This document shows positions 1-64,000 of a stretch of 64,000 nucleotides of DNA, piece after piece (position 1 is the first letter of the stretch; each line of letters begins with the position of its first letter). Both the position numbers and the translations under genes were made by a program. Source of the DNA: Seonamhaeicola sp. (GTDB lineage Bacteria; Bacteroidota; Bacteroidia; Flavobacteriales; Flavobacteriaceae); NCBI RefSeq assembly GCF_028281565.1, contig NZ_JANQJQ010000030.1, positions 186,001 to 250,000 of the forward strand, read 5' to 3'. The notes beneath the pieces are model-generated. The model made no database searches, was not told the origin of the DNA, and worked only from the letters and a program-made list of their open reading frames with translations.

Positions 1-65
1 GGTAAGGCATTTAGATCATATAAACCAATAGGATTATAAATATTAATAAATAAAAATATATTAAA

Positions 66-941
66 ATGGAAGACCAACCCACCAACCTCACAGACAACAA
101 TCCAACTTCTGATACCCAACAGACTACGGCATCGGATAAATTTTATCAATCTTCTAGGTTTTGGCTAGCTGTGGTACTTATTGCCATTTATCTGGGCTTT
201 GTGATTTTTTTAATGAAAAAAGTAGATTTATTCGAGCTTACTAAAGATACTTTGAAAAATTCTTCAGATAATTTGAAATGGGCAAGATATCTATTTCTTT
301 TTACTGGTATTGAAGCAATTGTATTTACAGCAGTTGGATATGTCTTTGGAAGAGACGTAAGTCGTAAATCAGAACAAAAGGCTGAGCAAAGGGCTGAAGA
401 AGAGAAAAATGAAAAGCAGAAGGCTCAACAAGAAAAGGATGAAGTCCAGAAAGAGGCTCAAAAGAACAAAGAGAACCTTATCAAACTTCAAGAGGCTGTA
501 ATAGGGGAAGCAAGTAAAAGTAATCCTAATAGTTTTAATCTCTTTAAGGGATATAAAGCTCAAGTTGATGCTGATGACGGTGAAAGAGCAGATTTTACTA
601 AATCAGATTCATTTATTGTTGAAAGTAGAGCCTTTGAATTAGCCAAGACATTAGAAGCCGGTTTCAATTCTGTAACCTATGTCAAAATGAACTACGAAGT
701 TAAAGCCAGCGGTTTTATTAAAGTAGTTATTGATGGGAAATTACAACATTCGGCAAAAGGGTATCTTCCCAAGGTAGCATCTACAAGTTCAGGAATACCT
801 GTCACCGTTCACTGGGATGGTAAAGGTCAATGGGAATTTATAGCGAGTAATATCAGAAACCTCGAAACTGGTAATTCTATGCAGATGTCACCAAATCCAT
901 TGAAAAGTAACGGAAACACATCATCATTCAAAGTTGTTTAA
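66..941 (+). CDS. Inner-membrane coiled-coil protein, unknown function
   Basis: I do not recognise a family. The 291-residue protein has a polar Asn/Thr/Gln-rich N-terminus, two hydrophobic segments at about residues 32-50 and 75-95, then a highly charged Glu/Lys/Gln-rich stretch at about 100-145 that should form a coiled coil, and a mixed C-terminal domain of about 145 residues. This suggests two membrane passes with a helical stalk and a globular end on the same side as the N-terminus, probably cytoplasmic. The ATG is preceded by an A/T-rich sequence without a clear ribosome site, as is common in Bacteroidota. The next gene starts one base after this stop codon, so the two are very likely one operon and may work together. 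Function is unknown. Confidence 0.7.
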   Translation: MEDQPTNLTDNNPTSDTQQTTASDKFYQSSRFWLAVVLIAIYLGFVIFLMKKVDLFELTKDTLKNSSDNLKWARYLFLFTGIEAIVFTAVGYVFGRDVSRKSEQKAEQRAEEEKNEKQKAQQEKDEVQKEAQKNKENLIKLQEAVIGEASKSNPNSFNLFKGYKAQVDADDGERADFTKSDSFIVESRAFELAKTLEAGFNSVTYVKMNYEVKASGFIKVVIDGKLQHSAKGYLPKVASTSSGIPVTVHWDGKGQWEFIASNIRNLETGNSMQMSPNPLKSNGNTSSFKVV

Positions 942-942
942 A

Positions 943-2754
943 ATGGTAAAAAAATATTCCTTTTTAGTTTGCTTGTTTAGTACATACTTCAGTTTTGGAC
1001 AATCCTTGGGTCAAGATAGTGATGGTTTTAGTTCCATACTATTACCTTCAACAAGCATTAATATCGATAGTAAAAATAACGTAACAAATTTATCGTTCTA
1101 CAAACTCACAAGGCTTACAGAATTTACTTCCCTCGATGACGTAAGTTTTGGTGAAAGTTTTGATCCTGATACATATAACAATATTACTTTTAATTTGCCT
1201 AATATAGTGAGTAGAATAGAAAGTGTACAGGATGATGTTGAATCAGCAAGCAGAGATAGTCGTTTATTATTAGGACTTGAGATCACTGGATCTTCGAAGA
1301 ACGGACTTGCCCTGATATTTGGTGAAGGTACACTATCTAACAGCGCAAATGTAAATGCAGTTATCGGATGGCACAAAAGTAAGTTAAGATACAATCGCAA
1401 CGATAATAATTCTTATGTATACAACGTCATGAAAATGGATACCATAAACCGAGCGATATCAGAAATTGAAGCTGAGATCAATGAAGAGGTACAACTTCTC
1501 ATTTCCCCTGAAACTGTTACATCTGGAATAGCATTTTTATTAACTGACCCATTGAATCAAAAGACAACTAAGGACAAGATTGCAGATGCGGAAGAATTAC
1601 TAAATAGGCTGGATGACGGTAATAAACTGGCCAGGAAATCAGAACGTTTAACAGAGCTCAGAGACTATATTTCCGAATTGGACGATATAATTGACCAAAT
1701 CGATATCGTAACATCTATTCCTGATAGAAAATTTCCACTTTACAAAAAAGCTAGTGAGGATGATATGAAAAAGGTTCACAAAGCAAGAAATTCTGTCAAA
1801 TATGAAGTATTTGAATTTAATGAATTACGAAAGAAAGCTAAATACGAAGTACTTGAAGAGTTAAAGGTGGATTTAGACAATTTATTCGAAAAAGATACAT
1901 GGAAAACTGCTGAAACAGAATTAGTTAAAAAAATGGCAGAGATTAAAGCAAAGAAAAATCGAGTTGTAGATTTGGATGATGACTTAAGTAGTGATTTCGA
2001 CGATTTGAAAACGAAATATCAGTCGTATATTAATATACTATATGACCTAAAATATGTCGAAGAAGATATAGAGGGTATAGAAAAGAAAAATGTTGACTTT
2101 AATACTCATGTTATATATGGTAAAGCCGGATTTATAGGTAAATCGTTCCTCTACGATTTAGAGAATGATTCAAATATAAAAGATGAAAGAATCGTAAAGC
2201 GAGATTTTCAAGGAACTCGATTTGAAATTGGATGGACTCATCAATTTTTGACTAATAATGTATTTGGAATTAATTTTTCCAGAAGTTACACCGATAATTC
2301 CAGCAGGCTGGATTCAGAAGATTATACCTTCAAAGTTATTGACGATACGGTTACACCCAATTTAGAATCATCTACTGAATTGAAAGCTTTATCTGGTCCA
2401 TATGATAAATTCGACAAGTACCAGATAGCCGCTGATTATGTGAGGTTTGTCCCTCTTAAGGATATAAAAAATAAAGATGACTTAAAGAAGCCAGCAGAAC
2501 TATATTTATTAATAAACCCATATTTCAGGCATAACTTTTACTACGATTCTGAAACCCTCAAACCGAATACTTCATTCGGCCTAGGCTTGTACGCCTTTAA
2601 TGTCAATAAAGGATCAGTTGCGGGAGGTGTTTTTGCGCAAGCTGATGACGTTTTTAATATAAACAGAGATGAACCAATACCTTTTACACGACAAATTCAA
2701 ATAGGATTAGTCTTCAAGTATTCTTTAGAATCTTTTAATCCTAAAAAAGATTAG
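943..2754 (+). CDS. Exported coiled-coil protein with possible outer-membrane C-terminus
   Basis: No family recognised. A longer reading would start at a TTG (934) inside the upstream gene; the ATG at 943 gives a clean signal peptide (Met-Val-Lys-Lys, hydrophobic core, Phe-Gly-Gln at about 18-20), so I chose it, giving 603 residues. The middle (about 160-370) is rich in Glu, Lys, Asp and Leu and looks like long helices or coiled coils. The last 200 residues have alternating aromatic and polar residues and end in a Phe-Lys-Tyr-Ser-Leu pattern, which is compatible with outer-membrane beta strands, but this is inference. The gene directly follows the coiled-coil membrane protein, so the pair may bridge the envelope. 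Confidence 0.7.
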   Translation: MVKKYSFLVCLFSTYFSFGQSLGQDSDGFSSILLPSTSINIDSKNNVTNLSFYKLTRLTEFTSLDDVSFGESFDPDTYNNITFNLPNIVSRIESVQDDVESASRDSRLLLGLEITGSSKNGLALIFGEGTLSNSANVNAVIGWHKSKLRYNRNDNNSYVYNVMKMDTINRAISEIEAEINEEVQLLISPETVTSGIAFLLTDPLNQKTTKDKIADAEELLNRLDDGNKLARKSERLTELRDYISELDDIIDQIDIVTSIPDRKFPLYKKASEDDMKKVHKARNSVKYEVFEFNELRKKAKYEVLEELKVDLDNLFEKDTWKTAETELVKKMAEIKAKKNRVVDLDDDLSSDFDDLKTKYQSYINILYDLKYVEEDIEGIEKKNVDFNTHVIYGKAGFIGKSFLYDLENDSNIKDERIVKRDFQGTRFEIGWTHQFLTNNVFGINFSRSYTDNSSRLDSEDYTFKVIDDTVTPNLESSTELKALSGPYDKFDKYQIAADYVRFVPLKDIKNKDDLKKPAELYLLINPYFRHNFYYDSETLKPNTSFGLGLYAFNVNKGSVAGGVFAQADDVFNINRDEPIPFTRQIQIGLVFKYSLESFNPKKD

Positions 2755-2834
2755 GCCCTTCATTAATAATTAAATGTTTAATAAAATAGTATTGAGATAA
2801 ACAGCTGTACTGTAATGTTCTCGCGTGTCGCCTG

Positions 2835-2880
2835 TCCTGAGCATTTCCACTTAACTCAATATAAACTTAGTCGAAGGCTA
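2835..2880. repeat. Interrupted copy of a dispersed CTGAGC...GTCGAAGG repeat
   Basis: The two ends of the common short repeat (CCTGTCCTGAGC and TTAGTCGAAGG) are both present but are separated by about 24 bases of A/T-rich sequence. Related uninterrupted short repeats (CTTCGACTGCGCTCAG type) occur elsewhere in the window, for example at 46205 and 42931. It lies between two converging genes. Confidence 0.4.
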
Positions 2881-2889
2881 ACTTAAGCT

Positions 2890-3918
2890 TTATTCCCCAG
2901 ATTTTTCATGAACCCCAATAACAATACGTTCAACAATTTGTTTTGCGGTAGTCAGGGTTGATAGATCTTGGAAAAGCGCTCCTGTTTGCCCCGAATGATG
3001 GCCATGTCCAATGAGCTCCATCAGATAATAGGCTTTCCCGTCTTCCAAATCTATAAAAGCCTCGAATACAACCGATGGTTGCCCCAACTGTCCTGTTCCG
3101 CTATGATATACTTCATCATCGGGAAAATCAAACTCAGAATAGAATTCGTTATCGTCAAAAGCTACATTAAGTTCTATTTTTAATCGTAATCTGGTGTTTT
3201 TATTAATAGAAGTCCGTAATTTAAAATTACTGGTGATGGTCTCGCCTGTAATCGCATCTGGGAAGTTGTCTGTGGTGGAGGGTACATACATCCCATCGGC
3301 ATACTGAACCCCGCGCTTATGCGACCATACGGGTAGCGCATTGACCCGCCTGTAGTCCCCAATGGCATCTTTAGAGGCATCAAAGGCCTTGAAGTTCTGC
3401 TTAGTACGCCCTCCAAAAAATAGGCCCTTTGCCGTTGCTTTTGAGACAAATAGAGTTTCTAAGTAGTTCTCATGTTCATCTTCGGTCCATATGGCCATTT
3501 GCGGATGCCAATAATGTTCAGATTTTAAGAGATCTATGGAAATGGCGACCTCCTTATCAAGGTTCATTTCTATGATTTCGTAGGTAGTCGGGTTAATTTC
3601 TTGTTTCCCAGTAGCCTTTAATCCCGCTCCAAAATCCATCATGGAACCAAAGGGCTCTACCTGCAAATAGGCCCCTCCGGCAAACACAAGTACAATCACT
3701 GCTATCCATAGGATCAGGTTTCCTTTGCTATACATTTTAAGGGAACGAAAGTTATTCACTATATGACATCCTACGCCCGCAGCTAACAATAAGCCGAACA
3801 CGGTGTGCAATGTGGCCACAGTCTTGGTGTAAGGGGTACCATAGGACAGAATCCCGGTAACCAATACGATCATGAAGCACAAAGCAATGGACAAGCTTAT
3901 AACTTTTCTTAGTGTCAT
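2890..3918 (-). CDS. Membrane protein with cytochrome-b-like (DUF4405-type) N-terminus
   Basis: The 342-residue protein starts with three hydrophobic segments (about residues 7-27, 36-55 and 68-86). The second carries His38 and His52, spaced as in the small haem-binding cytochrome b domains called DUF4405; I infer haem binding. The remaining 250 residues contain a His-Pro-Gln-Met-Ala-Ile-Trp motif near residue 140, somewhat like DUF2271 proteins, and should lie in the periplasm. It probably handles electron transfer or a redox-sensitive task in the envelope. The gene follows the Cys-rich exported protein on the same strand after 86 bases and could share its promoter, placing it in the locus controlled by the divergent two-component system. 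Confidence 0.65.
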   Translation of the reverse strand: MTLRKVISLSIALCFMIVLVTGILSYGTPYTKTVATLHTVFGLLLAAGVGCHIVNNFRSLKMYSKGNLILWIAVIVLVFAGGAYLQVEPFGSMMDFGAGLKATGKQEINPTTYEIIEMNLDKEVAISIDLLKSEHYWHPQMAIWTEDEHENYLETLFVSKATAKGLFFGGRTKQNFKAFDASKDAIGDYRRVNALPVWSHKRGVQYADGMYVPSTTDNFPDAITGETITSNFKLRTSINKNTRLRLKIELNVAFDDNEFYSEFDFPDDEVYHSGTGQLGQPSVVFEAFIDLEDGKAYYLMELIGHGHHSGQTGALFQDLSTLTTAKQIVERIVIGVHEKSGE

Positions 3919-4004
3919 GGTATACGTTAGGTGCAGGATTCGTTAAATACGCATCTGTATTCCTTGATATATAGAAACGGTCCAGGTCCGGGCAACACCA
4001 GCTA

Positions 4005-4475
4005 TCAGAGCAAGCGCTTTAGGGATTTAATGCGTTCACTCAGGTAAACTACCTGTTTGGCCTTGTTTTCGGGTAGTTTGAAAGCCATTGCCTTGTAGTC
4101 TAGCATATCAGCAAAGGCCTTTTCAATAACTCTTAGCTCTCTTACAATAATCTCGATGCTTTCATCGTCCGATGCGCCAATAATACCGCGGACATCATAA
4201 GATCGCTGGTCAAACATGGGTTGTTTAGATTGTTCCATATCCGCTTTTAAGGCAATAAGGTCCTGTCGCAACTCAGTAATGACCTTGGCCTCTCCAAATT
4301 TGGTTTTGGCACCACGACATTCCGAAGGCGAACACCCGGAAGTAGCTTTTGCCGAAGCCTTGTTACAACAGACTTTGGTGGTTTCACATGATGATTGCGC
4401 AACGGCAGCAGTGCTAAGGAGCATGCTACTAGCTAAGCATGCTGAATACAGGATTGATTTTAGATTTGATTTCAT
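4005..4475 (-). CDS. Small exported Cys-rich protein
   Basis: The 156-residue protein has a clear signal peptide (about residues 1-27, ending Ala-Val-Ala-Gln). The mature N-terminus holds a cluster of cysteines at positions 30, 36, 37, 48 and 53, which could bind metal or form disulfides. The rest (about 60-156) is predicted to be helical and charged. I do not know the family. The gene is transcribed divergently from the histidine kinase, whose sensor region also carries four cysteines, and four AGGTTA repeats sit in the shared promoter region. I infer that it is a target, and perhaps an input, of that two-component system; a thiol, metal or redox cue is possible but not shown. Confidence 0.65.
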   Translation of the reverse strand: MKSNLKSILYSACLASSMLLSTAAVAQSSCETTKVCCNKASAKATSGCSPSECRGAKTKFGEAKVITELRQDLIALKADMEQSKQPMFDQRSYDVRGIIGASDDESIEIIVRELRVIEKAFADMLDYKAMAFKLPENKAKQVVYLSERIKSLKRLL

Positions 4476-4549
4476 AACGTTTCGATTTTAAATTGATTCT
4501 GTCATTGTGAGCTCATTAGTGCAAATTAAATTATCAGCTACAAGAAAGT

Positions 4550-4587
4550 AGGTTATAGGCAGGTTATATCAGGTTAAGACAAGGTTA
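4550..4587. promoter_or_regulatory. Four phased AGGTTA direct repeats, likely response-regulator box
   Basis: AGGTTA occurs at 4550, 4561, 4571 and 4582, a period of 10-11 bases that puts every copy on the same face of the helix. OmpR-family regulators typically bind such direct repeats. The array lies in the divergent promoter region between the Cys-rich gene (start 4475) and the kinase gene (start 4628), so the downstream-encoded OmpR-type regulator is the obvious candidate to bind it. Confidence 0.6.
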
Positions 4588-4615
4588 AATTCCTGTAAAC
4601 GGACTAAATAATATC

Positions 4616-4623
4616 TAAATTTG
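4616..4623 (+). promoter_or_regulatory. Candidate -7 box (TAnnTTTG) of the kinase operon
   Basis: TAAATTTG matches the Bacteroidota -7 consensus TAnnTTTG and ends only four bases before the kinase ATG. If used, the mRNA would be nearly leaderless. No convincing -33 TTTG is seen, which fits a promoter that depends on an activator bound at the AGGTTA repeats. Confidence 0.35.
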
Positions 4624-4627
4624 TTCC

Positions 4628-5905
4628 ATGACAGGTAAAAAAGCATACTGGATCATTGGCATTATGTCCGTTTTATTGGTCGGCCTTTTGATCAATCAGA
4701 TCATCTATGTTTATGATGCGGCCATTGCACAGGAGTCCCATTTTAAAAGCAAGGCCCAAATGGCTTTAGGCGCTATTGTCAATGAGGTGTCCAGTGATTA
4801 TGAGGTATGCAATAGTGTAAAAAGTTGCTTAGACCCTAATGTCGATTATTCCTGTATTATCAATGGCAATAGTCAGTTTAGCCGAGATTTTAAATCGCAA
4901 AAGGAATGGCATAGCGTGGACTCTATCATCCAATCGGAATTGCAGGTAGCCGGCATCGATTTAGGGTATAATTTTGACTTTTGTACCCCCGTAGTTAATG
5001 ATGGCGGCCAAATAAGTAAAAGCACCTTTAGCAAAGCGCTTAACGGGGAACTAACAAAATCCACCATTGTGATGCGTCTGGATTTTCCCTCCAGGTCTAA
5101 CTATATCTTAAAGCAAATAAGCCCTGCTTTTATGTCCTCAATTTTGATTATCCTGCTTCTTAGTATTGTCTTCGCCGTGCTTTTTGGCTATTATAGAAAA
5201 GAGCGCAGCAATGCGGAACGCACGCGTGATTTTTTAAACAACATGACGCATGAGTTTAAGACCCCTATGGCCAATATTGCCTTTGCCAATAATTTTTTAA
5301 GGCGTCAATCGGATAACATAACCCCGGATAGCATTAAAAAATATACTGCTATCATAGACTATGAAAACCAAAAGATTATCGATAGTAGCGAAGACATCCT
5401 GGAGCTAGCGAAGCATGAATACGATTTTTCAAAACTGGAATTGGAAACGGTAGACCTGCATGCCATGATCTACGAATTACAACAAAGTTTTATGGCATCC
5501 CCATTGAAACCAGGTTTAGAGATTTCACTGGCACTGGATGCTGAACACTATACCTTACCTGGAAAAACCTCCTTTCTGCAAAATGCCCTGTCCAATATCA
5601 TCGATAATGCCATTAAATATTGCAGGGAAACACCAAGGATCCTCATTTCAACGGTTAACCAAAACGGACATCTGATTATCTCTGTAAGGGATAATGGTAT
5701 TGGTATCCCCAAAAATGAACTAAACGCTGTTTTTGAAAAGTTCTATCGTATTTCTACAGGCGACTTGCACGATGTAAAAGGTTTTGGCCTGGGGCTATCT
5801 TATGTAAAAATGGTAGTTGAACAAATGCGTGGCACCATCTCCATTGAGAGCACCTTAGACCAGGGATCTGTTGTTACCATAAAACTTCCGTTGGCCCATG
5901 ACTAG
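4628..5905 (+). CDS. Membrane sensor histidine kinase
   Basis: The 425-residue kinase has two transmembrane segments (about 8-28 and 168-188) flanking a periplasmic sensor region of roughly 140 residues with cysteines at 61, 67, 76 and 119. No HAMP domain is evident between the second membrane segment and the H-box, where His208 lies in Met-Thr-His-Glu-Phe-Lys-Thr-Pro. The ATPase part shows an N-box (Asn-Ala-Ile-Lys-Tyr), a G1 box (Asp-Asn-Gly-Ile-Gly-Ile) and a G2 box (Gly-Phe-Gly-Leu-Gly-Leu). It overlaps the response regulator gene by eight bases, a sign of translational coupling. The four cysteines suggest thiol, metal or redox sensing, which is inference. Confidence 0.9.
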   Translation: MTGKKAYWIIGIMSVLLVGLLINQIIYVYDAAIAQESHFKSKAQMALGAIVNEVSSDYEVCNSVKSCLDPNVDYSCIINGNSQFSRDFKSQKEWHSVDSIIQSELQVAGIDLGYNFDFCTPVVNDGGQISKSTFSKALNGELTKSTIVMRLDFPSRSNYILKQISPAFMSSILIILLLSIVFAVLFGYYRKERSNAERTRDFLNNMTHEFKTPMANIAFANNFLRRQSDNITPDSIKKYTAIIDYENQKIIDSSEDILELAKHEYDFSKLELETVDLHAMIYELQQSFMASPLKPGLEISLALDAEHYTLPGKTSFLQNALSNIIDNAIKYCRETPRILISTVNQNGHLIISVRDNGIGIPKNELNAVFEKFYRISTGDLHDVKGFGLGLSYVKMVVEQMRGTISIESTLDQGSVVTIKLPLAHD

Positions 5906-6587
5906 CAAAAAACGAATTTTACTTGTTGAGGACGATCTAAACCTGGGGTTTATGTTATTGACCTATCTGGAAGATCATGGCTTTGAGGTTAAATTATATC
6001 GGGATGGGGAATCCGGGTATAAAGCTTATACCAACGGACACTATGATTTTTGCATACTGGATTTAATGCTCCCAAAGATGGATGGGTTTACCCTGGCCCG
6101 GAACATAAGGAAAAACAAAGCCAGGACGCCCATTTTAATGCTTACCGCCAGGGCTATGGACGAAGACAAGCTAAAAGGATTTAAGCTTGGTATAGATGAC
6201 TATGTTACCAAGCCATTTAATGAAGAGGAACTGGTTTATCGGATCAACGCCATACTCAATAGGGCAGAACCTACTAAACCAAGGGTTTCAAGGGAGTACC
6301 GCATAGGGAAGTATGTGTTTAACAGCAGCACCCTAAGCCTTAGCGGCTTTAACGAATCCAAGCGATTAACAAAAAAAGAAGCTGAAATACTTTTACAATT
6401 ATCAGGTTCCATAAATGAGATTGTACACCGGTCTGATATCCTTCAGGCCGTATGGGGCGAAGATGACTATTTTACCGGCCGGAGCCTGGATGTGTTTATA
6501 AGCAAACTTCGAAAATATTTAAAAAAAGACGCAGCGGTCTCCATTAAGGCTATCCCGAATGTTGGACTGATGCTTAAGGTTGATTGA
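5898..6587 (+). CDS. OmpR-family response regulator
   Basis: The 229-residue protein has a receiver domain with the acidic pair at residues 11-13, the phospho-acceptor Asp55 (Cys-Ile-Leu-Asp-Leu-Met-Leu-Pro), a conserved Thr in Leu-Thr-Ala-Arg and a Lys in Thr-Lys-Pro-Phe. The C-terminal half is a winged helix (about 130-229) with the typical Gly-Arg-Ser-Leu-Asp-Val-Phe-Ile-Ser-Lys-Leu-Arg signature. Its start lies inside the kinase gene, so the two are co-translated. The likely target is the AGGTTA repeat array upstream of the kinase, which would give autoregulation and control of the divergent Cys-rich/membrane protein genes. Confidence 0.93.
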   Translation: MTSKKRILLVEDDLNLGFMLLTYLEDHGFEVKLYRDGESGYKAYTNGHYDFCILDLMLPKMDGFTLARNIRKNKARTPILMLTARAMDEDKLKGFKLGIDDYVTKPFNEEELVYRINAILNRAEPTKPRVSREYRIGKYVFNSSTLSLSGFNESKRLTKKEAEILLQLSGSINEIVHRSDILQAVWGEDDYFTGRSLDVFISKLRKYLKKDAAVSIKAIPNVGLMLKVD

Positions 6588-6695
6588 GATTAGGCTTAAG
6601 CCAAACGCATTTAAGATTCACGAGCACCTGTTTATCAATTATTAAATAGCGAGCAAATACGCTTTACCCGGAGCGACGAACAGCATTGGCTAAAT

Positions 6696-6730
6696 CGTAG
6701 GCGAGGAGTGTAGGGGAATGTGTATGGAAT
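6696..6730. repeat. CGTAGG...AATGTGTATGGAAT motif upstream of the RM island
   Basis: A G-rich stretch beginning CGTAGGCGAGGAG and ending AATGTGTATGGAAT. A closely similar sequence occurs at 16479-16508, upstream of the decarboxylase gene. Both accessory gene blocks therefore begin downstream of the same kind of sequence. Confidence 0.4.
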
Positions 6731-6864
6731 AGGATGTTTGTAGCCATATTTGTGGTTTTCCGCAATTTATTTCTTGTTAAAACTTACTATATTTAGGTTC
6801 TCAGTTTTTCCTAATCATTGGAAGAATATTATTTTTATTTAACATCTTATATCTCAGACTATTT

Positions 6865-7797
6865 ATGAGAAAACTAACATTTCGTGATTTAGCCATTAAA
6901 GTTCTAGAAAAATCGAATATTCCGCTAACAGCAGAAGGAATATGGGAATATGCTGTGGCAAACAATATGGATATTTTAAAACAAAGCATTGGAAAAACAC
7001 CTTGGCGGACAATTAAGTCCAGAATTTATGTTGATATTAAAAACAATCCCGATACACCATTCATCAAAATTGATTCTAAGCCTAAAACATTTTATCTAAA
7101 AAAATTGGCAGGTGATATAGAACTTAAAGATTTAGAGAAAAAGGCTATTGAAATCATTGAAAAGCCAAAACAAAAAAAATACAGCGAACGAGAGGTTCAT
7201 CCATTCTTGGTATATTTTGCAAATACATATCTTGATGCAAATTGTAAAACCATTAAGCATGAAAGATCTAGTAAAAAAAGATATACCAAATGGTTACACC
7301 CTGACATTGTAGGGGTTAATTTTCCAATTGAAGACTGGAGTAAAGAAGTTTTAGATTTTGGTTTGGTCGCTGGGAGAGGAAATTTAATCACACTTTTTTC
7401 TTTTGAATTAAAATTAGAACTAAATTTTTCCAATCTTAGGGAAAGCTATTTTCAGGCAGTTTCAAATTCTTCTTGGTCGAATTATGGCTTTCTAGTAGCC
7501 ACTAAGGTATTGCGAGATGATGAATTTGAGTATGAACTTGCTAGACTTAGTACTGCATTTGGTATAGGAATAATTAAGCTAGATATTGACGATCCCGATT
7601 CATCAGAAGTACTTTTCGACGCAAGATTAAAAGAAGATTTGGATTGGGAAACTATAAATAAGTTAGCACAAGAAAATAGAGATTTTAAGGAGTTTATTGT
7701 CAGAGTTAAAAATGACTTAACAACAAAAGAAATAAGAAAGGAAAGTTATGATAAAGTACTTGAAATAGAAGCATTGGAGAAAATAATTAAAAAATAA
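6865..7797 (+). CDS. HARE-HTH protein with restriction-nuclease-like C-terminus
   Basis: Residues about 1-80 match the HARE-HTH winged helix (Phe-Arg-Asp-Leu-Ala near the start, Thr-Ala-Glu-Gly-Ile-Trp-Glu at about 22-28, Thr-Pro-Trp-Arg-Thr-Ile at about 50-55), a DNA-binding module found in restriction enzymes and chromatin proteins. The C-terminal region (about 110-250) has a His-Pro-Asp-Ile-Val-Gly strand and a later Phe-Glu-Leu-Lys-Leu, which could be the acidic and Glu-x-Lys elements of a PD-(D/E)xK nuclease fold; this is inference. It precedes hsdM by 75 bases on the same strand and so belongs to the restriction island, either as a second nuclease or as a modified-DNA sensor. Confidence 0.7.
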   Translation: MRKLTFRDLAIKVLEKSNIPLTAEGIWEYAVANNMDILKQSIGKTPWRTIKSRIYVDIKNNPDTPFIKIDSKPKTFYLKKLAGDIELKDLEKKAIEIIEKPKQKKYSEREVHPFLVYFANTYLDANCKTIKHERSSKKRYTKWLHPDIVGVNFPIEDWSKEVLDFGLVAGRGNLITLFSFELKLELNFSNLRESYFQAVSNSSWSNYGFLVATKVLRDDEFEYELARLSTAFGIGIIKLDIDDPDSSEVLFDARLKEDLDWETINKLAQENRDFKEFIVRVKNDLTTKEIRKESYDKVLEIEALEKIIKK

Positions 7798-7872
7798 GTT
7801 AGTATGTGTAAAATGATTATTAATATTATAGTTTTTTATATGCCAAAAAAAATGAAAACTTAATAAATATAC

Positions 7873-9963
7873 ATGACAGCAGAAACGCACCGCCAAATGG
7901 CGACATTCATATGGGACATTTGCAACCTCCTTCGTGGTCCGTACAAAAGAAACGAATACAGAAAAGTCATACTACCGTTAACTGTACTAAGAAGATTTGA
8001 TTGTATTCTTGCACCAACGAAAGAGCTGGCAATTGAAGAATATAACAAGGTTAAAGGGAAGCCTGAAAGTATTGTTAAGGCTAGGATGGAACAAGTTACA
8101 CAAGTAAAGTTTTACAACTTGTCTAAGCTAGATTTTAAACGTCTTTTGGATGATGCTAACCAAGTAGCACCTAATTTAAATAGCTATATTAATAACTTCT
8201 CAACTAATATCAGAGATATATTTGACCGTTTTAAGTTTGAGGATGAAATACGGACAATGTCAGAAAAGAATATTCTCTATCAAGTCATTAAGAAGTTTGC
8301 CTCGGTTGACTTATCTCCTGAGCGCATAGATAACCTACAAATGGGCTACATCTTTGAAGAACTGATTAGAATAGGAGCAGAACAGTCCAATGAGGAAGCT
8401 GGTGAGCACTTTACACCAAGGGAAGTTATTAAGCTAATGGTTGACTTGTTACTATCTCCTGAAGATGACCTAGCAGATAGTTTCAAGGTTAAAATGATAT
8501 ATGATCCTGCTTGTGGTACAGGAGGAATGTTATCTGAAGCAGAACAATATCTTAAAGAACTTAATGAAGATTCACAGCCTTATTTGTTTGGTCAAGACTG
8601 GAATGATGAGGCTTGGGCAATCTGTCGTTCTGATATGTTGATTAAAGGGCATGATGAGGATAAAATAGCATTGGGTGATAGTTTTACAAAAGATGCCTTC
8701 AAAGATCAAAAGTTTGACTACATGCTTGCTAATCCTCCATTTGGAGTTTCTTGGAAACAACAGCAAATGTATATTAAACGTGAGGCCGACCTTGGCTACA
8801 ATGGCCGTTTTGGCGCAGGATTACCAAGGGTAAATGATGGAGCATTATTGTTTCTACAACACATGATTTCAAAAATGCGACCTGTAGAAGAAGATGGAAG
8901 TCGTTTAGGTATAGTGTTTAATGGCTCTCCATTGTTTACTGGTGATGCAGGTGGAGGTGAGTCCGAAATTAGAAGATGGATTATTGAAAATGACTGGTTA
9001 GAGGCGATTGTTGCACTACCAGATCAACTGTTTTACAATACAGGAATCTCCACTTATATCTGGGTGGTAACAAATAAGAAGAAAAGCTCACGCAAAGGAA
9101 AAGTACAACTAATAGATGCTCGTAATTTCTGGTTGCAAATGAAAAAAAGCCTGGGGAATAAACGTAAGCAGATTGGAGATGGCAAAGATGGACGTCCGAA
9201 TCATATCTCAGATATTATTGCAATATACGATAATAACAAGAATGACGAGAAAAGGACTTTTTCAATAGATGGAAAAAATAAAGAGCTGATTGTAAGTAAG
9301 GTATTTGATAATGAAGACTTCGGTTATCATAAAATAACGGTTGAAAGACCTTTACGATTAAATTTCCAAGCAAATGAAGAGAGAATTGCTCTCTTGGATG
9401 GTGTAAGTTCCTTTAAAAATATTGCATCCAGTAAAAAGAAGAATGAGAGCATTCGTTTGCAAGAAATAGAAGCTGGAGAAAAACGACAGGAACAAATCAA
9501 AGAACTTCTTAGAGATTTGCACAAAGCCAATAGAGGCAAATTATACAAGGATAGAAGGGCGTTTTTACGAGAACTTCGAGAAGTGGATATTGGAAAAAGA
9601 GCTAAACTGACAGCTTCAGAGCTCAAGGCAATTATGGAAGCGATTGGAGAGCGTGATGAGACAGCAGAAATTTGTAGAAATAGAAAAGGTGAACCGGAAC
9701 CAGACACTACACTTCGTGATTATGAAATCATTCCTTTGAAACAAAACATTGAAGATTATTTTAAACGAGAAGTTTTACCTCATGTGTCTGATGCATGGAT
9801 TGATTATTCAAAAATAAAAGTTGGGTATGAAATTCCTCTGAATAAGTATTTCTATAAATATGAACCCCCAAGAGATTTGCAAGTTATTGAAGAAGAACTT
9901 AAAGAATTGGAACATGAAATAGTTAGTCTTTTAAATGAAGTTACTAAATCCGACAAAGTATAA
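7873..9963 (+). CDS. hsdM: Type I restriction-modification DNA methyltransferase (HsdM)
   Basis: The 696-residue protein is an N6-adenine methylase subunit. The N-terminal helical HsdM domain (about 1-150) is followed by the methylase core with the SAM-binding Asp-Pro-Ala-Cys-Gly-Thr-Gly-Gly motif near residue 211 and the catalytic Asn-Pro-Pro-Phe motif near 286. It is longer than the usual 500-550 residues; the extra C-terminal part (about 500-696) is rich in charged helices. It would transfer methyl groups to adenine in the site chosen by HsdS and is required, with HsdS, for cleavage by HsdR. The next gene begins three bases after the stop. Confidence 0.95.
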   Translation: MTAETHRQMATFIWDICNLLRGPYKRNEYRKVILPLTVLRRFDCILAPTKELAIEEYNKVKGKPESIVKARMEQVTQVKFYNLSKLDFKRLLDDANQVAPNLNSYINNFSTNIRDIFDRFKFEDEIRTMSEKNILYQVIKKFASVDLSPERIDNLQMGYIFEELIRIGAEQSNEEAGEHFTPREVIKLMVDLLLSPEDDLADSFKVKMIYDPACGTGGMLSEAEQYLKELNEDSQPYLFGQDWNDEAWAICRSDMLIKGHDEDKIALGDSFTKDAFKDQKFDYMLANPPFGVSWKQQQMYIKREADLGYNGRFGAGLPRVNDGALLFLQHMISKMRPVEEDGSRLGIVFNGSPLFTGDAGGGESEIRRWIIENDWLEAIVALPDQLFYNTGISTYIWVVTNKKKSSRKGKVQLIDARNFWLQMKKSLGNKRKQIGDGKDGRPNHISDIIAIYDNNKNDEKRTFSIDGKNKELIVSKVFDNEDFGYHKITVERPLRLNFQANEERIALLDGVSSFKNIASSKKKNESIRLQEIEAGEKRQEQIKELLRDLHKANRGKLYKDRRAFLRELREVDIGKRAKLTASELKAIMEAIGERDETAEICRNRKGEPEPDTTLRDYEIIPLKQNIEDYFKREVLPHVSDAWIDYSKIKVGYEIPLNKYFYKYEPPRDLQVIEEELKELEHEIVSLLNEVTKSDKV

Positions 9964-9966
9964 GAT

Positions 9967-11271
9967 ATGAGTTATTCGGAATATAAAAATAATGGTGTTG
10001 AATGGTTAGGAGAAATTCCGTCTCATTGGCAACCAAAACGATTGAAATTTGTTACTTCACGAATCGTTGATGGTACGCATTTTACCCCAGATTATATAGA
10101 ACAAGGAGTTCCTTTTTTAAGAGTTACCGATATAACTAAAGGCCAGAATATTGACTTTGAAAAGGTCAAAAGAATCAGTGAAGATGAACATCTGGAGTTG
10201 AATTTAAGATGCAATCCAAAAAAGGGAGACTTGCTTCTGTCAAAGAATGGTACAATTGGTATTCCGAGAGTTGTCGATTGGGATGAGCCATTTAGCATCT
10301 TTGTTAGTCTTTGTTTAATAAAACCAAAGGAAGAAATAGATGTGAACTTTTTGAAGCATATTTTTCTCAGCAAGGGTATTGAAGAGCAGATAAATGCAGG
10401 TGGTAAAACAAATACCATTACTAATCTACATTTGGATAAAATAAGAGAGTTCTACTTATCTCTTCCTCCGATTGAAGAGCAAAAGCAAATTGCTAAATTT
10501 CTTGATAAAGAAGTATCTCGAATTGATTTATTAATTCACAAGAAAAAGCAATTTATTGATTGTTTAAAAGAAAAAAAATTAGCTATTATTTCTAATGCTG
10601 TGACAAAGGGGCTAAATCCTGATGTAAAAATGAAAAAAAATGAAGTTGAATGGATGGAAAATGTACCAGAGCATTGGGAAGTTTGGAAAATTTCTCATGG
10701 CTTTAAGGTTATTGGCAGTGGAACTACTCCAAATACAGAGGATATAGAATACTATGAAGGAGATATTAATTGGGTTACGACCTCAGAACTTCGTGAAAAC
10801 GATATAGAAAGCTCTAAGAAAAAAATTACTGAAAAGGCTCTTCAAGAGCTTTCAGCATTAAAACTATATCCCCCCGGGACGTTGTTAATTGCTATGTATG
10901 GCGCAACAATTGGCAGGTTGGGAATATTGACTTGTAATGCTAGTGTGAACCAGGCTTGTTGTGCCTTGTCAGAACCAATAGCGTTTGATATTAAGTTTGT
11001 TTTCTATTGGTTTATTATGGCTAAACCAGTATTGTTGTCACTTTCTGCAGGTGGAGGCCAGCCCAATTTAAGTCAAGAAATAATTAAGAATACTAGGATT
11101 CCTGTACCAGATATTGTCGAGCAAACAGAAATTGTAAAATACATCGATGATGAGATAAAGAAAATTGAAGAAGTAATTAAAACGGGGGAATCTGCACTAG
11201 ATAAATTAAATGAATATAGAACGGCCTTGATATCTTCAACGGTTACAGGAAAAATCAAAGTAATTGACTGA
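9967..11271 (+). CDS. hsdS: Type I restriction specificity subunit (HsdS)
   Basis: The 434-residue protein has the expected two-fold design. Each half begins with a related motif (Val-Glu-Trp-Leu-Gly-Glu-Ile-Pro-x-His-Trp near residue 11, and Val-Glu-Trp-Met-Glu-Asn-Val-Pro-Glu-His-Trp near 228), followed by a target recognition domain and a conserved helix (Glu-Glu-Gln-Lys-Gln-Ile-Ala near 174 and Glu-Gln-Thr-Glu-Ile-Val near 378). Each recognition domain reads one half of a split DNA target. A-rich runs of eight occur near the middle, but I see no inverted copies or spare recognition domains that would suggest phase switching. It sits between hsdM and the FRG gene with gaps of two to three bases. 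Confidence 0.94.
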   Translation: MSYSEYKNNGVEWLGEIPSHWQPKRLKFVTSRIVDGTHFTPDYIEQGVPFLRVTDITKGQNIDFEKVKRISEDEHLELNLRCNPKKGDLLLSKNGTIGIPRVVDWDEPFSIFVSLCLIKPKEEIDVNFLKHIFLSKGIEEQINAGGKTNTITNLHLDKIREFYLSLPPIEEQKQIAKFLDKEVSRIDLLIHKKKQFIDCLKEKKLAIISNAVTKGLNPDVKMKKNEVEWMENVPEHWEVWKISHGFKVIGSGTTPNTEDIEYYEGDINWVTTSELRENDIESSKKKITEKALQELSALKLYPPGTLLIAMYGATIGRLGILTCNASVNQACCALSEPIAFDIKFVFYWFIMAKPVLLSLSAGGGQPNLSQEIIKNTRIPVPDIVEQTEIVKYIDDEIKKIEEVIKTGESALDKLNEYRTALISSTVTGKIKVID

Positions 11272-11273
11272 AT

Positions 11274-12164
11274 ATGAGCGCAAATTATAGAATATCGTCA
11301 TTTGAAAATTATTTAGAGGTCATCAAGGATGAAATCAAAATAAAAAGACCGTACTATAGGGGGCAATCTAAACGAACATCCGAAGGGTATACGCTTATGC
11401 CGTCCATTGGCCGATTTAAGCAATTGGAAAAGAAACATCCAGCAGATTTCTATGATTTTGAGTGTAGTGTATTAGACACTTTTGCGAATCATGTTGTGGG
11501 TCAGGTAAATCACCTTCCTAGAAATGATTGGGAATATTTAGCACTGGCACAACACCACGGATTACCCACTAGATTTATGGACTGGACAACAAATCCATTG
11601 GTCGCATTGTATTTTGCCTGCAGAAATGCAAAAAAGGACACAGATAGTGCTGTTTATGTATTAACTACCGCCATTGAAAAATATGGCGATATTCTCCGTT
11701 CGGATGATAACAAACACCGAGATGTACAACCAGAAGGGGATTCTTTCACAGAAAAAGTATCAGATGAAGATGACCCTTATTCTGACTATGGCTTAGATGA
11801 AGATGAAAATGATACCGACGTCTTTGAGGAAGATAGCCCGAGTTACGAACTTCCAAAAACATCTTCAATGAAAAAAGAAGATGTTGAATCTCCATTTGAC
11901 ATCAGTGAGAACATTATTTATGACCCTGCCCATGTATCTCCTAGAATACGAGCACAAGATGGCGTTCTATTGGCTTGTCAGCAACCCTTAAAGCCTATAG
12001 ATGAAACAGAGTATATTGAAATTATTATTGAGCACAGGAATAACAATCATTTTAAAATATGCCAGCAGTTAGAACAATATGGTGTCTTTGACAAGCAACT
12101 TTTTCCAGATTTAGATGGAATGGCTAAATGGTTACGATATAAAGAATTTGAAAATGGTCATTAG
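11274..12164 (+). CDS. FRG-domain protein inside the type I RM operon
   Basis: The 296-residue protein has an FRG domain: a Tyr-Tyr-Arg-Gly-Gln motif near residue 28, Leu-Met-Pro-Ser-Ile-Gly-Arg near 42, and an Ala-Gln-His-His-Gly-Leu-Pro-Thr-Arg-Phe-x-Asp-Trp-Thr signature near 92-106. A very acidic linker (about 160-205) follows, then a C-terminal part. FRG proteins are frequent in defence islands, but their activity is not firmly known. The gene lies two bases after hsdS and three bases before hsdR, so it must be co-expressed with the restriction complex. It could be an effector or a regulator of HsdR; no such role is shown by the sequence alone. Confidence 0.85.
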   Translation: MSANYRISSFENYLEVIKDEIKIKRPYYRGQSKRTSEGYTLMPSIGRFKQLEKKHPADFYDFECSVLDTFANHVVGQVNHLPRNDWEYLALAQHHGLPTRFMDWTTNPLVALYFACRNAKKDTDSAVYVLTTAIEKYGDILRSDDNKHRDVQPEGDSFTEKVSDEDDPYSDYGLDEDENDTDVFEEDSPSYELPKTSSMKKEDVESPFDISENIIYDPAHVSPRIRAQDGVLLACQQPLKPIDETEYIEIIIEHRNNNHFKICQQLEQYGVFDKQLFPDLDGMAKWLRYKEFENGH

Positions 12165-12167
12165 TAA

Positions 12168-15100
12168 ATGAAAGCAACTACTGAACAAGCGTTTGAAGCA
12201 TATATTGAGGAAACTCTTTTGACGAAAGGAGGGTGGTATCAAGGCACCAATAGAGAGTGGGATAAAAAAGTGGGGGTTTTCCCAGAAAGAGTGCTTTCCT
12301 TTATTAAGGAAACTCAGAAGGAGCTCTACTCCAAAATGGCAGAATTGCATGGAAAAGAATTAGATGATAAAATCATTGAGACCTTACTTAAAGAACGAAA
12401 TACTAAAGGTACTATACACATACTACGTCATGGTTTTCGATTCTTTGGCAAGACCTTCAATATGGCTTACTTTAAACCTGCGCATGGGCTAAACCCTGAG
12501 ATAATTGAGCTATATGAGAAAAACCAATTGACTGTAACGAGACAAGTTCAGTGCCATATTACCAATTACGATACTGTAGATTTGGTATTCTCAATCAATG
12601 GTTTACCCATCGCCACCTGCGAGTTAAAGAACCCTGCAACAGGTCAAAACTGGAAAAATGCCATAGCCCAATATAGAAAAGATCGCGACTGGAGAATGCC
12701 CTTATTCAAGTTTAAAACGGCTGCACTTGTACATTTTGCTGCTGACCCTGATGAGATACACATGACCACTCACCTAAGAGGGAATAAGACCTTTTTTCTA
12801 CCATTTAATAGAGGAAGTCATCCAGGAGAAGTACAATGTGGAGCAGGAAACCCACAACATTCTTCTGGACATAGAACAGGTTATTTCTGGGAGGAGATAC
12901 TTCAAAAAGATAGTTTCCTCGAAATTGTAGGTAGCTTCATTTTCATAGAAACCAAGGAAGAAATTATTACAAATGAATGGGGAAAGAAAAAGCAGTACAA
13001 CAAGGAAACCGTAATTTTTCCTCGCTACCATCAATTAGATGCAGTTAGAGAATTACTCAAAATATCAAAACAGGAGCGTACAGGACATAATTACTTAATT
13101 CAACATTCTGCGGGTAGTGGAAAGACTAATAGTATTTCATGGCTTTCTCACAGGCTTGCCAGCTTACATACAAATCAAGATGAAAAAATATTTGACTGTA
13201 TTGTTGTAATTACGGATAGAAAAGTACTTGACAAACAACTTCAAGATGCTATTTATCAAATTGAGCATGCACAAGGAGTGGTTAAAGCGATTGATCAAGA
13301 TGCTAAACAACTGGCAGAGGCATTGATTGATGGAACTAAAATTGTTATTACAACCCTCCAAAAGTTTCCTTTTGTATTAAAGGGGCTACTAAAAATTGCA
13401 GGGGCGGAAAACACAGATAAGGCCACAGAGGAACAAGTGGAAGCCTCTAAGAATTGGCAGGATGAAATTGCTAAACGTAATTACGCTATTATAGTAGATG
13501 AAGCACATTCAAGTCAAACTGGGGAAACAGCAAGAGAACTAAAGGAAATTCTAGGGACTGGAATAGACTTAGATATTGATAATGGTGATGCTGACTGGGA
13601 AGATAGATTGAATCAGGTTATGGAGTCTAGGGGGAAGCAAAAAAATATTAGTTTTTTTGCCTTTACAGCTACGCCTAAAGGCAAGACACTTCAATTGTTT
13701 GGTAGGAATAATGAATCGTTTCATGTTTACTCAATGCGTCAAGCGATACAAGAAGGATTTATTCTCAATGTTTTGGAAAACTACACAGTGTATGAGACTT
13801 TCTACAAACTCATTAAATCCGTTGAAGATGATCCTGAGTTACCACAAAGACAGGCGACCAAGGCTTTAGGGAGGTTTATGAGTCTTCACCCTGTAAATGT
13901 TGAACAACGCACTCAAATTATGGTAGAACATTATCGTAGTTCTGTAAAGCACCGAATTAATGGAAAAGCAAAAGCTATGCTTGTAACAAGTTCAAGGCTT
14001 CACGCAGTTAAATATATGCTAGCATTTGAGCGTTACATTGAAAAGCGAGGATATACGGACATTAAACCGCTTGTGGCATTTAGCGGTAAAGTACAAGACC
14101 CGGATACTGGTTTAGAATATACCGAACCCCAAATGAATACTGATGTAAATACTGGTAAGCCCATAAGCGAATCTCAGTTATCCGAAAAGTTTGACACAGA
14201 TGACTACCAAATACTTTTAGTTGCTAATAAGTATCAGACTGGTTTTGATCAGCCTTTACTGCATACAATGTATGTCGACAAGCCTTTGGACGGTGTTCAG
14301 GCAGTACAAACATTGTCGAGGTTAAACAGAATTAGTCCTGGTAAGGAAACACCCTTTGTCCTTGATTTTGTAAATAGTTCGGAAAGTATATACAAGGCGT
14401 TCAAACCTTATTACGATCAGACTTCGCTTCAGGAAGATACTGACCCACAGCTTTTGGAAACCCTGAAACATGAACTGAATGCAATTCAGGTATATTATTG
14501 GTCAGAGGTGGAAGCATTTGCCCAAGTTTTCTACAAAGCATTAACTAAGCAGAACCCAACTGATCATGCAAGAATGCAAAAACATATCCAGCCAGCTGTT
14601 GATAGATATAAAACATTAGACGAGAAATTAGCACTGATTTTCAAGCATAAACTCTCAGCATTTATTAAATCATACGCCTTCCTAAGTCAAATTATTCCAT
14701 ATAATGATTCCGAAATGGAAATACTATATAGTTTTTGTCGTTTCTTGCAACCCCATTTGCCAAGAGAACGTGATTACGAAATAATTAGACCTGAAGATGA
14801 GGTAAGTCTTCAATATTATAGGATTGAACGTGTTTCAAGTGGTTCAATCGTACTAGAAGAGGGAGAGCCTTATGGGGTAAAAGGAATCACAGAAGCAGGA
14901 ACTGGTGGTGGCAAAGAACCAAAGAAACCACTATCCGAGATAATTGAAGTACTTAACAGTAAATTTGGCACCGAATTTAGTGAAGAGGATCGACTGTTTT
15001 TTGAACAAATTAGAGAGAAAGCAGTTAAGGATAAAAAAATCATACAGACTGCAGAGGCAAACCCACTGGATAAATTTCAATTGGGAATCAAAAAAATAAT

Positions 15101-15236
15101 TGAAAATTTGATGATTCAAAGGATGTCTGAAAATGATGATATTGTATCAAGATATATGGAGGACTTAGAGTTCCAAAATGATGCTTACAAGATACTTGCA
15201 AAGGAGATTTATGAGAAGATAATAAACAGGTATTAG
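12168..15236 (+). CDS. hsdR: Type I restriction endonuclease motor subunit (HsdR)
   Basis: The 1022-residue protein has an N-terminal nuclease domain with an Ala-Thr-Cys-Glu-Leu-Lys motif near residue 151 (the Glu-x-Lys part of PD-ExK). The helicase motor follows, with a Walker A motif His-Ser-Ala-Gly-Ser-Gly-Lys-Thr near 312, a DEAH box (Val-Asp-Glu-Ala-His) near 442, a Phe-Thr-Ala-Thr-Pro motif III near 500 and a Gln-Thr-Leu-Ser-Arg-Leu-Asn-Arg motif VI near 712. The C-terminal 250 residues should bind the HsdM/HsdS core. It uses ATP to pull DNA and cuts unmodified DNA at a distance from the target. Length is normal for the family. Confidence 0.96.
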   Translation: MKATTEQAFEAYIEETLLTKGGWYQGTNREWDKKVGVFPERVLSFIKETQKELYSKMAELHGKELDDKIIETLLKERNTKGTIHILRHGFRFFGKTFNMAYFKPAHGLNPEIIELYEKNQLTVTRQVQCHITNYDTVDLVFSINGLPIATCELKNPATGQNWKNAIAQYRKDRDWRMPLFKFKTAALVHFAADPDEIHMTTHLRGNKTFFLPFNRGSHPGEVQCGAGNPQHSSGHRTGYFWEEILQKDSFLEIVGSFIFIETKEEIITNEWGKKKQYNKETVIFPRYHQLDAVRELLKISKQERTGHNYLIQHSAGSGKTNSISWLSHRLASLHTNQDEKIFDCIVVITDRKVLDKQLQDAIYQIEHAQGVVKAIDQDAKQLAEALIDGTKIVITTLQKFPFVLKGLLKIAGAENTDKATEEQVEASKNWQDEIAKRNYAIIVDEAHSSQTGETARELKEILGTGIDLDIDNGDADWEDRLNQVMESRGKQKNISFFAFTATPKGKTLQLFGRNNESFHVYSMRQAIQEGFILNVLENYTVYETFYKLIKSVEDDPELPQRQATKALGRFMSLHPVNVEQRTQIMVEHYRSSVKHRINGKAKAMLVTSSRLHAVKYMLAFERYIEKRGYTDIKPLVAFSGKVQDPDTGLEYTEPQMNTDVNTGKPISESQLSEKFDTDDYQILLVANKYQTGFDQPLLHTMYVDKPLDGVQAVQTLSRLNRISPGKETPFVLDFVNSSESIYKAFKPYYDQTSLQEDTDPQLLETLKHELNAIQVYYWSEVEAFAQVFYKALTKQNPTDHARMQKHIQPAVDRYKTLDEKLALIFKHKLSAFIKSYAFLSQIIPYNDSEMEILYSFCRFLQPHLPRERDYEIIRPEDEVSLQYYRIERVSSGSIVLEEGEPYGVKGITEAGTGGGKEPKKPLSEIIEVLNSKFGTEFSEEDRLFFEQIREKAVKDKKIIQTAEANPLDKFQLGIKKIIENLMIQRMSENDDIVSRYMEDLEFQNDAYKILAKEIYEKIINRY

Positions 15237-15268
15237 TTTACAGAACTTTTACTAATAAAGGAACTTAA

Positions 15269-15880
15269 CTACAACTTCTTAATATCCCACTTAGTTAGGC
15301 CAGTGTATTTCTTGATAATATCAATATCAACACCGTCTTGAACCATTTTCTTAGCAATATCAATTTTAATGGCATGCTCTTTTTCCGTTTTTATACGCCA
15401 TTCTTCAAATTCTTTCTTTTGCTTATCAATAATTTCAAATGCTCCAGACTTTTGTAATTCAGCTATAATACCCTTATCAGCAAAACTTGTATACTTTTCT
15501 TCTGAAATAATTAAATGGTCAATAACTTCTATATTAATGAGTTTCCCAACTTTTAATATTTTATCAGTAAAATCCTTGTCAGTTTTTGAAGGCTCAATAT
15601 TACCACTAGGATGATTATGAACAAGAATCAGTCTTACAGCCAACTTGTATATGCCCATTCTAAATATATCCGGTGGATTAGCATTTACTCTGTTTACTGC
15701 ACCTAAACCAATAAGTTCAATAAACAGAACCTTGTTGCTGTTATCTAAACCAACTACCCAAAAATGTTCTTGATTACGTCTTATTTTATTCTCACGAAGT
15801 AATACCTGCTGCATTACTTTATAAATATCAGACGAGTTTAGTATTTTGATTTTTTGTTCTTTAGATAATCTTACATTCAT
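15269..15880 (-). CDS. RadC-like JAB/MPN domain protein
   Basis: The 203-residue protein lacks the helix-hairpin-helix N-terminus of full-length RadC but keeps the JAMM metal motif His88-x-His90, Ser98 and Asp101 (His-Asn-His-Pro-Ser-Gly). A second in-frame start, a TTG at 15895, is less likely than the ATG at 15880. The last 50 residues are charged helices ending in Ile-Lys-Lys-Tyr-Thr-Gly-Leu-Thr-Lys-Trp-Asp-Ile, which resembles the tail of Rpn/PD-(D/E)xK transposase-like proteins. Short RadC proteins of this kind are common on mobile and defence islands. It converges on hsdR with a 32-base gap. The biochemical role is unknown. Confidence 0.8.
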   Translation of the reverse strand: MNVRLSKEQKIKILNSSDIYKVMQQVLLRENKIRRNQEHFWVVGLDNSNKVLFIELIGLGAVNRVNANPPDIFRMGIYKLAVRLILVHNHPSGNIEPSKTDKDFTDKILKVGKLINIEVIDHLIISEEKYTSFADKGIIAELQKSGAFEIIDKQKKEFEEWRIKTEKEHAIKIDIAKKMVQDGVDIDIIKKYTGLTKWDIKKL

Positions 15881-16246
15881 AACGTAAATATACAAATCAA
15901 GGTCAGAATTAACCGATAAAAGATTAATTTTAATACCTCTAAATTACATAGAAAAACTAAATCTTAGTTTTTTAACATTATGTCAAATAGAAACCATATG
16001 TTTCTACCCAGATGGGGCGCAGGCAAAATGGCCTCAGAAAACATACGCGGGTATATATGAATCTCACAAGCGCTGTTTACATATTAGAATACTAAATGCT
16101 AATCCCTGAGAATCGCTTAAAAAATAAATTCTTGATCATTATATGGAATATTCAAATTATCCGGTTAAAAAAGAGAATCTAAAAGCATTGCCACTGAGGT
16201 CTGGAAGGCCTAATTATTCACGATATAAAAGATTTAATAAATTATA

Positions 16247-16359
16247 GGCGCAAATTAACTTTTACATAATTACTACCGATATAAAACACTAACGTGTTAT
16301 TACATCTGCAATTATGTAAAATGCAAGCATACGTCAATTTGCTTTAAATGTACTATAAT
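16247..16359 (+). repeat. 113-bp palindromic repeat, left copy
   Basis: Same length as the copy at 19613-19725, with 8 mismatches by eye (about 93 percent identity). It is itself a nested palindrome: GCAAATTAAC near the left end faces a GTCAATTTGC near the right, TTTTACATAATT faces AATTATGTAAAA exactly, and AACACTAACGTGTT forms the centre. It could fold into one long hairpin. Confidence 0.8.
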
Positions 16360-16376
16360 GTTCCTGCGTTATGTAA
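16348..16376 (+). repeat. ATGTACTATAAT...TTATGTAA motif, copy 1
   Basis: ATGTACTATAAT followed by a 9-base spacer and TTATGTAA. Its first half is the end of the 113-bp repeat. Inverted relatives are at 19445-19472 and 19571-19598, and a direct relative at 19714-19740. Confidence 0.55.
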
Positions 16377-16478
16377 CTTGAGCTTTGGATAAAAGCTCAA
16401 ATCCTTACCACAATTTCTTGAAAAATTTATTCCCAAAAGTTTCTTTACGATGTTAATGGAACACTTATTATGCGACGA

Positions 16479-16508
16479 CGTAGGAGGGAAGCGTAATGTG
16501 TGTGGAAT
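16479..16508. repeat. CGTAGG...AATGTGTGTGGAAT motif upstream of the decarboxylase
   Basis: Resembles 6696-6730, which precedes the restriction island. The shared core is CGTAGG, then GAGG or GAGGG, and AATGTGTRTGGAAT. Confidence 0.4.
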
Positions 16509-16597
16509 GATATTTAAATTATATTTTTTGATAAATAGCAAGAATCGGATTTTTTGAATCAGTATATATTATCATTTTTGTATCAAACAATTAAGAA

Positions 16598-18028
16598 ATG
16601 ATAAAGCTCGATTTAGATAGAAATCAAAGAAAAGCATTATTTGAGCAAGTTATAAATAAGGTTGATTCTTATTATTCAAACACAAAATCTTATTCAACAA
16701 CCCCTAGTTTAGAGATTAATCAAATTAGAGATTATATTAATACGCAGAATTTACAGACGTCTGTAAACTATAAAAACGCAATTAATCACGTTCTAAATGG
16801 ATTGGAAAACTATTCTGTACACACACCACATCCAAAATATTTTGGATTATTTAATCCAAGAGCAAATTTTTCTGGAATATTAGCAGATTTAATTACTGCA
16901 ACATATAATCCGCAACTTGCCGCCTGGAGTCACGCTCCTTTTGCGGTAGAAGTAGAGGCGAAGCTTATTAAAGAATTTGGAGAAAAGTTCGGTTATAAGT
17001 CAGAATCTATAGATGGTGTATTTACTACAGGTGGTGCCGAAGCAAACCTTTCTGCTCTACTCTGCGCATTAAATCATTCATTTCCTGAATTTGCTAAAAA
17101 TGGAGTGTTTGGGATGTTAAAACGCCCTATTATTTATTGTTCTCAAGAAGCACATCATTCTATACACAAATCAGCCAAAACAGTTGGTTTAGGATATTCT
17201 TCAGTACAAAGCATTCCTACCGATGATGCATTAAAAATCGATTTAAAGAAATTGAGAAATCAAATACAAGAAGACATTGCCTCTAACAATTTTCCGACTA
17301 TGATAATTGGAACGGCTGGTACAACTGGAGCTGGTACAATTGATGATTTAGTTGCATTAAGAACTATTGCGGATGAATTCGGTCTTTGGTTTCACATAGA
17401 TGCAGCTTATGGTGGAGCTGCGGTTATAAATAAAGAAATTAAACCAAATTTAAAAGGCATTGAAACTTCCGATTCTATTACTTTTGATGCTCATAAATGG
17501 ATGTCGGTTCCTATGGGAACAAGTATATTTTTAACTTCACATAACGAAATACTTTCAAAAACATTTAGGATTTCCACAGAATATATGCCTAAAGAAGCTG
17601 ACTCATTAGATATCGTTGAGCCATTTTCTCATTCAATTCAATGGAGTAGAAGGTTTATAGGATTAAAAGTCTATTTGTCTCTTTTATTTTTTGGTTGGGA
17701 TGGTTATGAGCAAATTATTGGTCATCAAAAGAAAATGGGAGATTTATTTAGAAAAAAATTACTAAAAAATAATTGGAGTATTAAAAACAAAACGCCACTT
17801 CCAATAATTTGTTTTACTGATGATTCAATATTGAATAATAAACAGTTTTCTCAAAAAATTCTTGATACTATTCTTAAAGAAGGAAAGTCTTGGTTATCCA
17901 CGTACCCAATTGGACAGTTAAACACCTTTAGAGTTTGTATTATCAATTATAATACCTCTGAAAAGGAATTAGATGAACTAATAGAAGAGTTAAATGAACT
18001 GCGAAAGCAGTACTTAAATAATATATAG
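16598..18028 (+). CDS. PLP-dependent group II amino-acid decarboxylase
   Basis: The 476-residue protein belongs to the aromatic-amino-acid/glutamate decarboxylase family. It has a Thr-Gly-Gly-Ala-Glu-Ala-Asn motif near residue 146, the His-Ile-Asp-Ala-Ala-Tyr-Gly-Gly cofactor-binding motif near 265, and the Schiff-base lysine in Phe-Asp-Ala-His-Lys-Trp-Met near 299. Length fits the family (about 470-500). The substrate cannot be told from the motifs; aromatic amino acids, diaminobutyrate or aspartate are possible. It lies 15 bases before an AraC-MGMT gene, and the pair is bracketed by 113-bp repeats, which suggests that they moved as one unit. Confidence 0.9.
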   Translation: MIKLDLDRNQRKALFEQVINKVDSYYSNTKSYSTTPSLEINQIRDYINTQNLQTSVNYKNAINHVLNGLENYSVHTPHPKYFGLFNPRANFSGILADLITATYNPQLAAWSHAPFAVEVEAKLIKEFGEKFGYKSESIDGVFTTGGAEANLSALLCALNHSFPEFAKNGVFGMLKRPIIYCSQEAHHSIHKSAKTVGLGYSSVQSIPTDDALKIDLKKLRNQIQEDIASNNFPTMIIGTAGTTGAGTIDDLVALRTIADEFGLWFHIDAAYGGAAVINKEIKPNLKGIETSDSITFDAHKWMSVPMGTSIFLTSHNEILSKTFRISTEYMPKEADSLDIVEPFSHSIQWSRRFIGLKVYLSLLFFGWDGYEQIIGHQKKMGDLFRKKLLKNNWSIKNKTPLPIICFTDDSILNNKQFSQKILDTILKEGKSWLSTYPIGQLNTFRVCIINYNTSEKELDELIEELNELRKQYLNNI

Positions 18029-18043
18029 TAATTTCGTGTAAAT

Positions 18044-18889
18044 ATGAAAGTTGAAAAATCATATCATTATAGTAAAATAGAAGAGGCTATAGAGTTTTTA
18101 GATACAAACTTCAAAGAGCAACCCTCTTTGGATGATGTTGCAAATCATGTCCATTTAAGTCCCTTTCATTTTCAAAAATTATTTAAAGAATGGGTAGGTA
18201 TTAGTCCAAAAAAATATTTACAATATTTAAGTTCAAATTTCGCAAAAGGTTTACTTTATAATAAACAAAATTCACTTTTCAATACAGCTTATGAAACTGG
18301 GTTATCAGGCACAAGTAGATTACACGATTTATTTATAAATATTGAAGGAATGACTCCTGCAGAGTATAAAAATGGTGGAAAAAAGTTAACCATAAAATAT
18401 AGTTTTGCAGAAAGCCCATTTGGGAATTTAATTGTGGCTTCTACTTCGAAAGGAATATGCTATATGGCTTTTGTAGAAGATAAGGAAAATGGTTTTTTAG
18501 ATTTGAAAAAGGAGTTTCCAAATGCTCAATATGAACAAGTTTTAGATAAGGTTCAACAGGATGCTCTTTTTATTTTTCAAAATGATTGGAGCAAATTGAG
18601 TGAAATAAAACTACATTTAAAAGGTAGTGATTTCCAATTGAAAGTATGGGAAGCTTTATTGCAAATTCCTCAAGGAGATTTGAGTACATATGGAGAAATT
18701 GCAGAACAAATTAAAAACCCAAAAGCCTCAAGAGCAGTAGGAACAGCTATTGGAAAAAATCCTATTGCATTTTTAATACCTTGTCATCGTGTAATACAAA
18801 CTTCTGGTCATTTTGGTGGCTACAGATGGAATCCGATTCGAAAAAAAGCTATTATTGGTTGGGAAATGGCAAAAATGTCTCAATTTTAA
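18044..18889 (+). CDS. AraC-type regulator fused to O6-methylguanine-DNA methyltransferase (Ada-like)
   Basis: The 281-residue protein has an AraC-family helix-turn-helix domain (about residues 8-108) with Ser-Pro-Phe-His-Phe-Gln-Lys-Leu-Phe and Gly-Met-Thr-Pro-Ala-Glu-Tyr, followed by an MGMT domain with the active-site Cys in Ile-Pro-Cys-His-Arg-Val near residue 246 and the Gly-Gly-Tyr-Arg-Trp turn. The Zn-binding N-terminal phosphotriester domain of full Ada is missing. It would repair O6-methylguanine by moving the methyl group to its own cysteine, and the HTH could bind DNA to regulate alkylation repair. Pairing with a decarboxylase 15 bases upstream is unusual. Confidence 0.9.
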   Translation: MKVEKSYHYSKIEEAIEFLDTNFKEQPSLDDVANHVHLSPFHFQKLFKEWVGISPKKYLQYLSSNFAKGLLYNKQNSLFNTAYETGLSGTSRLHDLFINIEGMTPAEYKNGGKKLTIKYSFAESPFGNLIVASTSKGICYMAFVEDKENGFLDLKKEFPNAQYEQVLDKVQQDALFIFQNDWSKLSEIKLHLKGSDFQLKVWEALLQIPQGDLSTYGEIAEQIKNPKASRAVGTAIGKNPIAFLIPCHRVIQTSGHFGGYRWNPIRKKAIIGWEMAKMSQF

Positions 18890-19444
18890 TTGGCCTCAGA
18901 AGACTTTGGCTAAAACAATAGGTGAAATGAGCGGCCATATTTTAGAGGGCCAACCATACATATTATAAATACTATAAAAGTTTCAATACAATTCCTAAAC
19001 AGTCTTAAGACGTTCCTAGATTTTCTAAAATATAGCGATTGAGCCGTATATTGTTTCCAAAGGGTTCTGCAGCCTTGATTTTTTTGTTTCTTTTTGTATC
19101 AAGACAAAAAGATATGCAAACCCTTGAAAGTTTAAAACAAATGCCGAATAAAGCAAGTGTATAGAAATTTTAAAGCATGGATTTGAGCAGAGGGAAATTT
19201 TATACTCTTGCGGCAGTTAGCCGAGAAATGCGCAGCATTCACGAACACAAAAATTTAAAATAGAAATGCGTGAGTAATCCTTAAAATTTTTTTTGACGTA
19301 CATTTTCCCGTTTACGAGAATTATAATAGGTAGCCAAAACGAAGCTTTTATTATGCGCTGGCAAGCGTTGGCAAATTGTGGTTAAAATAAATTGCCATAA
19401 AGCAATTTGATTTTATTTAGCAATATAGCGCTTGGGAGCGGATA

Positions 19445-19472
19445 TTTTACATAACGGCAAATTATAGTACAT
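19445..19472 (-). repeat. TTTTACATAAC...ATTATAGTACAT motif, inverted copy
   Basis: Its reverse complement, ATGTACTATAAT plus 6 bases plus TTATGTAAAA, matches the motif at 19714-19740 and the end of the 113-bp repeat at 16348-16376. Confidence 0.55.
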
Positions 19473-19570
19473 ACCGACGAAATTTTCACTTTATAACCAA
19501 AACCAAAAAGCCGAATGTTTAATGACCCCCAGACGAAAGTTTTTTGTATAGACTACATATTCTGGGGATA

Positions 19571-19598
19571 TTTTACATAATGTAGAATTATAGATACA
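19571..19598 (-). repeat. TTTTACATAATG...ATTATAGATACA motif, inverted copy
   Basis: Second inverted relative, 99 bases after the end of the first and 14 bases before the right 113-bp repeat. Less well matched at its right end. Confidence 0.45.
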
Positions 19599-19612
19599 GT
19601 GGGCGGAGTGTT

Positions 19613-19725
19613 GGCGCAAATTAACTTTTACATAATTACTAACGGTATAAAACACTAGCGTGTCATTATATCTGCAATTATGTAAAATGCACGCATACGT
19701 TAATTTGCTATAAATGTACTATAAT
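19613..19725 (+). repeat. 113-bp palindromic repeat, right copy
   Basis: Direct copy of 16247-16359 and better paired: the outer arms GCAAATTAAC and GTTAATTTGC are exact complements, as are TTTTACATAATT and AATTATGTAAAA. The two copies bracket 3.25 kb containing the decarboxylase and AraC-MGMT genes. Confidence 0.8.
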
Positions 19726-19740
19726 TTATATTATGTCAAA
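19714..19740 (+). repeat. ATGTACTATAAT...TTATGTCAAA motif, copy 2
   Basis: Direct relative of 16348-16376, overlapping the right end of the second 113-bp repeat. Confidence 0.5.
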
Positions 19741-19870
19741 TAAAAATTTATAGCTATATAATCCATACTTCCCTGCTTCTAATTGTTAAATAATTAATAA
19801 ACACTCTGGTTTTCTTTTTGGTTATAAAAAAAGAAAGTACTTTCGCCAACCTTATATGATCATGAATTAA

Positions 19871-20488
19871 ATGAAACCCAAACCCAAAACAAAAACCTAT
19901 AAATCCCGTATACGTTTATTACATCAATATTACAGCTATACCGGCTTTTACAGTTTTGTAGGTAAAAGTACTTTAAAAGCATTGCCCTATATTATTTTGG
20001 CTGTTGGCGGTATTTATGTGGTCAACCGGTTTTTTAATATAAACGATGCCCTGGCCGGCATTACGGAAACCTTACCGGTATTTGGTGTTTTGGTGTTCTT
20101 TTTTGTCTCGGAAACCTTATTGGGGCTTGTCCCGCCGGAGCTTTTTATTGCCTGGTCCGGAAAACTTTCCAATCCCTGGGGCTACCTGACGTTATTAGCC
20201 TTTTTATCGTATTCAGGTGGTTTGTTAAGTTACCATATGGGACGTATTATTACCAAAATACCCAAGGTACACCGCTATTTGGAAGGCAAAATGCAAAAAC
20301 AGCTAAAAAACGCCAAAAAATGGGGCGGCTTTTTGATCATTGTCGGGGCCCTGTTACCACTGCCCTTTTCCATTTCCTGCTTAGCGGCCGGTATCATTAA
20401 CTATCCGTTTAAAGGGGTTATATCTTACGGGAGTTTGCGGTTGCTTCGTTTTGTGATCTACGGACTGGTGATCTTTAATGTGGTTTAA
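19871..20488 (+). CDS. VTT/DedA-type membrane protein
   Basis: The 205-residue protein has several hydrophobic segments (about 37-53, 68-90, 102-122, 150-172 and 185-203). A Val-Pro-Pro-Glu-Leu-Phe-Ile stretch near residue 86 and a Leu-Leu-Pro-Leu-Pro-Phe-Ser re-entrant-like loop near 160 recall the VTT domain of DedA/SNARE-associated proteins, which are thought to flip lipids or carry undecaprenyl phosphate. I am not sure of subfamily or substrate. It stands alone; the next gene is on the opposite strand. Confidence 0.75.
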   Translation: MKPKPKTKTYKSRIRLLHQYYSYTGFYSFVGKSTLKALPYIILAVGGIYVVNRFFNINDALAGITETLPVFGVLVFFFVSETLLGLVPPELFIAWSGKLSNPWGYLTLLAFLSYSGGLLSYHMGRIITKIPKVHRYLEGKMQKQLKNAKKWGGFLIIVGALLPLPFSISCLAAGIINYPFKGVISYGSLRLLRFVIYGLVIFNVV

Positions 20489-20544
20489 CCTGAATTGTCA
20501 CTCTGAACTCGTTTCAGAGTCTTAACTTAAATATGATTTTGACT

Positions 20545-20765
20545 TGTAGAGATGCTTCGATACTTCGACTGGGCTCAGCACAGGCAAGCTCAGCATGACA
20601 AGGACCTTTTTTGGTACTACATGTTGTTCTGTCATTCTGAGTGAAGTATAACGAAACGAAGAATCTCAAACTTTAAAATGAATAAGATGCTTCGCAGCGC
20701 TCGGCATGACACTGCCGCTCAGAGTTATGAGATGCTGAATCAAGTTCAGCATGACACAAAAAAGT
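20545..20765. repeat. Cluster of short dispersed palindromic repeats
   Basis: A chain of common short repeats fills the gap between two converging genes: ACTTCGACTGGGCTCAGCAC, TCATTCTGAGTGAAG...GAAGAATCTC, CTTCGCAGCGCTCGGCATGAC and GATGCTGAATCAAGTTCAGCATGAC. The last also occurs at about 21380-21404. No gene seen. Confidence 0.65.
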
Positions 20766-20771
20766 AAAATC

Positions 20772-21335
20772 CTAATAATCCGATTGCTGTATGGCTTTGA
20801 TATGCGCAAAGACCTCAATGCCATGAATGGTAGTTTCAACTTCCTCGGTACTCATTTTTAAGCCCTTAACCACATTGGCTTTGCCCTTTGGTGAAATGGC
20901 CAGCACGTTATAAAACACCGTATCATTATAAATGGCCCTGATATGTACAATATTTCCGGATTTACTAACCCCTTTAACCGGCAGAATTTTACCATCCTCA
21001 GTAATGGCCTTAATATTTAAAATGGTACCGTCTTCGGCAATGGCCTTAACCGGATAGTATTTATCGCCTTTGATCACCAGCATTTTAACCGGTAGCGTCT
21101 TCCCTTTTACAATGGCTTTGACATCCAGCAAGCTGGTTTGATCGGAGTTCTGTATGGCCTTCACATCATATTTTCGGCCCCTGGCATCAAATGCTTTGAT
21201 CCTTAGGAACTTGGCATCCGGTTTAAAGGCTTTGACATGCCAGATGATGTCTTTGGTTTTTTCTTGTGTAACTCCTTTATAGCTGAATGATACTGCTATA
21301 ATTAACGTGATGATTGGTATTAGTTTAGTTTTCAT
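20772..21335 (-). CDS. Exported VKAI-repeat protein, unknown function
   Basis: The 187-residue protein has a signal peptide (about 1-23) and then roughly ten tandem units of about 13-18 residues with the pattern Lys-Ala-Ile-x-x-Asp-Gly-x-x-x-x-Val/Ile, for example Lys-Ala-Ile-Ala-Glu-Asp-Gly-Thr-Ile-Leu-Asn-Ile followed by Lys-Ala-Ile-Thr-Glu-Asp-Gly. Alternating hydrophobic residues suggest a beta-solenoid or stacked beta hairpins outside the cytoplasm. A longer reading would start at 21401, but its extra N-terminus is translated from a dispersed GATGCTGAA...TTCAGCATGAC repeat, so I chose the ATG at 21335. Function unknown. Confidence 0.75.
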   Translation of the reverse strand: MKTKLIPIITLIIAVSFSYKGVTQEKTKDIIWHVKAFKPDAKFLRIKAFDARGRKYDVKAIQNSDQTSLLDVKAIVKGKTLPVKMLVIKGDKYYPVKAIAEDGTILNIKAITEDGKILPVKGVSKSGNIVHIRAIYNDTVFYNVLAISPKGKANVVKGLKMSTEEVETTIHGIEVFAHIKAIQQSDY

Positions 21336-21568
21336 AATAGTATTGTTAGTGTTTACATATCCGTTCTCGGTCATTATGAGATGCTGAAACAAGTTCAGCA
21401 TGACAGGAAGGGCGAAAAACGAACATTTAATTAATGTTAATTCAATGTAAACTTAATGTTATCTAAACTTAAATACTATGATAAAAATCAAGAAAAAATA
21501 CTTAGGTTCTCCAAGCACTTCGACTGCGCTCAGTGTGACATACAGGCCAGGCATTTTGACATTAATCC

Positions 21569-21607
21569 AAAAAAAAAGCCGGAACCTTTAACAAGGTCCC
21601 GGCTTTT
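21569..21607 (-). terminator. Rho-independent terminator after the EF-G-like operon
   Basis: AAAGCCGGAACC, an 8-base loop and GGTCCCGGCTTT form a strong stem; on the minus strand it is followed by a long T run. It lies just beyond the small helical gene. Confidence 0.8.
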
Positions 21608-21625
21608 GTGAGATAGTTTTATTTA

Positions 21626-22006
21626 TTATAACCACTCTCTGAAATAGTCCATCATTTCTTCTTTTAAATCATAATGCATTTTAATATAAGTACGCATATC
21701 ATCTTTCAGTGTGTGTTGCTCATTTTGTAAGCGACCATCAATATTCTCATTAAAATCGGCCTGGTTAATATTAGCCACCTTATTTCTTATCCTGTGTTTT
21801 AACTTAGAAATAGCATCCTTTTCAATCATGATCCTGTTCTGAAAATTCTCTAACGGAATAGTAGCTTTTTTACCAAATTCGCGTCTTGCTATTTCTTCTA
21901 ATTTTTCTTCAAACGTATCCATTTCATCAAAATGGAAACGCAACTCACGCTTCCAGGTGTCTAAATTAAATTTGAGATCACTTAAATAATTTGCTTTTGT
22001 TATCAT
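21626..22006 (-). CDS. Small helical protein paired with EF-G paralogue
   Basis: The 126-residue protein is soluble, highly charged and predicted almost all-helical, with Asp/Glu/Lys/Arg heptad-like spacing and no signal peptide. I do not recognise the family. It begins 18 bases after the stop codon of the EF-G-like gene and ends before a strong terminator, so the two form a two-gene operon. It may bind the GTPase or the ribosome, but that is guesswork from neighbourhood only. Confidence 0.7.
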   Translation of the reverse strand: MITKANYLSDLKFNLDTWKRELRFHFDEMDTFEEKLEEIARREFGKKATIPLENFQNRIMIEKDAISKLKHRIRNKVANINQADFNENIDGRLQNEQHTLKDDMRTYIKMHYDLKEEMMDYFREWL

Positions 22007-22024
22007 GTTTCTATCACTTTATAA

Positions 22025-24133
22025 TTATACTTCTTCTTTTACTAATTGTTTTTGAATGTTATTGGGTACCGGCTGGTACGATGAAAATTTAGAACTGAAT
22101 GTGGCCTTCCCCTGCGTTAACGACCGAAGATCTGTGGAATAGCCAAACAGTTCCGCCGCCGGAATGGTACATTTCAGTATCTGGTAATGGTCCAGGTTGT
22201 CAAAGCCCTGAATGACGGAACGCCTGGATTGCAGATCGGTCATCACATTCCCTACCATATCTTCGGGCACTTTTACGGTCAGTTCGTTTGTAGGCTCCAG
22301 TAACTTCGGATTCGCATTTAAAAAGGCTTCCTTAAACGCATGGGCTCCGGCAATTTTAAAGGAAATATCATTGGAATCCACCGAATGCATTTTACCGTCG
22401 TACACCATCACTCTTACATCCCTGATATAGGACCCTGTTAACGGCCCCTCCTCCATCACTTCTAAAACGCCTTTCATCACCGATGGTATATAGCGCGCAT
22501 CTATCACACCTCCTACAATACAGTTATAGAAGACCAGCTTGCCACCCCAGGGCAGATCCACTTCTTCCCTACCTCTAATATTAAACCCTTCGGGTTCCGG
22601 CATACCTTCAAACCAGGGCTCAATCTTAAGATGCACCTGGGCAAATTGCCCGGATCCACCCGATTGCTTTTTATGTCGGTAATTGGCCGTTGAGGATCGC
22701 TGTATGGTCTCTCTGTACTTGATCTTTGGTTTCTTATAGTTGACACTAAGTTTATAATCATGTTTTAAGGTCCAGTCAATAATGGCTAAATGCAACTCCC
22801 CCTGGCAACTCAATATCTGCTCTTTCGATTCTTTGGAATAGTTGATCACTACGGTGGGGTCCTGCTTATGGATCTTACGCAAGGCATCCGTTAACTTTTC
22901 ATCATCGGCTTTATTGGTAACACTCACCGATTTATTAATCCTTGGATCCGGATATTGAATAGGTTTTATGGTAATGGGCTTACTGCCACTATAAAGCGTG
23001 TCATTGGTCTCAGTAGCTTTCAGTTTTAAAGAAGCTCCAATATCACCCGTAGTTAATTTGTTAACAGGCTCCCGTTTTTTACCGTCCATAATAAACAGTT
23101 GATTGATAACCTCTACCTCACCTGTTCTGGAATTGGTAAGCCGGTCATTGACCTTGATCTCACCCGATTTTACCTTAAAGAAGGTGATCTGGCCCAAATT
23201 AGGCTGATACAAGGTTTTAAATACGAAAAGCGATGTTGGTGCCTCCGGTTTAGGAATGATCTCCTCACCTTCCATACTTTGTTCCCCTTTCAAATCGGCT
23301 GCTGCCGGGGCTACATTATCAATGAATCCCATGAGTCGGCCACTGCCCATATCCTGCAAGGCCGATACACAGAACACCGGAAATAAATCATGATTCAACA
23401 TACCGGCTTTGATGCCCTGGCGCATTTCATCTTCGTTAAGGGTACCCTTGTCAAAGTAGAGCTCCATTAATTCCTCATCATTTTCAGCTGCTTTTTCAAC
23501 TAATTCATTGTGCAAATACTCGGCTTTATCTTTTTCGTTATCAGGAATAGGTACTTTTTCAGGCTTCCCCCCTTCGGGCCCGAACTTGTAGCATTTCATT
23601 TTTAACACATCAATGATACATTGGGCACCGTCCAATTTTATAGGATATTGAATTTGAACCGCATTATTGCCTACCAGACCTTTTATGCTTTTATAAGCCT
23701 CATCAAAATTACAATCGGGATGATCAATTTGATTTATAATAAATAAGGTTGGCTTGTTGTATTTATCTATATAATTCCAGATAATTTCAGTGCCAACCTC
23801 TACGCCGTGTTTTCCATTGATCACGGTAGCGATGGTGTCGCCCACCCTGATCGATGAAATGATTTCGCCTATAAAATCGTCTAAACCGGGGGTGTCAATA
23901 ATATTGATCTTGTAATTCCGCCATTCGGTATGAATAGGTGTTGCGAACACCGACGCCTGTCGCTCGTGTTCAATGTTATGGTAGTCTGATACGGTATTCT
24001 TATCTTCTATGGTACCGCGCCTTTTAAGAAGTCCTGCCTCAAACAACATGGTTTCGGCCAGGGTGGTCTTACCACTATTGTGGGCACCCACAAACACTAC
24101 ATTTTTAATGTGTTTATCATCAAATACTTTCAT
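22025..24133 (-). CDS. Elongation factor G paralogue (EF-G-like GTPase)
   Basis: The 702-residue protein has the EF-G layout: a G domain with the P-loop Gly-Ala-His-Asn-Ser-Gly-Lys-Thr-Thr at residues 16-24, Asp-Thr-Pro-Gly-Leu near 78 and Asn-Gln-Ile-Asp near 134, followed by domains II to V and a C-terminal Phe-Gly-Tyr-Ser-Thr-Asp-Leu-Arg-Ser-Leu-Thr-Gln-Gly. The switch I signature Arg-Gly-Ile-Thr-Ile of true EF-G is replaced by Arg-Gln-Ala-Ser-Val, which marks it as a paralogue rather than the main factor. Members of this group may act in ribosome protection or recycling; the role here is not known. Confidence 0.88.
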   Translation of the reverse strand: MKVFDDKHIKNVVFVGAHNSGKTTLAETMLFEAGLLKRRGTIEDKNTVSDYHNIEHERQASVFATPIHTEWRNYKINIIDTPGLDDFIGEIISSIRVGDTIATVINGKHGVEVGTEIIWNYIDKYNKPTLFIINQIDHPDCNFDEAYKSIKGLVGNNAVQIQYPIKLDGAQCIIDVLKMKCYKFGPEGGKPEKVPIPDNEKDKAEYLHNELVEKAAENDEELMELYFDKGTLNEDEMRQGIKAGMLNHDLFPVFCVSALQDMGSGRLMGFIDNVAPAAADLKGEQSMEGEEIIPKPEAPTSLFVFKTLYQPNLGQITFFKVKSGEIKVNDRLTNSRTGEVEVINQLFIMDGKKREPVNKLTTGDIGASLKLKATETNDTLYSGSKPITIKPIQYPDPRINKSVSVTNKADDEKLTDALRKIHKQDPTVVINYSKESKEQILSCQGELHLAIIDWTLKHDYKLSVNYKKPKIKYRETIQRSSTANYRHKKQSGGSGQFAQVHLKIEPWFEGMPEPEGFNIRGREEVDLPWGGKLVFYNCIVGGVIDARYIPSVMKGVLEVMEEGPLTGSYIRDVRVMVYDGKMHSVDSNDISFKIAGAHAFKEAFLNANPKLLEPTNELTVKVPEDMVGNVMTDLQSRRSVIQGFDNLDHYQILKCTIPAAELFGYSTDLRSLTQGKATFSSKFSSYQPVPNNIQKQLVKEEV

Positions 24134-24376
24134 ATTATGCCTTATTTGGTTTATAATTTAAATTGGAATATTTCTTTTTTATCATGAAAAGAAAATCTTT
24201 AGGTTTTAAAGATGATATAAAGCTACCCTCAATATTTATAAAAAAATATGATTATTATCAGCTAGTTAGGTAGTATCCAATGACAAATTTGGCGAGTTCC
24301 ATAAAGTTACAATAAAATTGTTATGTTCCGAGTATTTTTTCATTTCACTGCCGTATTTTTGCTAAAAATTCTGAAC

Positions 24377-24667
24377 ATGCTGTCGTTTGTCAATTTATTT
24401 AGAGTGATTGCCTTCCTGGAAGGCGTGTCATACATCCTGTTACTTTTTATAGCCACACCCATAAAACATTTTGCCGATGACCCGCAATATGTGAAGCTTT
24501 TGGGCATGCCACACGGGATCTTGTTTATGTTATACGTGGTGCTGGCGTTTGTATTAAAATCGGATTATAACTGGGATGCCAAACAATTCAGAGGGGTACT
24601 TTTGGCAGCTATTATTCCGTTCGGCACCTTTTTTATTGAAAGAAAATATTTGAAAACCGTAAACTGA
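24377..24667 (+). CDS. DUF3817 small membrane protein
   Basis: A 96-residue protein with three hydrophobic segments and the family pattern Phe-Arg-x-x-Ala-Phe-Leu-Glu-Gly-x-Ser-Tyr, Gly-x-x-His-Gly-Ile-Leu-Phe and a final Phe-Phe-Ile-Glu-Arg-Lys. A longer reading from 24323 would add 18 hydrophobic residues; the family usually begins close to the Asn-Leu-Phe-Arg motif, so I prefer 24377. It is placed one base before the MscS gene, suggesting co-transcription. Function unknown. Confidence 0.8.
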   Translation: MLSFVNLFRVIAFLEGVSYILLLFIATPIKHFADDPQYVKLLGMPHGILFMLYVVLAFVLKSDYNWDAKQFRGVLLAAIIPFGTFFIERKYLKTVN

Positions 24668-24668
24668 T

Positions 24669-25919
24669 ATGGATTCTGTAAAACATATATTATACGATTA
24701 TTTAATAGCCCAGGGTATAGCTGAAAATACCGCCAAGTACTTGAACATGCTGGCGCTTTTACTGGCCTTGCTGATCGTTGTTTTTTTAGTTGATTTTTTA
24801 ATCAGAAAGATCTTATTGCAAATGTTTACCCGGTTTGCAAAAGCGTCCAAATCCAATTTTGATGACCTGCTGGTTGCCAATAAAGTCCCCAGAAACATAG
24901 CGCATATTATCCCGCTTTTAATAGCCATAGAATTTGTCCCCGATATATTTTCAGATTTTCCTGATGTTGAAATTATGATCGAAAAGGGATTAAAAGTATT
25001 CGCTATCATTTTAACGCTTTGGATCGTTAGAAGTTTACTCCATACGGTAAAGGATTTTTTAAAGACCTTACCGAGTTTAAGGGACAAACCGGTTGAAAGC
25101 TATATCCAGGTTTTCATGATATTTGCATGGATAGCGGGCCTCATGTCTGCCATTGCTGTGGTCACCGGGATCCCGTTCTTAACATTCCTGACTGGATTAG
25201 GAGCAGCTTCGGCCGTTATTATATTAGTGTTTAGGGATACTATTTTAGGCTTTGTAGCCAGTATCCAGGTGTCTATAAACGATATGGTGCGTATCGGGGA
25301 TTGGGTTACTTTTGAAAAATTCGGTGCCGACGGGGATGTGATTGAAATAACATTGGCTACAGTAAAGGTCCAGAACTGGGATAAAACCATTACCACCATT
25401 CCAACCTATGCTTTGATTTCGGAATCATTTAAAAACTGGCGCGGGATGACCAGTTCCGGCGGACGAAGAATTAAACGTTCCCTTAGTATTAAAATGGAAA
25501 GCATTAAATATTTAACGCCGGAAGCTGTAGAAAAGTTAAAAGGCATCCATTTGATTGAATCTTATTTAAATGAGCGTCAAAAGGTTATAGAAACCTATAA
25601 TACCGATAATAATATAGATAAGTCCTTAGCATTAAACGGCCGGAATCTGACCAATGTTGGCGTGTTTAGAAAGTATGTACAGGAATATATTCAAAGACAT
25701 TCTGCCATAAACAAGGATATGACCATTATGGTACGCCAGTTGGCACCGTCGTCACAAGGCTTGCCTATTGAGATCTACGCCTTTAGCAGTGACAAACGCT
25801 GGGAAAACTACGAATATATTATGGCTGATATTTTTGACCATGTTATTGCCGCTACATCTTATTTTGATTTGGAAGTGTTTGAATTACCCAGTGGTAGCGG
25901 GTTTACGGTTGAGCATTAG
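24669..25919 (+). CDS. MscS-family mechanosensitive channel
   Basis: The 416-residue protein has about five transmembrane segments in the first 210 residues. The pore helix region (Gly-Leu-Gly-Ala-Ala-Ser-Ala then Phe-Arg-Asp-Thr-Ile-Leu-Gly-Phe-Val-Ala-Ser-Ile) is followed by the beta domain with Val-Arg-Ile-Gly-Asp-Trp-Val and a soluble C-terminal part. It would release solutes when membrane tension rises under osmotic down-shock. The gene directly follows the DUF3817 gene. No ligand-binding add-on domain is seen. Confidence 0.93.
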   Translation: MDSVKHILYDYLIAQGIAENTAKYLNMLALLLALLIVVFLVDFLIRKILLQMFTRFAKASKSNFDDLLVANKVPRNIAHIIPLLIAIEFVPDIFSDFPDVEIMIEKGLKVFAIILTLWIVRSLLHTVKDFLKTLPSLRDKPVESYIQVFMIFAWIAGLMSAIAVVTGIPFLTFLTGLGAASAVIILVFRDTILGFVASIQVSINDMVRIGDWVTFEKFGADGDVIEITLATVKVQNWDKTITTIPTYALISESFKNWRGMTSSGGRRIKRSLSIKMESIKYLTPEAVEKLKGIHLIESYLNERQKVIETYNTDNNIDKSLALNGRNLTNVGVFRKYVQEYIQRHSAINKDMTIMVRQLAPSSQGLPIEIYAFSSDKRWENYEYIMADIFDHVIAATSYFDLEVFELPSGSGFTVEH

Positions 25920-25952
25920 CTTGTCATTATAAAGTAAGCATGTATTTTTTTT

Positions 25953-26093
25953 GCTCTCCTCTTAATTTAAGAGGAGAATGAATTTCAGTTTCAAAAAGAA
26001 ACTGGAAGAAAGAGGAGTTTTATAACCCTCCGAATCCCGATAATAATCGGGATCCACCTCCCTTTTTAAAAGGGAGGAGCTATAACTTTACTT
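25953..26093. repeat. Multi-hairpin element, copy A
   Basis: Contains in order CTCCTCTTAATTTAAGAGGAG, a TTTCAGTTTC/GAAACTGGAA hairpin, TCCCGATAATAATCGGGA and CCTCCCTTTTTAAAAGGGAGG. Copies B (27103-27163) and C (29041-29153) share the last two or three hairpins. It has no coding potential and lies in the gap after the MscS gene. Confidence 0.75.
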
Positions 26094-26229
26094 TTTTTTT
26101 GCTTGATAGTTCCCTACTTCGATATAGAAATATTTGATTTTATGGTAACCTTAATTTTTTATAAAGCAGCTAATCAAAGATAAAATATTCCACTTATCGA
26201 TATAATTTTATTTAACACGAAAAATACTA

Positions 26230-26237
26230 TATATTTG
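26230..26237 (+). promoter_or_regulatory. Candidate -7 box TATATTTG
   Basis: Matches TAnnTTTG. It lies 66 bases before the ATG at 26304, so the leader would be roughly 60 nt. The -33 element is weak. Confidence 0.4.
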
Positions 26238-26303
26238 AGTACTTCCCTCAAGTAAGTGCCTGTAAATAAGGCACTAAGTTTTCACGATAAATAATATGTT
26301 GTT

Positions 26304-27092
26304 ATGAAATATTTATGTTTTATAATTGTGTTAGTATCCATGTGCTTTCCATTAAATGCACAAAACACAGCATTCGTTTTTAACAAGGAGTTAAACAATC
26401 TAATAGCCTTAAAAGAAGGGGGATCGCCTTATGTTTATGAGGTATCGTCAGATAGCCATACCACAACTATAAAAAAGCCTTCAACAAAAAGAATATCGGG
26501 GTTTTACAAAAAGGCTTTGGCATATGCTGATAAAGCTAAGAAAGACAGTGAAAAGATTGCTCAATTAAAAAGAGAGTCAAAGTACACGCCTCAAATAGCA
26601 AAGGAACTTAATGAGGCCGAAGTAAAAAATCGTTTAAGAGCTGCTAAAAGAGTCTTAAAAAACACCAGGAAATACGAAATAGTACCAAGTAAAATTATAG
26701 TTGAAAAACATGAAGACTTAAGAATGCGACGAAGCATTTTTAAGCCACAGAATATAGTGGTTGGAAAATTTAAATATTTGGGATCCTATTATGTCTCTAA
26801 AGGGTTTGACGGTTACAGTGAACGAAGTTTAATTTCGGTTGCTGATGCCAAAAAAGATAAATTAACAAAGGAACATTTTCTTTTAGACAATGTATTTCAC
26901 GTAATTCAAAATGTCAGAACAAATGATATATATATGGTCCACCCTGATTTTTTGGAAAACTACCCAATTAATAAAGTGGCCTCCCAAAATAAATATAAAG
27001 GAAAAATAAGCTTATCCAACGCCTATACTAATGAGATTGATAAAAAGTTAGATAAATTAATTATAGAGTATAATAAAAGCCGATTAAATTAA
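26304..27092 (+). CDS. Exported protein of unknown function
   Basis: The 262-residue protein has a signal peptide (about 1-19, ending Leu-Asn-Ala-Gln-Asn). The region 65-125 is Lys/Glu/Ala-rich and helical; the rest is mixed alpha/beta without cysteines or catalytic motifs that I can name. It stands alone between two copies of the multi-hairpin element. A -7 box TATATTTG lies upstream. No family recognised. Confidence 0.7.
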   Translation: MKYLCFIIVLVSMCFPLNAQNTAFVFNKELNNLIALKEGGSPYVYEVSSDSHTTTIKKPSTKRISGFYKKALAYADKAKKDSEKIAQLKRESKYTPQIAKELNEAEVKNRLRAAKRVLKNTRKYEIVPSKIIVEKHEDLRMRRSIFKPQNIVVGKFKYLGSYYVSKGFDGYSERSLISVADAKKDKLTKEHFLLDNVFHVIQNVRTNDIYMVHPDFLENYPINKVASQNKYKGKISLSNAYTNEIDKKLDKLIIEYNKSRLN

Positions 27093-27102
27093 AACCGGAA
27101 GC

Positions 27103-27163
27103 TAACCCTCCGAATCCCGATTATTATCGGGATTCACCTCCCTTTAGAAAAAGGGAGGAGTTA
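27103..27163. repeat. Multi-hairpin element, copy B (short)
   Basis: Holds CTAACCCTCCGAATCCCGA, TTATTATCGGGATTCACCTC and CCTTTAGAAAAAGGGAGGAG, the right half of copy A. It lies between converging genes and may act as a bidirectional terminator. Confidence 0.75.
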
Positions 27164-27185
27164 CTAAAAATAGGAGTGCAAGGCT

Positions 27186-28808
27186 TTATTCAATGACCAG
27201 TTTAGTTGCCTTTTGGTCATTAACCTGCAGTAAATAAATACCGGATTTATAATTTTTAAGCTCAATATCCGTACTGCTCAGGCCATTAAAACTTTGATCT
27301 AATAATTGCTGACCCTGCAACGTGTAAAGCCGTATTCTGTTAATGCTATTAGCGCTAACCCTCAGGTTTTGTATGGAAGGGTCAAGCGGATTAGGACTAA
27401 CAGATGTTTCTAACCCTGAAATATCATCGGTAGATAAGGAGCTTCCTAAATTACTGCTCAAGGCAATGACCAGGGTTGTTCCTTTATTAAAATCGATAGA
27501 ATTACCGGCAGCATCTATTTGATTAGAATCATTGGTCGCATTGGGTGCCATAAAAGACATGAATAAATATTTGTAATCCGGTGTAAAGGTTATACCTGTT
27601 GGTTCGGCATCATGTGGCGTAATTCCAAATAATTCCACATCCGGGCTGGCCTGTGTATGCCCGCTTTTAACTACCCAAATATAAAACTGTTTACTTCCGG
27701 AATTATCATCCTGAAGTACCCAAAGATTGCCATCGCCATCAAATGCCAAATTATCATTGCCGCCTCCCCAGGCAACAGAGGTCGTGCTGGAGCCATCATT
27801 GATATCATAACTCATACCGCCTACAAAGGTTTCCATAGTGACCGTAGAAGCCCCTGTTTCTAATGGGTCTGAATCAGTAAACCGGTAAACTCTTTCGTCC
27901 GGACTTCCTTTTACGGCAAAGTATATCCAACCACCAGGTCCAATTTCGACATCCTCTATTCCCTCAAATTCAGTGGCCCCTGCCGCAAGACTTAAGGCAT
28001 TAGTATTGTTTTGATGCGCAGGTAATTGATGTGTAGGATCTGAACTATCATTAATAAGGATCCAGGAACCCGTTCCGCTTTTCGAACCTGAGAATACATA
28101 CAAATCTCCTGCACTTAAATCCTGAGCACTGCTAGCGACAAACTTGTATAAAAAGCCATGTCCGACGGTGTCATCTGCACCTTGATAAACGGTTCGGTCA
28201 TTAGAATGAATAGCTACATTTTCATGTTTAAAATTGCCCATGGCCCAATGTTTTCCTAAAACGGTTTTAGTAGCCGGGTTTATCTCAATATTCCAGCCAA
28301 CATCATTATAACCATCAAAATTAAAATCGATTAATCCCGTGCCCAATTCATTAAAAGCAACTTCTTCACAAGAAATTACTGTTCCCCAGGATGTAACAGT
28401 TCCCGAACAGTTAGCAGCAGTACCGCCAAAAGCAGCAAAATTTAAATCTTCAGAAGCGGTTGTTTCCCATAATTTGGTAGTGGCATTAAAGTTTATATCT
28501 AAAATTTGTACACCACCACCTCCATCAGTTAGCGGACTACCTTCAGAATTGACGCTTAAGTAACCATTAGTGCTACTGCCTCCAATAGGGACATAAGCTG
28601 TAAAATCCGGTTTTACTTTAAAAGTTCCTCCTTCGGTTAAAGCGTCACCGGTTTCGATAATTTTTTGAAACTTATGAGAAGACGGAATTACAAATTGGTC
28701 GGTTTGTGAAGCAGGGGTCACAGATGTAAAATCTCCAATGTTTTGTCCTTGAGAGATCATTGAAAAGCAGCAGATAAGGGACAGTAAAGTAATTTTTGAT
28801 AGTTTCAT
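27186..28808 (-). CDS. PhoX-like (DUF839) secreted protein with type IX sorting tail
   Basis: The 540-residue protein has a signal peptide (1-21), a PhoX/DUF839-like beta-propeller region (about 50-450) with Glu-Asp-Val-Glu-Ile-Gly-Pro-Gly-Gly-Trp and Glu-Pro-Thr-Gly-Ile-Thr-Phe-Thr-Pro-Asp motifs, and a C-terminal sorting domain (about 465-540) with Ser-Pro-Asn-Pro and Gly-Ile-Tyr-Leu-Leu-Gln-Val typical of type IX secretion cargo. PhoX enzymes are Ca/Fe-dependent phosphomonoesterases; phosphatase activity is possible but not shown. The product should end up on or outside the outer membrane. Confidence 0.85.
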   Translation of the reverse strand: MKLSKITLLSLICCFSMISQGQNIGDFTSVTPASQTDQFVIPSSHKFQKIIETGDALTEGGTFKVKPDFTAYVPIGGSSTNGYLSVNSEGSPLTDGGGGVQILDINFNATTKLWETTASEDLNFAAFGGTAANCSGTVTSWGTVISCEEVAFNELGTGLIDFNFDGYNDVGWNIEINPATKTVLGKHWAMGNFKHENVAIHSNDRTVYQGADDTVGHGFLYKFVASSAQDLSAGDLYVFSGSKSGTGSWILINDSSDPTHQLPAHQNNTNALSLAAGATEFEGIEDVEIGPGGWIYFAVKGSPDERVYRFTDSDPLETGASTVTMETFVGGMSYDINDGSSTTSVAWGGGNDNLAFDGDGNLWVLQDDNSGSKQFYIWVVKSGHTQASPDVELFGITPHDAEPTGITFTPDYKYLFMSFMAPNATNDSNQIDAAGNSIDFNKGTTLVIALSSNLGSSLSTDDISGLETSVSPNPLDPSIQNLRVSANSINRIRLYTLQGQQLLDQSFNGLSSTDIELKNYKSGIYLLQVNDQKATKLVIE

Positions 28809-28971
28809 AATGCCTATTTTTAAATTGATACTGTCTTAGGGAGTGCTATAATCTATCCTCTATAAAGTTAGTAAATCATTTTTAAATTTCATATTACTCT
28901 AAACCATTAAACAAAAAAAAACTCGTCTGGTTTTAAAACCTGACAGGTCTAATAAAATATTATTTACATTT

Positions 28972-29040
28972 TTTAGATATTACTGCTAACCAGTCTCCTA
29001 CTTTACTGGTACCATAATCTTTTCCACCATCCAAAGGAAC
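28972..29040 (-). pseudogene. Relic of a leuB 3' end
   Basis: The minus strand reads Asp-Gly-Gly-Lys-Asp-Tyr-Gly-Thr-Ser-Lys-Val-Gly-Asp-Trp-Leu-Ala, nearly the same as the last residues of the intact leuB. By eye about 60 of 69 bases match 29323-29390. The relic starts exactly where multi-hairpin copy C ends its homology, so it is cut off on its 5' side. One base is missing near the stop compared with leuB. It may be the remains of a duplicated leuB. Confidence 0.7.
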
Positions 29041-29153
29041 ATGAATTTCAGTTTTCAAAAGAAACTGGAAGAAAGCCAAGATTTTTATCTATTAACCCTC
29101 CGAATCCCGATAATAATCGGGATCCACCTCCCTTTAAAAAAAGGGAGGAGCTA
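29041..29153. repeat. Multi-hairpin element, copy C
   Basis: Shares ATGAATTTCAGTTT, GAAACTGGAAGAAAG, the TCCCGATAATAATCGGGA hairpin and the CCTCCCTTT...AAAGGGAGGAGCTAT hairpin with copy A. It abuts the leuB relic. Confidence 0.75.
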
Positions 29154-29259
29154 TTATTTTGTTTTTCCTTACTATGCTTGATTTATATTATTAAAATACT
29201 CACAATAAACGGAATGCTATGAGATGCTTCACTTCACTTTGTTCGTTCAGAATGACAAC

Positions 29260-29295
29260 AAAAAAAAGACCTATCAATTTTGACAGGCCTTTTTC
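29260..29295 (-). terminator. Terminator of the leu operon
   Basis: On the minus strand AGGCCTGTCA, a short loop and TGATAGGTCT form a stem followed by eight Ts. It lies 28 bases beyond the leuB stop codon. Confidence 0.75.
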
Positions 29296-29322
29296 AGTTT
29301 TAGTTAGTTATATATAGTTAAT

Positions 29323-30378
29323 TTAGATATTAGCTGCTAACCAGTCTCCTACTTCGCTTGTACCATAAGCTTTTCCGCCATCCGAAAGATCTTCGGTAAC
29401 CATACCTTCATCTAACGCTTTGTTTACGGCCTCTCTTATGACTTTACCTTCTTCGGCTAAACCGAAGTTCTCAAACATCATAGCAGCCGATAACACGGTC
29501 GCCATTGGGTTGGCTATATTCTTTCCTGCTGCCTGCGGATAGGACCCGTGAATAGGCTCAAATAAGCCGATTTCAGACCCTAAAGAAGCTGATGGCATTA
29601 ATCCCATAGATCCTGAAATTACAGAGGCTTCATCGGTTAATATATCACCAAATAAGTTTTCAGTGATCAAAACATCGTAATCCGACGGCCATTGTACCAA
29701 ACGCATGGCAACGGCATCCACAAATTCATAAGAAACTGTTACTTCAGGGTATTCAGCTTCCAGCCCTTGAACCGTTTCTCTCCATAAACGCGAGGTTTCC
29801 AATACATTGGCTTTATCCACACAGCATAAACGTTTTGAACGTTGCATGGCTAATTCAAACCCTTTACGTGCCAAACGTGTTACTTCTTCTTTAGTGTACA
29901 CACAGTTATCATAAGCTGTATTTCTATCGTCTCTTCTCCCCTTTTCCCCAAAATAAATACCTCCGGTCAACTCACGTAAGAACACTAAGTCGGTCCCTTC
30001 TATACGTTCTTTCTTTAAAGGTGATTTGTCTAACAAAGAAGGAAATACAAAAGTAGGGCGTACATTTGCAAATAAGCCTAATGCCTTACGCATCTTTAAT
30101 AAGCCTTGCTCCGGACGTACAGGTGCTGACGGATCATTATCATATTTAGGATCACCGATGGCACCAAACAATACGGCATCAGATGATTTACAGATGTCAT
30201 GGGTTTCATCAGGATAAGGCTCCCCAACAGCATCGATAGCCGTTGCTCCGGTTAGTGCCGGTTTCCATGTGATCTCATGGCCAAATTTCTCAGCTACCGC
30301 ATCACTTACTTTTACAGCCTGGTCTATAACTTCAGGTCCTATACCGTCTCCGGCTAAAAGCGCTATGTTTAATTTCAT
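29323..30378 (-). CDS. leuB: 3-isopropylmalate dehydrogenase
   Basis: The 351-residue enzyme oxidises and decarboxylates 3-isopropylmalate to 2-oxoisocaproate, with NAD as cofactor, in leucine synthesis. It has Gly-Asp-Gly-Ile-Gly-Pro-Glu-Val at residues 10-17, the Arg-x-x-Lys-x-Leu-Gly-Leu-Phe-Ala-Asn substrate motif, Arg-Glu-Leu-Thr-Gly-Gly-Ile-Tyr-Phe-Gly near 138, and the Glu-Asn-Leu-Phe-Gly-Asp-Ile-Leu-Thr-Asp metal motif near 240. Length is normal. It is last in leuC-leuD-leuA-leuB, 10 bases after leuA, and ends before a terminator. Confidence 0.97.
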   Translation of the reverse strand: MKLNIALLAGDGIGPEVIDQAVKVSDAVAEKFGHEITWKPALTGATAIDAVGEPYPDETHDICKSSDAVLFGAIGDPKYDNDPSAPVRPEQGLLKMRKALGLFANVRPTFVFPSLLDKSPLKKERIEGTDLVFLRELTGGIYFGEKGRRDDRNTAYDNCVYTKEEVTRLARKGFELAMQRSKRLCCVDKANVLETSRLWRETVQGLEAEYPEVTVSYEFVDAVAMRLVQWPSDYDVLITENLFGDILTDEASVISGSMGLMPSASLGSEIGLFEPIHGSYPQAAGKNIANPMATVLSAAMMFENFGLAEEGKVIREAVNKALDEGMVTEDLSDGGKAYGTSEVGDWLAANI

Positions 30379-30388
30379 TTTATATTTC

Positions 30389-31906
30389 TTAATTATTAAT
30401 AATGTTTAGCATTTTTTCTGTGGCTTTGATAGCCGATACTGTTTGATCTGAATCCAGTCCCCTGGTTTTAAACTCGGTGTCCTTATTTTTCCAGGTGATT
30501 ATGGTTTCGCATAAAGCATCGGACCGACTTCCCGGCGGTATTCTTACAGCGTAATCGGTCAGATCGGGTAAAATCATTTTTTTTCTTTTGAAGATGTTTC
30601 GAATGGCATTCATAAACGCATCAAACTGCCCGTCGCCCTGGGCATTTTCTTCAAACGATTCACCTTCAATAGTAAGCGCCACCGTAGTGGATGGTTTTAG
30701 CCCTTTGGAATGCGTTAATACATAGGAATTGACCTTGATCTTTTCTTCATAGGATCCGCTATTCAGAACATCAGAGATGATATAGGGTAAATCCTCCCTG
30801 GTAACCACCTGTTTTCTATCACCCAATTCAATAATACGCTGAGTGACCTTCTTCAGGTCTTCATCATTTAGCTGAAGCCCTAATTCCTGTAAATTCTTTT
30901 GAATATTAGCCTTCCCGGAAGCTTTCCCTAAGGCATATTGCCTGGTTCTGCCAAAACGTTCCGGTAATAATTCACTGAAATACAGGTTCTTTTTATTATC
31001 TCCATCAGCATGAATACCAGCTGTTTGGGTAAACACATTAGCACCAATAACCGGTTTGTTAGCCGGGATCATAATCCCGGAAAACGTTTCAACCAATTTA
31101 CTGACTGTGTAAAGTACTTTTTCATTGACGCCAATTTCCACTTCCGGCATAAAATCATTGATCACGGCTATGGTACTGGCCATAGGCGCATTTCCGGCAC
31201 GTTCTCCCATACCGTTTACGGTAAGATGTAAGCCATCAGCACCTGCCTTCAAAGCTTCCATAGCATTGGAAACTCCTAAATCATAATCGTTATGGGCATG
31301 AAAATCGAAATGCAGATCCGGGTATTTTGATTTGATCTCTAAAACAAAATCATAAGATTCTTTAGGTGTTAGTACACCCAATGTATCCGGTAACATAATA
31401 CGCTTTACCGGTTGGGTTGCTAAGAACGCTAAAAACTCAAACACATAATCCTTAGAATTACGCATGCCATTACTCCAATCTTCCAAATACACATTAGTAG
31501 CGATACCGTGTTCTGCAGCTAAAGAAATGGCTTTTTCTATTTCTTTAAAGTGCTGATCAGGAGTCTTTTTAAGCTGGTGAGTTAAATGATTTAATGATCC
31601 CTTGGTAAGCAGGTTTTGAACCCTGGCTCCCGCTTTAACGATCCAATCAATCGAGGTGCCATTGTCTACAAACGACAGTACTTCAACGGCATTTAAATAG
31701 CCATATTCCCTGGCCCATTCGGTGATATCTTTCACTGCCTGGAACTCGCCTTCGGATACTCTGGCAGATGCAATTTCAATGCGATCTACCTTTAATTCTT
31801 CCAGTAAAAGCTTGGCAATGGTTAGTTTTTCAGAAGCAGAAAACGACACACTCGAGGTTTGTTCACCATCGCGTAATGTCGTATCCATGATTTCGATCTT
31901 CTTCAT
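30389..31906 (-). CDS. leuA: 2-isopropylmalate synthase / citramalate synthase family
   Basis: The 505-residue protein has the HMGL-like TIM barrel with Asp-Thr-Thr-Leu-Arg-Asp-Gly-Glu-Gln at residues 8-16, the metal-binding His-Ala-His-Asn-Asp-Tyr-Asp near 202 and Asn-Gly-Met-Gly-Glu-Arg-Ala-Gly-Asn near 231, and a C-terminal regulatory domain (about 380-500) as in feedback-controlled LeuA. It condenses acetyl-CoA with 2-oxoisovalerate (leucine) or pyruvate (isoleucine via citramalate); the motifs do not tell these apart for certain. Position between leuD and leuB favours leucine synthesis. Confidence 0.85.
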   Translation of the reverse strand: MKKIEIMDTTLRDGEQTSSVSFSASEKLTIAKLLLEELKVDRIEIASARVSEGEFQAVKDITEWAREYGYLNAVEVLSFVDNGTSIDWIVKAGARVQNLLTKGSLNHLTHQLKKTPDQHFKEIEKAISLAAEHGIATNVYLEDWSNGMRNSKDYVFEFLAFLATQPVKRIMLPDTLGVLTPKESYDFVLEIKSKYPDLHFDFHAHNDYDLGVSNAMEALKAGADGLHLTVNGMGERAGNAPMASTIAVINDFMPEVEIGVNEKVLYTVSKLVETFSGIMIPANKPVIGANVFTQTAGIHADGDNKKNLYFSELLPERFGRTRQYALGKASGKANIQKNLQELGLQLNDEDLKKVTQRIIELGDRKQVVTREDLPYIISDVLNSGSYEEKIKVNSYVLTHSKGLKPSTTVALTIEGESFEENAQGDGQFDAFMNAIRNIFKRKKMILPDLTDYAVRIPPGSRSDALCETIITWKNKDTEFKTRGLDSDQTVSAIKATEKMLNIINN

Positions 31907-31940
31907 TTAAAAATGAAAAGCTTATGTTGAATTATTTTAT

Positions 31941-32540
31941 TTAGAAAGGCCTGGTCTCAGCAAAATCACTAATCTCCTCCTTCATGTTTTGTAAATAGTC
32001 TATATCATCAAAACCATTCAGCATATTTCCTTTTTTATAACCGTTGATCTGGAATGATTCAGATTCACCGGTAGCTAATAAGGTTACTGTTTGATTTGGT
32101 AAGTCTACTTTTATTTCGGTTTTGGGATCAGCCTCAATAGCATCAAATAATTTCTGAGCAAACTCAGCCGACACCTGTACCGGCAACACACCAATATTCA
32201 AGCAGTTGTTTCTGAAGATATCTGCAAAGAATGACGAGATCACACAACGTAAACCAAAGTCATACACAGACCAGGCGGCATGTTCTCTTGAAGATCCTGA
32301 GCCAAAGTTCTTACCTCCTACTAATATTTTAGAGCCGGCATATTTAGCATCGTTCAAAGGAAAATCAGCAATAGGATTGCCTTCAGAATCATATCGCCAG
32401 TCACGGAAAAAATTATCTCCAAATCCTTTGCGCTCTGTCGCTTTCAGGAAACGTGCCGGAATGATTTGATCGGTATCCACATTCTCAATTGGTAACGGAT
32501 ACGCTGTACTGGTTAATACTTCAAATTTATCGTAAGCCAT
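31941..32540 (-). CDS. leuD: 3-isopropylmalate dehydratase small subunit
   Basis: The 199-residue protein has the swivel-domain features Asp-Thr-Asp-Gln-Ile-Ile-Pro-Ala-Arg-Phe-Leu near residue 22 and Asn-Phe-Gly-Ser-Gly-Ser-Ser-Arg-Glu-His-Ala near 78. With LeuC it isomerises 2-isopropylmalate to 3-isopropylmalate. Length is typical. It follows leuC by 83 bases and precedes leuA by 34. Confidence 0.97.
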   Translation of the reverse strand: MAYDKFEVLTSTAYPLPIENVDTDQIIPARFLKATERKGFGDNFFRDWRYDSEGNPIADFPLNDAKYAGSKILVGGKNFGSGSSREHAAWSVYDFGLRCVISSFFADIFRNNCLNIGVLPVQVSAEFAQKLFDAIEADPKTEIKVDLPNQTVTLLATGESESFQINGYKKGNMLNGFDDIDYLQNMKEEISDFAETRPF

Positions 32541-32623
32541 ATTATTTCGTATTCAATCTGCCAGTTATCAGTAGGCAGTGTTTATTGTTTATATAATTTC
32601 TTGGTTATTGTACTGCAAATCGT

Positions 32624-34036
32624 TTACTGTACACTACTAACTTCCAATATTGTTCTTGGATCCGTCACTACGCCAGCAATTGCTGTTGCTGCTGCCACTA
32701 ATGGCGAAGCTAACAAGGTTCTTGATCCCGGGCCCTGACGCCCCTCAAAATTACGGTTAGATGTTGATACGGCTAATTTACCGGCAGGAACTTTATCATC
32801 ATTCATTGCTAAACAGGCAGAACATCCGGGTTCTCTTAAGACAAAACCTGCTTCTTCAAGTATTTTATCTAAACCTTCCTCTTTAATCTGATCTACTACT
32901 TTATGTGAACCCGGTACTAACCAGGCCGTAATATTATCTGCTTTTTGATGCCCTTCAATAATGGAACAGAAAGCTCTGAAGTCTTCAATACGTCCATTTG
33001 TACAGGAGCCTAAGAATACATAGTCTACTTCTTTACCGATCATGGCATCTCCTTCGTTAAACTGCATGTATCCAAGCGACTTTCTATACGTTTCTACACC
33101 ACCTTCAACATCTTCGGCATTCGGGATAGATTGCGTCACTCCAATACCCATTCCCGGATTGGTTCCGTAAGTGATCATAGGCTCTATATCGGCTGCATCA
33201 TAAGTGAATTCCGCATCAAATTCGGCATCATCTTCAGTATATAAAGTTTGCCAGTATTCCATGGCTTTATCCCAATCAGCTCCTTTAGGTGTATGCTTGC
33301 GTCCTTTAATATAGTCAAAGGTTTTTTCGTCCGGTGCGATCATACCGCCACGGGCTCCCATTTCAATTGACAGGTTACATACGGTCATACGGCCTTCCAT
33401 AGACATGTCTTCGAAAACTTCTCCGGCATACTCTACAAAATATCCTGTAGCTCCCGAAGTGGTTTGCTGCGAAATGATATATAAAGCAACGTCTTTAGGC
33501 GTTACTCCAAAACCTAATTTGCCATTCACGTTGATACGCATCTTTTTTGGCTTTGGCTGCATAATGCACTGTGCAGACAATACCATTTCAACCTCAGAGG
33601 TACCAATACCAAAGGCAATAGCTCCAAATGCGCCATGCGTAGAGGTGTGTGAATCACCACAAACAATAGTAGAACCCGGTAATGTAATACCGTTTTCAGG
33701 GCCGACAATGTGTACAATACCATTGTTTCTGTGCCCTAATCCCCAGTGCGAAATACCGTATTCCGCAGCGTTATTAGCCAATGCTTCCAACTGGTTAGCA
33801 GATAATGGATCTGCTACCGGCAAATGCTGGTTCCAGGTGGGTGTGTTATGATCGGCAGTTGCAAATGTTTTTTCCGGATACATAACACCAATACCTCTAC
33901 TCTTTAATCCAACAAAAGCAACCGGACTGGTAACTTCATGGATAAAATGACGGTCTATAAAAAACACATCCGGTCCGTCTTCAATCTTTCTGACCACATG
34001 CGAATCCCATACTTTGTCAAATAATGTCTTGCTCAT
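32624..34036 (-). CDS. leuC: 3-isopropylmalate dehydratase large subunit
   Basis: The 470-residue aconitase-fold protein carries the three Fe-S cysteines in Gly-Ser-Cys-Thr-Asn-Gly-Arg near residue 348 and Glu-Pro-Gly-Cys-Ser-Ala-Cys near 410, plus Asp-Arg-His-Phe-Ile-His and [12 protein letters not shown] motifs. It binds a 4Fe-4S cluster and forms the isomerase with LeuD. It is first in the leu operon. I looked for a leucine-rich leader peptide in the 225 bases upstream and found none. Confidence 0.97.
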
Positions 34037-34261
34037 AAAATATCTTTATTAATTGTATAAAATCTGCTTTACGCTAAATAAAATCCAGCTTTTGGAGCTA
34101 TAAAGGTTGACAAAGTTAAAACATTAATGCAGTTTTTTAAAGCTTTGCCATGCTTTGTTATATACTTTTTATAAAATTGATAAAGGAGGTATTATAAAAT
34201 GAATTTTATTCAATATAATGCTAAAATCACTTATAATTTTTAAATGAAGAAAACAGAAAAC

Positions 34262-35167
34262 CTAGAGCAACTTTTGCTGGTGGTCTTCATTTGGTATTTT
34301 TAATGAGCAACCTAACGTTCCGTTTAGCTTTTTAATGAAATATGCTGATAATAAAGGAGACTCTTTTTCTATATTCTGATGAATGAAAAAATCTATTTCT
34401 TTAACGCCCTGTTCCTGCCATAATTTAAGGCGGTCTACCCAATCATCCAATCTTGTATAATCGGTGTCATGATTAGCACCCACATAACGCACAAAAGCTG
34501 TTGGATTGGTCAACCGCATATGCATCAGATCCCGTCTTCCGGCCGTATCTACAAGGACGTTTGAAATATTATTAGTTTCCAAAAGCTCGTACAATTCTTT
34601 TGCAATAGTTTCATCATTGTACCAATTGGTATGCCTGAATTCTACAGCCAAAGGCACTTCTTTGGGCCAGCGCTCAACAAAGGCCACTACCCTGTCAAAG
34701 TCTTTTGGCGCAAAATTATTGTGCATTTGTAAAAAAATGGTGCCTAGTTTCTCTTTTAAATTTGAAGCATTGTATAGGTAATGCTCTACCACTTCTTTGG
34801 TGTCGTTTAAACGCTTCCAGTGACTGATCTCCTGGTTTAACTTTGGAAAAAATCTAAATCCGCTTGGTGTTTTGTCATACCAGATAGCAAATTGTTCCGC
34901 TGGAAAAATACGGTAAAACGTAGCATTCAATTCTATGGAATTAAACTGTTTGGAATAGTATCCCAATTCATCTTTGGTACCTCTCGGGTAAAACCCTTTC
35001 AGGTCTGCCCTGTTCCATTTGGCACAGCCCACATAGATTTCAGGAACATTATCATCTTTAACCTTATTTAGTACGTTTTTGGTTCTTGGGTGGTCTTCAG
35101 GTAAGGTAAAATCTATATCCTGGGGGTTATCTACACTTCCGAATTTCATATAATTTGCTTTACCCAA
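34262..35167 (-). CDS. DUF72 family protein
   Basis: The 301-residue protein has the DUF72 TIM-barrel pattern: Ile-Tyr-Val-Gly-Cys-Ala-Lys-Trp, Tyr-Ser-Lys-Gln-Phe-Asn-Ser-Ile-Glu-Leu-Asn-Ala-Thr-Phe-Tyr near residue 70, and Ala-Val-Glu-Phe-Arg-His near 172. The activity is not known; related proteins have been suggested to bind a metal. It is transcribed divergently from the tetR gene. Confidence 0.85.
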   Translation of the reverse strand: MGKANYMKFGSVDNPQDIDFTLPEDHPRTKNVLNKVKDDNVPEIYVGCAKWNRADLKGFYPRGTKDELGYYSKQFNSIELNATFYRIFPAEQFAIWYDKTPSGFRFFPKLNQEISHWKRLNDTKEVVEHYLYNASNLKEKLGTIFLQMHNNFAPKDFDRVVAFVERWPKEVPLAVEFRHTNWYNDETIAKELYELLETNNISNVLVDTAGRRDLMHMRLTNPTAFVRYVGANHDTDYTRLDDWVDRLKLWQEQGVKEIDFFIHQNIEKESPLLSAYFIKKLNGTLGCSLKIPNEDHQQKLL

Positions 35168-35250
35168 ATGTAGGTATTTCGTTTTTTATTTTCATCATTT
35201 TTAAAGAATAACAAAATTTTAACATTGTAGTATCATATAAATTTTTATTT

Positions 35251-35268
35251 TTGAAACGATCATTTCAA
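35251..35268. promoter_or_regulatory. TetR-type operator before tetR
   Basis: TTGAAACGATCATTTCAA, an imperfect palindrome matching the perfect one upstream of the SDR gene (35873-35890). It sits six bases before the tetR ATG at 35275, suggesting autorepression. Confidence 0.7.
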
Positions 35269-35274
35269 ATAAAA

Positions 35275-35856
35275 ATGCCAAAAGTAGAAACATTCGATAA
35301 AAGTTTAGTGATTGAGCAAGTGACCGATGTCTTTCATGATAAAGGTTTTAATGCCACATCTATGCAGGATATCGTGGACGCTACAGGTCTTAACAGGTCA
35401 AGTATCTATAATTCATTTGAAAACAAACACAATTTATTTCTTGAATGTTTAATAGCCTATCAAGACAAAAATAGAAACAGATTATCTGAAAGGGTATTAA
35501 AGGCCGGTAGTTCAATAGAGGCTATTAATATGATTTTTAAAATATACCTGGAGGAGATAACTAAACATGAAAATGACAAAGGTTGCTTGATAGTAAACTG
35601 TGCTTCTGAAATGGCCAATCACAACGAGGTTATTACGAGATTTTTACAAAATAATAAAGATGAAATGATCAAATTATTTGAAGATTTGGTTCAGGACGGA
35701 CAGGTAAACGGGCTAATAAATAAAAGAAAATCAGCCAATGAGTATGGCCTATACCTCTACTCTAGCTTATTAGGTTTTAGAATGACAGGTATTTTAATAT
35801 CGGATAGAACCGCCTTGGAAAGCATAACAAAAACAATTACACAAACATTAACATAA
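35275..35856 (+). CDS. TetR-family transcriptional repressor
   Basis: The 193-residue protein has an N-terminal helix-turn-helix (about residues 20-48: Gly-Phe-Asn-Ala-Thr-Ser-Met-Gln-Asp-Ile-Val, then Ser-Ile-Tyr-Asn-Ser-Phe) and a helical ligand-binding domain. A reading from the TTG at 35251 would put the operator inside the gene, so the ATG at 35275 is preferred. Matching palindromes stand before this gene and before the SDR gene 51 bases downstream, so it likely represses both. The inducing ligand is unknown. Confidence 0.92.
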   Translation: MPKVETFDKSLVIEQVTDVFHDKGFNATSMQDIVDATGLNRSSIYNSFENKHNLFLECLIAYQDKNRNRLSERVLKAGSSIEAINMIFKIYLEEITKHENDKGCLIVNCASEMANHNEVITRFLQNNKDEMIKLFEDLVQDGQVNGLINKRKSANEYGLYLYSSLLGFRMTGILISDRTALESITKTITQTLT

Positions 35857-35872
35857 TTTTTTTTAATCTTAT

Positions 35873-35890
35873 TTGAAACGATTGTTTCAA
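35873..35890. promoter_or_regulatory. TetR-type operator before the SDR gene
   Basis: TTGAAACGATTGTTTCAA, a perfect inverted repeat (TTGAAAC, 4 bases, GTTTCAA), 17 bases before the SDR ATG. It differs from the tetR operator at two central positions. Confidence 0.75.
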
Positions 35891-35907
35891 ATAAAAATTT
35901 TAACATC

Positions 35908-36657
35908 ATGAGTAAACTTAAAAACAAAGTAGCCGTTATTACAGGAGCTAATAGCGGTATTGGATTGGCAACGGCAAAATTATATCTAAAAGAAGGAGCC
36001 AAAGTAGTACTGTCCGGACGTAGACAAGAAGCTTTAGACGAAGTAACCAAAGAGTTAGAAGGTGATTTTATTACAGTTTTAGCTGATGCAGGAAAGCCCG
36101 AGGACAATAAAAAACTTATTGAAGCAGCCGTATCTCACTACGGGAACATTGATGTTCTATTCTTAAATGCTGGTATTGCTCCGGTTACACCAGCTGCCGA
36201 CGTCACTGAAGAACATTATGACAATGTTTTCAATATTAATGTTAAGGGCCCCATCTTAACAGTAAAAGAAGCCTTACCTTCAATGAATGACGGAGGTTCT
36301 ATTCTTTTTACAACATCTATTGTACACAAAAAAGGGTTTGACGGATTAGGTGTGTATTCGGCCAGCAAAGGCGCACTTAGAGCATATTCAAGAGTACTTA
36401 CATCTGAGGTGAAACCAAGAGGCATTCGAGTTAATTCAATTGCTCCCGGACCAATTGAAACACCGCTTTATGGTAAAATGGGCTTTCCAGAAGAAAACTT
36501 AGACGAAATAAGCAAAGGGTTTGCTTCTGCTGTGCCCTTAGGTCGTTTTGGTAAATCTGAAGAGATCGCGAATGCTGCCTTATTTTTAGCTTCAGATGAA
36601 GGCTCCTATGTTAATGGTGCCGAATTGGAAATTGATGGTGGAATAAGTCAAATTTAG
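35908..36657 (+). CDS. Short-chain dehydrogenase/reductase
   Basis: The 249-residue protein has the NAD(P)-binding Thr-Gly-Ala-Asn-Ser-Gly-Ile-Gly motif near residue 13, Asn-Ala-Gly-Ile near 88, a catalytic Ser in Thr-Ser-Ile near 139 and Tyr-Ser-Ala-Ser-Lys near 151. The Arg-Arg after the second beta strand suggests NADPH preference. The substrate is unknown. It follows a TetR regulator with a matching operator in front, so it may serve in detoxification of the TetR ligand. Confidence 0.92.
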   Translation: MSKLKNKVAVITGANSGIGLATAKLYLKEGAKVVLSGRRQEALDEVTKELEGDFITVLADAGKPEDNKKLIEAAVSHYGNIDVLFLNAGIAPVTPAADVTEEHYDNVFNINVKGPILTVKEALPSMNDGGSILFTTSIVHKKGFDGLGVYSASKGALRAYSRVLTSEVKPRGIRVNSIAPGPIETPLYGKMGFPEENLDEISKGFASAVPLGRFGKSEEIANAALFLASDEGSYVNGAELEIDGGISQI

Positions 36658-36678
36658 TTTGATTATTGATTGATTTTT

Positions 36679-36711
36679 AAAAGGCTGAAAATGAGAATTT
36701 TCAGCCTTTTT
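36679..36711 (+). terminator. Terminator after the SDR gene
   Basis: AAAAGGCTGAAAA, a 6-base loop and TTTTCAGCCTTTTT form a near-perfect hairpin with a T run. Confidence 0.85.
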
Positions 36712-36793
36712 GTTAATAACCCGGTTAACAACTATACAAATACCGTCATTTTTCCGGCATTTATATTCTATACTTTTAGTAAAACCTAAAGTC

Positions 36794-37210
36794 ATGAGCC
36801 CAAGACAAACTAACCTAAAGGACATCCGTCCGGAGATTTCTTCAACAACCATTAACGACCATATGAGTAGCGACGAACGCTTTCAGAATCAAGTGTTGCG
36901 TCCTGTGATCAAGTTGCAAAACGAATTGTTGATTGCCGTATTTAAAAATTATATTGTTAAGCACAAATCCGTATTTTTCGATTTGACTTTGGAAAAGCGC
37001 ATTGACTATATTGAAAATGCCATTCATAAGGACATGAAGTTCCGTAACTCAGTTAAAGGCATGGTCATTGGTCTGTTTACTGTTGAAGAGTACAGCATGT
37101 ATACACAGAATTCTTCCGCTTTAAACAAGCGTATGATGAACCTGGTTAAGGAGCGTTTACTGAGTCAAATTCAATTGTTTGAAAAACCGGAATTACTGGC
37201 GGCAGTTTAG
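36794..37210 (+). CDS. Conserved hypothetical protein
   Basis: A 138-residue soluble, mainly helical protein. I cannot name a domain with certainty. A longer reading from 36710 would run through the SDR terminator, so the ATG at 36794 is the better start. It has no signal peptide. It is followed by a large cluster of short dispersed repeats. Confidence 0.65.
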   Translation: MSPRQTNLKDIRPEISSTTINDHMSSDERFQNQVLRPVIKLQNELLIAVFKNYIVKHKSVFFDLTLEKRIDYIENAIHKDMKFRNSVKGMVIGLFTVEEYSMYTQNSSALNKRMMNLVKERLLSQIQLFEKPELLAAV

Positions 37211-37450
37211 TACGTCTTTGCGAGCACAGCGAAGCAATCTCAGACATGAGCAAATTTTTCATTGCACCTCCTTTAATGACTTTTACTTGTCATTGCGAGT
37301 GAAACGAAGTAATTTCATAATTAAGGAGGAGATTACTTCAGTCATTCTTCCTTCGTAATGACGAAAGTTGGTCATTGCGAACGCAGTGCAGCAATCTGTT
37401 GGATATGTTTCTTTTATTAAAAAGATTACCTCGTCGCTCACTCCTCGTAA
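37211..37450. repeat. Cluster of dispersed GCGAGCACAGCGAAGCAATCT-type repeats
   Basis: Several variants of the CATTGCGAG...GAAGCAATCT and GATTACTTCAGTCATTC...CGTAATGAC repeats follow one another in both orientations. They end at the GIY-YIG gene. No gene seen. Confidence 0.65.
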
Positions 37451-37455
37451 AGACG

Positions 37456-37755
37456 TTAGTCAAAATAAAATAACCAACCGTCTGACAAGTCATTCCAATC
37501 AGGATTATTTGCGTTTATTAAATCTTCTTTTCGTTTTCTGTTACCCGCTTTTAATTGTTTTTCTCTTGCGATTGCTTCATTAATATCGGAGAACTCTTCA
37601 AAATAGACTAATTTGTCACAATTGTATTTAGCCGTAAACCCTTTGTAAGCTTTCGTTTTGTGTTGATAAACTCTTTTAAGCAAATCACTGGTCACACCAA
37701 TATAAATAACTGTATTGTTTTTATTGGTTAAAAAGTACACATAAGATTTTTTCAC
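37456..37755 (-). CDS. GIY-YIG nuclease-domain protein
   Basis: A 99-residue protein with Tyr-Val-Tyr-Phe-Leu-Thr near the N-terminus and Val-Ile-Tyr-Ile-Gly-Val-Thr (GIY and YIG equivalents), a conserved Arg in Leu-Lys-Arg-Val-Tyr-Gln-His, and Glu in Ala-Arg-Glu-Lys-Gln-Leu-Lys. A longer reading from 37881 is mostly translation of dispersed repeats; the GTG at 37755 begins the family-like sequence. Small stand-alone GIY-YIG proteins are common in Bacteroidota; function unknown. Confidence 0.8.
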   Translation of the reverse strand: MKKSYVYFLTNKNNTVIYIGVTSDLLKRVYQHKTKAYKGFTAKYNCDKLVYFEEFSDINEAIAREKQLKAGNRKRKEDLINANNPDWNDLSDGWLFYFD

Positions 37756-37799
37756 AAGTAAATAGTGATTATAAAGTAAATAGTGATTATAAAATAGAA

Positions 37800-37935
37800 G
37801 ATTACTTCGGTCATTCTTCCCTCGTAATGACGTCGAATTTGTCATTGCGAGAGTAGCGAAGCAATCTGTTATTTTTTTCATTTTATTAAAGAAGGTTACT
37901 TGGTCGTTAGCTCCTTGTAATGATGACGAGTTGGT
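37800..37935. repeat. Second cluster of dispersed repeats
   Basis: Contains GATTACTTCGGTCATTC...CGTAATGAC and CATTGCGAGAGTAGCGAAGC units like those at 37211-37450. Together they flank the GIY-YIG gene on both sides. Confidence 0.6.
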
Positions 37936-38618
37936 TAATCAATAAGAGATACACCATTCAAATCCGTTGTAAGCACATCACTCATATAATCAAAATAAGG
38001 GCGAATGGCTTTAAACGACGCATTGACATCGTCTAAAAAGTCATTGGCCAGAACTTCTTTGTCGGTATACTTTTTAATGAAGATGTATTGCTTTTTCTTA
38101 ATCAGATCAATGGCTTTATGGTCTTTGCTAAATCCTTTTGGCGCTGTTTTTACTTCATCACCAACAAAGGTGTCGCCCCAGACACTATTAAATTCTTTAT
38201 TAGCCAAAATCTCCCGGATCTCACTATCGTCCATTTCAAATTCTTTTCTAATACGTAATAGATCTGCCGGTGCAGGTTCCCAAAATCCAGTAGCAATAAA
38301 ACTTTCGTTATTGGGTTGAATGTGTAAATAATACCCACCTCTTAACTTAGGTTTTGTTCTGTGAAAGGAGCCTCCAAAATGGGTTTTATACGGTAATTTG
38401 TTTTTTGAAAAACGCACATCGCGATAAATACGGAACATTTTCATTTTATCGATGTCATCATGCGTATTAAGCGTATCGTAAATAGAATTATAAACCTGTT
38501 TTACCTCCGCTTCAATGGCCTTAAATTCCTTTTTAAGTTCATTAAACCAGTCACGGTTATTGTTTTTTTCTAATTGTTTGAAGAAATCCAGGGCAGCTTT
38601 TGGTACGGAAACACTCAT
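37935..38618 (-). CDS. DUF2461 family protein
   Basis: The 227-residue protein matches the DUF2461 pattern: Phe-Phe-Lys-Gln-Leu-Glu-Lys-Asn-Asn-Asn-Arg-Asp-Trp-Phe near the start, Arg-Ile-Tyr-Arg-Asp-Val-Arg-Phe-Ser-Lys near residue 65 and Gly-Gly-Tyr-Tyr-Leu-His-Ile near 95. The activity is not known. It is a single gene before a repeat-rich gap. Confidence 0.88.
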   Translation of the reverse strand: MSVSVPKAALDFFKQLEKNNNRDWFNELKKEFKAIEAEVKQVYNSIYDTLNTHDDIDKMKMFRIYRDVRFSKNKLPYKTHFGGSFHRTKPKLRGGYYLHIQPNNESFIATGFWEPAPADLLRIRKEFEMDDSEIREILANKEFNSVWGDTFVGDEVKTAPKGFSKDHKAIDLIKKKQYIFIKKYTDKEVLANDFLDDVNASFKAIRPYFDYMSDVLTTDLNGVSLID

Positions 38619-38768
38619 TTTTAATTCGTTTTTTGAAGATTAGTTAATTCGGAAATGTAATAGTCCACATTGTGAGTTGAAAATTACAAAAAGTACTGGT
38701 AAATTAAGTAGGTCTCGATACAAAATTCTTTCAGAATTCCACTCGACCTGACGAACGAAGCATTCGGG

Positions 38769-39545
38769 TTATTCAAATTCAATACTGTTAAGAATTAACC
38801 CGGAAGCCGGGGCGATGTATTCCATTTTTACAAAAACATCAGGTTTTAAGCTGTGTTCAATGTCATTTAAGGTCAGTTTGCCTTTCCCCAAGTCAATCAG
38901 TGTTCCCATCATTAATCGTATTTGATTCCGCATAAACCCTTTACCCCTAACCCGTAATAGGTATGATGTCTTAGGAAAATAATTGGCAGTGTATATATTG
39001 TTTTCAACTAACTCACATAATTCAATGGTTCTATTATATATACCGTTATCCGTTGGTTTAAAACAATAGGATTTGAAATAATGTGCTCCTTCAAATAATT
39101 TAGCCCCCTGCTTCATTAAGTCAATATCCAGATCGTCTAAAATGGTGGTCATAATGGGGGCGCAAAACGGGTGGCATTTTCCTCCATAAGTAAATAAATA
39201 GAGATATTCCTTGGTTTTAGGGTGATTAATGATATTGAATTTTTCATCAACTTCTTTAATTGTCAAAGCTCTGATATCCTGAGGAAGATTATAATTAAAC
39301 AGTTCTAAAAAAGCATCCAAATCCTCAAGAGGTTCCTGTAAAAACAATTCAAAAGCTGCCATTTCAGCGGACACCATGGCATCGGTTCTTCCGGAACTCA
39401 GGCTTTTAAAAGGTTTGCCTTCCAGGATAAAATTCAACGTTCTGTCCACCATCAGATGCAGGGTTTTAACATCCGGTTGCTTTTGCCATCCGTGAAACCG
39501 GTACCCTAAATATTGAATGGTGATGACATAAAAATACTTCTTCAT
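38769..39545 (-). CDS. Divergent TruA-family pseudouridine synthase
   Basis: The 258-residue protein has the TruA fold motifs: Tyr-Leu-Gly-Tyr-Arg-Phe-His-Gly-Trp-Gln near residue 13 and the catalytic Asp in Ser-Gly-Arg-Thr-Asp-Ala near 52, and Arg-Gly-x-Gly-Phe-Met-Arg-Asn-Gln-Ile-Arg near 204. After Asp-Ala the usual Gly-Val-His is replaced by Met-Val-Ser, so it is a paralogue, perhaps with a different RNA target than positions 38-40 of tRNA. It should convert uridine to pseudouridine in RNA. Confidence 0.85.
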   Translation of the reverse strand: MKKYFYVITIQYLGYRFHGWQKQPDVKTLHLMVDRTLNFILEGKPFKSLSSGRTDAMVSAEMAAFELFLQEPLEDLDAFLELFNYNLPQDIRALTIKEVDEKFNIINHPKTKEYLYLFTYGGKCHPFCAPIMTTILDDLDIDLMKQGAKLFEGAHYFKSYCFKPTDNGIYNRTIELCELVENNIYTANYFPKTSYLLRVRGKGFMRNQIRLMMGTLIDLGKGKLTLNDIEHSLKPDVFVKMEYIAPASGLILNSIEFE

Positions 39546-39643
39546 GATTCCATTTTAACACCACCGAAAAGTACAGCCTTTTATTAATTGTGGCAAAATT
39601 TTTATAAATTGTAGTATTATTAACTAACTAAAAACTAATTTTT

Positions 39644-40063
39644 ATGTCAGATTCAGCAACAAACAAACCACCTATTTGGTTTTGGATTGTGAGTGTTATT
39701 GCTCTTATTTGGAACGGTTTGGGAGTAGAAGCCTACTTACAACAAGCGTATGATACTGAGAAGTATAGAAACATGTATTCAGAAGAACAACTTGAAATTG
39801 CAGCCAACATGCCTGCGTGGGTTACGGGGCTTTTTGCCATTGCCGTTTTTGGTGGCGCTTTAGCTGCTATAGGGCTTCTGGTAAGAAAAAAGTGGGCCAC
39901 TAAATTATGGCTATTATCTTTAATTGCCGTAATTATCCAAATGGCCTATATATTAATTAATGGCTATGCTTCCAGCGTAGGAATGACCATTATGATCATT
40001 GTTTTAGCCATAGTATTTTATTGGTTTTCAAAAATGTCAGGATCAAAAGGTTGGCTTAAATAG
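39644..40063 (+). CDS. Small membrane protein, unknown function
   Basis: A 139-residue protein with four hydrophobic segments (about 11-30, 58-80, 87-105 and 112-130). Phe-Trp-Ile-Val-Ser-Val near the start and a conserved Trp-Asn-Gly pair are the only marked features. No family recognised with certainty. It stands alone and ends before a terminator that overlaps the hisIE stop region. Confidence 0.75.
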   Translation: MSDSATNKPPIWFWIVSVIALIWNGLGVEAYLQQAYDTEKYRNMYSEEQLEIAANMPAWVTGLFAIAVFGGALAAIGLLVRKKWATKLWLLSLIAVIIQMAYILINGYASSVGMTIMIIVLAIVFYWFSKMSGSKGWLK

Positions 40064-40085
40064 TATATAACCGCCAAATTCATGT

Positions 40086-40125
40086 GAAGGCATTAGACTT
40101 AAACCGGCTAATGCCTTCTTTTATT
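40086..40125 (+). terminator. Terminator after the small membrane protein gene
   Basis: GAAGGCATTAG and CTAATGCCTTC form a stem followed by TTTTATTT. Its end overlaps the last bases of hisIE on the other strand. Confidence 0.8.
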
Positions 40126-40714
40126 TATGGCGCCCCTTTAATTCTGCTTCAATATCTTTCAAGGTGAATCCTTTGGCTTGAAGCAACATTAAGTAATGGA
40201 ATAAAAGGTCTGCGGACTCATAAAGGAATAACTCGTCATTATTATCCATAGCTTCAATAACAGTTTCTATGGCCTCCTCGCCTACTTTTTGGGCGACTTT
40301 ATTAATCCCTTTCGAAAATAGGCTTGCTACATACGATTTGGCCGTGTCTTTATTGGCGACGCGTTCAGCAATGACATCTTCTAAAGTTGAAAAGAATCCG
40401 TAGATGGGCGTGTTCTCTTCTCCCCAGCAGTTCCCGGTGCCTTTATGGCACGTTGGTCCAGTCGGGTTCACCCGGATCAATAAGGTGTCATGGTCACAAT
40501 CGTTTTTAATGTCAACCAAATTCAGGAAATTACCACTTTCTTCTCCTTTAGTCCATAGACGCTGCTTGCTTCTACTGAAAAACGTGACTTGTTTGGTTTC
40601 AATAGTCTTTTGATAGGCTTCCTCATTCATATAGCCTAACATTAACACGTTTTTTGTAGTGGCATCCTGAATGATAGCAGGTACTAATCCGTTTGAATCG
40701 TATTTAATAATCAT
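40121..40714 (-). CDS. hisIE: Bifunctional phosphoribosyl-AMP cyclohydrolase / phosphoribosyl-ATP pyrophosphatase
   Basis: The 197-residue fusion carries out steps 2 and 3 of histidine synthesis. The N-terminal HisI part has Leu-Met-Leu-Gly-Tyr-Met-Asn near residue 23, a metal-binding Asp-Cys-Asp-His-Asp near 74 and Cys-His-Lys-Gly-Thr-Gly-Asn-Cys-Trp near 90. The C-terminal HisE part (about 105-197) has Lys-Val-Gly-Glu-Glu-Ala-x-Glu-Thr. An upstream ATG (40726) lies in a dispersed ATTCCTGC...GCAGGAAT repeat, so the ATG at 40714 is preferred. It is the last gene of the his operon. Confidence 0.95.
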   Translation of the reverse strand: MIIKYDSNGLVPAIIQDATTKNVLMLGYMNEEAYQKTIETKQVTFFSRSKQRLWTKGEESGNFLNLVDIKNDCDHDTLLIRVNPTGPTCHKGTGNCWGEENTPIYGFFSTLEDVIAERVANKDTAKSYVASLFSKGINKVAQKVGEEAIETVIEAMDNNDELFLYESADLLFHYLMLLQAKGFTLKDIEAELKGRHK

Positions 40715-40724
40715 AATTTTTGTC

Positions 40725-40744
40725 ATTCCTGCGAAGGCAGGAAT
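40725..40744. repeat. ATTCCTGC palindrome between hisF and hisIE
   Basis: ATTCCTGCGAAGGCAGGAAT, a perfect 8-base stem with a 4-base loop. It is one of a set of short palindromes sitting in the gaps of the his operon; a further CTTCGACAAGCTCAGCAC unit lies near 40785. Confidence 0.75.
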
Positions 40745-40831
40745 CTATTTTATTAGTTCAATTTATGTGGGTTCCGCATCATACTTCGACAAGCTCAGCA
40801 CAAGAGTGCGGAATGACAGAACGCAACTAGT

Positions 40832-41587
40832 TTAAATGCGCACTTCTATATTATTTTCTTTTAATTCTTTTTTTAGCACCGGAATTGGAATTTCACCAAA
40901 GTGAAATACACTGGCTGCCAAGGCCGCATCCGACTTTCCTTTGGTAAAGGTATCTATAAAATGTTGTACATTCCCAGCACCTCCGGAGGCAATGATCGGA
41001 ATGTTCAACTCGTCCGATAATCTGGCAAGGGCTTCGTTCGCAAACCCATTTTTTGTACCATCGTGGTTCATTGAGGTGAACAATATTTCTCCTGCGCCAC
41101 GCTCTTCAACCTCTTTGGCCCATTCAAACAAATCAATCTCCGTTGGAATGGTGCCTCCTGCCAGGTGTACTTTCCATTCACCATCCACCTGCTTAGCATC
41201 AATAGCCACCACCACACACTGACTGCCAAACTTATCTGCTAATTCATTCACCAATTCAGGACGTTTTACTGCTGATGAATTAATAGATACTTTATCTGCC
41301 CCATTTTTTAATAAAGCATCCACATGTTCCACGGAAGAGATCCCACCGCCGACTGTAAACGGTATATTCACCTGTTCCGCTACATGCAACACCATTTCCA
41401 AAGTGGTAGCCCGAGCTTCAAGGGTTGCAGTGATATCTAAAAAAACCAATTCATCTGCACCGTAATCAGCGTATTGTTTTGCCAACTCCACAGGGTCTCC
41501 TGCATCGCGTAAGTCAACAAAATTTACACCTTTTACGGTACGTCCGTTTTTTATGTCCAAACAAGGTATGATTCTCTTTGTGAGCAT
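40832..41587 (-). CDS. hisF: Imidazole glycerol phosphate synthase, cyclase subunit
   Basis: The 251-residue TIM barrel has the catalytic Asp11 in Pro-Cys-Leu-Asp-Ile-Lys-Asn-Gly and Asp130 in Val-Val-Ala-Ile-Asp-Ala-Lys, and Thr-Val-Gly-Gly-Gly-Ile near 80. It takes ammonia from HisH to form imidazole glycerol phosphate and AICAR. It follows the DinB-like gene by two bases. Confidence 0.97.
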
Positions 41588-41589
41588 TG

Positions 41590-42096
41590 TTAATCTTCGT
41601 TTTTAATATTTAAATCAATCCCTGAATAAAACCCCAGGTCTTTATTTTTTAGTGTTTTAGTTAAATAGGCTATCTGTCCTGTATGATATGAGTAATGTTC
41701 TGTTACATGAATAACAATGCCAATACCCGAAAAATTAAACCCCTGTACATGTCTCTTTCTTAAATACTCCGCTTCCGAGAGGTCTGCAATAATGGCTTTT
41801 ACTTCCCGGACCGTTTCTTTTAGCTTTTCCAATAGTTCAGTTTTATTATACCCTCCTTTTATGGAAAACTCTTCATCCCTATTTCGTATATCCTCCATTT
41901 TCCCCTGGGAAGCTATGACATATTGGGTCATATTACCGCAAAGATGAATTATTAAATTACCGATACTATTTGTAGACATATTTGTTTTTGTCCAAATATC
42001 ATCTTCTGACAGCTGTTCTAAACTCAAAGAAACCATCCTCGTACTTTCATCAAGCCGATATATAATCTGTTCTTTAAATTCACTTAAAAGCGCCAT
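41590..42096 (-). CDS. DinB-like helical protein inside the his operon
   Basis: The 168-residue protein is helical and has the spacing of a DinB/DUF1572 metal site: His in Leu-Ile-Ile-His-Leu-Cys-Gly-Asn near residue 51 and His-x-x-Glu-His-Tyr-Ser-Tyr-His near 130-138. DinB-like proteins are putative metal-dependent thiol transferases or stress proteins. It sits between hisA and hisF with gaps of three and two bases, so it is co-translated with them. No role in histidine synthesis is known to me. Confidence 0.85.
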
Positions 42097-42099
42097 TGT

Positions 42100-42855
42100 C
42101 TAATTATTAACTATGAAGTCTTCTAATTGCTTAAGACTTATTTTGTTTTCATAAATAGCCTTTCCAATGATGGTGCCTTCACAACCTATTTCAGCAAGTT
42201 TGGGTAATTCATCAAATTCCGAAATGCCTCCGGAAGCTATTAATTTTAGAGATTCTTCCACTTCAAGTGCCTCAGTGTCAGAATGACATTGGGCTATCAT
42301 TTTTTCGTACAAATCAAATGACGGGCCTTGTAACATGCCGTCTTTGGCAATATCTGTACAGATCACATAAGACACGCCTTCTTTCATGTAATTCTTTACA
42401 AACGGTATCAATTCTTCATCAGATTCTTCCAACCATCCGCTAATAGCTATCTTTTCGTTATTGGCATCAGCTCCTAAAATGATCTTGTCACTTCCATATT
42501 GAGATAACCAATTTTTGAAAACTTCCGGTTTTTTAACGGCGATACTGCCACCCGTAATCTGGCCGGCCCCGGATTCAAAAGCTATTTTTAAATCTTCATC
42601 TGTTTTTAGCCCGCCACCAAAATCAATTTTTAAATTGGTTTTAGTCGCAATAGTTTCCAATACTTTATAATTGACTATATGACTTGCTTTGGCACCGTCC
42701 AAATCCACTAAATGCAAATACTCAATGCCATGTGCTTCGTATTGTTTAGCGATTTCCAACGGATTTTCATTATATACTTTCTTGGTGTTATAATCCCCTT
42801 TGGATAATCTAACACATTTGCCTTGAATAATATCTATGGCCGGTATGATTCGCAT
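42100..42855 (-). CDS. hisA: ProFAR isomerase
   Basis: The 251-residue TIM barrel starts Met-Arg-Ile-Ile-Pro-Ala-Ile-Asp-Ile, with the catalytic Asp8, the Asp-Phe-Gly-Gly-Gly-Leu motif near 78, and a second catalytic Asp in Ile-Cys-Thr-Asp-Ile-Ala-Lys-Asp-Gly near 170. It isomerises ProFAR to PRFAR. It follows a small ORF after 133 bases that include a short repeat. Confidence 0.97.
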
Positions 42856-42930
42856 GCTTTTATATTCAATATTAAATATTAGAAGTATAACTTCTACCTC
42901 TTTCTGTTTTTGTTCTTCCTTTCAATGAAA

Positions 42931-42950
42931 CCCTTCGACTGCGCTCAGGG
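42931..42950. repeat. CCCTTCGACTGCGCTCAGGG repeat before hisA
   Basis: Same short palindrome as at 46205 (between hisC and hisD). It lies between the small ORF and hisA. Confidence 0.7.
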
Positions 42951-42988
42951 TGGCAATGATAATTTATTCTGGATTTGTCTATTATATT

Positions 42989-43165
42989 TTAAAGGCCTTT
43001 AACGATCTCTCGAATCTTATCAATTAAGAAATTGGTTTCTTCAAGATGATGCTTTTCTAAATTCTTATAGCGTGCTTCCCAGGATAAACTTTCATCATCA
43101 ATATACCGCTTTACTTTAATCCATTTATAAGTCTCAAGAATGGTCTTTTTTTCTTGTTCGTCCAT
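42989..43165 (-). CDS. Small charged protein in the his operon
   Basis: A 58-residue, helical, Glu/Lys-rich protein starting at the ATG at 43165 (an in-frame TTG lies nine bases further up). It has no signal peptide or cysteine. No family recognised. It sits between hisH and hisA and has reasonable codon use, so it is probably real, but its role is unknown. Confidence 0.5.
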   Translation of the reverse strand: MDEQEKKTILETYKWIKVKRYIDDESLSWEARYKNLEKHHLEETNFLIDKIREIVKGL

Positions 43166-43207
43166 AACTAACAATTGTTATTTTCATTCATCAAGCGCTT
43201 TCTTAAG

Positions 43208-43228
43208 ATTCTGAAACAAGTTCAGAAT
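43208..43228. repeat. ATTCTGAAACAAGTTCAGAAT palindrome after hisH
   Basis: Seven-base perfect stem with a seven-base loop, just past the hisH stop codon. Confidence 0.7.
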
Positions 43229-43232
43229 GACA

Positions 43233-43814
43233 CTAAAGCTCTAAAAAGTTTTGCAAAATTTTAGCGCCCTCATTGCCACTTTTTTCCGGGTGAAATTGAG
43301 TGCCGTAAAAATTTTCATGTTGCAAGGCCGAAGCATAATTAATTTCATAATCCGTTGCCGCAATGGTTTCATCGCAATGCTCCGCATAATAACTATGTAC
43401 CAGATACATATATTCATTCTCCCTGATACCTTTGAACAAATCGGATTTCAACTCCTTAATCACATTCCACCCCATTTGAGGTACTTTAACACCATTGGAA
43501 AAACGCCTGACGTTGGTTTGAAAAATGCCTAAACCCGGTGTATCGCCTTCTTCGGTGTGCAAGCACATTAACTGCATGCCTAAACAAATTCCTAACACAG
43601 GTTGTTTAAGCTTGGGAATTAGTGCATCTAAACCACTTTCTTTAAGCATTTTCATGGCAGAACTTGCTTCGCCTACACCGGGAAATATGACTTTATCCGC
43701 TGCCATGATCTCTTCAGGGTCTTTTGATAACACCGCATCATACCCCAAACGGTTAAAAGCGAACTGAATGCTCTTAATATTTCCTGCTCCGTAATCTATT
43801 ATTACTAATTTCAT
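43233..43814 (-). CDS. hisH: Imidazole glycerol phosphate synthase, glutaminase subunit
   Basis: The 193-residue class I glutamine amidotransferase has the nucleophile Cys in Gly-Ile-Cys-Leu-Gly-Met near residue 77 and the His-Pro-Glu of Gln-Phe-His-Pro-Glu-Lys near 176. It supplies ammonia to HisF. A longer reading from 43910 would add an N-terminus translated from a dispersed ATTCCTGT...ACAGGAAT repeat; the ATG at 43814 gives the family start Lys-Leu-Val-Ile-Ile-Asp-Tyr-Gly. Confidence 0.97.
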   Translation of the reverse strand: MKLVIIDYGAGNIKSIQFAFNRLGYDAVLSKDPEEIMAADKVIFPGVGEASSAMKMLKESGLDALIPKLKQPVLGICLGMQLMCLHTEEGDTPGLGIFQTNVRRFSNGVKVPQMGWNVIKELKSDLFKGIRENEYMYLVHSYYAEHCDETIAATDYEINYASALQHENFYGTQFHPEKSGNEGAKILQNFLEL

Positions 43815-43833
43815 TTCTTTCTGTATTGTATGG

Positions 43834-43853
43834 ATTCCTGTCTTCACAGGAAT
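43834..43853. repeat. ATTCCTGT palindrome between hisB and hisH
   Basis: ATTCCTGTCTTCACAGGAAT, eight-base perfect stem and four-base loop, fills most of the short gap before the hisH start. Confidence 0.75.
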
Positions 43854-43866
43854 GACAAACCCTGCT

Positions 43867-45003
43867 TTACAAAAGCCCTTTTGTGCTAGGTAAAAACATC
43901 TTATTGGCATCTCGCTTTACAGCCATTTTCATCGCTTTGGCAAAGGCCTTGAAAATACCCTCAATTTTGTGATGTTCGTTGACTCCTTCGGCTTTTACGT
44001 TTAAATTACATTTGGCCCCATCTGTAAACGACTTGAATAAGTGAAAGAACATTTCTGTTGGCATATCCCCTATTTTTTCACGTTTAAATTCAGCATCCCA
44101 TTCTAACCAGTTCCTGCCTCCAAAATCAACCGCGACCTGTGCCAGACAATCATCCATTGGCAAACAAAATCCGTAACGTTCTATTCCTAATTTATTACCT
44201 AAAGCCTTGTTGAACAATTCCCCCAAAGCTATCATGGTATCTTCAATGGTATGGTGCTCATCAACTTCTAAATCACCATTTACTTTAATGGTTAAATCCA
44301 TAGCGCCATGACGACCGATTTGATCCAGCATATGGTCAAAAAACGACAGCCCCGTGTCAATATCATTCTTACCTGAACCATCCAGATTTAATTTGATATA
44401 GATTTGAGTTTCATTGGTGTTACGTGTGATCTCCTCTACCCTATCTTCAAGTTTTAAAAACTCGTATATATCTTTCCAATCCGTGCTTGTTAATGCGATA
44501 CAATTCAAAATCTCCTGTTTGGAAGCTTCGGTTTCATCAGTCCATAAATCGGAATTCTCGGAAAGAAATATGCCCTTGGCTCCTAAGTTCTTAGCTAATT
44601 CCATGTCGGTGATTCTATCACCTAAAACAAAAGAATTGGCTAAATCATACTCTTCGGAGAAATACTGCTGCAATAAGCCTGTCCTGGGTTTTCTGGTAGG
44701 CGCATTTTCATAAGGAAACGTTTTGTCTATATGAATGGCTGAAAACACAATGCCTTCTTTGGCAAAAGCATCTATAATCTTGTTTTGAGCCGGCCAGAAT
44801 GTGTCTTCGGGAAAGGAATCAGTCCCCAAGCCGTCCTGATTGGTTACCATGACCAATTCATAATCCAATTCACCGGCAATTTTAGCCATGTATTGAAATA
44901 CCTTCGGATAAAACTCCAGCTTTTCTAAACTATCTAACTGATAGTCTACCGGTGGCTCTAAAACCAACGTGCCGTCTCTGTCTATGAATAGTACTTTTTT
45001 CAT
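43867..45003 (-). CDS. hisB: Bifunctional histidinol-phosphatase / imidazoleglycerol-phosphate dehydratase
   Basis: The 378-residue fusion has an N-terminal HAD phosphatase (Phe-Ile-Asp-Arg-Asp-Gly-Thr-Leu at residues 6-13; Leu-Gly-Asp-Arg-Ile-Thr-Asp near 126) and a C-terminal IGPD domain from about 185 with the metal-binding Phe-Phe-Asp-His-Met-Leu near 220 and Glu-His-His-Thr-Ile-Glu-Asp near 253. It performs steps 7 and 9 of histidine synthesis. The fusion is the same as in enterobacteria and common in Bacteroidota. Confidence 0.97.
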
Positions 45004-45085
45004 GTTTCAGCCCCTCCTAACCTCCCCCATGGGGAGGAACTCTTACTCGGGTTTAGCAAGTGTATTTGTTATATTATTTATTCTT

Positions 45086-45120
45086 AAAACCTACAAGGTT
45101 TTAGAAACCTTGCAGGTCTG
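45086..45120. repeat. AAACCTTGCAGGT repeat overlapping the hisC 3' end
   Basis: AAAACCTACAAGGTTTT next to AGAAACCTTGCAGGTCTG. The right half is read as the last residues of hisC (Asp-Leu-Gln-Gly-Phe and stop). A similar AAAACCTGACAGGTCT occurs near 28936. Confidence 0.6.
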
Positions 45121-46144
45121 TTAATGCCTTTATCAATATCCCATTCTCCTCCTTAGTGCCAACTGTAAATCGCAAACAATTTTCACAACCCGGTTGGGTG
45201 GTCCGATTTCTAATAACAATCCCTTTTTCAATTAACTGGTTGTAACGCTTCGTAGCATCGTCAACCTTGGCCAACACAAAATTGGCGTCTGACGGATATA
45301 TTTTTGACACAAACGGAACCGTCTTTAACTCAGATATTAAGACCTTTCTTTCTTCTAATATGGACTGCACCTGACGTTTGGTTAGTTCATAATTGTTCAA
45401 TTGCTCTATAGCCCGCTGCTGTGTCAACTCATTGACGTTATACGGTGGTTTAATGTTATTTAAAACCGAAATAATGTCCTTAGACGCATAACAAATCCCT
45501 AAACGAATCCCCGCCATACCATAAGCTTTTGACAAGGTTTGTGTGACGACTAAATTAGGGAATTCATCCAACCTTGTTATCCAACTGGGTTCTGATGTGA
45601 AATCGATATAAGCTTCATCAATTACCACAACGCCCTTAAAGTCTTTCAGTAATCTCTCAATAGATTCTTGAGAGAAACTATTGCCCGTTGGGTTATTTGG
45701 GGAACATAGGAATAGCAACTTGCTATTGGCATCTGAAACATCTAAAATCTTATCAACTTGTGGTTGAAAATCATCGGACAATTGCACCTTCCTTATTTCA
45801 ACCGCATTTATATTGGCCAATACGCTATACATCCCGTACGTTGGCGGTAATATGATGATATTATCCGTATTAGGCTCACAGAACGCTCTATAAATTAAAT
45901 CAAGAACTTCGTCGCTGCCATTTCCTAAAAGGATATTTTCAACAGGCATATCCTTAATCTCAGAAAGTAACACCTTTACATTACTTTGCTTAGGATCCGG
46001 ATAACGGTTCACTCCATTTTCAAAAGGATTTTCATTGGCATCTAAGAACACCATATCATCTGCCATGCCCTGAAACTCATCTCTTGCAGACGAGTAAGGT
46101 TTTAATGCCTTTATGCTTGGTCTTATTAAATCTAAAACGTTCAT
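45101..46144 (-). CDS. hisC: Histidinol-phosphate aminotransferase
   Basis: The 347-residue class II PLP aminotransferase has Gly-Asn-Gly-Ser-Asp-Glu-Val-Leu near residue 75, Pro-Asn-Asn-Pro-Thr-Gly near 149, Asp-Glu-Ala-Tyr near 177, and the Schiff-base Lys in Thr-Leu-Ser-Lys-Ala-Tyr-Gly near 206. It makes histidinol phosphate from imidazole acetol phosphate. The last five residues overlap a dispersed repeat, so the natural C-terminus may have been altered. Confidence 0.96.
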   Translation of the reverse strand: MNVLDLIRPSIKALKPYSSARDEFQGMADDMVFLDANENPFENGVNRYPDPKQSNVKVLLSEIKDMPVENILLGNGSDEVLDLIYRAFCEPNTDNIIILPPTYGMYSVLANINAVEIRKVQLSDDFQPQVDKILDVSDANSKLLFLCSPNNPTGNSFSQESIERLLKDFKGVVVIDEAYIDFTSEPSWITRLDEFPNLVVTQTLSKAYGMAGIRLGICYASKDIISVLNNIKPPYNVNELTQQRAIEQLNNYELTKRQVQSILEERKVLISELKTVPFVSKIYPSDANFVLAKVDDATKRYNQLIEKGIVIRNRTTQPGCENCLRFTVGTKEENGILIKALTDLQGF

Positions 46145-46204
46145 TTTGTTGTCACACTGAATTTATTTCAGTGTCTACTATTAAAATTTTTACAATCCTG
46201 AAAA

Positions 46205-46229
46205 CCCTTCGACTGCGCTCAGGGTGACA
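46205..46229. repeat. CCCTTCGACTGCGCTCAGGG repeat between hisD and hisC
   Basis: CCCT...AGGG palindromic unit followed by TGACA, the same as at 42931. Confidence 0.7.
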
Positions 46230-46243
46230 TTTTGCACTTTAAT

Positions 46244-47530
46244 TTATTTTTTCAAATCCTTTAATCGGATGCTTACCGCATTTTTGTGTGCCTGTAAGCC
46301 TTCCGCTTCTGCCATTAACTCTATGGTTTCTCCAATATTTAAAATGCCTTCCTTTGAAATTTTCTGGAAGGTCATACTCTTTAAAAAGCTATCTAAGTTC
46401 ACACCTGAATAGGCTTTACTAAACCCATTTGTCGGTAATGTGTGATTGGTACCAGACGCATAATCACCGGCACTTTCCGGTGTATAATCTCCAATAAATA
46501 CCGAGCCTGCATTTCTGATACCACCCACATAAAAACCTTCATTTTGTGTACAGATAATGAAGTGTTCCGGTCCGTATTGATTAATGATTGCTAAAGCCGT
46601 TTTATCATTTTCAACATAAATTAGTTTAGAGTTTTCAACGGCTTTTTCCGCTATATCACGTCTTGGTAAAACCTTTAATTGGTCTTTGACTTCTTCTGAG
46701 ACCTTGTCAATCATATCCTTTGAAATAGATACCAAGATTACCTGGCTATCCGTACCATGTTCTGCCTGACTTAGTAAATCGGACGCTACATATGCAGGAT
46801 TAGCACTATCATCTGCTACTACCAGCAATTCACTCGGTCCTGCCGGCATATCAATAGCAACCCCATATTTTGTTGCCAACTGTTTTGCAACCGTTACAAA
46901 CTGATTTCCGGGACCAAAGATCTTATAAACCCGAGGAATTGTTTCGGTTCCAAAGGTCAATGCTGCTATGGCCTGAATACCTCCAACCTTAAAAATTTTA
47001 GTAACACCGCAAAGTTTGGCTGCATACAGAATTTCAGCAGCTAATTTGCCTTCTTCATTTGGTGGTGAACACAATACAATTTCTTCACAACCCGCTATTT
47101 GAGCCGGTGCCGCCAACATTAAAACTGTTGAAAATAAAGGCGCCGTTCCTCCGGGAATATACAGGCCTACACTTTCAATAGGACGTTTTTCCTGCCAGCA
47201 TTGTACCCCGGTAGTGGTCTCTATATTTACCTTGGAGGTTTTTTGAGCTGCGTGAAACGCTTCAATATTCTGTTTAGCATTTTTAATAGCCGCTTTTAGC
47301 GCTTCAGGAATACTTGCAATGGCTACTTCTATTTCATCCGCAGACACTAAATTGTTTTCAAGGGTGACCTTATCAAAACGCTCCGTATATTGCTGAATGG
47401 CTTGATCTCCATTTTGTCGAATCTCAGCAAATACCTCACTAACAATACCTTCAATGTCATCAACGGTTTGCGTGGGTCGCCTTAAGATATCTGACCAGAT
47501 TTCTTTATTTGGATTTTCTATTATTTGCAT
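46244..47530 (-). CDS. hisD: Histidinol dehydrogenase
   Basis: The 428-residue enzyme oxidises histidinol to histidine in two NAD-dependent steps. It shows Tyr-Ile-Pro-Gly-Gly-Thr-Ala near residue 124, Gly-Pro-Gly-Asn near 207, Gln-Ala-Glu-His-Gly-Thr-Asp with the zinc ligands near 253, and Glu-His near 322. Two further in-frame starts lie up to nine codons upstream (47557); the ATG at 47530 gives the shortest family-like N-terminus, but the choice is uncertain. Confidence 0.95.
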   Translation of the reverse strand: MQIIENPNKEIWSDILRRPTQTVDDIEGIVSEVFAEIRQNGDQAIQQYTERFDKVTLENNLVSADEIEVAIASIPEALKAAIKNAKQNIEAFHAAQKTSKVNIETTTGVQCWQEKRPIESVGLYIPGGTAPLFSTVLMLAAPAQIAGCEEIVLCSPPNEEGKLAAEILYAAKLCGVTKIFKVGGIQAIAALTFGTETIPRVYKIFGPGNQFVTVAKQLATKYGVAIDMPAGPSELLVVADDSANPAYVASDLLSQAEHGTDSQVILVSISKDMIDKVSEEVKDQLKVLPRRDIAEKAVENSKLIYVENDKTALAIINQYGPEHFIICTQNEGFYVGGIRNAGSVFIGDYTPESAGDYASGTNHTLPTNGFSKAYSGVNLDSFLKSMTFQKISKEGILNIGETIELMAEAEGLQAHKNAVSIRLKDLKK

Positions 47531-47600
47531 TAAAAACTTCTTTTTCTTCATTTCCACGAAAGTGGAAATCTTTTAAATTTAATTGTCCTGAGGCTTATAG

Positions 47601-47625
47601 ATTCCCGCCTTCGCGGGAATGACAA
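47601..47625. repeat. ATTCCCGC palindrome between hisG and hisD
   Basis: ATTCCCGCCTTCGCGGGAAT, an eight-base stem with a four-base loop, followed by GACAA. It lies between the two genes and may affect mRNA stability. Confidence 0.75.
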
Positions 47626-47632
47626 AAATGAA

Positions 47633-48490
47633 TTATAATACCATTTTTTCAATCGGACATACTAAAATCCCCTGGGCACCATTGGCTTTAAGCTCATCTA
47701 TGACATCCCAAAATTCATTTTTACTGATCACCGAGTGCACCGAGCTCCAGCCTGCTTCAGCTAATGGTAAAACCGTTGGGCTTTTCATTCCAGGTAGTAA
47801 GCTTACTATTTTATCCAGCTTATCATTAGGCGCGTTTAAAAGCACATATTTTGAGTTCTTCCCTTTTAAAACAGATTTGATCCTGAATAAAAGAGTATCT
47901 AAAATCTTTAGTTTATCTTCAGACAATTCCGGTGTTGACGTTAGAACGGCCTCACTTTTAAAAAGCACTTCAACCTCTTTTAAATTATTTTTAAATAAGG
48001 TACTTCCACTGGAAACAATATCAACAATAGCATTAGCCAGGCCAATATTTGGTGCAATTTCTACCGATCCGTTTATAATGTGGATATCCGCTTTTTCTCC
48101 TTTCTTTTCAAAATATTGATTTACGGTATTTGGATAAGACGTCGCTATTTTTTTACCTCGCAAATCCTCTATTGAGTTGTAATCTACATGTTTAGGAACG
48201 GCTACGGAAACTTTACATTTAGAAAAACCTAAACGCTCAATTATTGGTAAATCATTCCCTTTTTCTATTAAAGTATTTTCACCTAATATGGCGATATCTA
48301 CCACACCATCACGTAAATACTGAGGAATATCCCCATTACGTAAATACAAAACTTCCATTGGAAAGTTTCTGGCTTCTGCTTTTAATTGATCTTTACCATT
48401 ATCAATAGAAATACCACAATTCTTTAATAATTCTAATGATTCCTGGTTTAGCCTTCCTGATTTTTGAACTGCAATTTTTAACTTACTCAT
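47633..48490 (-). CDS. hisG: ATP phosphoribosyltransferase, long form
   Basis: The 285-residue protein has the long-form HisG layout: catalytic domains 1 and 2 (Leu-Lys-Ile-Ala-Val-Gln-Lys-Ser-Gly at the start; Asp-Ile-Val-Ser-Ser-Gly-Ser-Thr near 165, the PRPP loop) and a C-terminal regulatory domain (about 205-285) that binds histidine for feedback. It starts the pathway from ATP and PRPP. The ATG at 48490 is preferred over a longer reading from 48517. A His-rich leader and terminator stand just upstream. Confidence 0.96.
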   Translation of the reverse strand: MSKLKIAVQKSGRLNQESLELLKNCGISIDNGKDQLKAEARNFPMEVLYLRNGDIPQYLRDGVVDIAILGENTLIEKGNDLPIIERLGFSKCKVSVAVPKHVDYNSIEDLRGKKIATSYPNTVNQYFEKKGEKADIHIINGSVEIAPNIGLANAIVDIVSSGSTLFKNNLKEVEVLFKSEAVLTSTPELSEDKLKILDTLLFRIKSVLKGKNSKYVLLNAPNDKLDKIVSLLPGMKSPTVLPLAEAGWSSVHSVISKNEFWDVIDELKANGAQGILVCPIEKMVL

Positions 48491-48531
48491 TTTGTTTTTG
48501 TTATGAGTTTGAAACAATCTAGTTGATTTTA

Positions 48532-48568
48532 GAAATGAAAAACCCGCTTGATTGTCTCAAACGGGTTT
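48532..48568 (-). terminator. Attenuator-like terminator upstream of hisG
   Basis: On the minus strand AAACCCG-T-TTGA, a 5-base loop, and TCAA-G-CGGGTTT form a stem with one mismatch, followed by TTTTTCATTT. It ends about 40 bases before hisG and begins 28 bases after the leader peptide stop codon. Transcription reading through the leader would stop here unless the stem is blocked. Confidence 0.8.
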
Positions 48569-48596
48569 AAATATGTTGATTTTATTCAATACATCT

Positions 48597-48650
48597 TCAC
48601 TTCGCTTGAGAGCAAATATGAAAATGATGATGTGTTTGAATAAAAGTCAT
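48597..48650 (-). CDS. Histidine-rich leader peptide of the his operon
   Basis: A 17-codon reading frame encodes MTFIQTHHHFHICSQAK and stop, with four His codons in five (positions 7, 8, 9 and 11). An AGAAAGA sequence precedes the ATG. The mRNA stretch 48645-48629 within it (TTTTATTCAAACACATC) pairs almost fully with 48595-48580 (GATGTATTGAATAAAA). This is the layout of a ribosome-mediated attenuator: at low histidyl-tRNA the ribosome would stall on the His codons and free the second strand, whose TCAAC and ATTG could pair with GTTTGA and CAAT of the terminator stem. All pairing is by eye. Confidence 0.85.
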   Translation of the reverse strand: MTFIQTHHHFHICSQAK

Positions 48651-48667
48651 GTCTTTCTTTGTTTCTG

Positions 48668-48700
48668 CAAATATCTGTAATAATAGTTTAAAAATCCAAA
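48668..48700 (-). promoter_or_regulatory. Candidate promoter of the his operon
   Basis: On the minus strand TTTG at 48700-48697 (-33) and GATATTTG at 48675-48668 (near the TAnnTTTG consensus) are 21 bases apart. The leader ATG follows 17 bases after the -7 box. Confidence 0.4.
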
Positions 48701-48800
48701 TATTAAACTCAATTTTTAAAACAATTCATTATTCTACAATTAAGTCCATATATTGTTAGTTAATGTTTAAAATAATATTCTAAAAACTGAATTATTTTAT

Positions 48801-49616
48801 TTATTGATTTCCCAGAATAATAGGTAGTCCGCTATCTCCGGAACCAATGACTATCACTTTACTATTTTGTGATTCTGCTAATTTGGTCGTAGCCTCAATA
48901 CCTTTATCCTGTAAGATTTTGTCATTTAAAGAGGCACTTAATATTTTGTTAGCATCCGCTTTACCTTGTGCTTCAATGCGTTGCCTTTCTGCTTCCTTTT
49001 GTGCACTCACCAATCTGAACTCGTATTCCAATGCCTCCTGTTCCTGCTTTAATTTACGTTCAATAGCTTCTTTAATTGTTGATGGCAAAGTAACGTCTCT
49101 AACCAATATTTCATCCAGAATAATATATTGATCACTGACAATTTTTTTAGTTTCTTCAAAGATCTCAGCCTGTATGGCGTCTCTTTTACTTGAGTATAAT
49201 TGCTCCGGTGTATATCTACCAACAACACTTCTGGCAGCAGATCTGATTGTTGGAAGTAAAATACGGTTCAGGTAGTTCTCCCCAATTTCCTGGTGTAATT
49301 TACCTAACTCATCATATTTAGGTTTGTACCAGGCAGAAGCATCAAGTTGTATGTCCAATCCGTTTGAGGACAATACCTTCATTTTTTCAAAAATTTCCTG
49401 TCTTCTTACCTCGTAAACATAGACTTTATTCCACGGTGCTACTATATGAAACCCTTCACCTAACGGTGGTTTATCGGTTACAACACCACCTCCAAAAGTT
49501 TTGTAAAGCACTCCGGCCTGACCAGATCCAATGGTGACTGCAGATTTGGCAATAACTATGATAAGTATTATTAAGCCAACTATTATTGGTAGTCCAATTT
49601 TTGGTAATTTTTCCAT
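48801..49616 (-). CDS. Prohibitin/SPFH-family membrane protein
   Basis: The 271-residue protein has one N-terminal membrane segment (about 10-28), an SPFH domain (about 30-200; Gly-Glu-Gly-Phe-His-Ile-Val-Ala-Pro-Trp near 55) and a Glu/Gln/Ala-rich coiled coil (about 190-225). Prohibitins form ring-like scaffolds that hold membrane proteases. It follows the VWA membrane protein by 11 bases, and fabG is upstream of that, so it is probably the last gene of that group. Confidence 0.88.
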   Translation of the reverse strand: MEKLPKIGLPIIVGLIILIIVIAKSAVTIGSGQAGVLYKTFGGGVVTDKPPLGEGFHIVAPWNKVYVYEVRRQEIFEKMKVLSSNGLDIQLDASAWYKPKYDELGKLHQEIGENYLNRILLPTIRSAARSVVGRYTPEQLYSSKRDAIQAEIFEETKKIVSDQYIILDEILVRDVTLPSTIKEAIERKLKQEQEALEYEFRLVSAQKEAERQRIEAQGKADANKILSASLNDKILQDKGIEATTKLAESQNSKVIVIGSGDSGLPIILGNQ

Positions 49617-49627
49617 TATGTTTTAAT

Positions 49628-51664
49628 TTAAATTAATCCGTTATATTTTCTCAGAAACCATTCGGCAGACAAGCTAAAAGCCATGATTGCCAATAAGAAT
49701 TTCCAATCTATCAAAGGTATGATATTTTTGTTGCTTTTCTGAATAGAAACGTACCTATTATCGTTGATCAAATCGTCCATTAAAGCTTCTGTATTTTCAA
49801 TAAAATAACTTTTGCCGTCACTGTTAGTAGCTAACTGTTGCAGCTTTGTTACATTGGCATTTAAAAATTGTTGCTCCACGTTATATTCTAAAATAGTGAA
49901 GCTACCGGATTTGCTAATGTTTTCTTTCGTAGCGCTCACAGTAAAGCTGTATTCCGAAGGTGGTAAACTGCTCAAATCTACTTGGTAATTATTGTTCTTA
50001 AGTACGAAAGGAAATTCAATATCATTATCCGAAAACTTATCCTTTACCCTTATATTCAGTGTTTCCCGGTCGTCAAACACATAGTTTTTATCAAAGAATT
50101 GCGCATTAATGGTTATACCGCTATTCCCTATGTAAAACGATTCATAATCCAGGTTAAGCCTGCTTCTAAGTTTAGCGGAAGCCAAGTATTGAACAAGCTT
50201 GCCAATAAAATTATCAAAATCATGAAACGATTTGGAATTTAAATAACTTTGTGCCCGCCATTTCCAAATGTTTTCCCCAAATAACACCGCTTCTCTTCTT
50301 CCGTTTGTTTCAAAAGTGGCTAACAAAGGCACATTAATTGAAACATTACCCACTCGTTTATTTAATAAAGATTGATAGGGCACGTTGAATGTTAAGGCGC
50401 CATAATTAGAATTTAATGGCGGAAACGATTCAAAATCAATATCATCTATTAAAAAAGGTGAAAAGTTTGCATTGAAATCCGCCTGATATTCTTCGGTTTG
50501 TAAAACAATTTCATGGGAATAGCTTTTGTTTATTTCATTAATGAACGTTAAATCTGTTTTTGGACCGACAATAACAAATCTATTCTTATTTAGTTTGTCC
50601 AATACCTCAAAAAGCAGCTTAAACTTATTAGTTGGTTGATTAACAATAATCAATTGAAAATCATTTATTTGATTTAAAATTTCATTTGAATTTAAAATAG
50701 TTACAGAACGCTGCTCATTACTTTCTATACTCTTCTTAAATGCACCTATGTCCGGATGCAACATATCGGTTACAAAAGCTATTTTAGTTTTTTGATCAAT
50801 GACTTCAACTGCAAAATTCTTAGTGTTATTGATCATGTTTTTTTCATTCTCAAGAGGTACTAAATTCACTTTATAGCTATTGGTTCCAATAGTATTAGCC
50901 GGAAGTGTAAAGTTGATGATTTTAGAGTTATTGCTTTTAGAGAAGTTTATAGGTAGGGAATAGACCGTAGCATTGCCTTTGGTCACTTCTAACCTAGAAT
51001 TTACATTGTCATTTCCGTTATAAACCAAAATAGCCTCCACAGGAAACCTGTTTTTTAAATACGCATATTTATTTACGTTTAGTTGCTGAATTCTCAGATC
51101 GGTATACGTTACCGTATCCCCCAGGATTATTGGATAAATGGGCTGTTTATAAGTGTTGTGAGCAAACTGGTAATCATTTCCAAAGGTCTGATTTCCATCG
51201 GTTAGCAATATGGTTGGGGACACTGAAGCTTTATAAACTTGTGAAAGTTGATTAAAAGCTGCATTTATATTGGTTTCTCTTTCATTAAAGGTTAAAGAAT
51301 CTGAAGCATTCAGTGAACTTCCAAAAGTGTAGGCGGAAACATTAAACTTATTGTTTAAGTCTTTATTATCTATAAGTTCATTCACTAAACTACTTGCCGA
51401 AGCTTCCCGGTTCAAATGTTTGATTGAACTGGAATTATCTACCACAAGTACCAGGTTTGGTTTTTCCGTAAAAACCTTAATCTGTTCAAACTTTGGATTT
51501 ACTATGAGCAGTAAAATGGAGAAGACGGTTATAAACCTTAAAAAGGCAAATAAGGCATTTAGTTTAAAATGCTTTACTTTTGATTTATACCTATACTGAA
51601 AAAGCGCTATAAATAGCGCTAATATTCCAGATAGTATAATATAAATTAAGGTTTCAGCGGACAT
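49628..51664 (-). CDS. VWA-domain membrane protein
   Basis: The 678-residue protein has two N-terminal membrane segments (about 5-23 and 37-55), a von Willebrand A domain with the MIDAS motif Asp76-x-Ser-x-Ser80, a long region of beta-rich repeats (about 200-630) that lies outside the cytoplasm, and a final membrane segment near residue 655. It resembles large BatA/BatB-like proteins of Bacteroidota without the exact gene order. Likely binds a divalent metal and protein partners. It lies eight bases after fabG. Confidence 0.8.
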   Translation of the reverse strand: MSAETLIYIILSGILALFIALFQYRYKSKVKHFKLNALFAFLRFITVFSILLLIVNPKFEQIKVFTEKPNLVLVVDNSSSIKHLNREASASSLVNELIDNKDLNNKFNVSAYTFGSSLNASDSLTFNERETNINAAFNQLSQVYKASVSPTILLTDGNQTFGNDYQFAHNTYKQPIYPIILGDTVTYTDLRIQQLNVNKYAYLKNRFPVEAILVYNGNDNVNSRLEVTKGNATVYSLPINFSKSNNSKIINFTLPANTIGTNSYKVNLVPLENEKNMINNTKNFAVEVIDQKTKIAFVTDMLHPDIGAFKKSIESNEQRSVTILNSNEILNQINDFQLIIVNQPTNKFKLLFEVLDKLNKNRFVIVGPKTDLTFINEINKSYSHEIVLQTEEYQADFNANFSPFLIDDIDFESFPPLNSNYGALTFNVPYQSLLNKRVGNVSINVPLLATFETNGRREAVLFGENIWKWRAQSYLNSKSFHDFDNFIGKLVQYLASAKLRSRLNLDYESFYIGNSGITINAQFFDKNYVFDDRETLNIRVKDKFSDNDIEFPFVLKNNNYQVDLSSLPPSEYSFTVSATKENISKSGSFTILEYNVEQQFLNANVTKLQQLATNSDGKSYFIENTEALMDDLINDNRYVSIQKSNKNIIPLIDWKFLLAIMAFSLSAEWFLRKYNGLI

Positions 51665-51672
51665 TACAGATT

Positions 51673-52419
51673 TTAGGTTAGCATTCCGCCATCAACGTTT
51701 AAGGTTTGCCCAGTTACATAGGCACTCATATCACTTGCTAAAAACACACACGCATTAGCTACATCTTCAGGCGTTCCACCTCGTTTTAAAGGAATTCCGG
51801 CACGCCATCCTTTAACTACTTCTTCATCCAGTTTAGCGGTCATTTCTGTTTCTATAAAACCGGGAGCAATCACATTACTACGTATGTTTCTTGAGCCTAA
51901 CTCCAAAGCAACTGATTTTGAGAATCCAATAATACCGGCTTTAGAGGCTGCATAATTGGTTTGTCCGGCATTGCCTTTTACACCCACCACCGAACTCATG
52001 TTAATGATAGAGCCTTTACGCTGTTTCAGCATAGTACGCTGCACAGCTTTAGTCATATTGAAAACCGATTTCAAATTCACTTCAATAACGGCGTCAAAAT
52101 CTTCTTCACTGATACGCATTAACAGGTTATCTTTTGTAATTCCGGCGTTATTAACTAAAACATCAATACTCCCGAATTCTTTTACTACGTCATCGGCTAG
52201 CTTTTGTGCTTCTTCAAAACTAGCAGCATTACTTTGATAACCTTTTGCTTTAACGCCTAAAGCATTTAACTCATCTTCCAGTGCTTTTGCCGCATCAACC
52301 GACGAACTATATGTAAAGGCTACATTAGCACCTTGTTCAGCGAACACTTGTGCAATACCTTTTCCAATACCTCTACTGGCTCCTGTAATGATAGCCGTTT
52401 TTCCTTCTAATAGTTTCAT
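51673..52419 (-). CDS. fabG: 3-oxoacyl-[acyl-carrier-protein] reductase
   Basis: The 248-residue SDR has Thr-Gly-Ala-Ser-Arg-Gly-Ile-Gly near residue 12, Asn-Asn-Ala-Gly near 90, catalytic Ser near 140 (Asn-Met-Ser-Ser-Val-Val-Gly) and Tyr-Ala-Ala-Ser-Lys near 153, and Gly-Phe-Ile-Glu-Thr near 187, which is the FabG pattern. It uses NADPH to reduce beta-ketoacyl-ACP in fatty acid synthesis. It is followed by the VWA and prohibitin genes. Confidence 0.95.
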   Translation of the reverse strand: MKLLEGKTAIITGASRGIGKGIAQVFAEQGANVAFTYSSSVDAAKALEDELNALGVKAKGYQSNAASFEEAQKLADDVVKEFGSIDVLVNNAGITKDNLLMRISEEDFDAVIEVNLKSVFNMTKAVQRTMLKQRKGSIINMSSVVGVKGNAGQTNYAASKAGIIGFSKSVALELGSRNIRSNVIAPGFIETEMTAKLDEEVVKGWRAGIPLKRGGTPEDVANACVFLASDMSAYVTGQTLNVDGGMLT

Positions 52420-52516
52420 ATGTTATTTATCTAATTTCTTAAAATAGTTTATGTTCAAATATACTAATTACATGTTGTTTCAAATATAAAAACCTCACAA
52501 GATTTTCGTGATTATA

Positions 52517-55500
52517 TTATTTGGTATTAGGTGGGATCCTCTTATTTTTTCTACCTAAAAAAATAACCCCTGTTAAAACTGCAAGAAACACCAATCCTAT
52601 TACCCAATACCATATGGGATCCATACCAAAATCAATGGGAGCCTTATCCCCTACCAGGTAAAAACCTCCCCAGTAAAACGGGGCGGCTTTATAAATATCG
52701 GCCTGCTCTAAATATTGCAATTTAGCCTGTTGCAGTGCTTTTGATTTATTCATACCGCTTTTAAGATTCGTGTAAAAATACTTCATAAGTTCAGGGGTAG
52801 TCTCATCCGGCACCTCCCAACTGCTTAACAGTAAACTTTTAGTGCCTGCATATTGAAAGGCATGTCCTAAACTCATAATACCTTCACCTTTAGCTATTTT
52901 CCCGGTTCCTGTATTACAGGCACTTAATACTGTTAACTCTGTTGGAATGTTTAAAGCAAACAATTCATGGCCGTATAGATAACTATCTTCAATGGTGTCC
53001 TTGCTTTTGGTAAAATAGAGTTTGGAATTCTCCGGTCGTTCATTATCAACATCGCCATGTAAAGCTAAGTGAAGGACTTTATATCGACCAGCATTTTTCT
53101 TAAAGTTGGCTTCATCAGCATCGGAGCCAAAATAGTATTGCCCGTCAATAATATCCGCTATGGCTTTGATTTCTTTACGTGTTCCGGGAAGATCTTCTGC
53201 GGTATCTCGTAATGCTGCCAGACGTATCGGTTTAGCCTCTACAACACTTGTAGAATCTGAAAACGAAAAGGCTAAACACCCTTCTTGTTGTGCTTTCTGT
53301 TTTTTGTCCTGAAACGGCTTTAAAAGCAGTGTTGCCGAATTGGCATAAGAAATGGCATAGTCTCTTAATAAATATGGCAAATCACTTGGTGCTTCCGAAG
53401 TGTCTTCTTTAGTTAATAACAAATCAAAATTAAGATGCCACAGGGATCCATCCGGAATAATGATAAGTTCATTACCTACCAGCGTTTCTTTTAAAGGATG
53501 GATGAGTGTATTATATAATTCATTTCCTAGCTGTTTATAGGACACCAGGTCTTTAGACGTTATGGCTTTTCGAAACACTTCAATTTTATCATCAAGTTCA
53601 AGGGTTTGCAATTCTTTAAATGCAAGCTTGTTTTTTGAAATACCAAAAGCATAGGTGGTGCTATCTGTTGTGAAAAATTCTAACAGGGTGGTGTTTTTAT
53701 CAAGCCTTTCTTGAATTTCTGAAACCGTAATAACTTTATTATCGTGCTTCAACTGGAAGTATTTAGGATACTCTTGTTCCAACACTTGAGTTAAAGAGTC
53801 CTGTCTGCGATTTACATCAAAAAGCTTGTCTTCATATTCCTGCACGGTTGCCACACCAACAGAATCTTTTGTTTGCTCTGCTGTAATACATGATTGATAG
53901 TAGGCGCTATTGGATTTTAAAGCACTTTCCAGTTTTAATAGTTCCTCGGGCAATTCTGAGAAATTTTTAGCACTATGATCCAGAAGCAGGTTTTTCAGGG
54001 TATTGGATTTACTTCTCTCCGCATAGTAGCGTACTTTTTCAAGCAAAGCATAATCCTTAGTAGCTCTATACTTTAATAGTTGAGCAGTAATAGCATATGT
54101 ATACATTACCTTTACTTGTCTTGCCAGGTTTACTTTATCCTTATAACTCAGATACGATTGTCTTATATAATCCGTTAACCTATCTAAATTTCGATATAAA
54201 AAAATACTCTTGTCAAGATCTTCTGAGTTCTTACCAATCTTATAATGTTCTTGTAATGTTTTGGCCTTCCATGCAAGAGTTCTAAATAATTCTTTTAAAT
54301 TATGATAATGATCAGGATCAAATTTGTTTTTATAAATTTTAATGTATCTTTTCTTTGTGTTACACTCAATAGCTTTGTTAAAAAAAATCAAGGCTTCTTG
54401 AAATTTGTACAATTTGATATATGCTTTTCCAAAACTTATATAGAGAGAAATTAATATGTCTACATCGCTTGACGTATTTTGTATAATTTGTAAACTTTTT
54501 TGATAATACTTCAACGCTGTATCATAATCCTCTTGTTCCGTATAAAGTAACCCTAAACTCATATAAGTTCTGGCTACTCTTGAACTATTATCCCCAAAAA
54601 TGTTTCGGTTTATTTTTAAAGATTTATTAAAATATATCAATGCCTTTTTATATTCTTTTTTTTTCATTAAAACTCCTGCAGTCAAAGCATAACAAGTCGA
54701 TACCCGATAATAATTTTCTCCAAATATTCTTTTGAAAACTTCTAATGCCTTCGCGTTATAGTATAATGACTTTTCGTAATCTTTTTGATAATAATACACA
54801 TACCCAATATATTCATAAACGGTACCTAAATGATGATATCTATCACCCATATCCATACTCTTTTCTATATCCAGACTTTTTCTAAAATATTGTAATGATT
54901 TGTTATATTCACCTTTATTAATATATAGATACCCTATTCTCATATATATTCCGTATAGTTCTTCAATTTTGTTTTCTCTTTTAAAAATGGACAATGCTTT
55001 TTCTAATTGTTCCAAAGCTAAATCCAATCGTTTTGTTTCTGTATAAAGTACGCCTATATTCATATAAGCATGAGCAATATTTATATTCTTTTTATTTTTG
55101 ATTGCGCCTGCCAAAAACTTATTGTAATATTTAAGAGCAATATTATGTTTTTCCATATCCAGATAAGTGGCTCCTATCCAACCATATAAACTACTCGTAC
55201 TATAGTGTTCAACTCCATAAATTTTTATTGAAATTTCCAAGGCTTTTTCATAATAAGTAATTGCTTGCTCTAGCTTTTTTATTTTCTTATACATAAAAGC
55301 AACATCCGAATACGATTTTAAAACCCTTTTATCATATTCAGGTAATATTTTTTTGCGTATTGATAATGCTCTTTGAAGATAAGAAAGACAAATATTATAG
55401 TTTACATTATAATAATTAATAGCACCTAAATTCTCATATGCATTTGCTTCCTCCGCATTACTCTCTAAAAAAAAAGTATCACAAATACTTAAAGCCTTGT

Positions 55501-55780
55501 TTGCATTTTGTACTGATTTTTCTAATTCGTGAATTCTCCGTTGGTTTTCCGAAAGTTTATTATAACAACTCGCTACTCGTTCCCATACTTTTGCTTTTTG
55601 GTAAACAGGCAAGGCTTTTTCAAAAAGAGCAATGGATTCATCAAATTTTTTAACCGTTAATAAGGAGTCTGCTTTTTGATAGTATTGAAAAGCAATCAGG
55701 GTGTCTTTTTCTGTTTGACCAAAACATATATCAGCTGTTATTAAAGCCAATACAAACAAAAGCTTAGTAAAGGGTTTCAT
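52517..55780 (-). CDS. Exported TPR-CHAT caspase-like protease
   Basis: The 1087-residue protein has a signal peptide (about 1-22), about ten or more TPR repeats (about 30-520, for example Ala-Leu-Xaa-Tyr-Tyr-Gln-Lys-Ser-Leu), a helical linker, and a C-terminal CHAT domain with the dyad His908 (Leu-Ala-Leu-His-Gly) and Cys955 (Leu-Ser-Ala-Cys-Asn-Thr-Gly). A last membrane segment (about 1056-1076) is followed by a Lys/Arg-rich tail. So the TPR and protease parts should be outside the cytoplasm and held in the inner membrane. It lies 27 bases after the anti-sigma-like gene and 97 before fabG. Targets are not known; the domain order recalls TPR-CHAT proteases that act on regulators. Confidence 0.88.
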   Translation of the reverse strand: MKPFTKLLFVLALITADICFGQTEKDTLIAFQYYQKADSLLTVKKFDESIALFEKALPVYQKAKVWERVASCYNKLSENQRRIHELEKSVQNANKALSICDTFFLESNAEEANAYENLGAINYYNVNYNICLSYLQRALSIRKKILPEYDKRVLKSYSDVAFMYKKIKKLEQAITYYEKALEISIKIYGVEHYSTSSLYGWIGATYLDMEKHNIALKYYNKFLAGAIKNKKNINIAHAYMNIGVLYTETKRLDLALEQLEKALSIFKRENKIEELYGIYMRIGYLYINKGEYNKSLQYFRKSLDIEKSMDMGDRYHHLGTVYEYIGYVYYYQKDYEKSLYYNAKALEVFKRIFGENYYRVSTCYALTAGVLMKKKEYKKALIYFNKSLKINRNIFGDNSSRVARTYMSLGLLYTEQEDYDTALKYYQKSLQIIQNTSSDVDILISLYISFGKAYIKLYKFQEALIFFNKAIECNTKKRYIKIYKNKFDPDHYHNLKELFRTLAWKAKTLQEHYKIGKNSEDLDKSIFLYRNLDRLTDYIRQSYLSYKDKVNLARQVKVMYTYAITAQLLKYRATKDYALLEKVRYYAERSKSNTLKNLLLDHSAKNFSELPEELLKLESALKSNSAYYQSCITAEQTKDSVGVATVQEYEDKLFDVNRRQDSLTQVLEQEYPKYFQLKHDNKVITVSEIQERLDKNTTLLEFFTTDSTTYAFGISKNKLAFKELQTLELDDKIEVFRKAITSKDLVSYKQLGNELYNTLIHPLKETLVGNELIIIPDGSLWHLNFDLLLTKEDTSEAPSDLPYLLRDYAISYANSATLLLKPFQDKKQKAQQEGCLAFSFSDSTSVVEAKPIRLAALRDTAEDLPGTRKEIKAIADIIDGQYYFGSDADEANFKKNAGRYKVLHLALHGDVDNERPENSKLYFTKSKDTIEDSYLYGHELFALNIPTELTVLSACNTGTGKIAKGEGIMSLGHAFQYAGTKSLLLSSWEVPDETTPELMKYFYTNLKSGMNKSKALQQAKLQYLEQADIYKAAPFYWGGFYLVGDKAPIDFGMDPIWYWVIGLVFLAVLTGVIFLGRKNKRIPPNTK

Positions 55781-55807
55781 ATAATAAAATGTGAGTGTTA
55801 TAGGGTA

Positions 55808-56566
55808 TTACTTATTTCTTTTTAGGGCTTTTATTAATTCTGAGGCTTTACCAGTATATAAATTGTTATAAGCATTTAATTCTTTAAGAACAGGGATTGC
55901 TTTATTTACTTTATTCATTTTTACATAGGTAAGGGCTAAAAACCACCGGGCATCATCATAAAACGCACTTTCTTCATCAATAGACTGAAATACTTTGATG
56001 GCCTTGTCTTCCTTATTTACGTTAAGGTAACTATTCCCCAGGTATAATTTTAATTGATCACTTGCCGCTGTTTCCGCTTTATTTTCAAGTATCTTAATTA
56101 CTTTTTCATAGTCCTCATTCTTATAGTTCAGTGCCAATTTATTGAATGATGCATGGCTGGATATTTCTTCACCACGGGTAAGATCTTCCATAGGATATGG
56201 TACATAGTAACTTGCGAATAGATCATTTTTACCTGAACTAAGATTCTGAAAATACACCAATGATATTAAACTGATTAAAATGACAAAAACAGCTGCACTC
56301 TTCCAATTTATCCGGGGTATATTGAACGTGAGCTTTTTGTTAGCGGATTCATTTTTAAGCTCGGAATCAATATTCTGTAATTTTTTTCTAAAGGCAATCC
56401 CCTCTTTATCTTTTAAAGCAGTCTGTACCAGTCTATATTTTTCTACTTCTGACCGAAGTGCCTCATCCACCTTTAAAGCCTCCTGAAAAGATTTTAAATG
56501 GTACCCTTCGAGCTTTCCATTCAGGTAAGCATCAATTTTTTCAAATAGTTCCTGAGTTCTTTCCAT
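55808..56566 (-). CDS. Membrane anti-sigma-like protein with TPR-type C-terminus
   Basis: The 252-residue protein has a soluble N-terminal part (about 1-88) that looks like the short zinc-free anti-sigma domains of Bacteroidota (Ile-Asp-Ala-Tyr-Leu-Asn-Gly-Lys-Leu near residue 11, then helices), one membrane segment (about 90-107), and a C-terminal region (about 145-250) with TPR-like helix pairs such as Leu-Gly-Asn-Ser-Tyr-Leu-Asn. It starts 10 bases after the sigma factor gene. It is likely a membrane-bound inhibitor of that sigma factor, with TPRs outside that could contact the CHAT protein. Confidence 0.8.
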   Translation of the reverse strand: MERTQELFEKIDAYLNGKLEGYHLKSFQEALKVDEALRSEVEKYRLVQTALKDKEGIAFRKKLQNIDSELKNESANKKLTFNIPRINWKSAAVFVILISLISLVYFQNLSSGKNDLFASYYVPYPMEDLTRGEEISSHASFNKLALNYKNEDYEKVIKILENKAETAASDQLKLYLGNSYLNVNKEDKAIKVFQSIDEESAFYDDARWFLALTYVKMNKVNKAIPVLKELNAYNNLYTGKASELIKALKRNK

Positions 56567-56576
56567 GATTTACTTG

Positions 56577-57158
56577 TTATAAAAGAACTTCCCTAAACTC
56601 CTTAAACCTAGGGTCCTTCTCCGTTAATTCGATCAATTTCTTTTGGCATAAAAATTTTCGTTTTCTGGTATATCCTTCGGAAAGGTCTTTTTGCTTAGCA
56701 ATCTCTTTCAGGCTATACCCTCCGAAAAACATCAATAAAATTTCCTGACAGCCCTCCCCCAGTTTCAGCAAATATTTATGTACAAGTGATTTTCTTTCTG
56801 ACTTCACAATAATGTCCAAAGCATCATCTGTCGGGTCCTGTAGTTTCAGGAAGTCAGCATCAAATGCTTCCATTTTCCCCATACTTTTCAGCCTGTTTAA
56901 CCAAAGGTATTTACAAATACCGTAGACATAGGTTCCTAAAGCACAATCAATGTGTAAACGGTTGTTCTTTATTTTTTTAAACACAATAACCAAGGCATCC
57001 TGAAAAATGTCCCTGGCATCATCTAAATTTCCGGAATTTTTGAGAATGTAACGCGTAATACGTGGCAAATGTGTCTTGTAAAACGCTTTAATGATAACAT
57101 GATCTCCATTTTTAATGCCTTCTATAATGCTATCATTGTTGTTTTCATAAAATTTCAT
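56577..57158 (-). CDS. ECF-type sigma-70 factor
   Basis: The 193-residue protein has region 2 (about 12-95: Asp-Asp-Ala-Arg-Asp-Ile-Phe-Gln-Asp-Ala then Thr-Tyr-Val-Tyr-Gly-Ile-Cys-Lys-Tyr) and region 4 (about 125-180: Gly-Tyr-Ser-Leu-Lys-Glu-Ile-Ala near 150). It is short, without regions 1 and 3, as in extracytoplasmic-function sigma factors. It leads an operon with a membrane anti-sigma-like gene and the TPR-CHAT gene. A terminator of sucD separates it from the upstream gene, so it should have its own promoter between 57159 and 57260. Confidence 0.92.
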   Translation of the reverse strand: MKFYENNNDSIIEGIKNGDHVIIKAFYKTHLPRITRYILKNSGNLDDARDIFQDALVIVFKKIKNNRLHIDCALGTYVYGICKYLWLNRLKSMGKMEAFDADFLKLQDPTDDALDIIVKSERKSLVHKYLLKLGEGCQEILLMFFGGYSLKEIAKQKDLSEGYTRKRKFLCQKKLIELTEKDPRFKEFREVLL

Positions 57159-57260
57159 TAGTTACTTAGAGAGAGGGGTTGCTATTAATTTGTAATTATT
57201 CTTTTGAGAAAAATGTTATCTAAGACATTAATGTTTAAAAACAGCATATCCTATTAACAT

Positions 57261-57290
57261 AAAAAATCCGTTGACTATGTCAACGGATTG
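57261..57290 (-). terminator. Terminator after sucD
   Basis: On the minus strand AATCCGTTGAC, a short loop and GTCAACGGATT form a perfect stem with a following T run. It ends before the sigma factor gene. Confidence 0.85.
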
Positions 57291-57324
57291 TAAAATAAAT
57301 ATAATTTCTTATTTAAGCAAGTAC

Positions 57325-58194
57325 CTACAATACCTCGGCAACTTTTTTGCCAATTTCTGCAGGAGAATCCACTACATGAATACCACAGGCCCTCATGATT
57401 TTTTTCTTCGCCTGAGCGGTATCATCACTTCCTCCTACAATGGCTCCGGCATGTCCCATGGTACGTCCTGCAGGCGCTGTTTCTCCGGCAATAAATCCTA
57501 CAACAGGTTTCTTGCTACCACTTTCTTTATACCAATTGGCTGCATCTGCTTCTAACTGACCTCCAATCTCACCAATCATAACGACAGCTTCTGTTTCAGG
57601 GTCATTGATCAATAACTCCACGGCTTCTTTGGTAGTGGTTCCAATAATGGGGTCACCACCAATACCAATGGCTGTAGTAATTCCCAACCCTTGTTTCACT
57701 ACCTGATCTGCAGCTTCATAGGTTAGGGTCCCTGATTTTGAAACAATTCCTACTTTACCTTTTTTGAATACAAAACCAGGCATAATTCCAACTTTGGCTT
57801 CTTCCGGCGTAATAACACCAGGGCAGTTAGGGCCTATTAGACGACAATCTTTTTCCTTTATATAATCTGATGCCTTAATCATGTCAGCAACGGGAATACC
57901 TTCGGTAATTGTGATAATGACTTTAATTCCGGCATCAGCAGCTTCCATAATAGCATCGGCAGCAAATGCCGGTGGTACAAAAATTATTGAAGTATCCGCA
58001 CCAACTTCTTTTACAGCATCTTCAACCGTATTGAATACCGGTTTATCTAAGTGTGTTTGACCGCCTTTGCCTGGCGTCACACCACCCACAACATTGGTAC
58101 CATATTCTATCATTTGACCAGCGTGAAACGTACCTTCACTACCGGTAAACCCCTGTACTATGATCTTTGAATCCTTATTTACTAAAACGCTCAT
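57325..58194 (-). CDS. sucD: Succinyl-CoA ligase alpha subunit
   Basis: The 289-residue protein has an N-terminal CoA-binding Rossmann domain (Gly-Phe-Thr-Gly-Ser-Glu-Gly near residue 16; Gly-Pro-Asn-Cys-Pro-Gly near 122) and the active-site phospho-His in Gly-His-Ala-Gly-Ala near 247. It belongs to the citric acid cycle. It is the last gene of the lpx-efp cluster, 97 bases after the LpxD paralogue, with a candidate promoter of its own. Confidence 0.97.
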
Positions 58195-58228
58195 ACGTGT
58201 TTATTTTATTATGTATAAAATTGAAAAG

Positions 58229-58236
58229 CAAATGTA
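58229..58236 (-). promoter_or_regulatory. Candidate -7 box of sucD (TACATTTG)
   Basis: On the minus strand TACATTTG fits TAnnTTTG; 34 bases before the sucD ATG. No exact -33 element is seen at the usual distance. Confidence 0.4.
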
Positions 58237-58291
58237 ATTTTTTTGCAGCAATTTTTTAAGGCATTATGCCATTTATTTTAATGAAAATCTG

Positions 58292-59236
58292 CTAATTTTT
58301 TTGTTGATTTTTTAACATATCTAAAATTTCAGGAATCTTTTTGATAGCAGCTATTTCCTTGTATTTAGATCTGAAGTCATCAGCCGGTATCCCAAAGTAA
58401 CTTTTACCGCCTTCCAGGGACTTGCTCACTCCGGATTTAGCCGATATAACAGCTTTTGATCCAATAGTAATACCACTGGTGATTCCTACCTGACCCCAAA
58501 TAGTCACTTCGTCTCCAATTATTACACAACCGGCTACGCCAACCTGAGCGGCAATTAAACATTTTTTCCCAATAACCGTATCATGACCTACCTGGACAAA
58601 ATTATCAATTTTAGTGCCTTCCTTGATCCTGGTATCACCAGTAACTCCCCTGTCAATAGTGCAAGCTGCTCCCAAATCAACATTGTCTTCCAGAACAACT
58701 CTACCACAGGACAATAGCCTGTCAAAACCTTCCGGGCGCTTTTTATAATAAAAGGCATTGGCCCCTAAAACAGTTCCGGCATGAATGGTAACGTTGTCTC
58801 CTATAATGGCATCATCATAAATGCTCACATTGGAGTGAATCACACAATACTTACCAATAGTTACATTATGACCAATAAAACAATTGGGTTGGATTATAGT
58901 ACCTTCACCGATTACAGCAGAGTCTGAAATTTGACTATTGGCCGATTTAAAAGGCTTAAAATGATTGGAAAGCTTGTTGAAATCTCTAAAAGGATCATCA
59001 CTAATCAATAATGCTTTTCCTTCCGGGCACGCCACTTCTTTATTAATTAAAACTATAGTTGCTGCTGAATTTAAAGCTTTATCGTAATACTTGGGATGGT
59101 CCACAAAAACAATATCTCCCGGTTCAACTACATGAATTTCATTCATGCCCAAAACGGGAAAATCATCGTTGCCTACATAGTCGCAATTAATAAGTTGTGC
59201 TATGTCCTTTAAAGTGTGCTGCTTTGGAAACTTCAT
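58292..59236 (-). CDS. LpxD-like acyltransferase paralogue
   Basis: The 314-residue protein has the N-terminal LpxD domain and left-handed beta helix hexapeptide repeats (about 100-290), with a His in Val-Gly-His-Asp near residue 215 matching the catalytic His of LpxD. It is a second LpxD-type gene next to the true one (62058-63080). It could use a different acyl chain length or act on another amino sugar. It follows efp by 65 bases. Confidence 0.85.
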   Translation of the reverse strand: MKFPKQHTLKDIAQLINCDYVGNDDFPVLGMNEIHVVEPGDIVFVDHPKYYDKALNSAATIVLINKEVACPEGKALLISDDPFRDFNKLSNHFKPFKSANSQISDSAVIGEGTIIQPNCFIGHNVTIGKYCVIHSNVSIYDDAIIGDNVTIHAGTVLGANAFYYKKRPEGFDRLLSCGRVVLEDNVDLGAACTIDRGVTGDTRIKEGTKIDNFVQVGHDTVIGKKCLIAAQVGVAGCVIIGDEVTIWGQVGITSGITIGSKAVISAKSGVSKSLEGGKSYFGIPADDFRSKYKEIAAIKKIPEILDMLKNQQKN

Positions 59237-59301
59237 CTAGAAAAGGGTATTTTGAAAATACTTCGACTACGCTCAGTGTGACATCTTATTAAACAATACA
59301 A

Positions 59302-59868
59302 CTATTCTTTAATACGCTCCTTGTAAGTGCCTTTTTCGGTTTCAACCTTAATTTTATCACCTTCATTAATAAATAACGGTACGTTCACAATGGCACCCGT
59401 TTCAACAGTCGCAGGCTTAGTTGCGTTGGTGGCAGTATTTCCTTTAACTCCCGGTTCCGTATGAGTAACTTCCAGAATAACATTGGCCGGCATTTCTACA
59501 GAAAGTGGCAGGCCATCTTCAGAATTAATAAGAACGGTAACCACTTCGCCTTCTTTCATTAATCCCGGATTGTCAAGTGTGTTCTTTTGTAATTCAATTT
59601 GAGAATAATCCTCAGTATTCATAAAGTGATACGTTTCCCCCTCATTGTATAAGTACTGAAATTTGTGTGTTTCCACTCGAACATCATCCAGCTTGTGTCC
59701 AGCAGAAAACGTGTTATCAATAACCTTTCCTGTGGTCACACTTTTAAGTTTTGTTCTTACGAACGCAGGACCTTTACCCGGTTTTACATGTAAAAACTCA
59801 ACAATTTTATAAATATCGTGATTATATCTTATGCATAATCCGTTTCTAATATCACTTGTAGTAGCCAT
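59302..59868 (-). CDS. efp: Elongation factor P
   Basis: The 188-residue protein has the three EF-P beta-barrel domains. The loop that touches the ribosomal P-site tRNA holds Lys32 (Pro-Gly-Lys-Gly-Pro-Ala-Phe-Val-Arg), and the typical Thr-His-Thr-Glu-Pro-Gly-Val-Lys-Gly and C-terminal Gly-Thr-Tyr motifs are present. It rescues ribosomes stalled at Pro-Pro. It lies four bases after lpxA. Confidence 0.97.
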   Translation of the reverse strand: MATTSDIRNGLCIRYNHDIYKIVEFLHVKPGKGPAFVRTKLKSVTTGKVIDNTFSAGHKLDDVRVETHKFQYLYNEGETYHFMNTEDYSQIELQKNTLDNPGLMKEGEVVTVLINSEDGLPLSVEMPANVILEVTHTEPGVKGNTATNATKPATVETGAIVNVPLFINEGDKIKVETEKGTYKERIKE

Positions 59869-59872
59869 ATAA

Positions 59873-60658
59873 TTAATTTGATTTAAAATATCCTTTCATA
59901 ATACCCCGATGCGAATTCTTAATAAATTGAAGAATTTCATCGCGTTCCGGCGTTGCTTCCATTTCGGCTTCAATAATTTCCGAAGCCTGGGTATTGTTAT
60001 AATGCTTTTGATACAGGATTCTATATATATTCTGAATTTCCCTGATCTTTTCAGAAGTAAATCCACGTCTTCTTAATCCAACCGAATTAATCCCTACATA
60101 AGATAAAGGTTCACGGGCCGCTTTAACATACGGAGGTACATCTTTTCTAACTAAAGACCCTCCCGTTACAAATGCGTGATTTCCAACGGATACAAATTGA
60201 TGAACCGCTGTCATACCGGCCAGCACCACATAATCACCAATAGTTATATGGCCTGCCAATGTACTGTTATTTGAAAAAATACAGTTATTACCAACAACAC
60301 AATCGTGAGCAATATGGCAATAGGCCATAATCAAACAGTTGTTACCAATAACCGTTTTCATTTTGTCGGCAGTACCTCTATTAATAGTAACACATTCCCT
60401 AATAGTGACATTATCACCAATTTCAACCGTGGTATCTTCTCCCTGATATTTTAAATCCTGAGGAATCGCTGAAATAACAGATCCCGGGAAAATACTACAG
60501 TTTTTTCCAATACGGGCCCCTTCCATAATGGTCACGTTACTACCTATCCAGGTACCTTCTCCGATGACCACATTATTATCAATGGTTGCAAAAGGTTCTA
60601 TGACTACGTTTTTAGCAATTTTAGCGCCAGGGTGAACGTATGCAAGTGGTTGGTTCAT
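59873..60658 (-). CDS. lpxA: UDP-N-acetylglucosamine acyltransferase
   Basis: The 261-residue protein is a beta-helix of hexapeptide repeats (about 1-190) with the catalytic His in Ala-His-Asp-Cys near residue 122, and a helical C-terminus. It transfers a 3-hydroxyacyl chain from ACP to UDP-GlcNAc, the first step in lipid A synthesis. It lies between lpxC-fabZ (gap 2) and efp (gap 4). Confidence 0.97.
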   Translation of the reverse strand: MNQPLAYVHPGAKIAKNVVIEPFATIDNNVVIGEGTWIGSNVTIMEGARIGKNCSIFPGSVISAIPQDLKYQGEDTTVEIGDNVTIRECVTINRGTADKMKTVIGNNCLIMAYCHIAHDCVVGNNCIFSNNSTLAGHITIGDYVVLAGMTAVHQFVSVGNHAFVTGGSLVRKDVPPYVKAAREPLSYVGINSVGLRRRGFTSEKIREIQNIYRILYQKHYNNTQASEIIEAEMEATPERDEILQFIKNSHRGIMKGYFKSN

Positions 60659-60660
60659 AA

Positions 60661-62067
60661 TTATTTAACTTTTGTGATTTGGGCCATTAGTTCTGCTTCT
60701 GCACAAAGTTTGCCATTGGCATAGGCATACCCTTGCATGTGGCAAATACCACGACGTATAGGTGTGATTAACGTACATTTGAATATTAAAGTATCACCCG
60801 GAACTACTTTCTGTTTGAACTTAACATTATCCATTTTCATAAAAAATGTCAAATAGTTCTCAGGGTCAGGCACGGTGCTTAAAACCAATATACCTCCTGT
60901 TTGAGCCATGGCTTCAACAATTAAAACACCCGGCATTACCGGAGCTCCCGGAAAGTGCCCTTTAAAAAACTCTTCGTTCATGGAGACATTCTTTATAGCT
61001 GTAACATGATTGTCACTGAGCTCAAAAACCTTGTCAATTAGCAAGAACGGTTGTCTATGTGGCAACATCGCCATGATTTGAGTAATATCCATTAAAGGGG
61101 CTTGATTCAAATCAATATTTGGCACGTTATTACGACGTTCATTCTTAATTATTTTTGAAAGCTTTTTGGCAAACTGCGTATTAACAAAATGGCCCGGTTT
61201 ATTAGCAATTACTTTCCCTTTGATCCTCGTTTTTACTAATGCCAGATCTCCTAAAACATCAAGTAGTTTATGTCTTGCTGCTTCATTAGGGTAATGCAAA
61301 GTCAAATTGTCTAAAATGCCATTCGGTTTAACCGCTATAGAATCCTTTTTAAAAGCTACTCTTAGTTTTTCCATGGTCTCGGGAGATAACGCTTTATCTA
61401 CATAAACAATAGCGTTATTCAAGTCACCTCCTTTTATAAGACCATGCTCCAAAAGCATTTCTATTTCATGCAGGAAACTGAACGTCCGTGAGTTGGCTAT
61501 ATCTTTCTTGAAATTGGAAATATCATTTAATGTGGCGTTTTGGGTCCCTAAAACCTTAGTGCCAAAATCAACCATGGTAGTGATCTGGTATTCCTTTGCC
61601 GGCATCACCAATATCTCGCTTCCTGTTTCCTCATCGGTATAGGAGACAATGTCTGTTACTTCAAATTCTTCTCTGAAAGCATCAAGCTCAACCACATCAG
61701 CCTTTTCAATAGCTTCGACAAAGAATTTGGAAGACCCGTCCATAATCGGAGGCTCCGAGGCATTTAATTCTATAACCACATTATCTACATCCATCCCTAC
61801 CAAAGCAGCAAGCACATGCTCAGACGTTTGAATGGTCACTCCGTTCTTTTCCAGACAAGTACCGCGTTGTGTATTGGTTACATAATTGGCATCGGCTTCA
61901 ATTATCGGGGCTCCTTCTAAATCTACGCGCTTAAAGGCTAAACCAAAGTTTGCTGGAGCTGGGGCAAATGTTAAAGTAACATCTTTACCGGTGTGCAATC
62001 CCACACCGGTCAAAGAAATTTCCTTTCCAATGGTTTTTTGTTTTACATCTGTATTTATTATTCCCAT
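60661..62067 (-). CDS. lpxC: Fused UDP-3-O-acyl-GlcNAc deacetylase and beta-hydroxyacyl-ACP dehydratase
   Basis: The 468-residue protein joins LpxC (about 1-305; His in Ser-Glu-His-Val-Leu-Ala near residue 83, and His in Arg-His-Lys-Leu-Leu-Asp near 263, both zinc ligands) with FabZ (about 320-468; His-Arg-Gln-Pro-Phe-Leu-Leu near 344 and [10 protein letters not shown] near 380). This fusion is typical of Bacteroidota. Its start overlaps the lpxD stop region by 10 bases. Confidence 0.97.
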
Positions 62068-63080
62068 TTATTTTTTTCTAAATCATTAATATCTTTAACA
62101 ATCTTAGGTAGGTTTTTAAAATGAACATACGATTTATTGTAATCCGAATAAGGTAAAGCCGGTGATCCCTGAAGCACTTCATTATCTTTTACATTTCTTA
62201 TAATACCGGATTGTGCCTGTATCCTAACGTTATTTCCAATGGTAATATGCCCAACAATACCAACCTGGCCTCCTATTTGACAATTCTCACCTATTTTAGT
62301 AGATCCGGCGATTCCGGTTTGTGCAGCTATGACGGTGTTTTTGCCAATCTCAACATTATGGGCAATTTGAATTTGATTATCTAACTTAACGCCTTTACGA
62401 ATAATAGTTGAGCCCAATGTGGCTCTATCGATGGTAGTAGCAGCACCAATGTCAACAAAATCTTCTAAAATAACATTTCCTATTTGCGGCACTTTGTTGT
62501 ACTCCCCTGCTTCATTAGGCGTAAAACCAAAACCATCGGCTCCAATGATAGCACCTGAATTAACAACACAATAGTTACCAATAACAGTTTCCGAATATAT
62601 TTTAGCTCCAGAAAAGATCACCGAGTTATCTCCTATGGTAACGTTATCACCGATATACACATCCGGAAATATCTTGACGTTATGCCCTATGGATACATTA
62701 TTACCTAAATAGGAAAACGCTCCTATATAAATATTGTCGCCATAGTTTGCGGTATCTGCTATAAAATTTGGTTCTTCAATACCAACCTTATTGTTTTTTA
62801 CCTGGTTGTAGTATTCCAATAATTTTGAAAATGACTTATAGGCATCATCCACTTTAATTAATGTGGTGTCAATGTCATTTTCAGGAATAAAGTTCTTATT
62901 TACAATGGCCACAGAGGCTTTTGTAGTATAAATATGCGATGTATATTTAGGATTCGCCAAAAAGGTCAAAGAACCTTCTGTTCCTTCTTCAATTTTAGAT
63001 AGCCTGGATACTTCTGCTTCTGGATTACCCACTACATCGCCTTCTAATATCCCTGCTATTTGTTGTGCTGTAAATTTCAC
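62058..63080 (-). CDS. lpxD: UDP-3-O-acylglucosamine N-acyltransferase
   Basis: The 340-residue protein has the LpxD N-terminal uridine-binding domain (about 1-100) and a long hexapeptide beta helix, with the catalytic His in Ile-Ala-His-Asn-Val-Glu near residue 241. It adds the second acyl chain in lipid A synthesis. It leads the lpxD-lpxC/fabZ-lpxA-efp cluster. A -7 box TATTTTTG lies 38 bases upstream. Confidence 0.95.
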
Positions 63081-63117
63081 ACTAAGATAAAGTTTGTAGT
63101 TTTTCAGTTTAGTAGCG

Positions 63118-63125
63118 CAAAAATA
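63118..63125 (-). promoter_or_regulatory. Candidate -7 box of lpxD (TATTTTTG)
   Basis: On the minus strand TATTTTTG fits TAnnTTTG exactly; the -33 element is not clear. It lies 38 bases before the lpxD ATG. Confidence 0.4.
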
Positions 63126-63193
63126 GGAAAAATGTACTAAAGTTTTTCATACACCCTACCCTTATTGCTTTTTATTTAAAAGGAGGTTAAAAA

Positions 63194-64000
63194 CTAGTCG
63201 TTTAATTGTAAAAGCTCTTTTGGATAACATATGTAATACTTAGTGACCGGTTTTGATAATGCTTTTAAATTAAGATGGTCTGAAGCTTTAACAATGTCGG
63301 CAATTTTCCCTGACTTAAACAGGATGTTAATGCGTTTCTGTTTTAACTGGTATGCCTGATTGGATATATTACCTGTAAATACGAAATACGCCGCTTCCTC
63401 CCTTTCTATATTATAGGAAGCCATCAACACCTTAATATAACTTTCCAACTTATCATCTTTTATTTTTTTCTTTTTGACTTTTATTTTAAGTAAATTTCTA
63501 TTAACTATCATATTACTTAATTTACTCAAAACAAAATCATCGTCGTGTTGCCAGTGTTTCATGGCTGAAATGATATCATAGTCATCCAACTCTGAAAAAA
63601 CTTCTAAAGTCTCTTTTGTAAAATTCTCTATGGATATTTTATGATCTAAAAAATAGAGCAGCCCTTTACTGGCGTATAATTTGCGACCTTTTTCGTGTAG
63701 TTCTTTAGCGCGTTTTAATACCCTGATCAATAATTGTTCTGCGACCAAACCGGTTTTATGCAAATACACCTGCCAATACATTAAACGCCTGGCAACAATG
63801 AATTTCTCCACACTGTAAATGCCTTTTTCTTCAACAACCAATTCGTCATCTACCACATTTAACATGGTGATTAAACGTTCACTATTTATATTACCTTCCG
63901 CAACACCTGTATAGAAACTGTCTCTTTTTAAATAGTCGGCCCTATCCATATCTAACTGACCAGAAATTAGCTGGCACAAAAAATTTCTGTGATACTCCCC
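63194..64000 (-). CDS. HD-domain phosphohydrolase, 3' part only
   Basis: The reading frame runs off the window end. The visible 268 residues include Gln-Leu-Asp-Met-Asp-Arg-Ala-Asp-Tyr-Leu-x-Arg-Asp, a motif that follows the metal-binding HD region in dNTP triphosphohydrolase-like proteins (SAMHD1/YwfO type), and a helical C-terminus. The HD motif itself would be on the missing part. A later internal start (TTG at 63979) is not a real one, since the frame stays open to the edge. It likely cleaves nucleotides; substrate unknown. Confidence 0.8.
   Translation of the reverse strand, partial: GEYHRNFLCQLISGQLDMDRADYLKRDSFYTGVAEGNINSERLITMLNVVDDELVVEEKGIYSVEKFIVARRLMYWQVYLHKTGLVAEQLLIRVLKRAKELHEKGRKLYASKGLLYFLDHKISIENFTKETLEVFSELDDYDIISAMKHWQHDDDFVLSKLSNMIVNRNLLKIKVKKKKIKDDKLESYIKVLMASYNIEREEAAYFVFTGNISNQAYQLKQKRINILFKSGKIADIVKASDHLNLKALSKPVTKYYICYPKELLQLND

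Follow-up and report, generated by a model that had tools for sequence, protein, structure and literature searches.

A candidate exported CHAT site-1 protease encoded beside a predicted transmembrane sigma/anti-sigma pair in Seonamhaeicola sp.

Introduction

In the Csx29-Csx30-CASP-sigma system of type III-E CRISPR, one locus encodes the TPR-CHAT protease Csx29, an ECF-like sigma factor and its inhibitor Csx30, and Csx30 is a proven substrate of the protease. In regulated intramembrane proteolysis, an anti-sigma factor that crosses the membrane once and has a helical domain in the cytoplasm is cut in a linker outside the membrane and a site-2 protease is present. The pairings RseA-DegS-RseP, MucA-AlgW and RsiW-PrsW belong to this type, PrsW being the site-1 protease for RsiW. 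Separase, gingipain R and MALT1 are Arg-specific clan CD proteases of the CHAT/caspase-like fold family with a His-Cys dyad. In Bacteroidota, FecR-type and zinc-finger anti-sigma factors are encoded in one operon with their sigma factors and cross the membrane once.

The locus described here was found in a window of 64,000 nucleotides (the whole stretch of DNA analyzed) and shares features with each of these systems. Like type III-E CRISPR, it encodes a TPR-CHAT protease, an ECF sigma factor and a putative sigma inhibitor in one locus, and the two CHAT domains are homologous. In contrast to type III-E, the protease is predicted to be exported and membrane-anchored, the inhibitor is a predicted single-pass membrane protein with TPRs, and Arg is the predicted P1 residue. 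Csx30, by contrast, has its cut site after L407 in S. brodae, and in D. ishimotonii between residues 427 and 429. The anti-sigma-like protein is similar in predicted fold to RseA, MucA and RsiW, with a linker predicted to be cut outside the membrane; in place of DegS or PrsW, however, the first cut would be made by a clan CD cysteine protease whose gene adjoins that of its substrate and which has a P1 residue of its own. A preference for P1-Arg, as in separase, gingipain R and MALT1, is predicted from conserved acids, whereas this enzyme is bacterial and exported, its presumed substrate is a sigma inhibitor, and Met and Lys variants occur. As in FecR-type and zinc-finger systems, sigma and putative anti-sigma genes share an operon, but here the outer part is made of TPRs, a protease is linked, and no zinc motif was seen by eye in the window's own protein.

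In the open-licence literature, no report of a CHAT protein as site-1 protease of an anti-sigma factor was found, and a CHAT domain or caspase-like protein was joined with anti-sigma factors in type III-E CRISPR only. The combination of CHAT domain and sigma factor also occurred there in transcriptome studies.

Results

The trio consists of three minus-strand genes, separated by gaps of 10 and 27 bases, and all features below lie on that strand. The first (56577..57158) encodes a 193-aa sigma factor with region 2 at about 56883-57083 and region 4 at about 56637-56783. It matched TIGR02937 (sigma70-ECF superfamily) and Sigma70_r2 above cut-off, while the region 4 profiles (r4_2, r4) scored slightly below theirs; with Sigma70 regions 2 and 4 only and a length near 190 aa, it is an ECF sigma factor, and AlgU/sigma-H and SigW are among its relatives in the PDB. 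In Met-type loci (defined below), the region preceding the sigma gene holds a TTTG-N19-TATCTTTC-like pattern, which resembles the Bacteroidota housekeeping consensus. Autoregulation was considered and rejected, no sign of a sigma-specific promoter being seen upstream of sigma in these loci. In the window itself, nothing comparable to the pattern was seen by eye upstream of sigma.

The third gene (52517..55780) encodes a 1087-aa protein with strong TPR matches (residues ~34-475, 54356..55681, approximate boundaries) and a CHAT domain (E 2.6e-62; residues 750-1045, 52646..53533). His908 (53057..53059) and Cys955 (52916..52918), identified from the family alignment as catalytic, correspond to an aligned His and Cys in 223/223 CHAT proteins compared; this TPR-CHAT protein is a putative protease. 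By a crude hydropathy rule, a signal peptide-like segment (residues 1-22, 55715..55780) is matched by a hydrophobic C-terminal anchor (residues 1054-1077, 52550..52621) followed by a basic tail, and the protease should therefore face outwards. A single-sequence search with the CHAT domain gave a chance hit only, hence a profile of 43 CHAT domains was needed to detect its homology to Csx29 (E about 1e-8). The preliminary description, which saw a similarity to type III-E in logic only, was thus too modest. Neither a CRISPR array nor Cas7-11/gRAMP was found: the repeat scan of 44000-64000 returned no direct repeats of at least 22 bases within 300 bases, and the neighbours at 49628-60658, read by eye, were fabG-, sucD-, lpxD-, efp- and lpxA-like genes and a membrane protein, with no effector-like gene.

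The middle gene (55808..56566) encodes the 252-aa single-pass anti-sigma-like TPR protein labelled mid. It comprises a predicted cytoplasmic anti-sigma domain of three helices (residues 1-75, 56342..56566), a transmembrane helix placed by structure model and hydropathy (residues 88-109, 56240..56305), an extracytoplasmic linker (residues 110-137, 56156..56239) and extracytoplasmic TPR helices (residues 138-251, 55814..56155) with weak TPR profile matches. In 164 mid-like proteins, the 15 residues before the membrane helix contain on average 3.8 Lys and Arg versus 1.5 after it, which points to an N-terminus inside. Because the 50 Foldseek matches listed for the whole mid were TPR and other repeat proteins, its N-terminus was modelled separately; the model has a fold like that of four different anti-sigma factors, RsiW, RslA, MucA and RseA. 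A PDB sequence search with the mid N-terminal profile returned nothing relevant and no Csx30 chain. From the predicted fold, mid probably holds the ECF sigma factor captive. The preliminary description had proposed this anti-sigma reading, along with the trio itself, an intact His908/Cys955 dyad, a signal peptide and C-terminal anchor on the protease, and placement of the TPR and protease domains on the same side of the membrane; gene calls, domain profiles, alignments, structure comparison and topology predictions agree with it on each of these points.

In this genome, 3/3 CHAT genes adjoin their own sigma-mid pair, in differing orientations; the three copies are divergent, two pairs being Arg-type and one Met-type. 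The linkage, whose absence from related genomes would have refuted the reading according to the preliminary description, clearly recurs across the phylum, with sigma directly upstream of mid in 153/158; hence, the trio is no accident. A single operon, also claimed earlier, holds in the window but not as a rule, as CHAT is codirectional and within 200 bases downstream in 7/67 Arg-type pairs versus 78/86 Met-type pairs. A CHAT gene was called in 115 of 116 CHAT-centred regions taken from other genomes. A mid with identifiable linker residue was present in 52 of these 115, always within 6.1 kb and in 22 cases within 200 bp, while a TPR-type mid with the residue was absent from the other 63, which counts against the reading that CHAT cuts mid. 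L090, L105 and L132, in which no residue could be aligned, are counted in the 159 pairs and left out of the Arg, Met and Lys counts; L116, with 168 aa, was too short for the length filter, no CHAT was called in L074, and no Met-type mid in L231, the later profile counting 80 loci. A separate set of loci listed by name consists of the Met type throughout. A1 omits the sequences of four mids that lacked a full match (L009, L034, L035 and duplicates).

New here are the near-invariant residue in the mid linker and its co-variation with CHAT residues, both apparent from alignments. The residue lies 20-29 positions past the membrane helix, is followed by a small residue in nearly all mids, and corresponds in the window to Arg131, making Arg131-Gly132 (56171..56176) the predicted scissile bond (P1-P1'). 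It is Arg in 53/57 mids outside the DPGLP subfamily and Met in 85/85 inside it; Lys defines a third type. Among CHAT-linked members, Met characterizes one clade and Lys another, and in exactly these clades two otherwise invariant CHAT residues are replaced. Glu870 (53171..53173), a candidate P1-Arg anchor, is lost in both types, although Lys-type sequences are difficult to align at this position. Asp992 (52805..52807), four residues past Trp988, is Glu in 85/86 Met-type (one gap) and 3/3 Lys-type CHATs. In related proteases, the segments holding these two residues make up the P1 pocket. An equivalence of Asp992 with separase D2151 was dropped, as PMC9729208 places the counterpart of this P1-Arg residue at K670 in the enzyme from S. 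brodae. By our own count on the profile alignment, K670 lies eight residues past its Trp, so that a place for Asp992 in the P1 pocket is a candidate role only. Besides, CHAT also has neighbours from another anti-sigma family, whose outer domain differs (beta-sandwich-like) and which carry Arg-Ser at the linker position.

Discussion

A transmembrane sigma/anti-sigma switch, in which the neighbouring exported CHAT would be the site-1 protease of mid and cut after Arg131, is the likely explanation of what was computed here: the three genes and their linkage, their predicted folds and membrane topology, and the near-invariant linker residue that co-varies with two CHAT residues. The N-terminal helical domain of mid would tether the ECF sigma factor to the inner side of the membrane, with the TPRs outside. 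A stimulus from outside the cytoplasm, for which the long CHAT TPR array and/or the mid TPRs are the presumed sensors, would activate CHAT, which would then cut the linker before Gly132, some 20 residues away from the membrane. The stub would presumably be taken up by the site-2 protease present in the cell and by cytoplasmic proteases, and its degradation would free the sigma factor for a putative regulon.

The proposal that CHAT cuts mid is supported, in that it gains one specific predicted site and passes the co-variation test at the level of sequence. Several points count against it. The Met and Lys co-variation amounts to two independent events only, in a CHAT tree that kept 76/223 CHATs (thinned for near-duplicates that we label Balneola-like, most Met-type and most unlinked proteins). 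Although it cuts after L407, the S. brodae enzyme has apparently retained the alpha1 acid, which falls at the very margin of a local alignment, and L090, L105 and L132 are CHAT-linked with a mid-like protein lacking the linker residue.

CHAT and mid could instead form a signalling complex in which another periplasmic protease cuts, Arg being the docking point of a CHAT that acts elsewhere; a single Arg-Gly in a loop could indeed be a docking element. This is unlikely, even though well-studied systems use other site-1 proteases, such as DegS for RseA (PMC10028731). The Arg is also kept in 3/6 mid loci of genomes in which no CHAT was found (E 1e-10), which would be unexpected if its sole role were with CHAT, but two of those loci have a decayed appearance. 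For residue loss in CHAT-less genomes, Fisher's test gave p 2.9e-5, a value that ignores relatedness and locus choice and on which no conclusion rests. A docking point does not fit well with a linker residue that, in two clades, differs in step with two near-invariant residues of CHAT, nor with its change to Lys or Met, as a shift in P1 preference would give, or with the small residue that follows it.

Still less probable is a role for CHAT as the pathway's effector, for instance in self-killing or defence, with a gene that accompanies the sigma pair because it is under the pair's control. Effector functions of CHAT proteases are known from other systems, as in the gasdermin cleavage cited in PMC9729208, and CHAT often lies outside the operon, as a regulated target could. 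However, this would leave the co-variation with the linker residue unexplained; by the crude rule, 155/156 CHATs whose partner is a mid of the Arg, Met or Lys type carry a hydrophobic segment at the N-terminus or a membrane helix at the C-terminus and should act outside, and the only match in the defence-model search was TPR. Genomic coincidence, or a mid that is a mere TPR scaffold and no anti-sigma factor, is hardly credible, for although no single anti-sigma match of mid is significant, the NCBIfam anti-sigma model misses the window's own mid and the TPR profiles are promiscuous (matches in 283/296 genomes), the sigma gene directly upstream of mid, the three divergent copies in one genome and the fold shared with four different anti-sigma factors all speak against it.

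A broader reading of the site-1 protease proposal is speculative and perhaps somewhat doubtful: each exported Bacteroidota CHAT may recognize a single-letter code of its own, Arg, Lys or Met plus a small residue, in the membrane-proximal linker of its cognate anti-sigma factor, giving parallel envelope-to-nucleoid pathways with insulated paralogues. The code would be portable between unrelated architectures (TPR, beta-sandwich-like), and the Csx29-Csx30-sigma cassette might be a cytoplasmic offshoot of such a module.

If the switch operates as proposed, a caspase/separase-type enzyme that makes the first cut in a transmembrane anti-sigma factor would represent a new class of bacterial signalling protease and a new route for signals from the cell envelope to genes. 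Many exported Bacteroidota CHAT proteins would gain a substrate with one predicted bond, the Arg, Lys and Met variants forming a natural specificity set, and the Csx29-Csx30-sigma cassette of type III-E CRISPR would be placed in a wider context.

Gene set and linkage to related loci

The three genes, all on the minus strand, follow one another in transcription order: the ECF sigma factor (56577-57158), the 252-residue anti-sigma-like TPR protein, hereafter mid (55808-56566), after a gap of 10 bases, and the TPR-CHAT protein of 1087 residues (52517-55780) after a gap of 27 bases. Domain searches matched regions 2 and 4 of the sigma factor, a complete CHAT domain with a long TPR array in the third protein and, weakly, TPRs in mid. 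The genome (5.27 Mb) encodes one member of the M50 family and three CHAT genes, each beside its own sigma-mid pair: all codirectional in the window (C4), CHAT convergent to sigma-mid at C30 (L004), and sigma, mid and CHAT in a row at C38 (L005). Identity between the window mid and the mids of the two other loci is 22% and 26%.

CHAT genes were tabulated in 59 genomes (this one and relatives) and in 296 genomes sampled from the phylum, and 116 CHAT-centred regions were fetched, i.e., every CHAT of the relatives' set outside this genome (26) and the best 90 among the E-value-ordered phylum matches listed. A CHAT gene was called in 115 of them. In 52 of these 115 (19/26 relatives' regions and 33/89 best-listed phylum regions), it was accompanied by a mid whose linker residue, corresponding to Arg131 of the window mid, could be identified, always within 6.1 kb and in 22 cases within 200 bases. 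Sigma was directly upstream of mid on the same strand in 153/158 cases. A named-genome scan for mids with Met at this residue (the DPGLP subfamily) matched 145 stretches, 140 encoding relatives, the best 80 of which were kept; the recognisable genera are Flavobacteriaceae. Among the 79 of these best 80 in which mid was called, sigma was upstream in all, and CHAT was present in 74, within 200 bases in 70. Of the five loci lacking CHAT, L210 stops 742 bases past mid, and four carry the name Aequorivita. In one of these four, taken as G033, the sigma-mid pair (L067) and CHAT (L059) lie on separate contigs, and their residue pair still matches.

Several loci carried additional genes. The Met-type loci L161-L240 have lipoprotein-like genes, one of 376 aa, codirectional and upstream of the trio, in 37/80, and another of 250 aa, close by, in 29/80, both mostly two to five genes upstream of mid; they are candidate sensor or target genes. 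In a class comprising L050, L057, L062, L063 and L065, 4-6 kb separate sigma-mid from the CHAT gene (~850 aa), next to which a ~650-aa protein is encoded that by eye is PKD-like; all of these except L062 also encode a protein of 147-148 aa whose DTGAS motif resembles that of a retropepsin-type aspartic protease. At L014 (2318-3739, genome G032), CHAT and sigma-mid are divergently oriented, and past mid lie genes that by eye are pilin/secretion-like and are possible targets. In the fetched regions of L041 (475-5827) and L075 (4621-12901), which hold two and three convergent or tandem CHAT genes, respectively, no mid or sigma was called by the profiles.

Co-variation of the linker residue with CHAT

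Among 142 aligned mids, the Arg131 column held Met in all 85 members of the DPGLP subfamily and Arg in 53 of the remaining 57. The following residue was Gly, Ser, Ala or Asn in 54/57 mids of the latter group, and Gly or Ser in the subfamily. The four without Arg (L090, L105, L116 and L132) have linkers that are long or odd, and their membership of the family is doubtful. Three related loci (L260-L262) have Lys instead and make up a third type. The weighted frequency of the linker residue reached 0.91, the best other letter in columns 108-132 reaching 0.54, and the residue lay 20-29 residues past the TM helix in 151/158 mids.

In 159 CHAT-mid pairs, the linker residue and the column of CHAT Asp992 combined as Arg-Asp (67), Met-Glu (85), Met-gap (1), Lys-Glu (3) and none-Asp (3). 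Unlinked CHATs carried Asp in 63 cases and Glu in one, the Aequorivita case. In a rapid maximum-likelihood analysis of 76 CHATs, with the compared columns left out and SH-aLRT as the only support, the switch had two origins, a Met clade (support 100) and a Lys clade (support 100), the latter nested beside Arg-type CHATs (support 99). By parsimony, both positions changed on one shared pair of branches and on no others; the branch-length-weighted probability of two random changes hitting that pair is ~4e-4, a rough value as both branches are long. More telling is an unbiased scan of 314 CHAT columns, 30 of which were conserved at ≥90% in Arg-type CHATs: just four were altered in both switched clades, namely Glu870, Ser953 (two positions before the catalytic Cys), Asp992 and Met999. 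Likewise, among the 10 columns conserved at ≥97% across the 130 CHATs that are Arg-linked or unlinked, eight were retained in ≥95% of both switched clades and Glu870 and Asp992 in none. In Lys-type CHATs, the Glu870 column aligns poorly, with an acid one or two positions earlier.

In clan CD proteases, P1-Arg is described as bound by an acid in the alpha1 region (Asp163 of gingipain R, Asp365 of MALT1, Glu917 of separase) and by acids in L4 and L5/alpha4 (Asp462 and Glu500 of MALT1, Asp1082 of separase) (PMC4357240, PMC4626109), the separase residues in PMC4626109 deriving from a homology model. The altered CHAT columns look as if they fall in the corresponding segments. Separase D2151 was mapped to K670 of the S. 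brodae enzyme, the TPR-CHAT protease of type III-E CRISPR (PMC9729208), which by hand count on the alignment is four residues beyond the Asp992 position; residue-level equivalence of Asp992 to the separase acid is therefore not claimed. At the Asp992 position, the S. brodae enzyme, which cleaves Csx30 after L407, aligns with Ser.

Loci from genomes without a CHAT match

Six mid loci came from genomes without CHAT at E 1e-10 (G340, G304, G277, G133, G222 and G129). The linker residue was other than Arg, Met or Lys in three (L244, L245 and L246), two of which (L245 and L246) come from one genus, L245 having Val with DPGLP retained. It was kept in L241, L242 and L243. No sigma gene was called at L241, and at L243 (6705-7673) the sigma start and later mid part are joined in one 323-residue frame, with the DTGAS gene retained and no CHAT found in the genome (E 1e-10); because of this decay, CHAT loss looks recent in both. 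At L242, the sigma-mid pair is intact. These loci lean towards a role of the linker residue tied to CHAT, although the picture is not clean. About 5 kb from sigma-mid at L242, among kinase-, PP2C- and FHA-like genes, a frame with an N-terminal hydrophobic segment (12650-13420) looks caspase-like (C14) by eye; its product might stand in for the CHAT that was not found in this genome.

A second anti-sigma family beside CHAT

At several CHAT loci without a TPR-type mid, a sigma gene is accompanied by one for a single-pass, zinc-finger-like anti-sigma protein; the outer portion of this protein reads by eye as beta-sandwich-like, and its NCBIfam anti-sigma matches are weak. A model built from four of these proteins found six genes, these four included, in 5/296 genomes, each adjoining and convergent with a CHAT gene by coordinates. 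Each of the six linkers contains Arg-Ser, and a further look-alike at L095 has Arg-Ser-Gly; the Arg-small motif therefore recurs alongside a different sensor domain. Next to one sigma/zinc-type anti-sigma/CHAT locus, L108 (1-597) encodes an exported-looking tandem-repeat protein with repeats of the type LGSRYGFLRSNDQIE, which contain Arg-Ser as at the presumed cut site; it might be a multi-site substrate.

Proposed mechanism

On the most economical reading, the exported CHAT protein would act as site-1 protease on its cognate anti-sigma factor. By a crude rule, a C-terminal TM was predicted in 85/86 Met-type, 3/3 Lys-type and 39/67 Arg-type linked CHATs, and an N-terminal hydrophobic segment in 83/86, 3/3 and 61/67, respectively. 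Were CHAT to cut mid, the remaining stub would extend ~20 residues beyond the membrane on the outer side, a length that would suit further processing by a site-2 protease, and the outer TPRs would be natural sensor candidates for CHAT activation. Target RNA is described as the trigger in type III-E systems (PMC10028731, PMC9729208). The trio resembles the Csx29-Csx30-sigma cassette in its working and protease family but differs from it in being membrane-based and in having no CRISPR parts seen in the surrounding region, and it is not classed as a type III-E CRISPR cassette. It would belong to the broad kind of anti-sigma factors released by regulated proteolysis, with a protease type that would be new.
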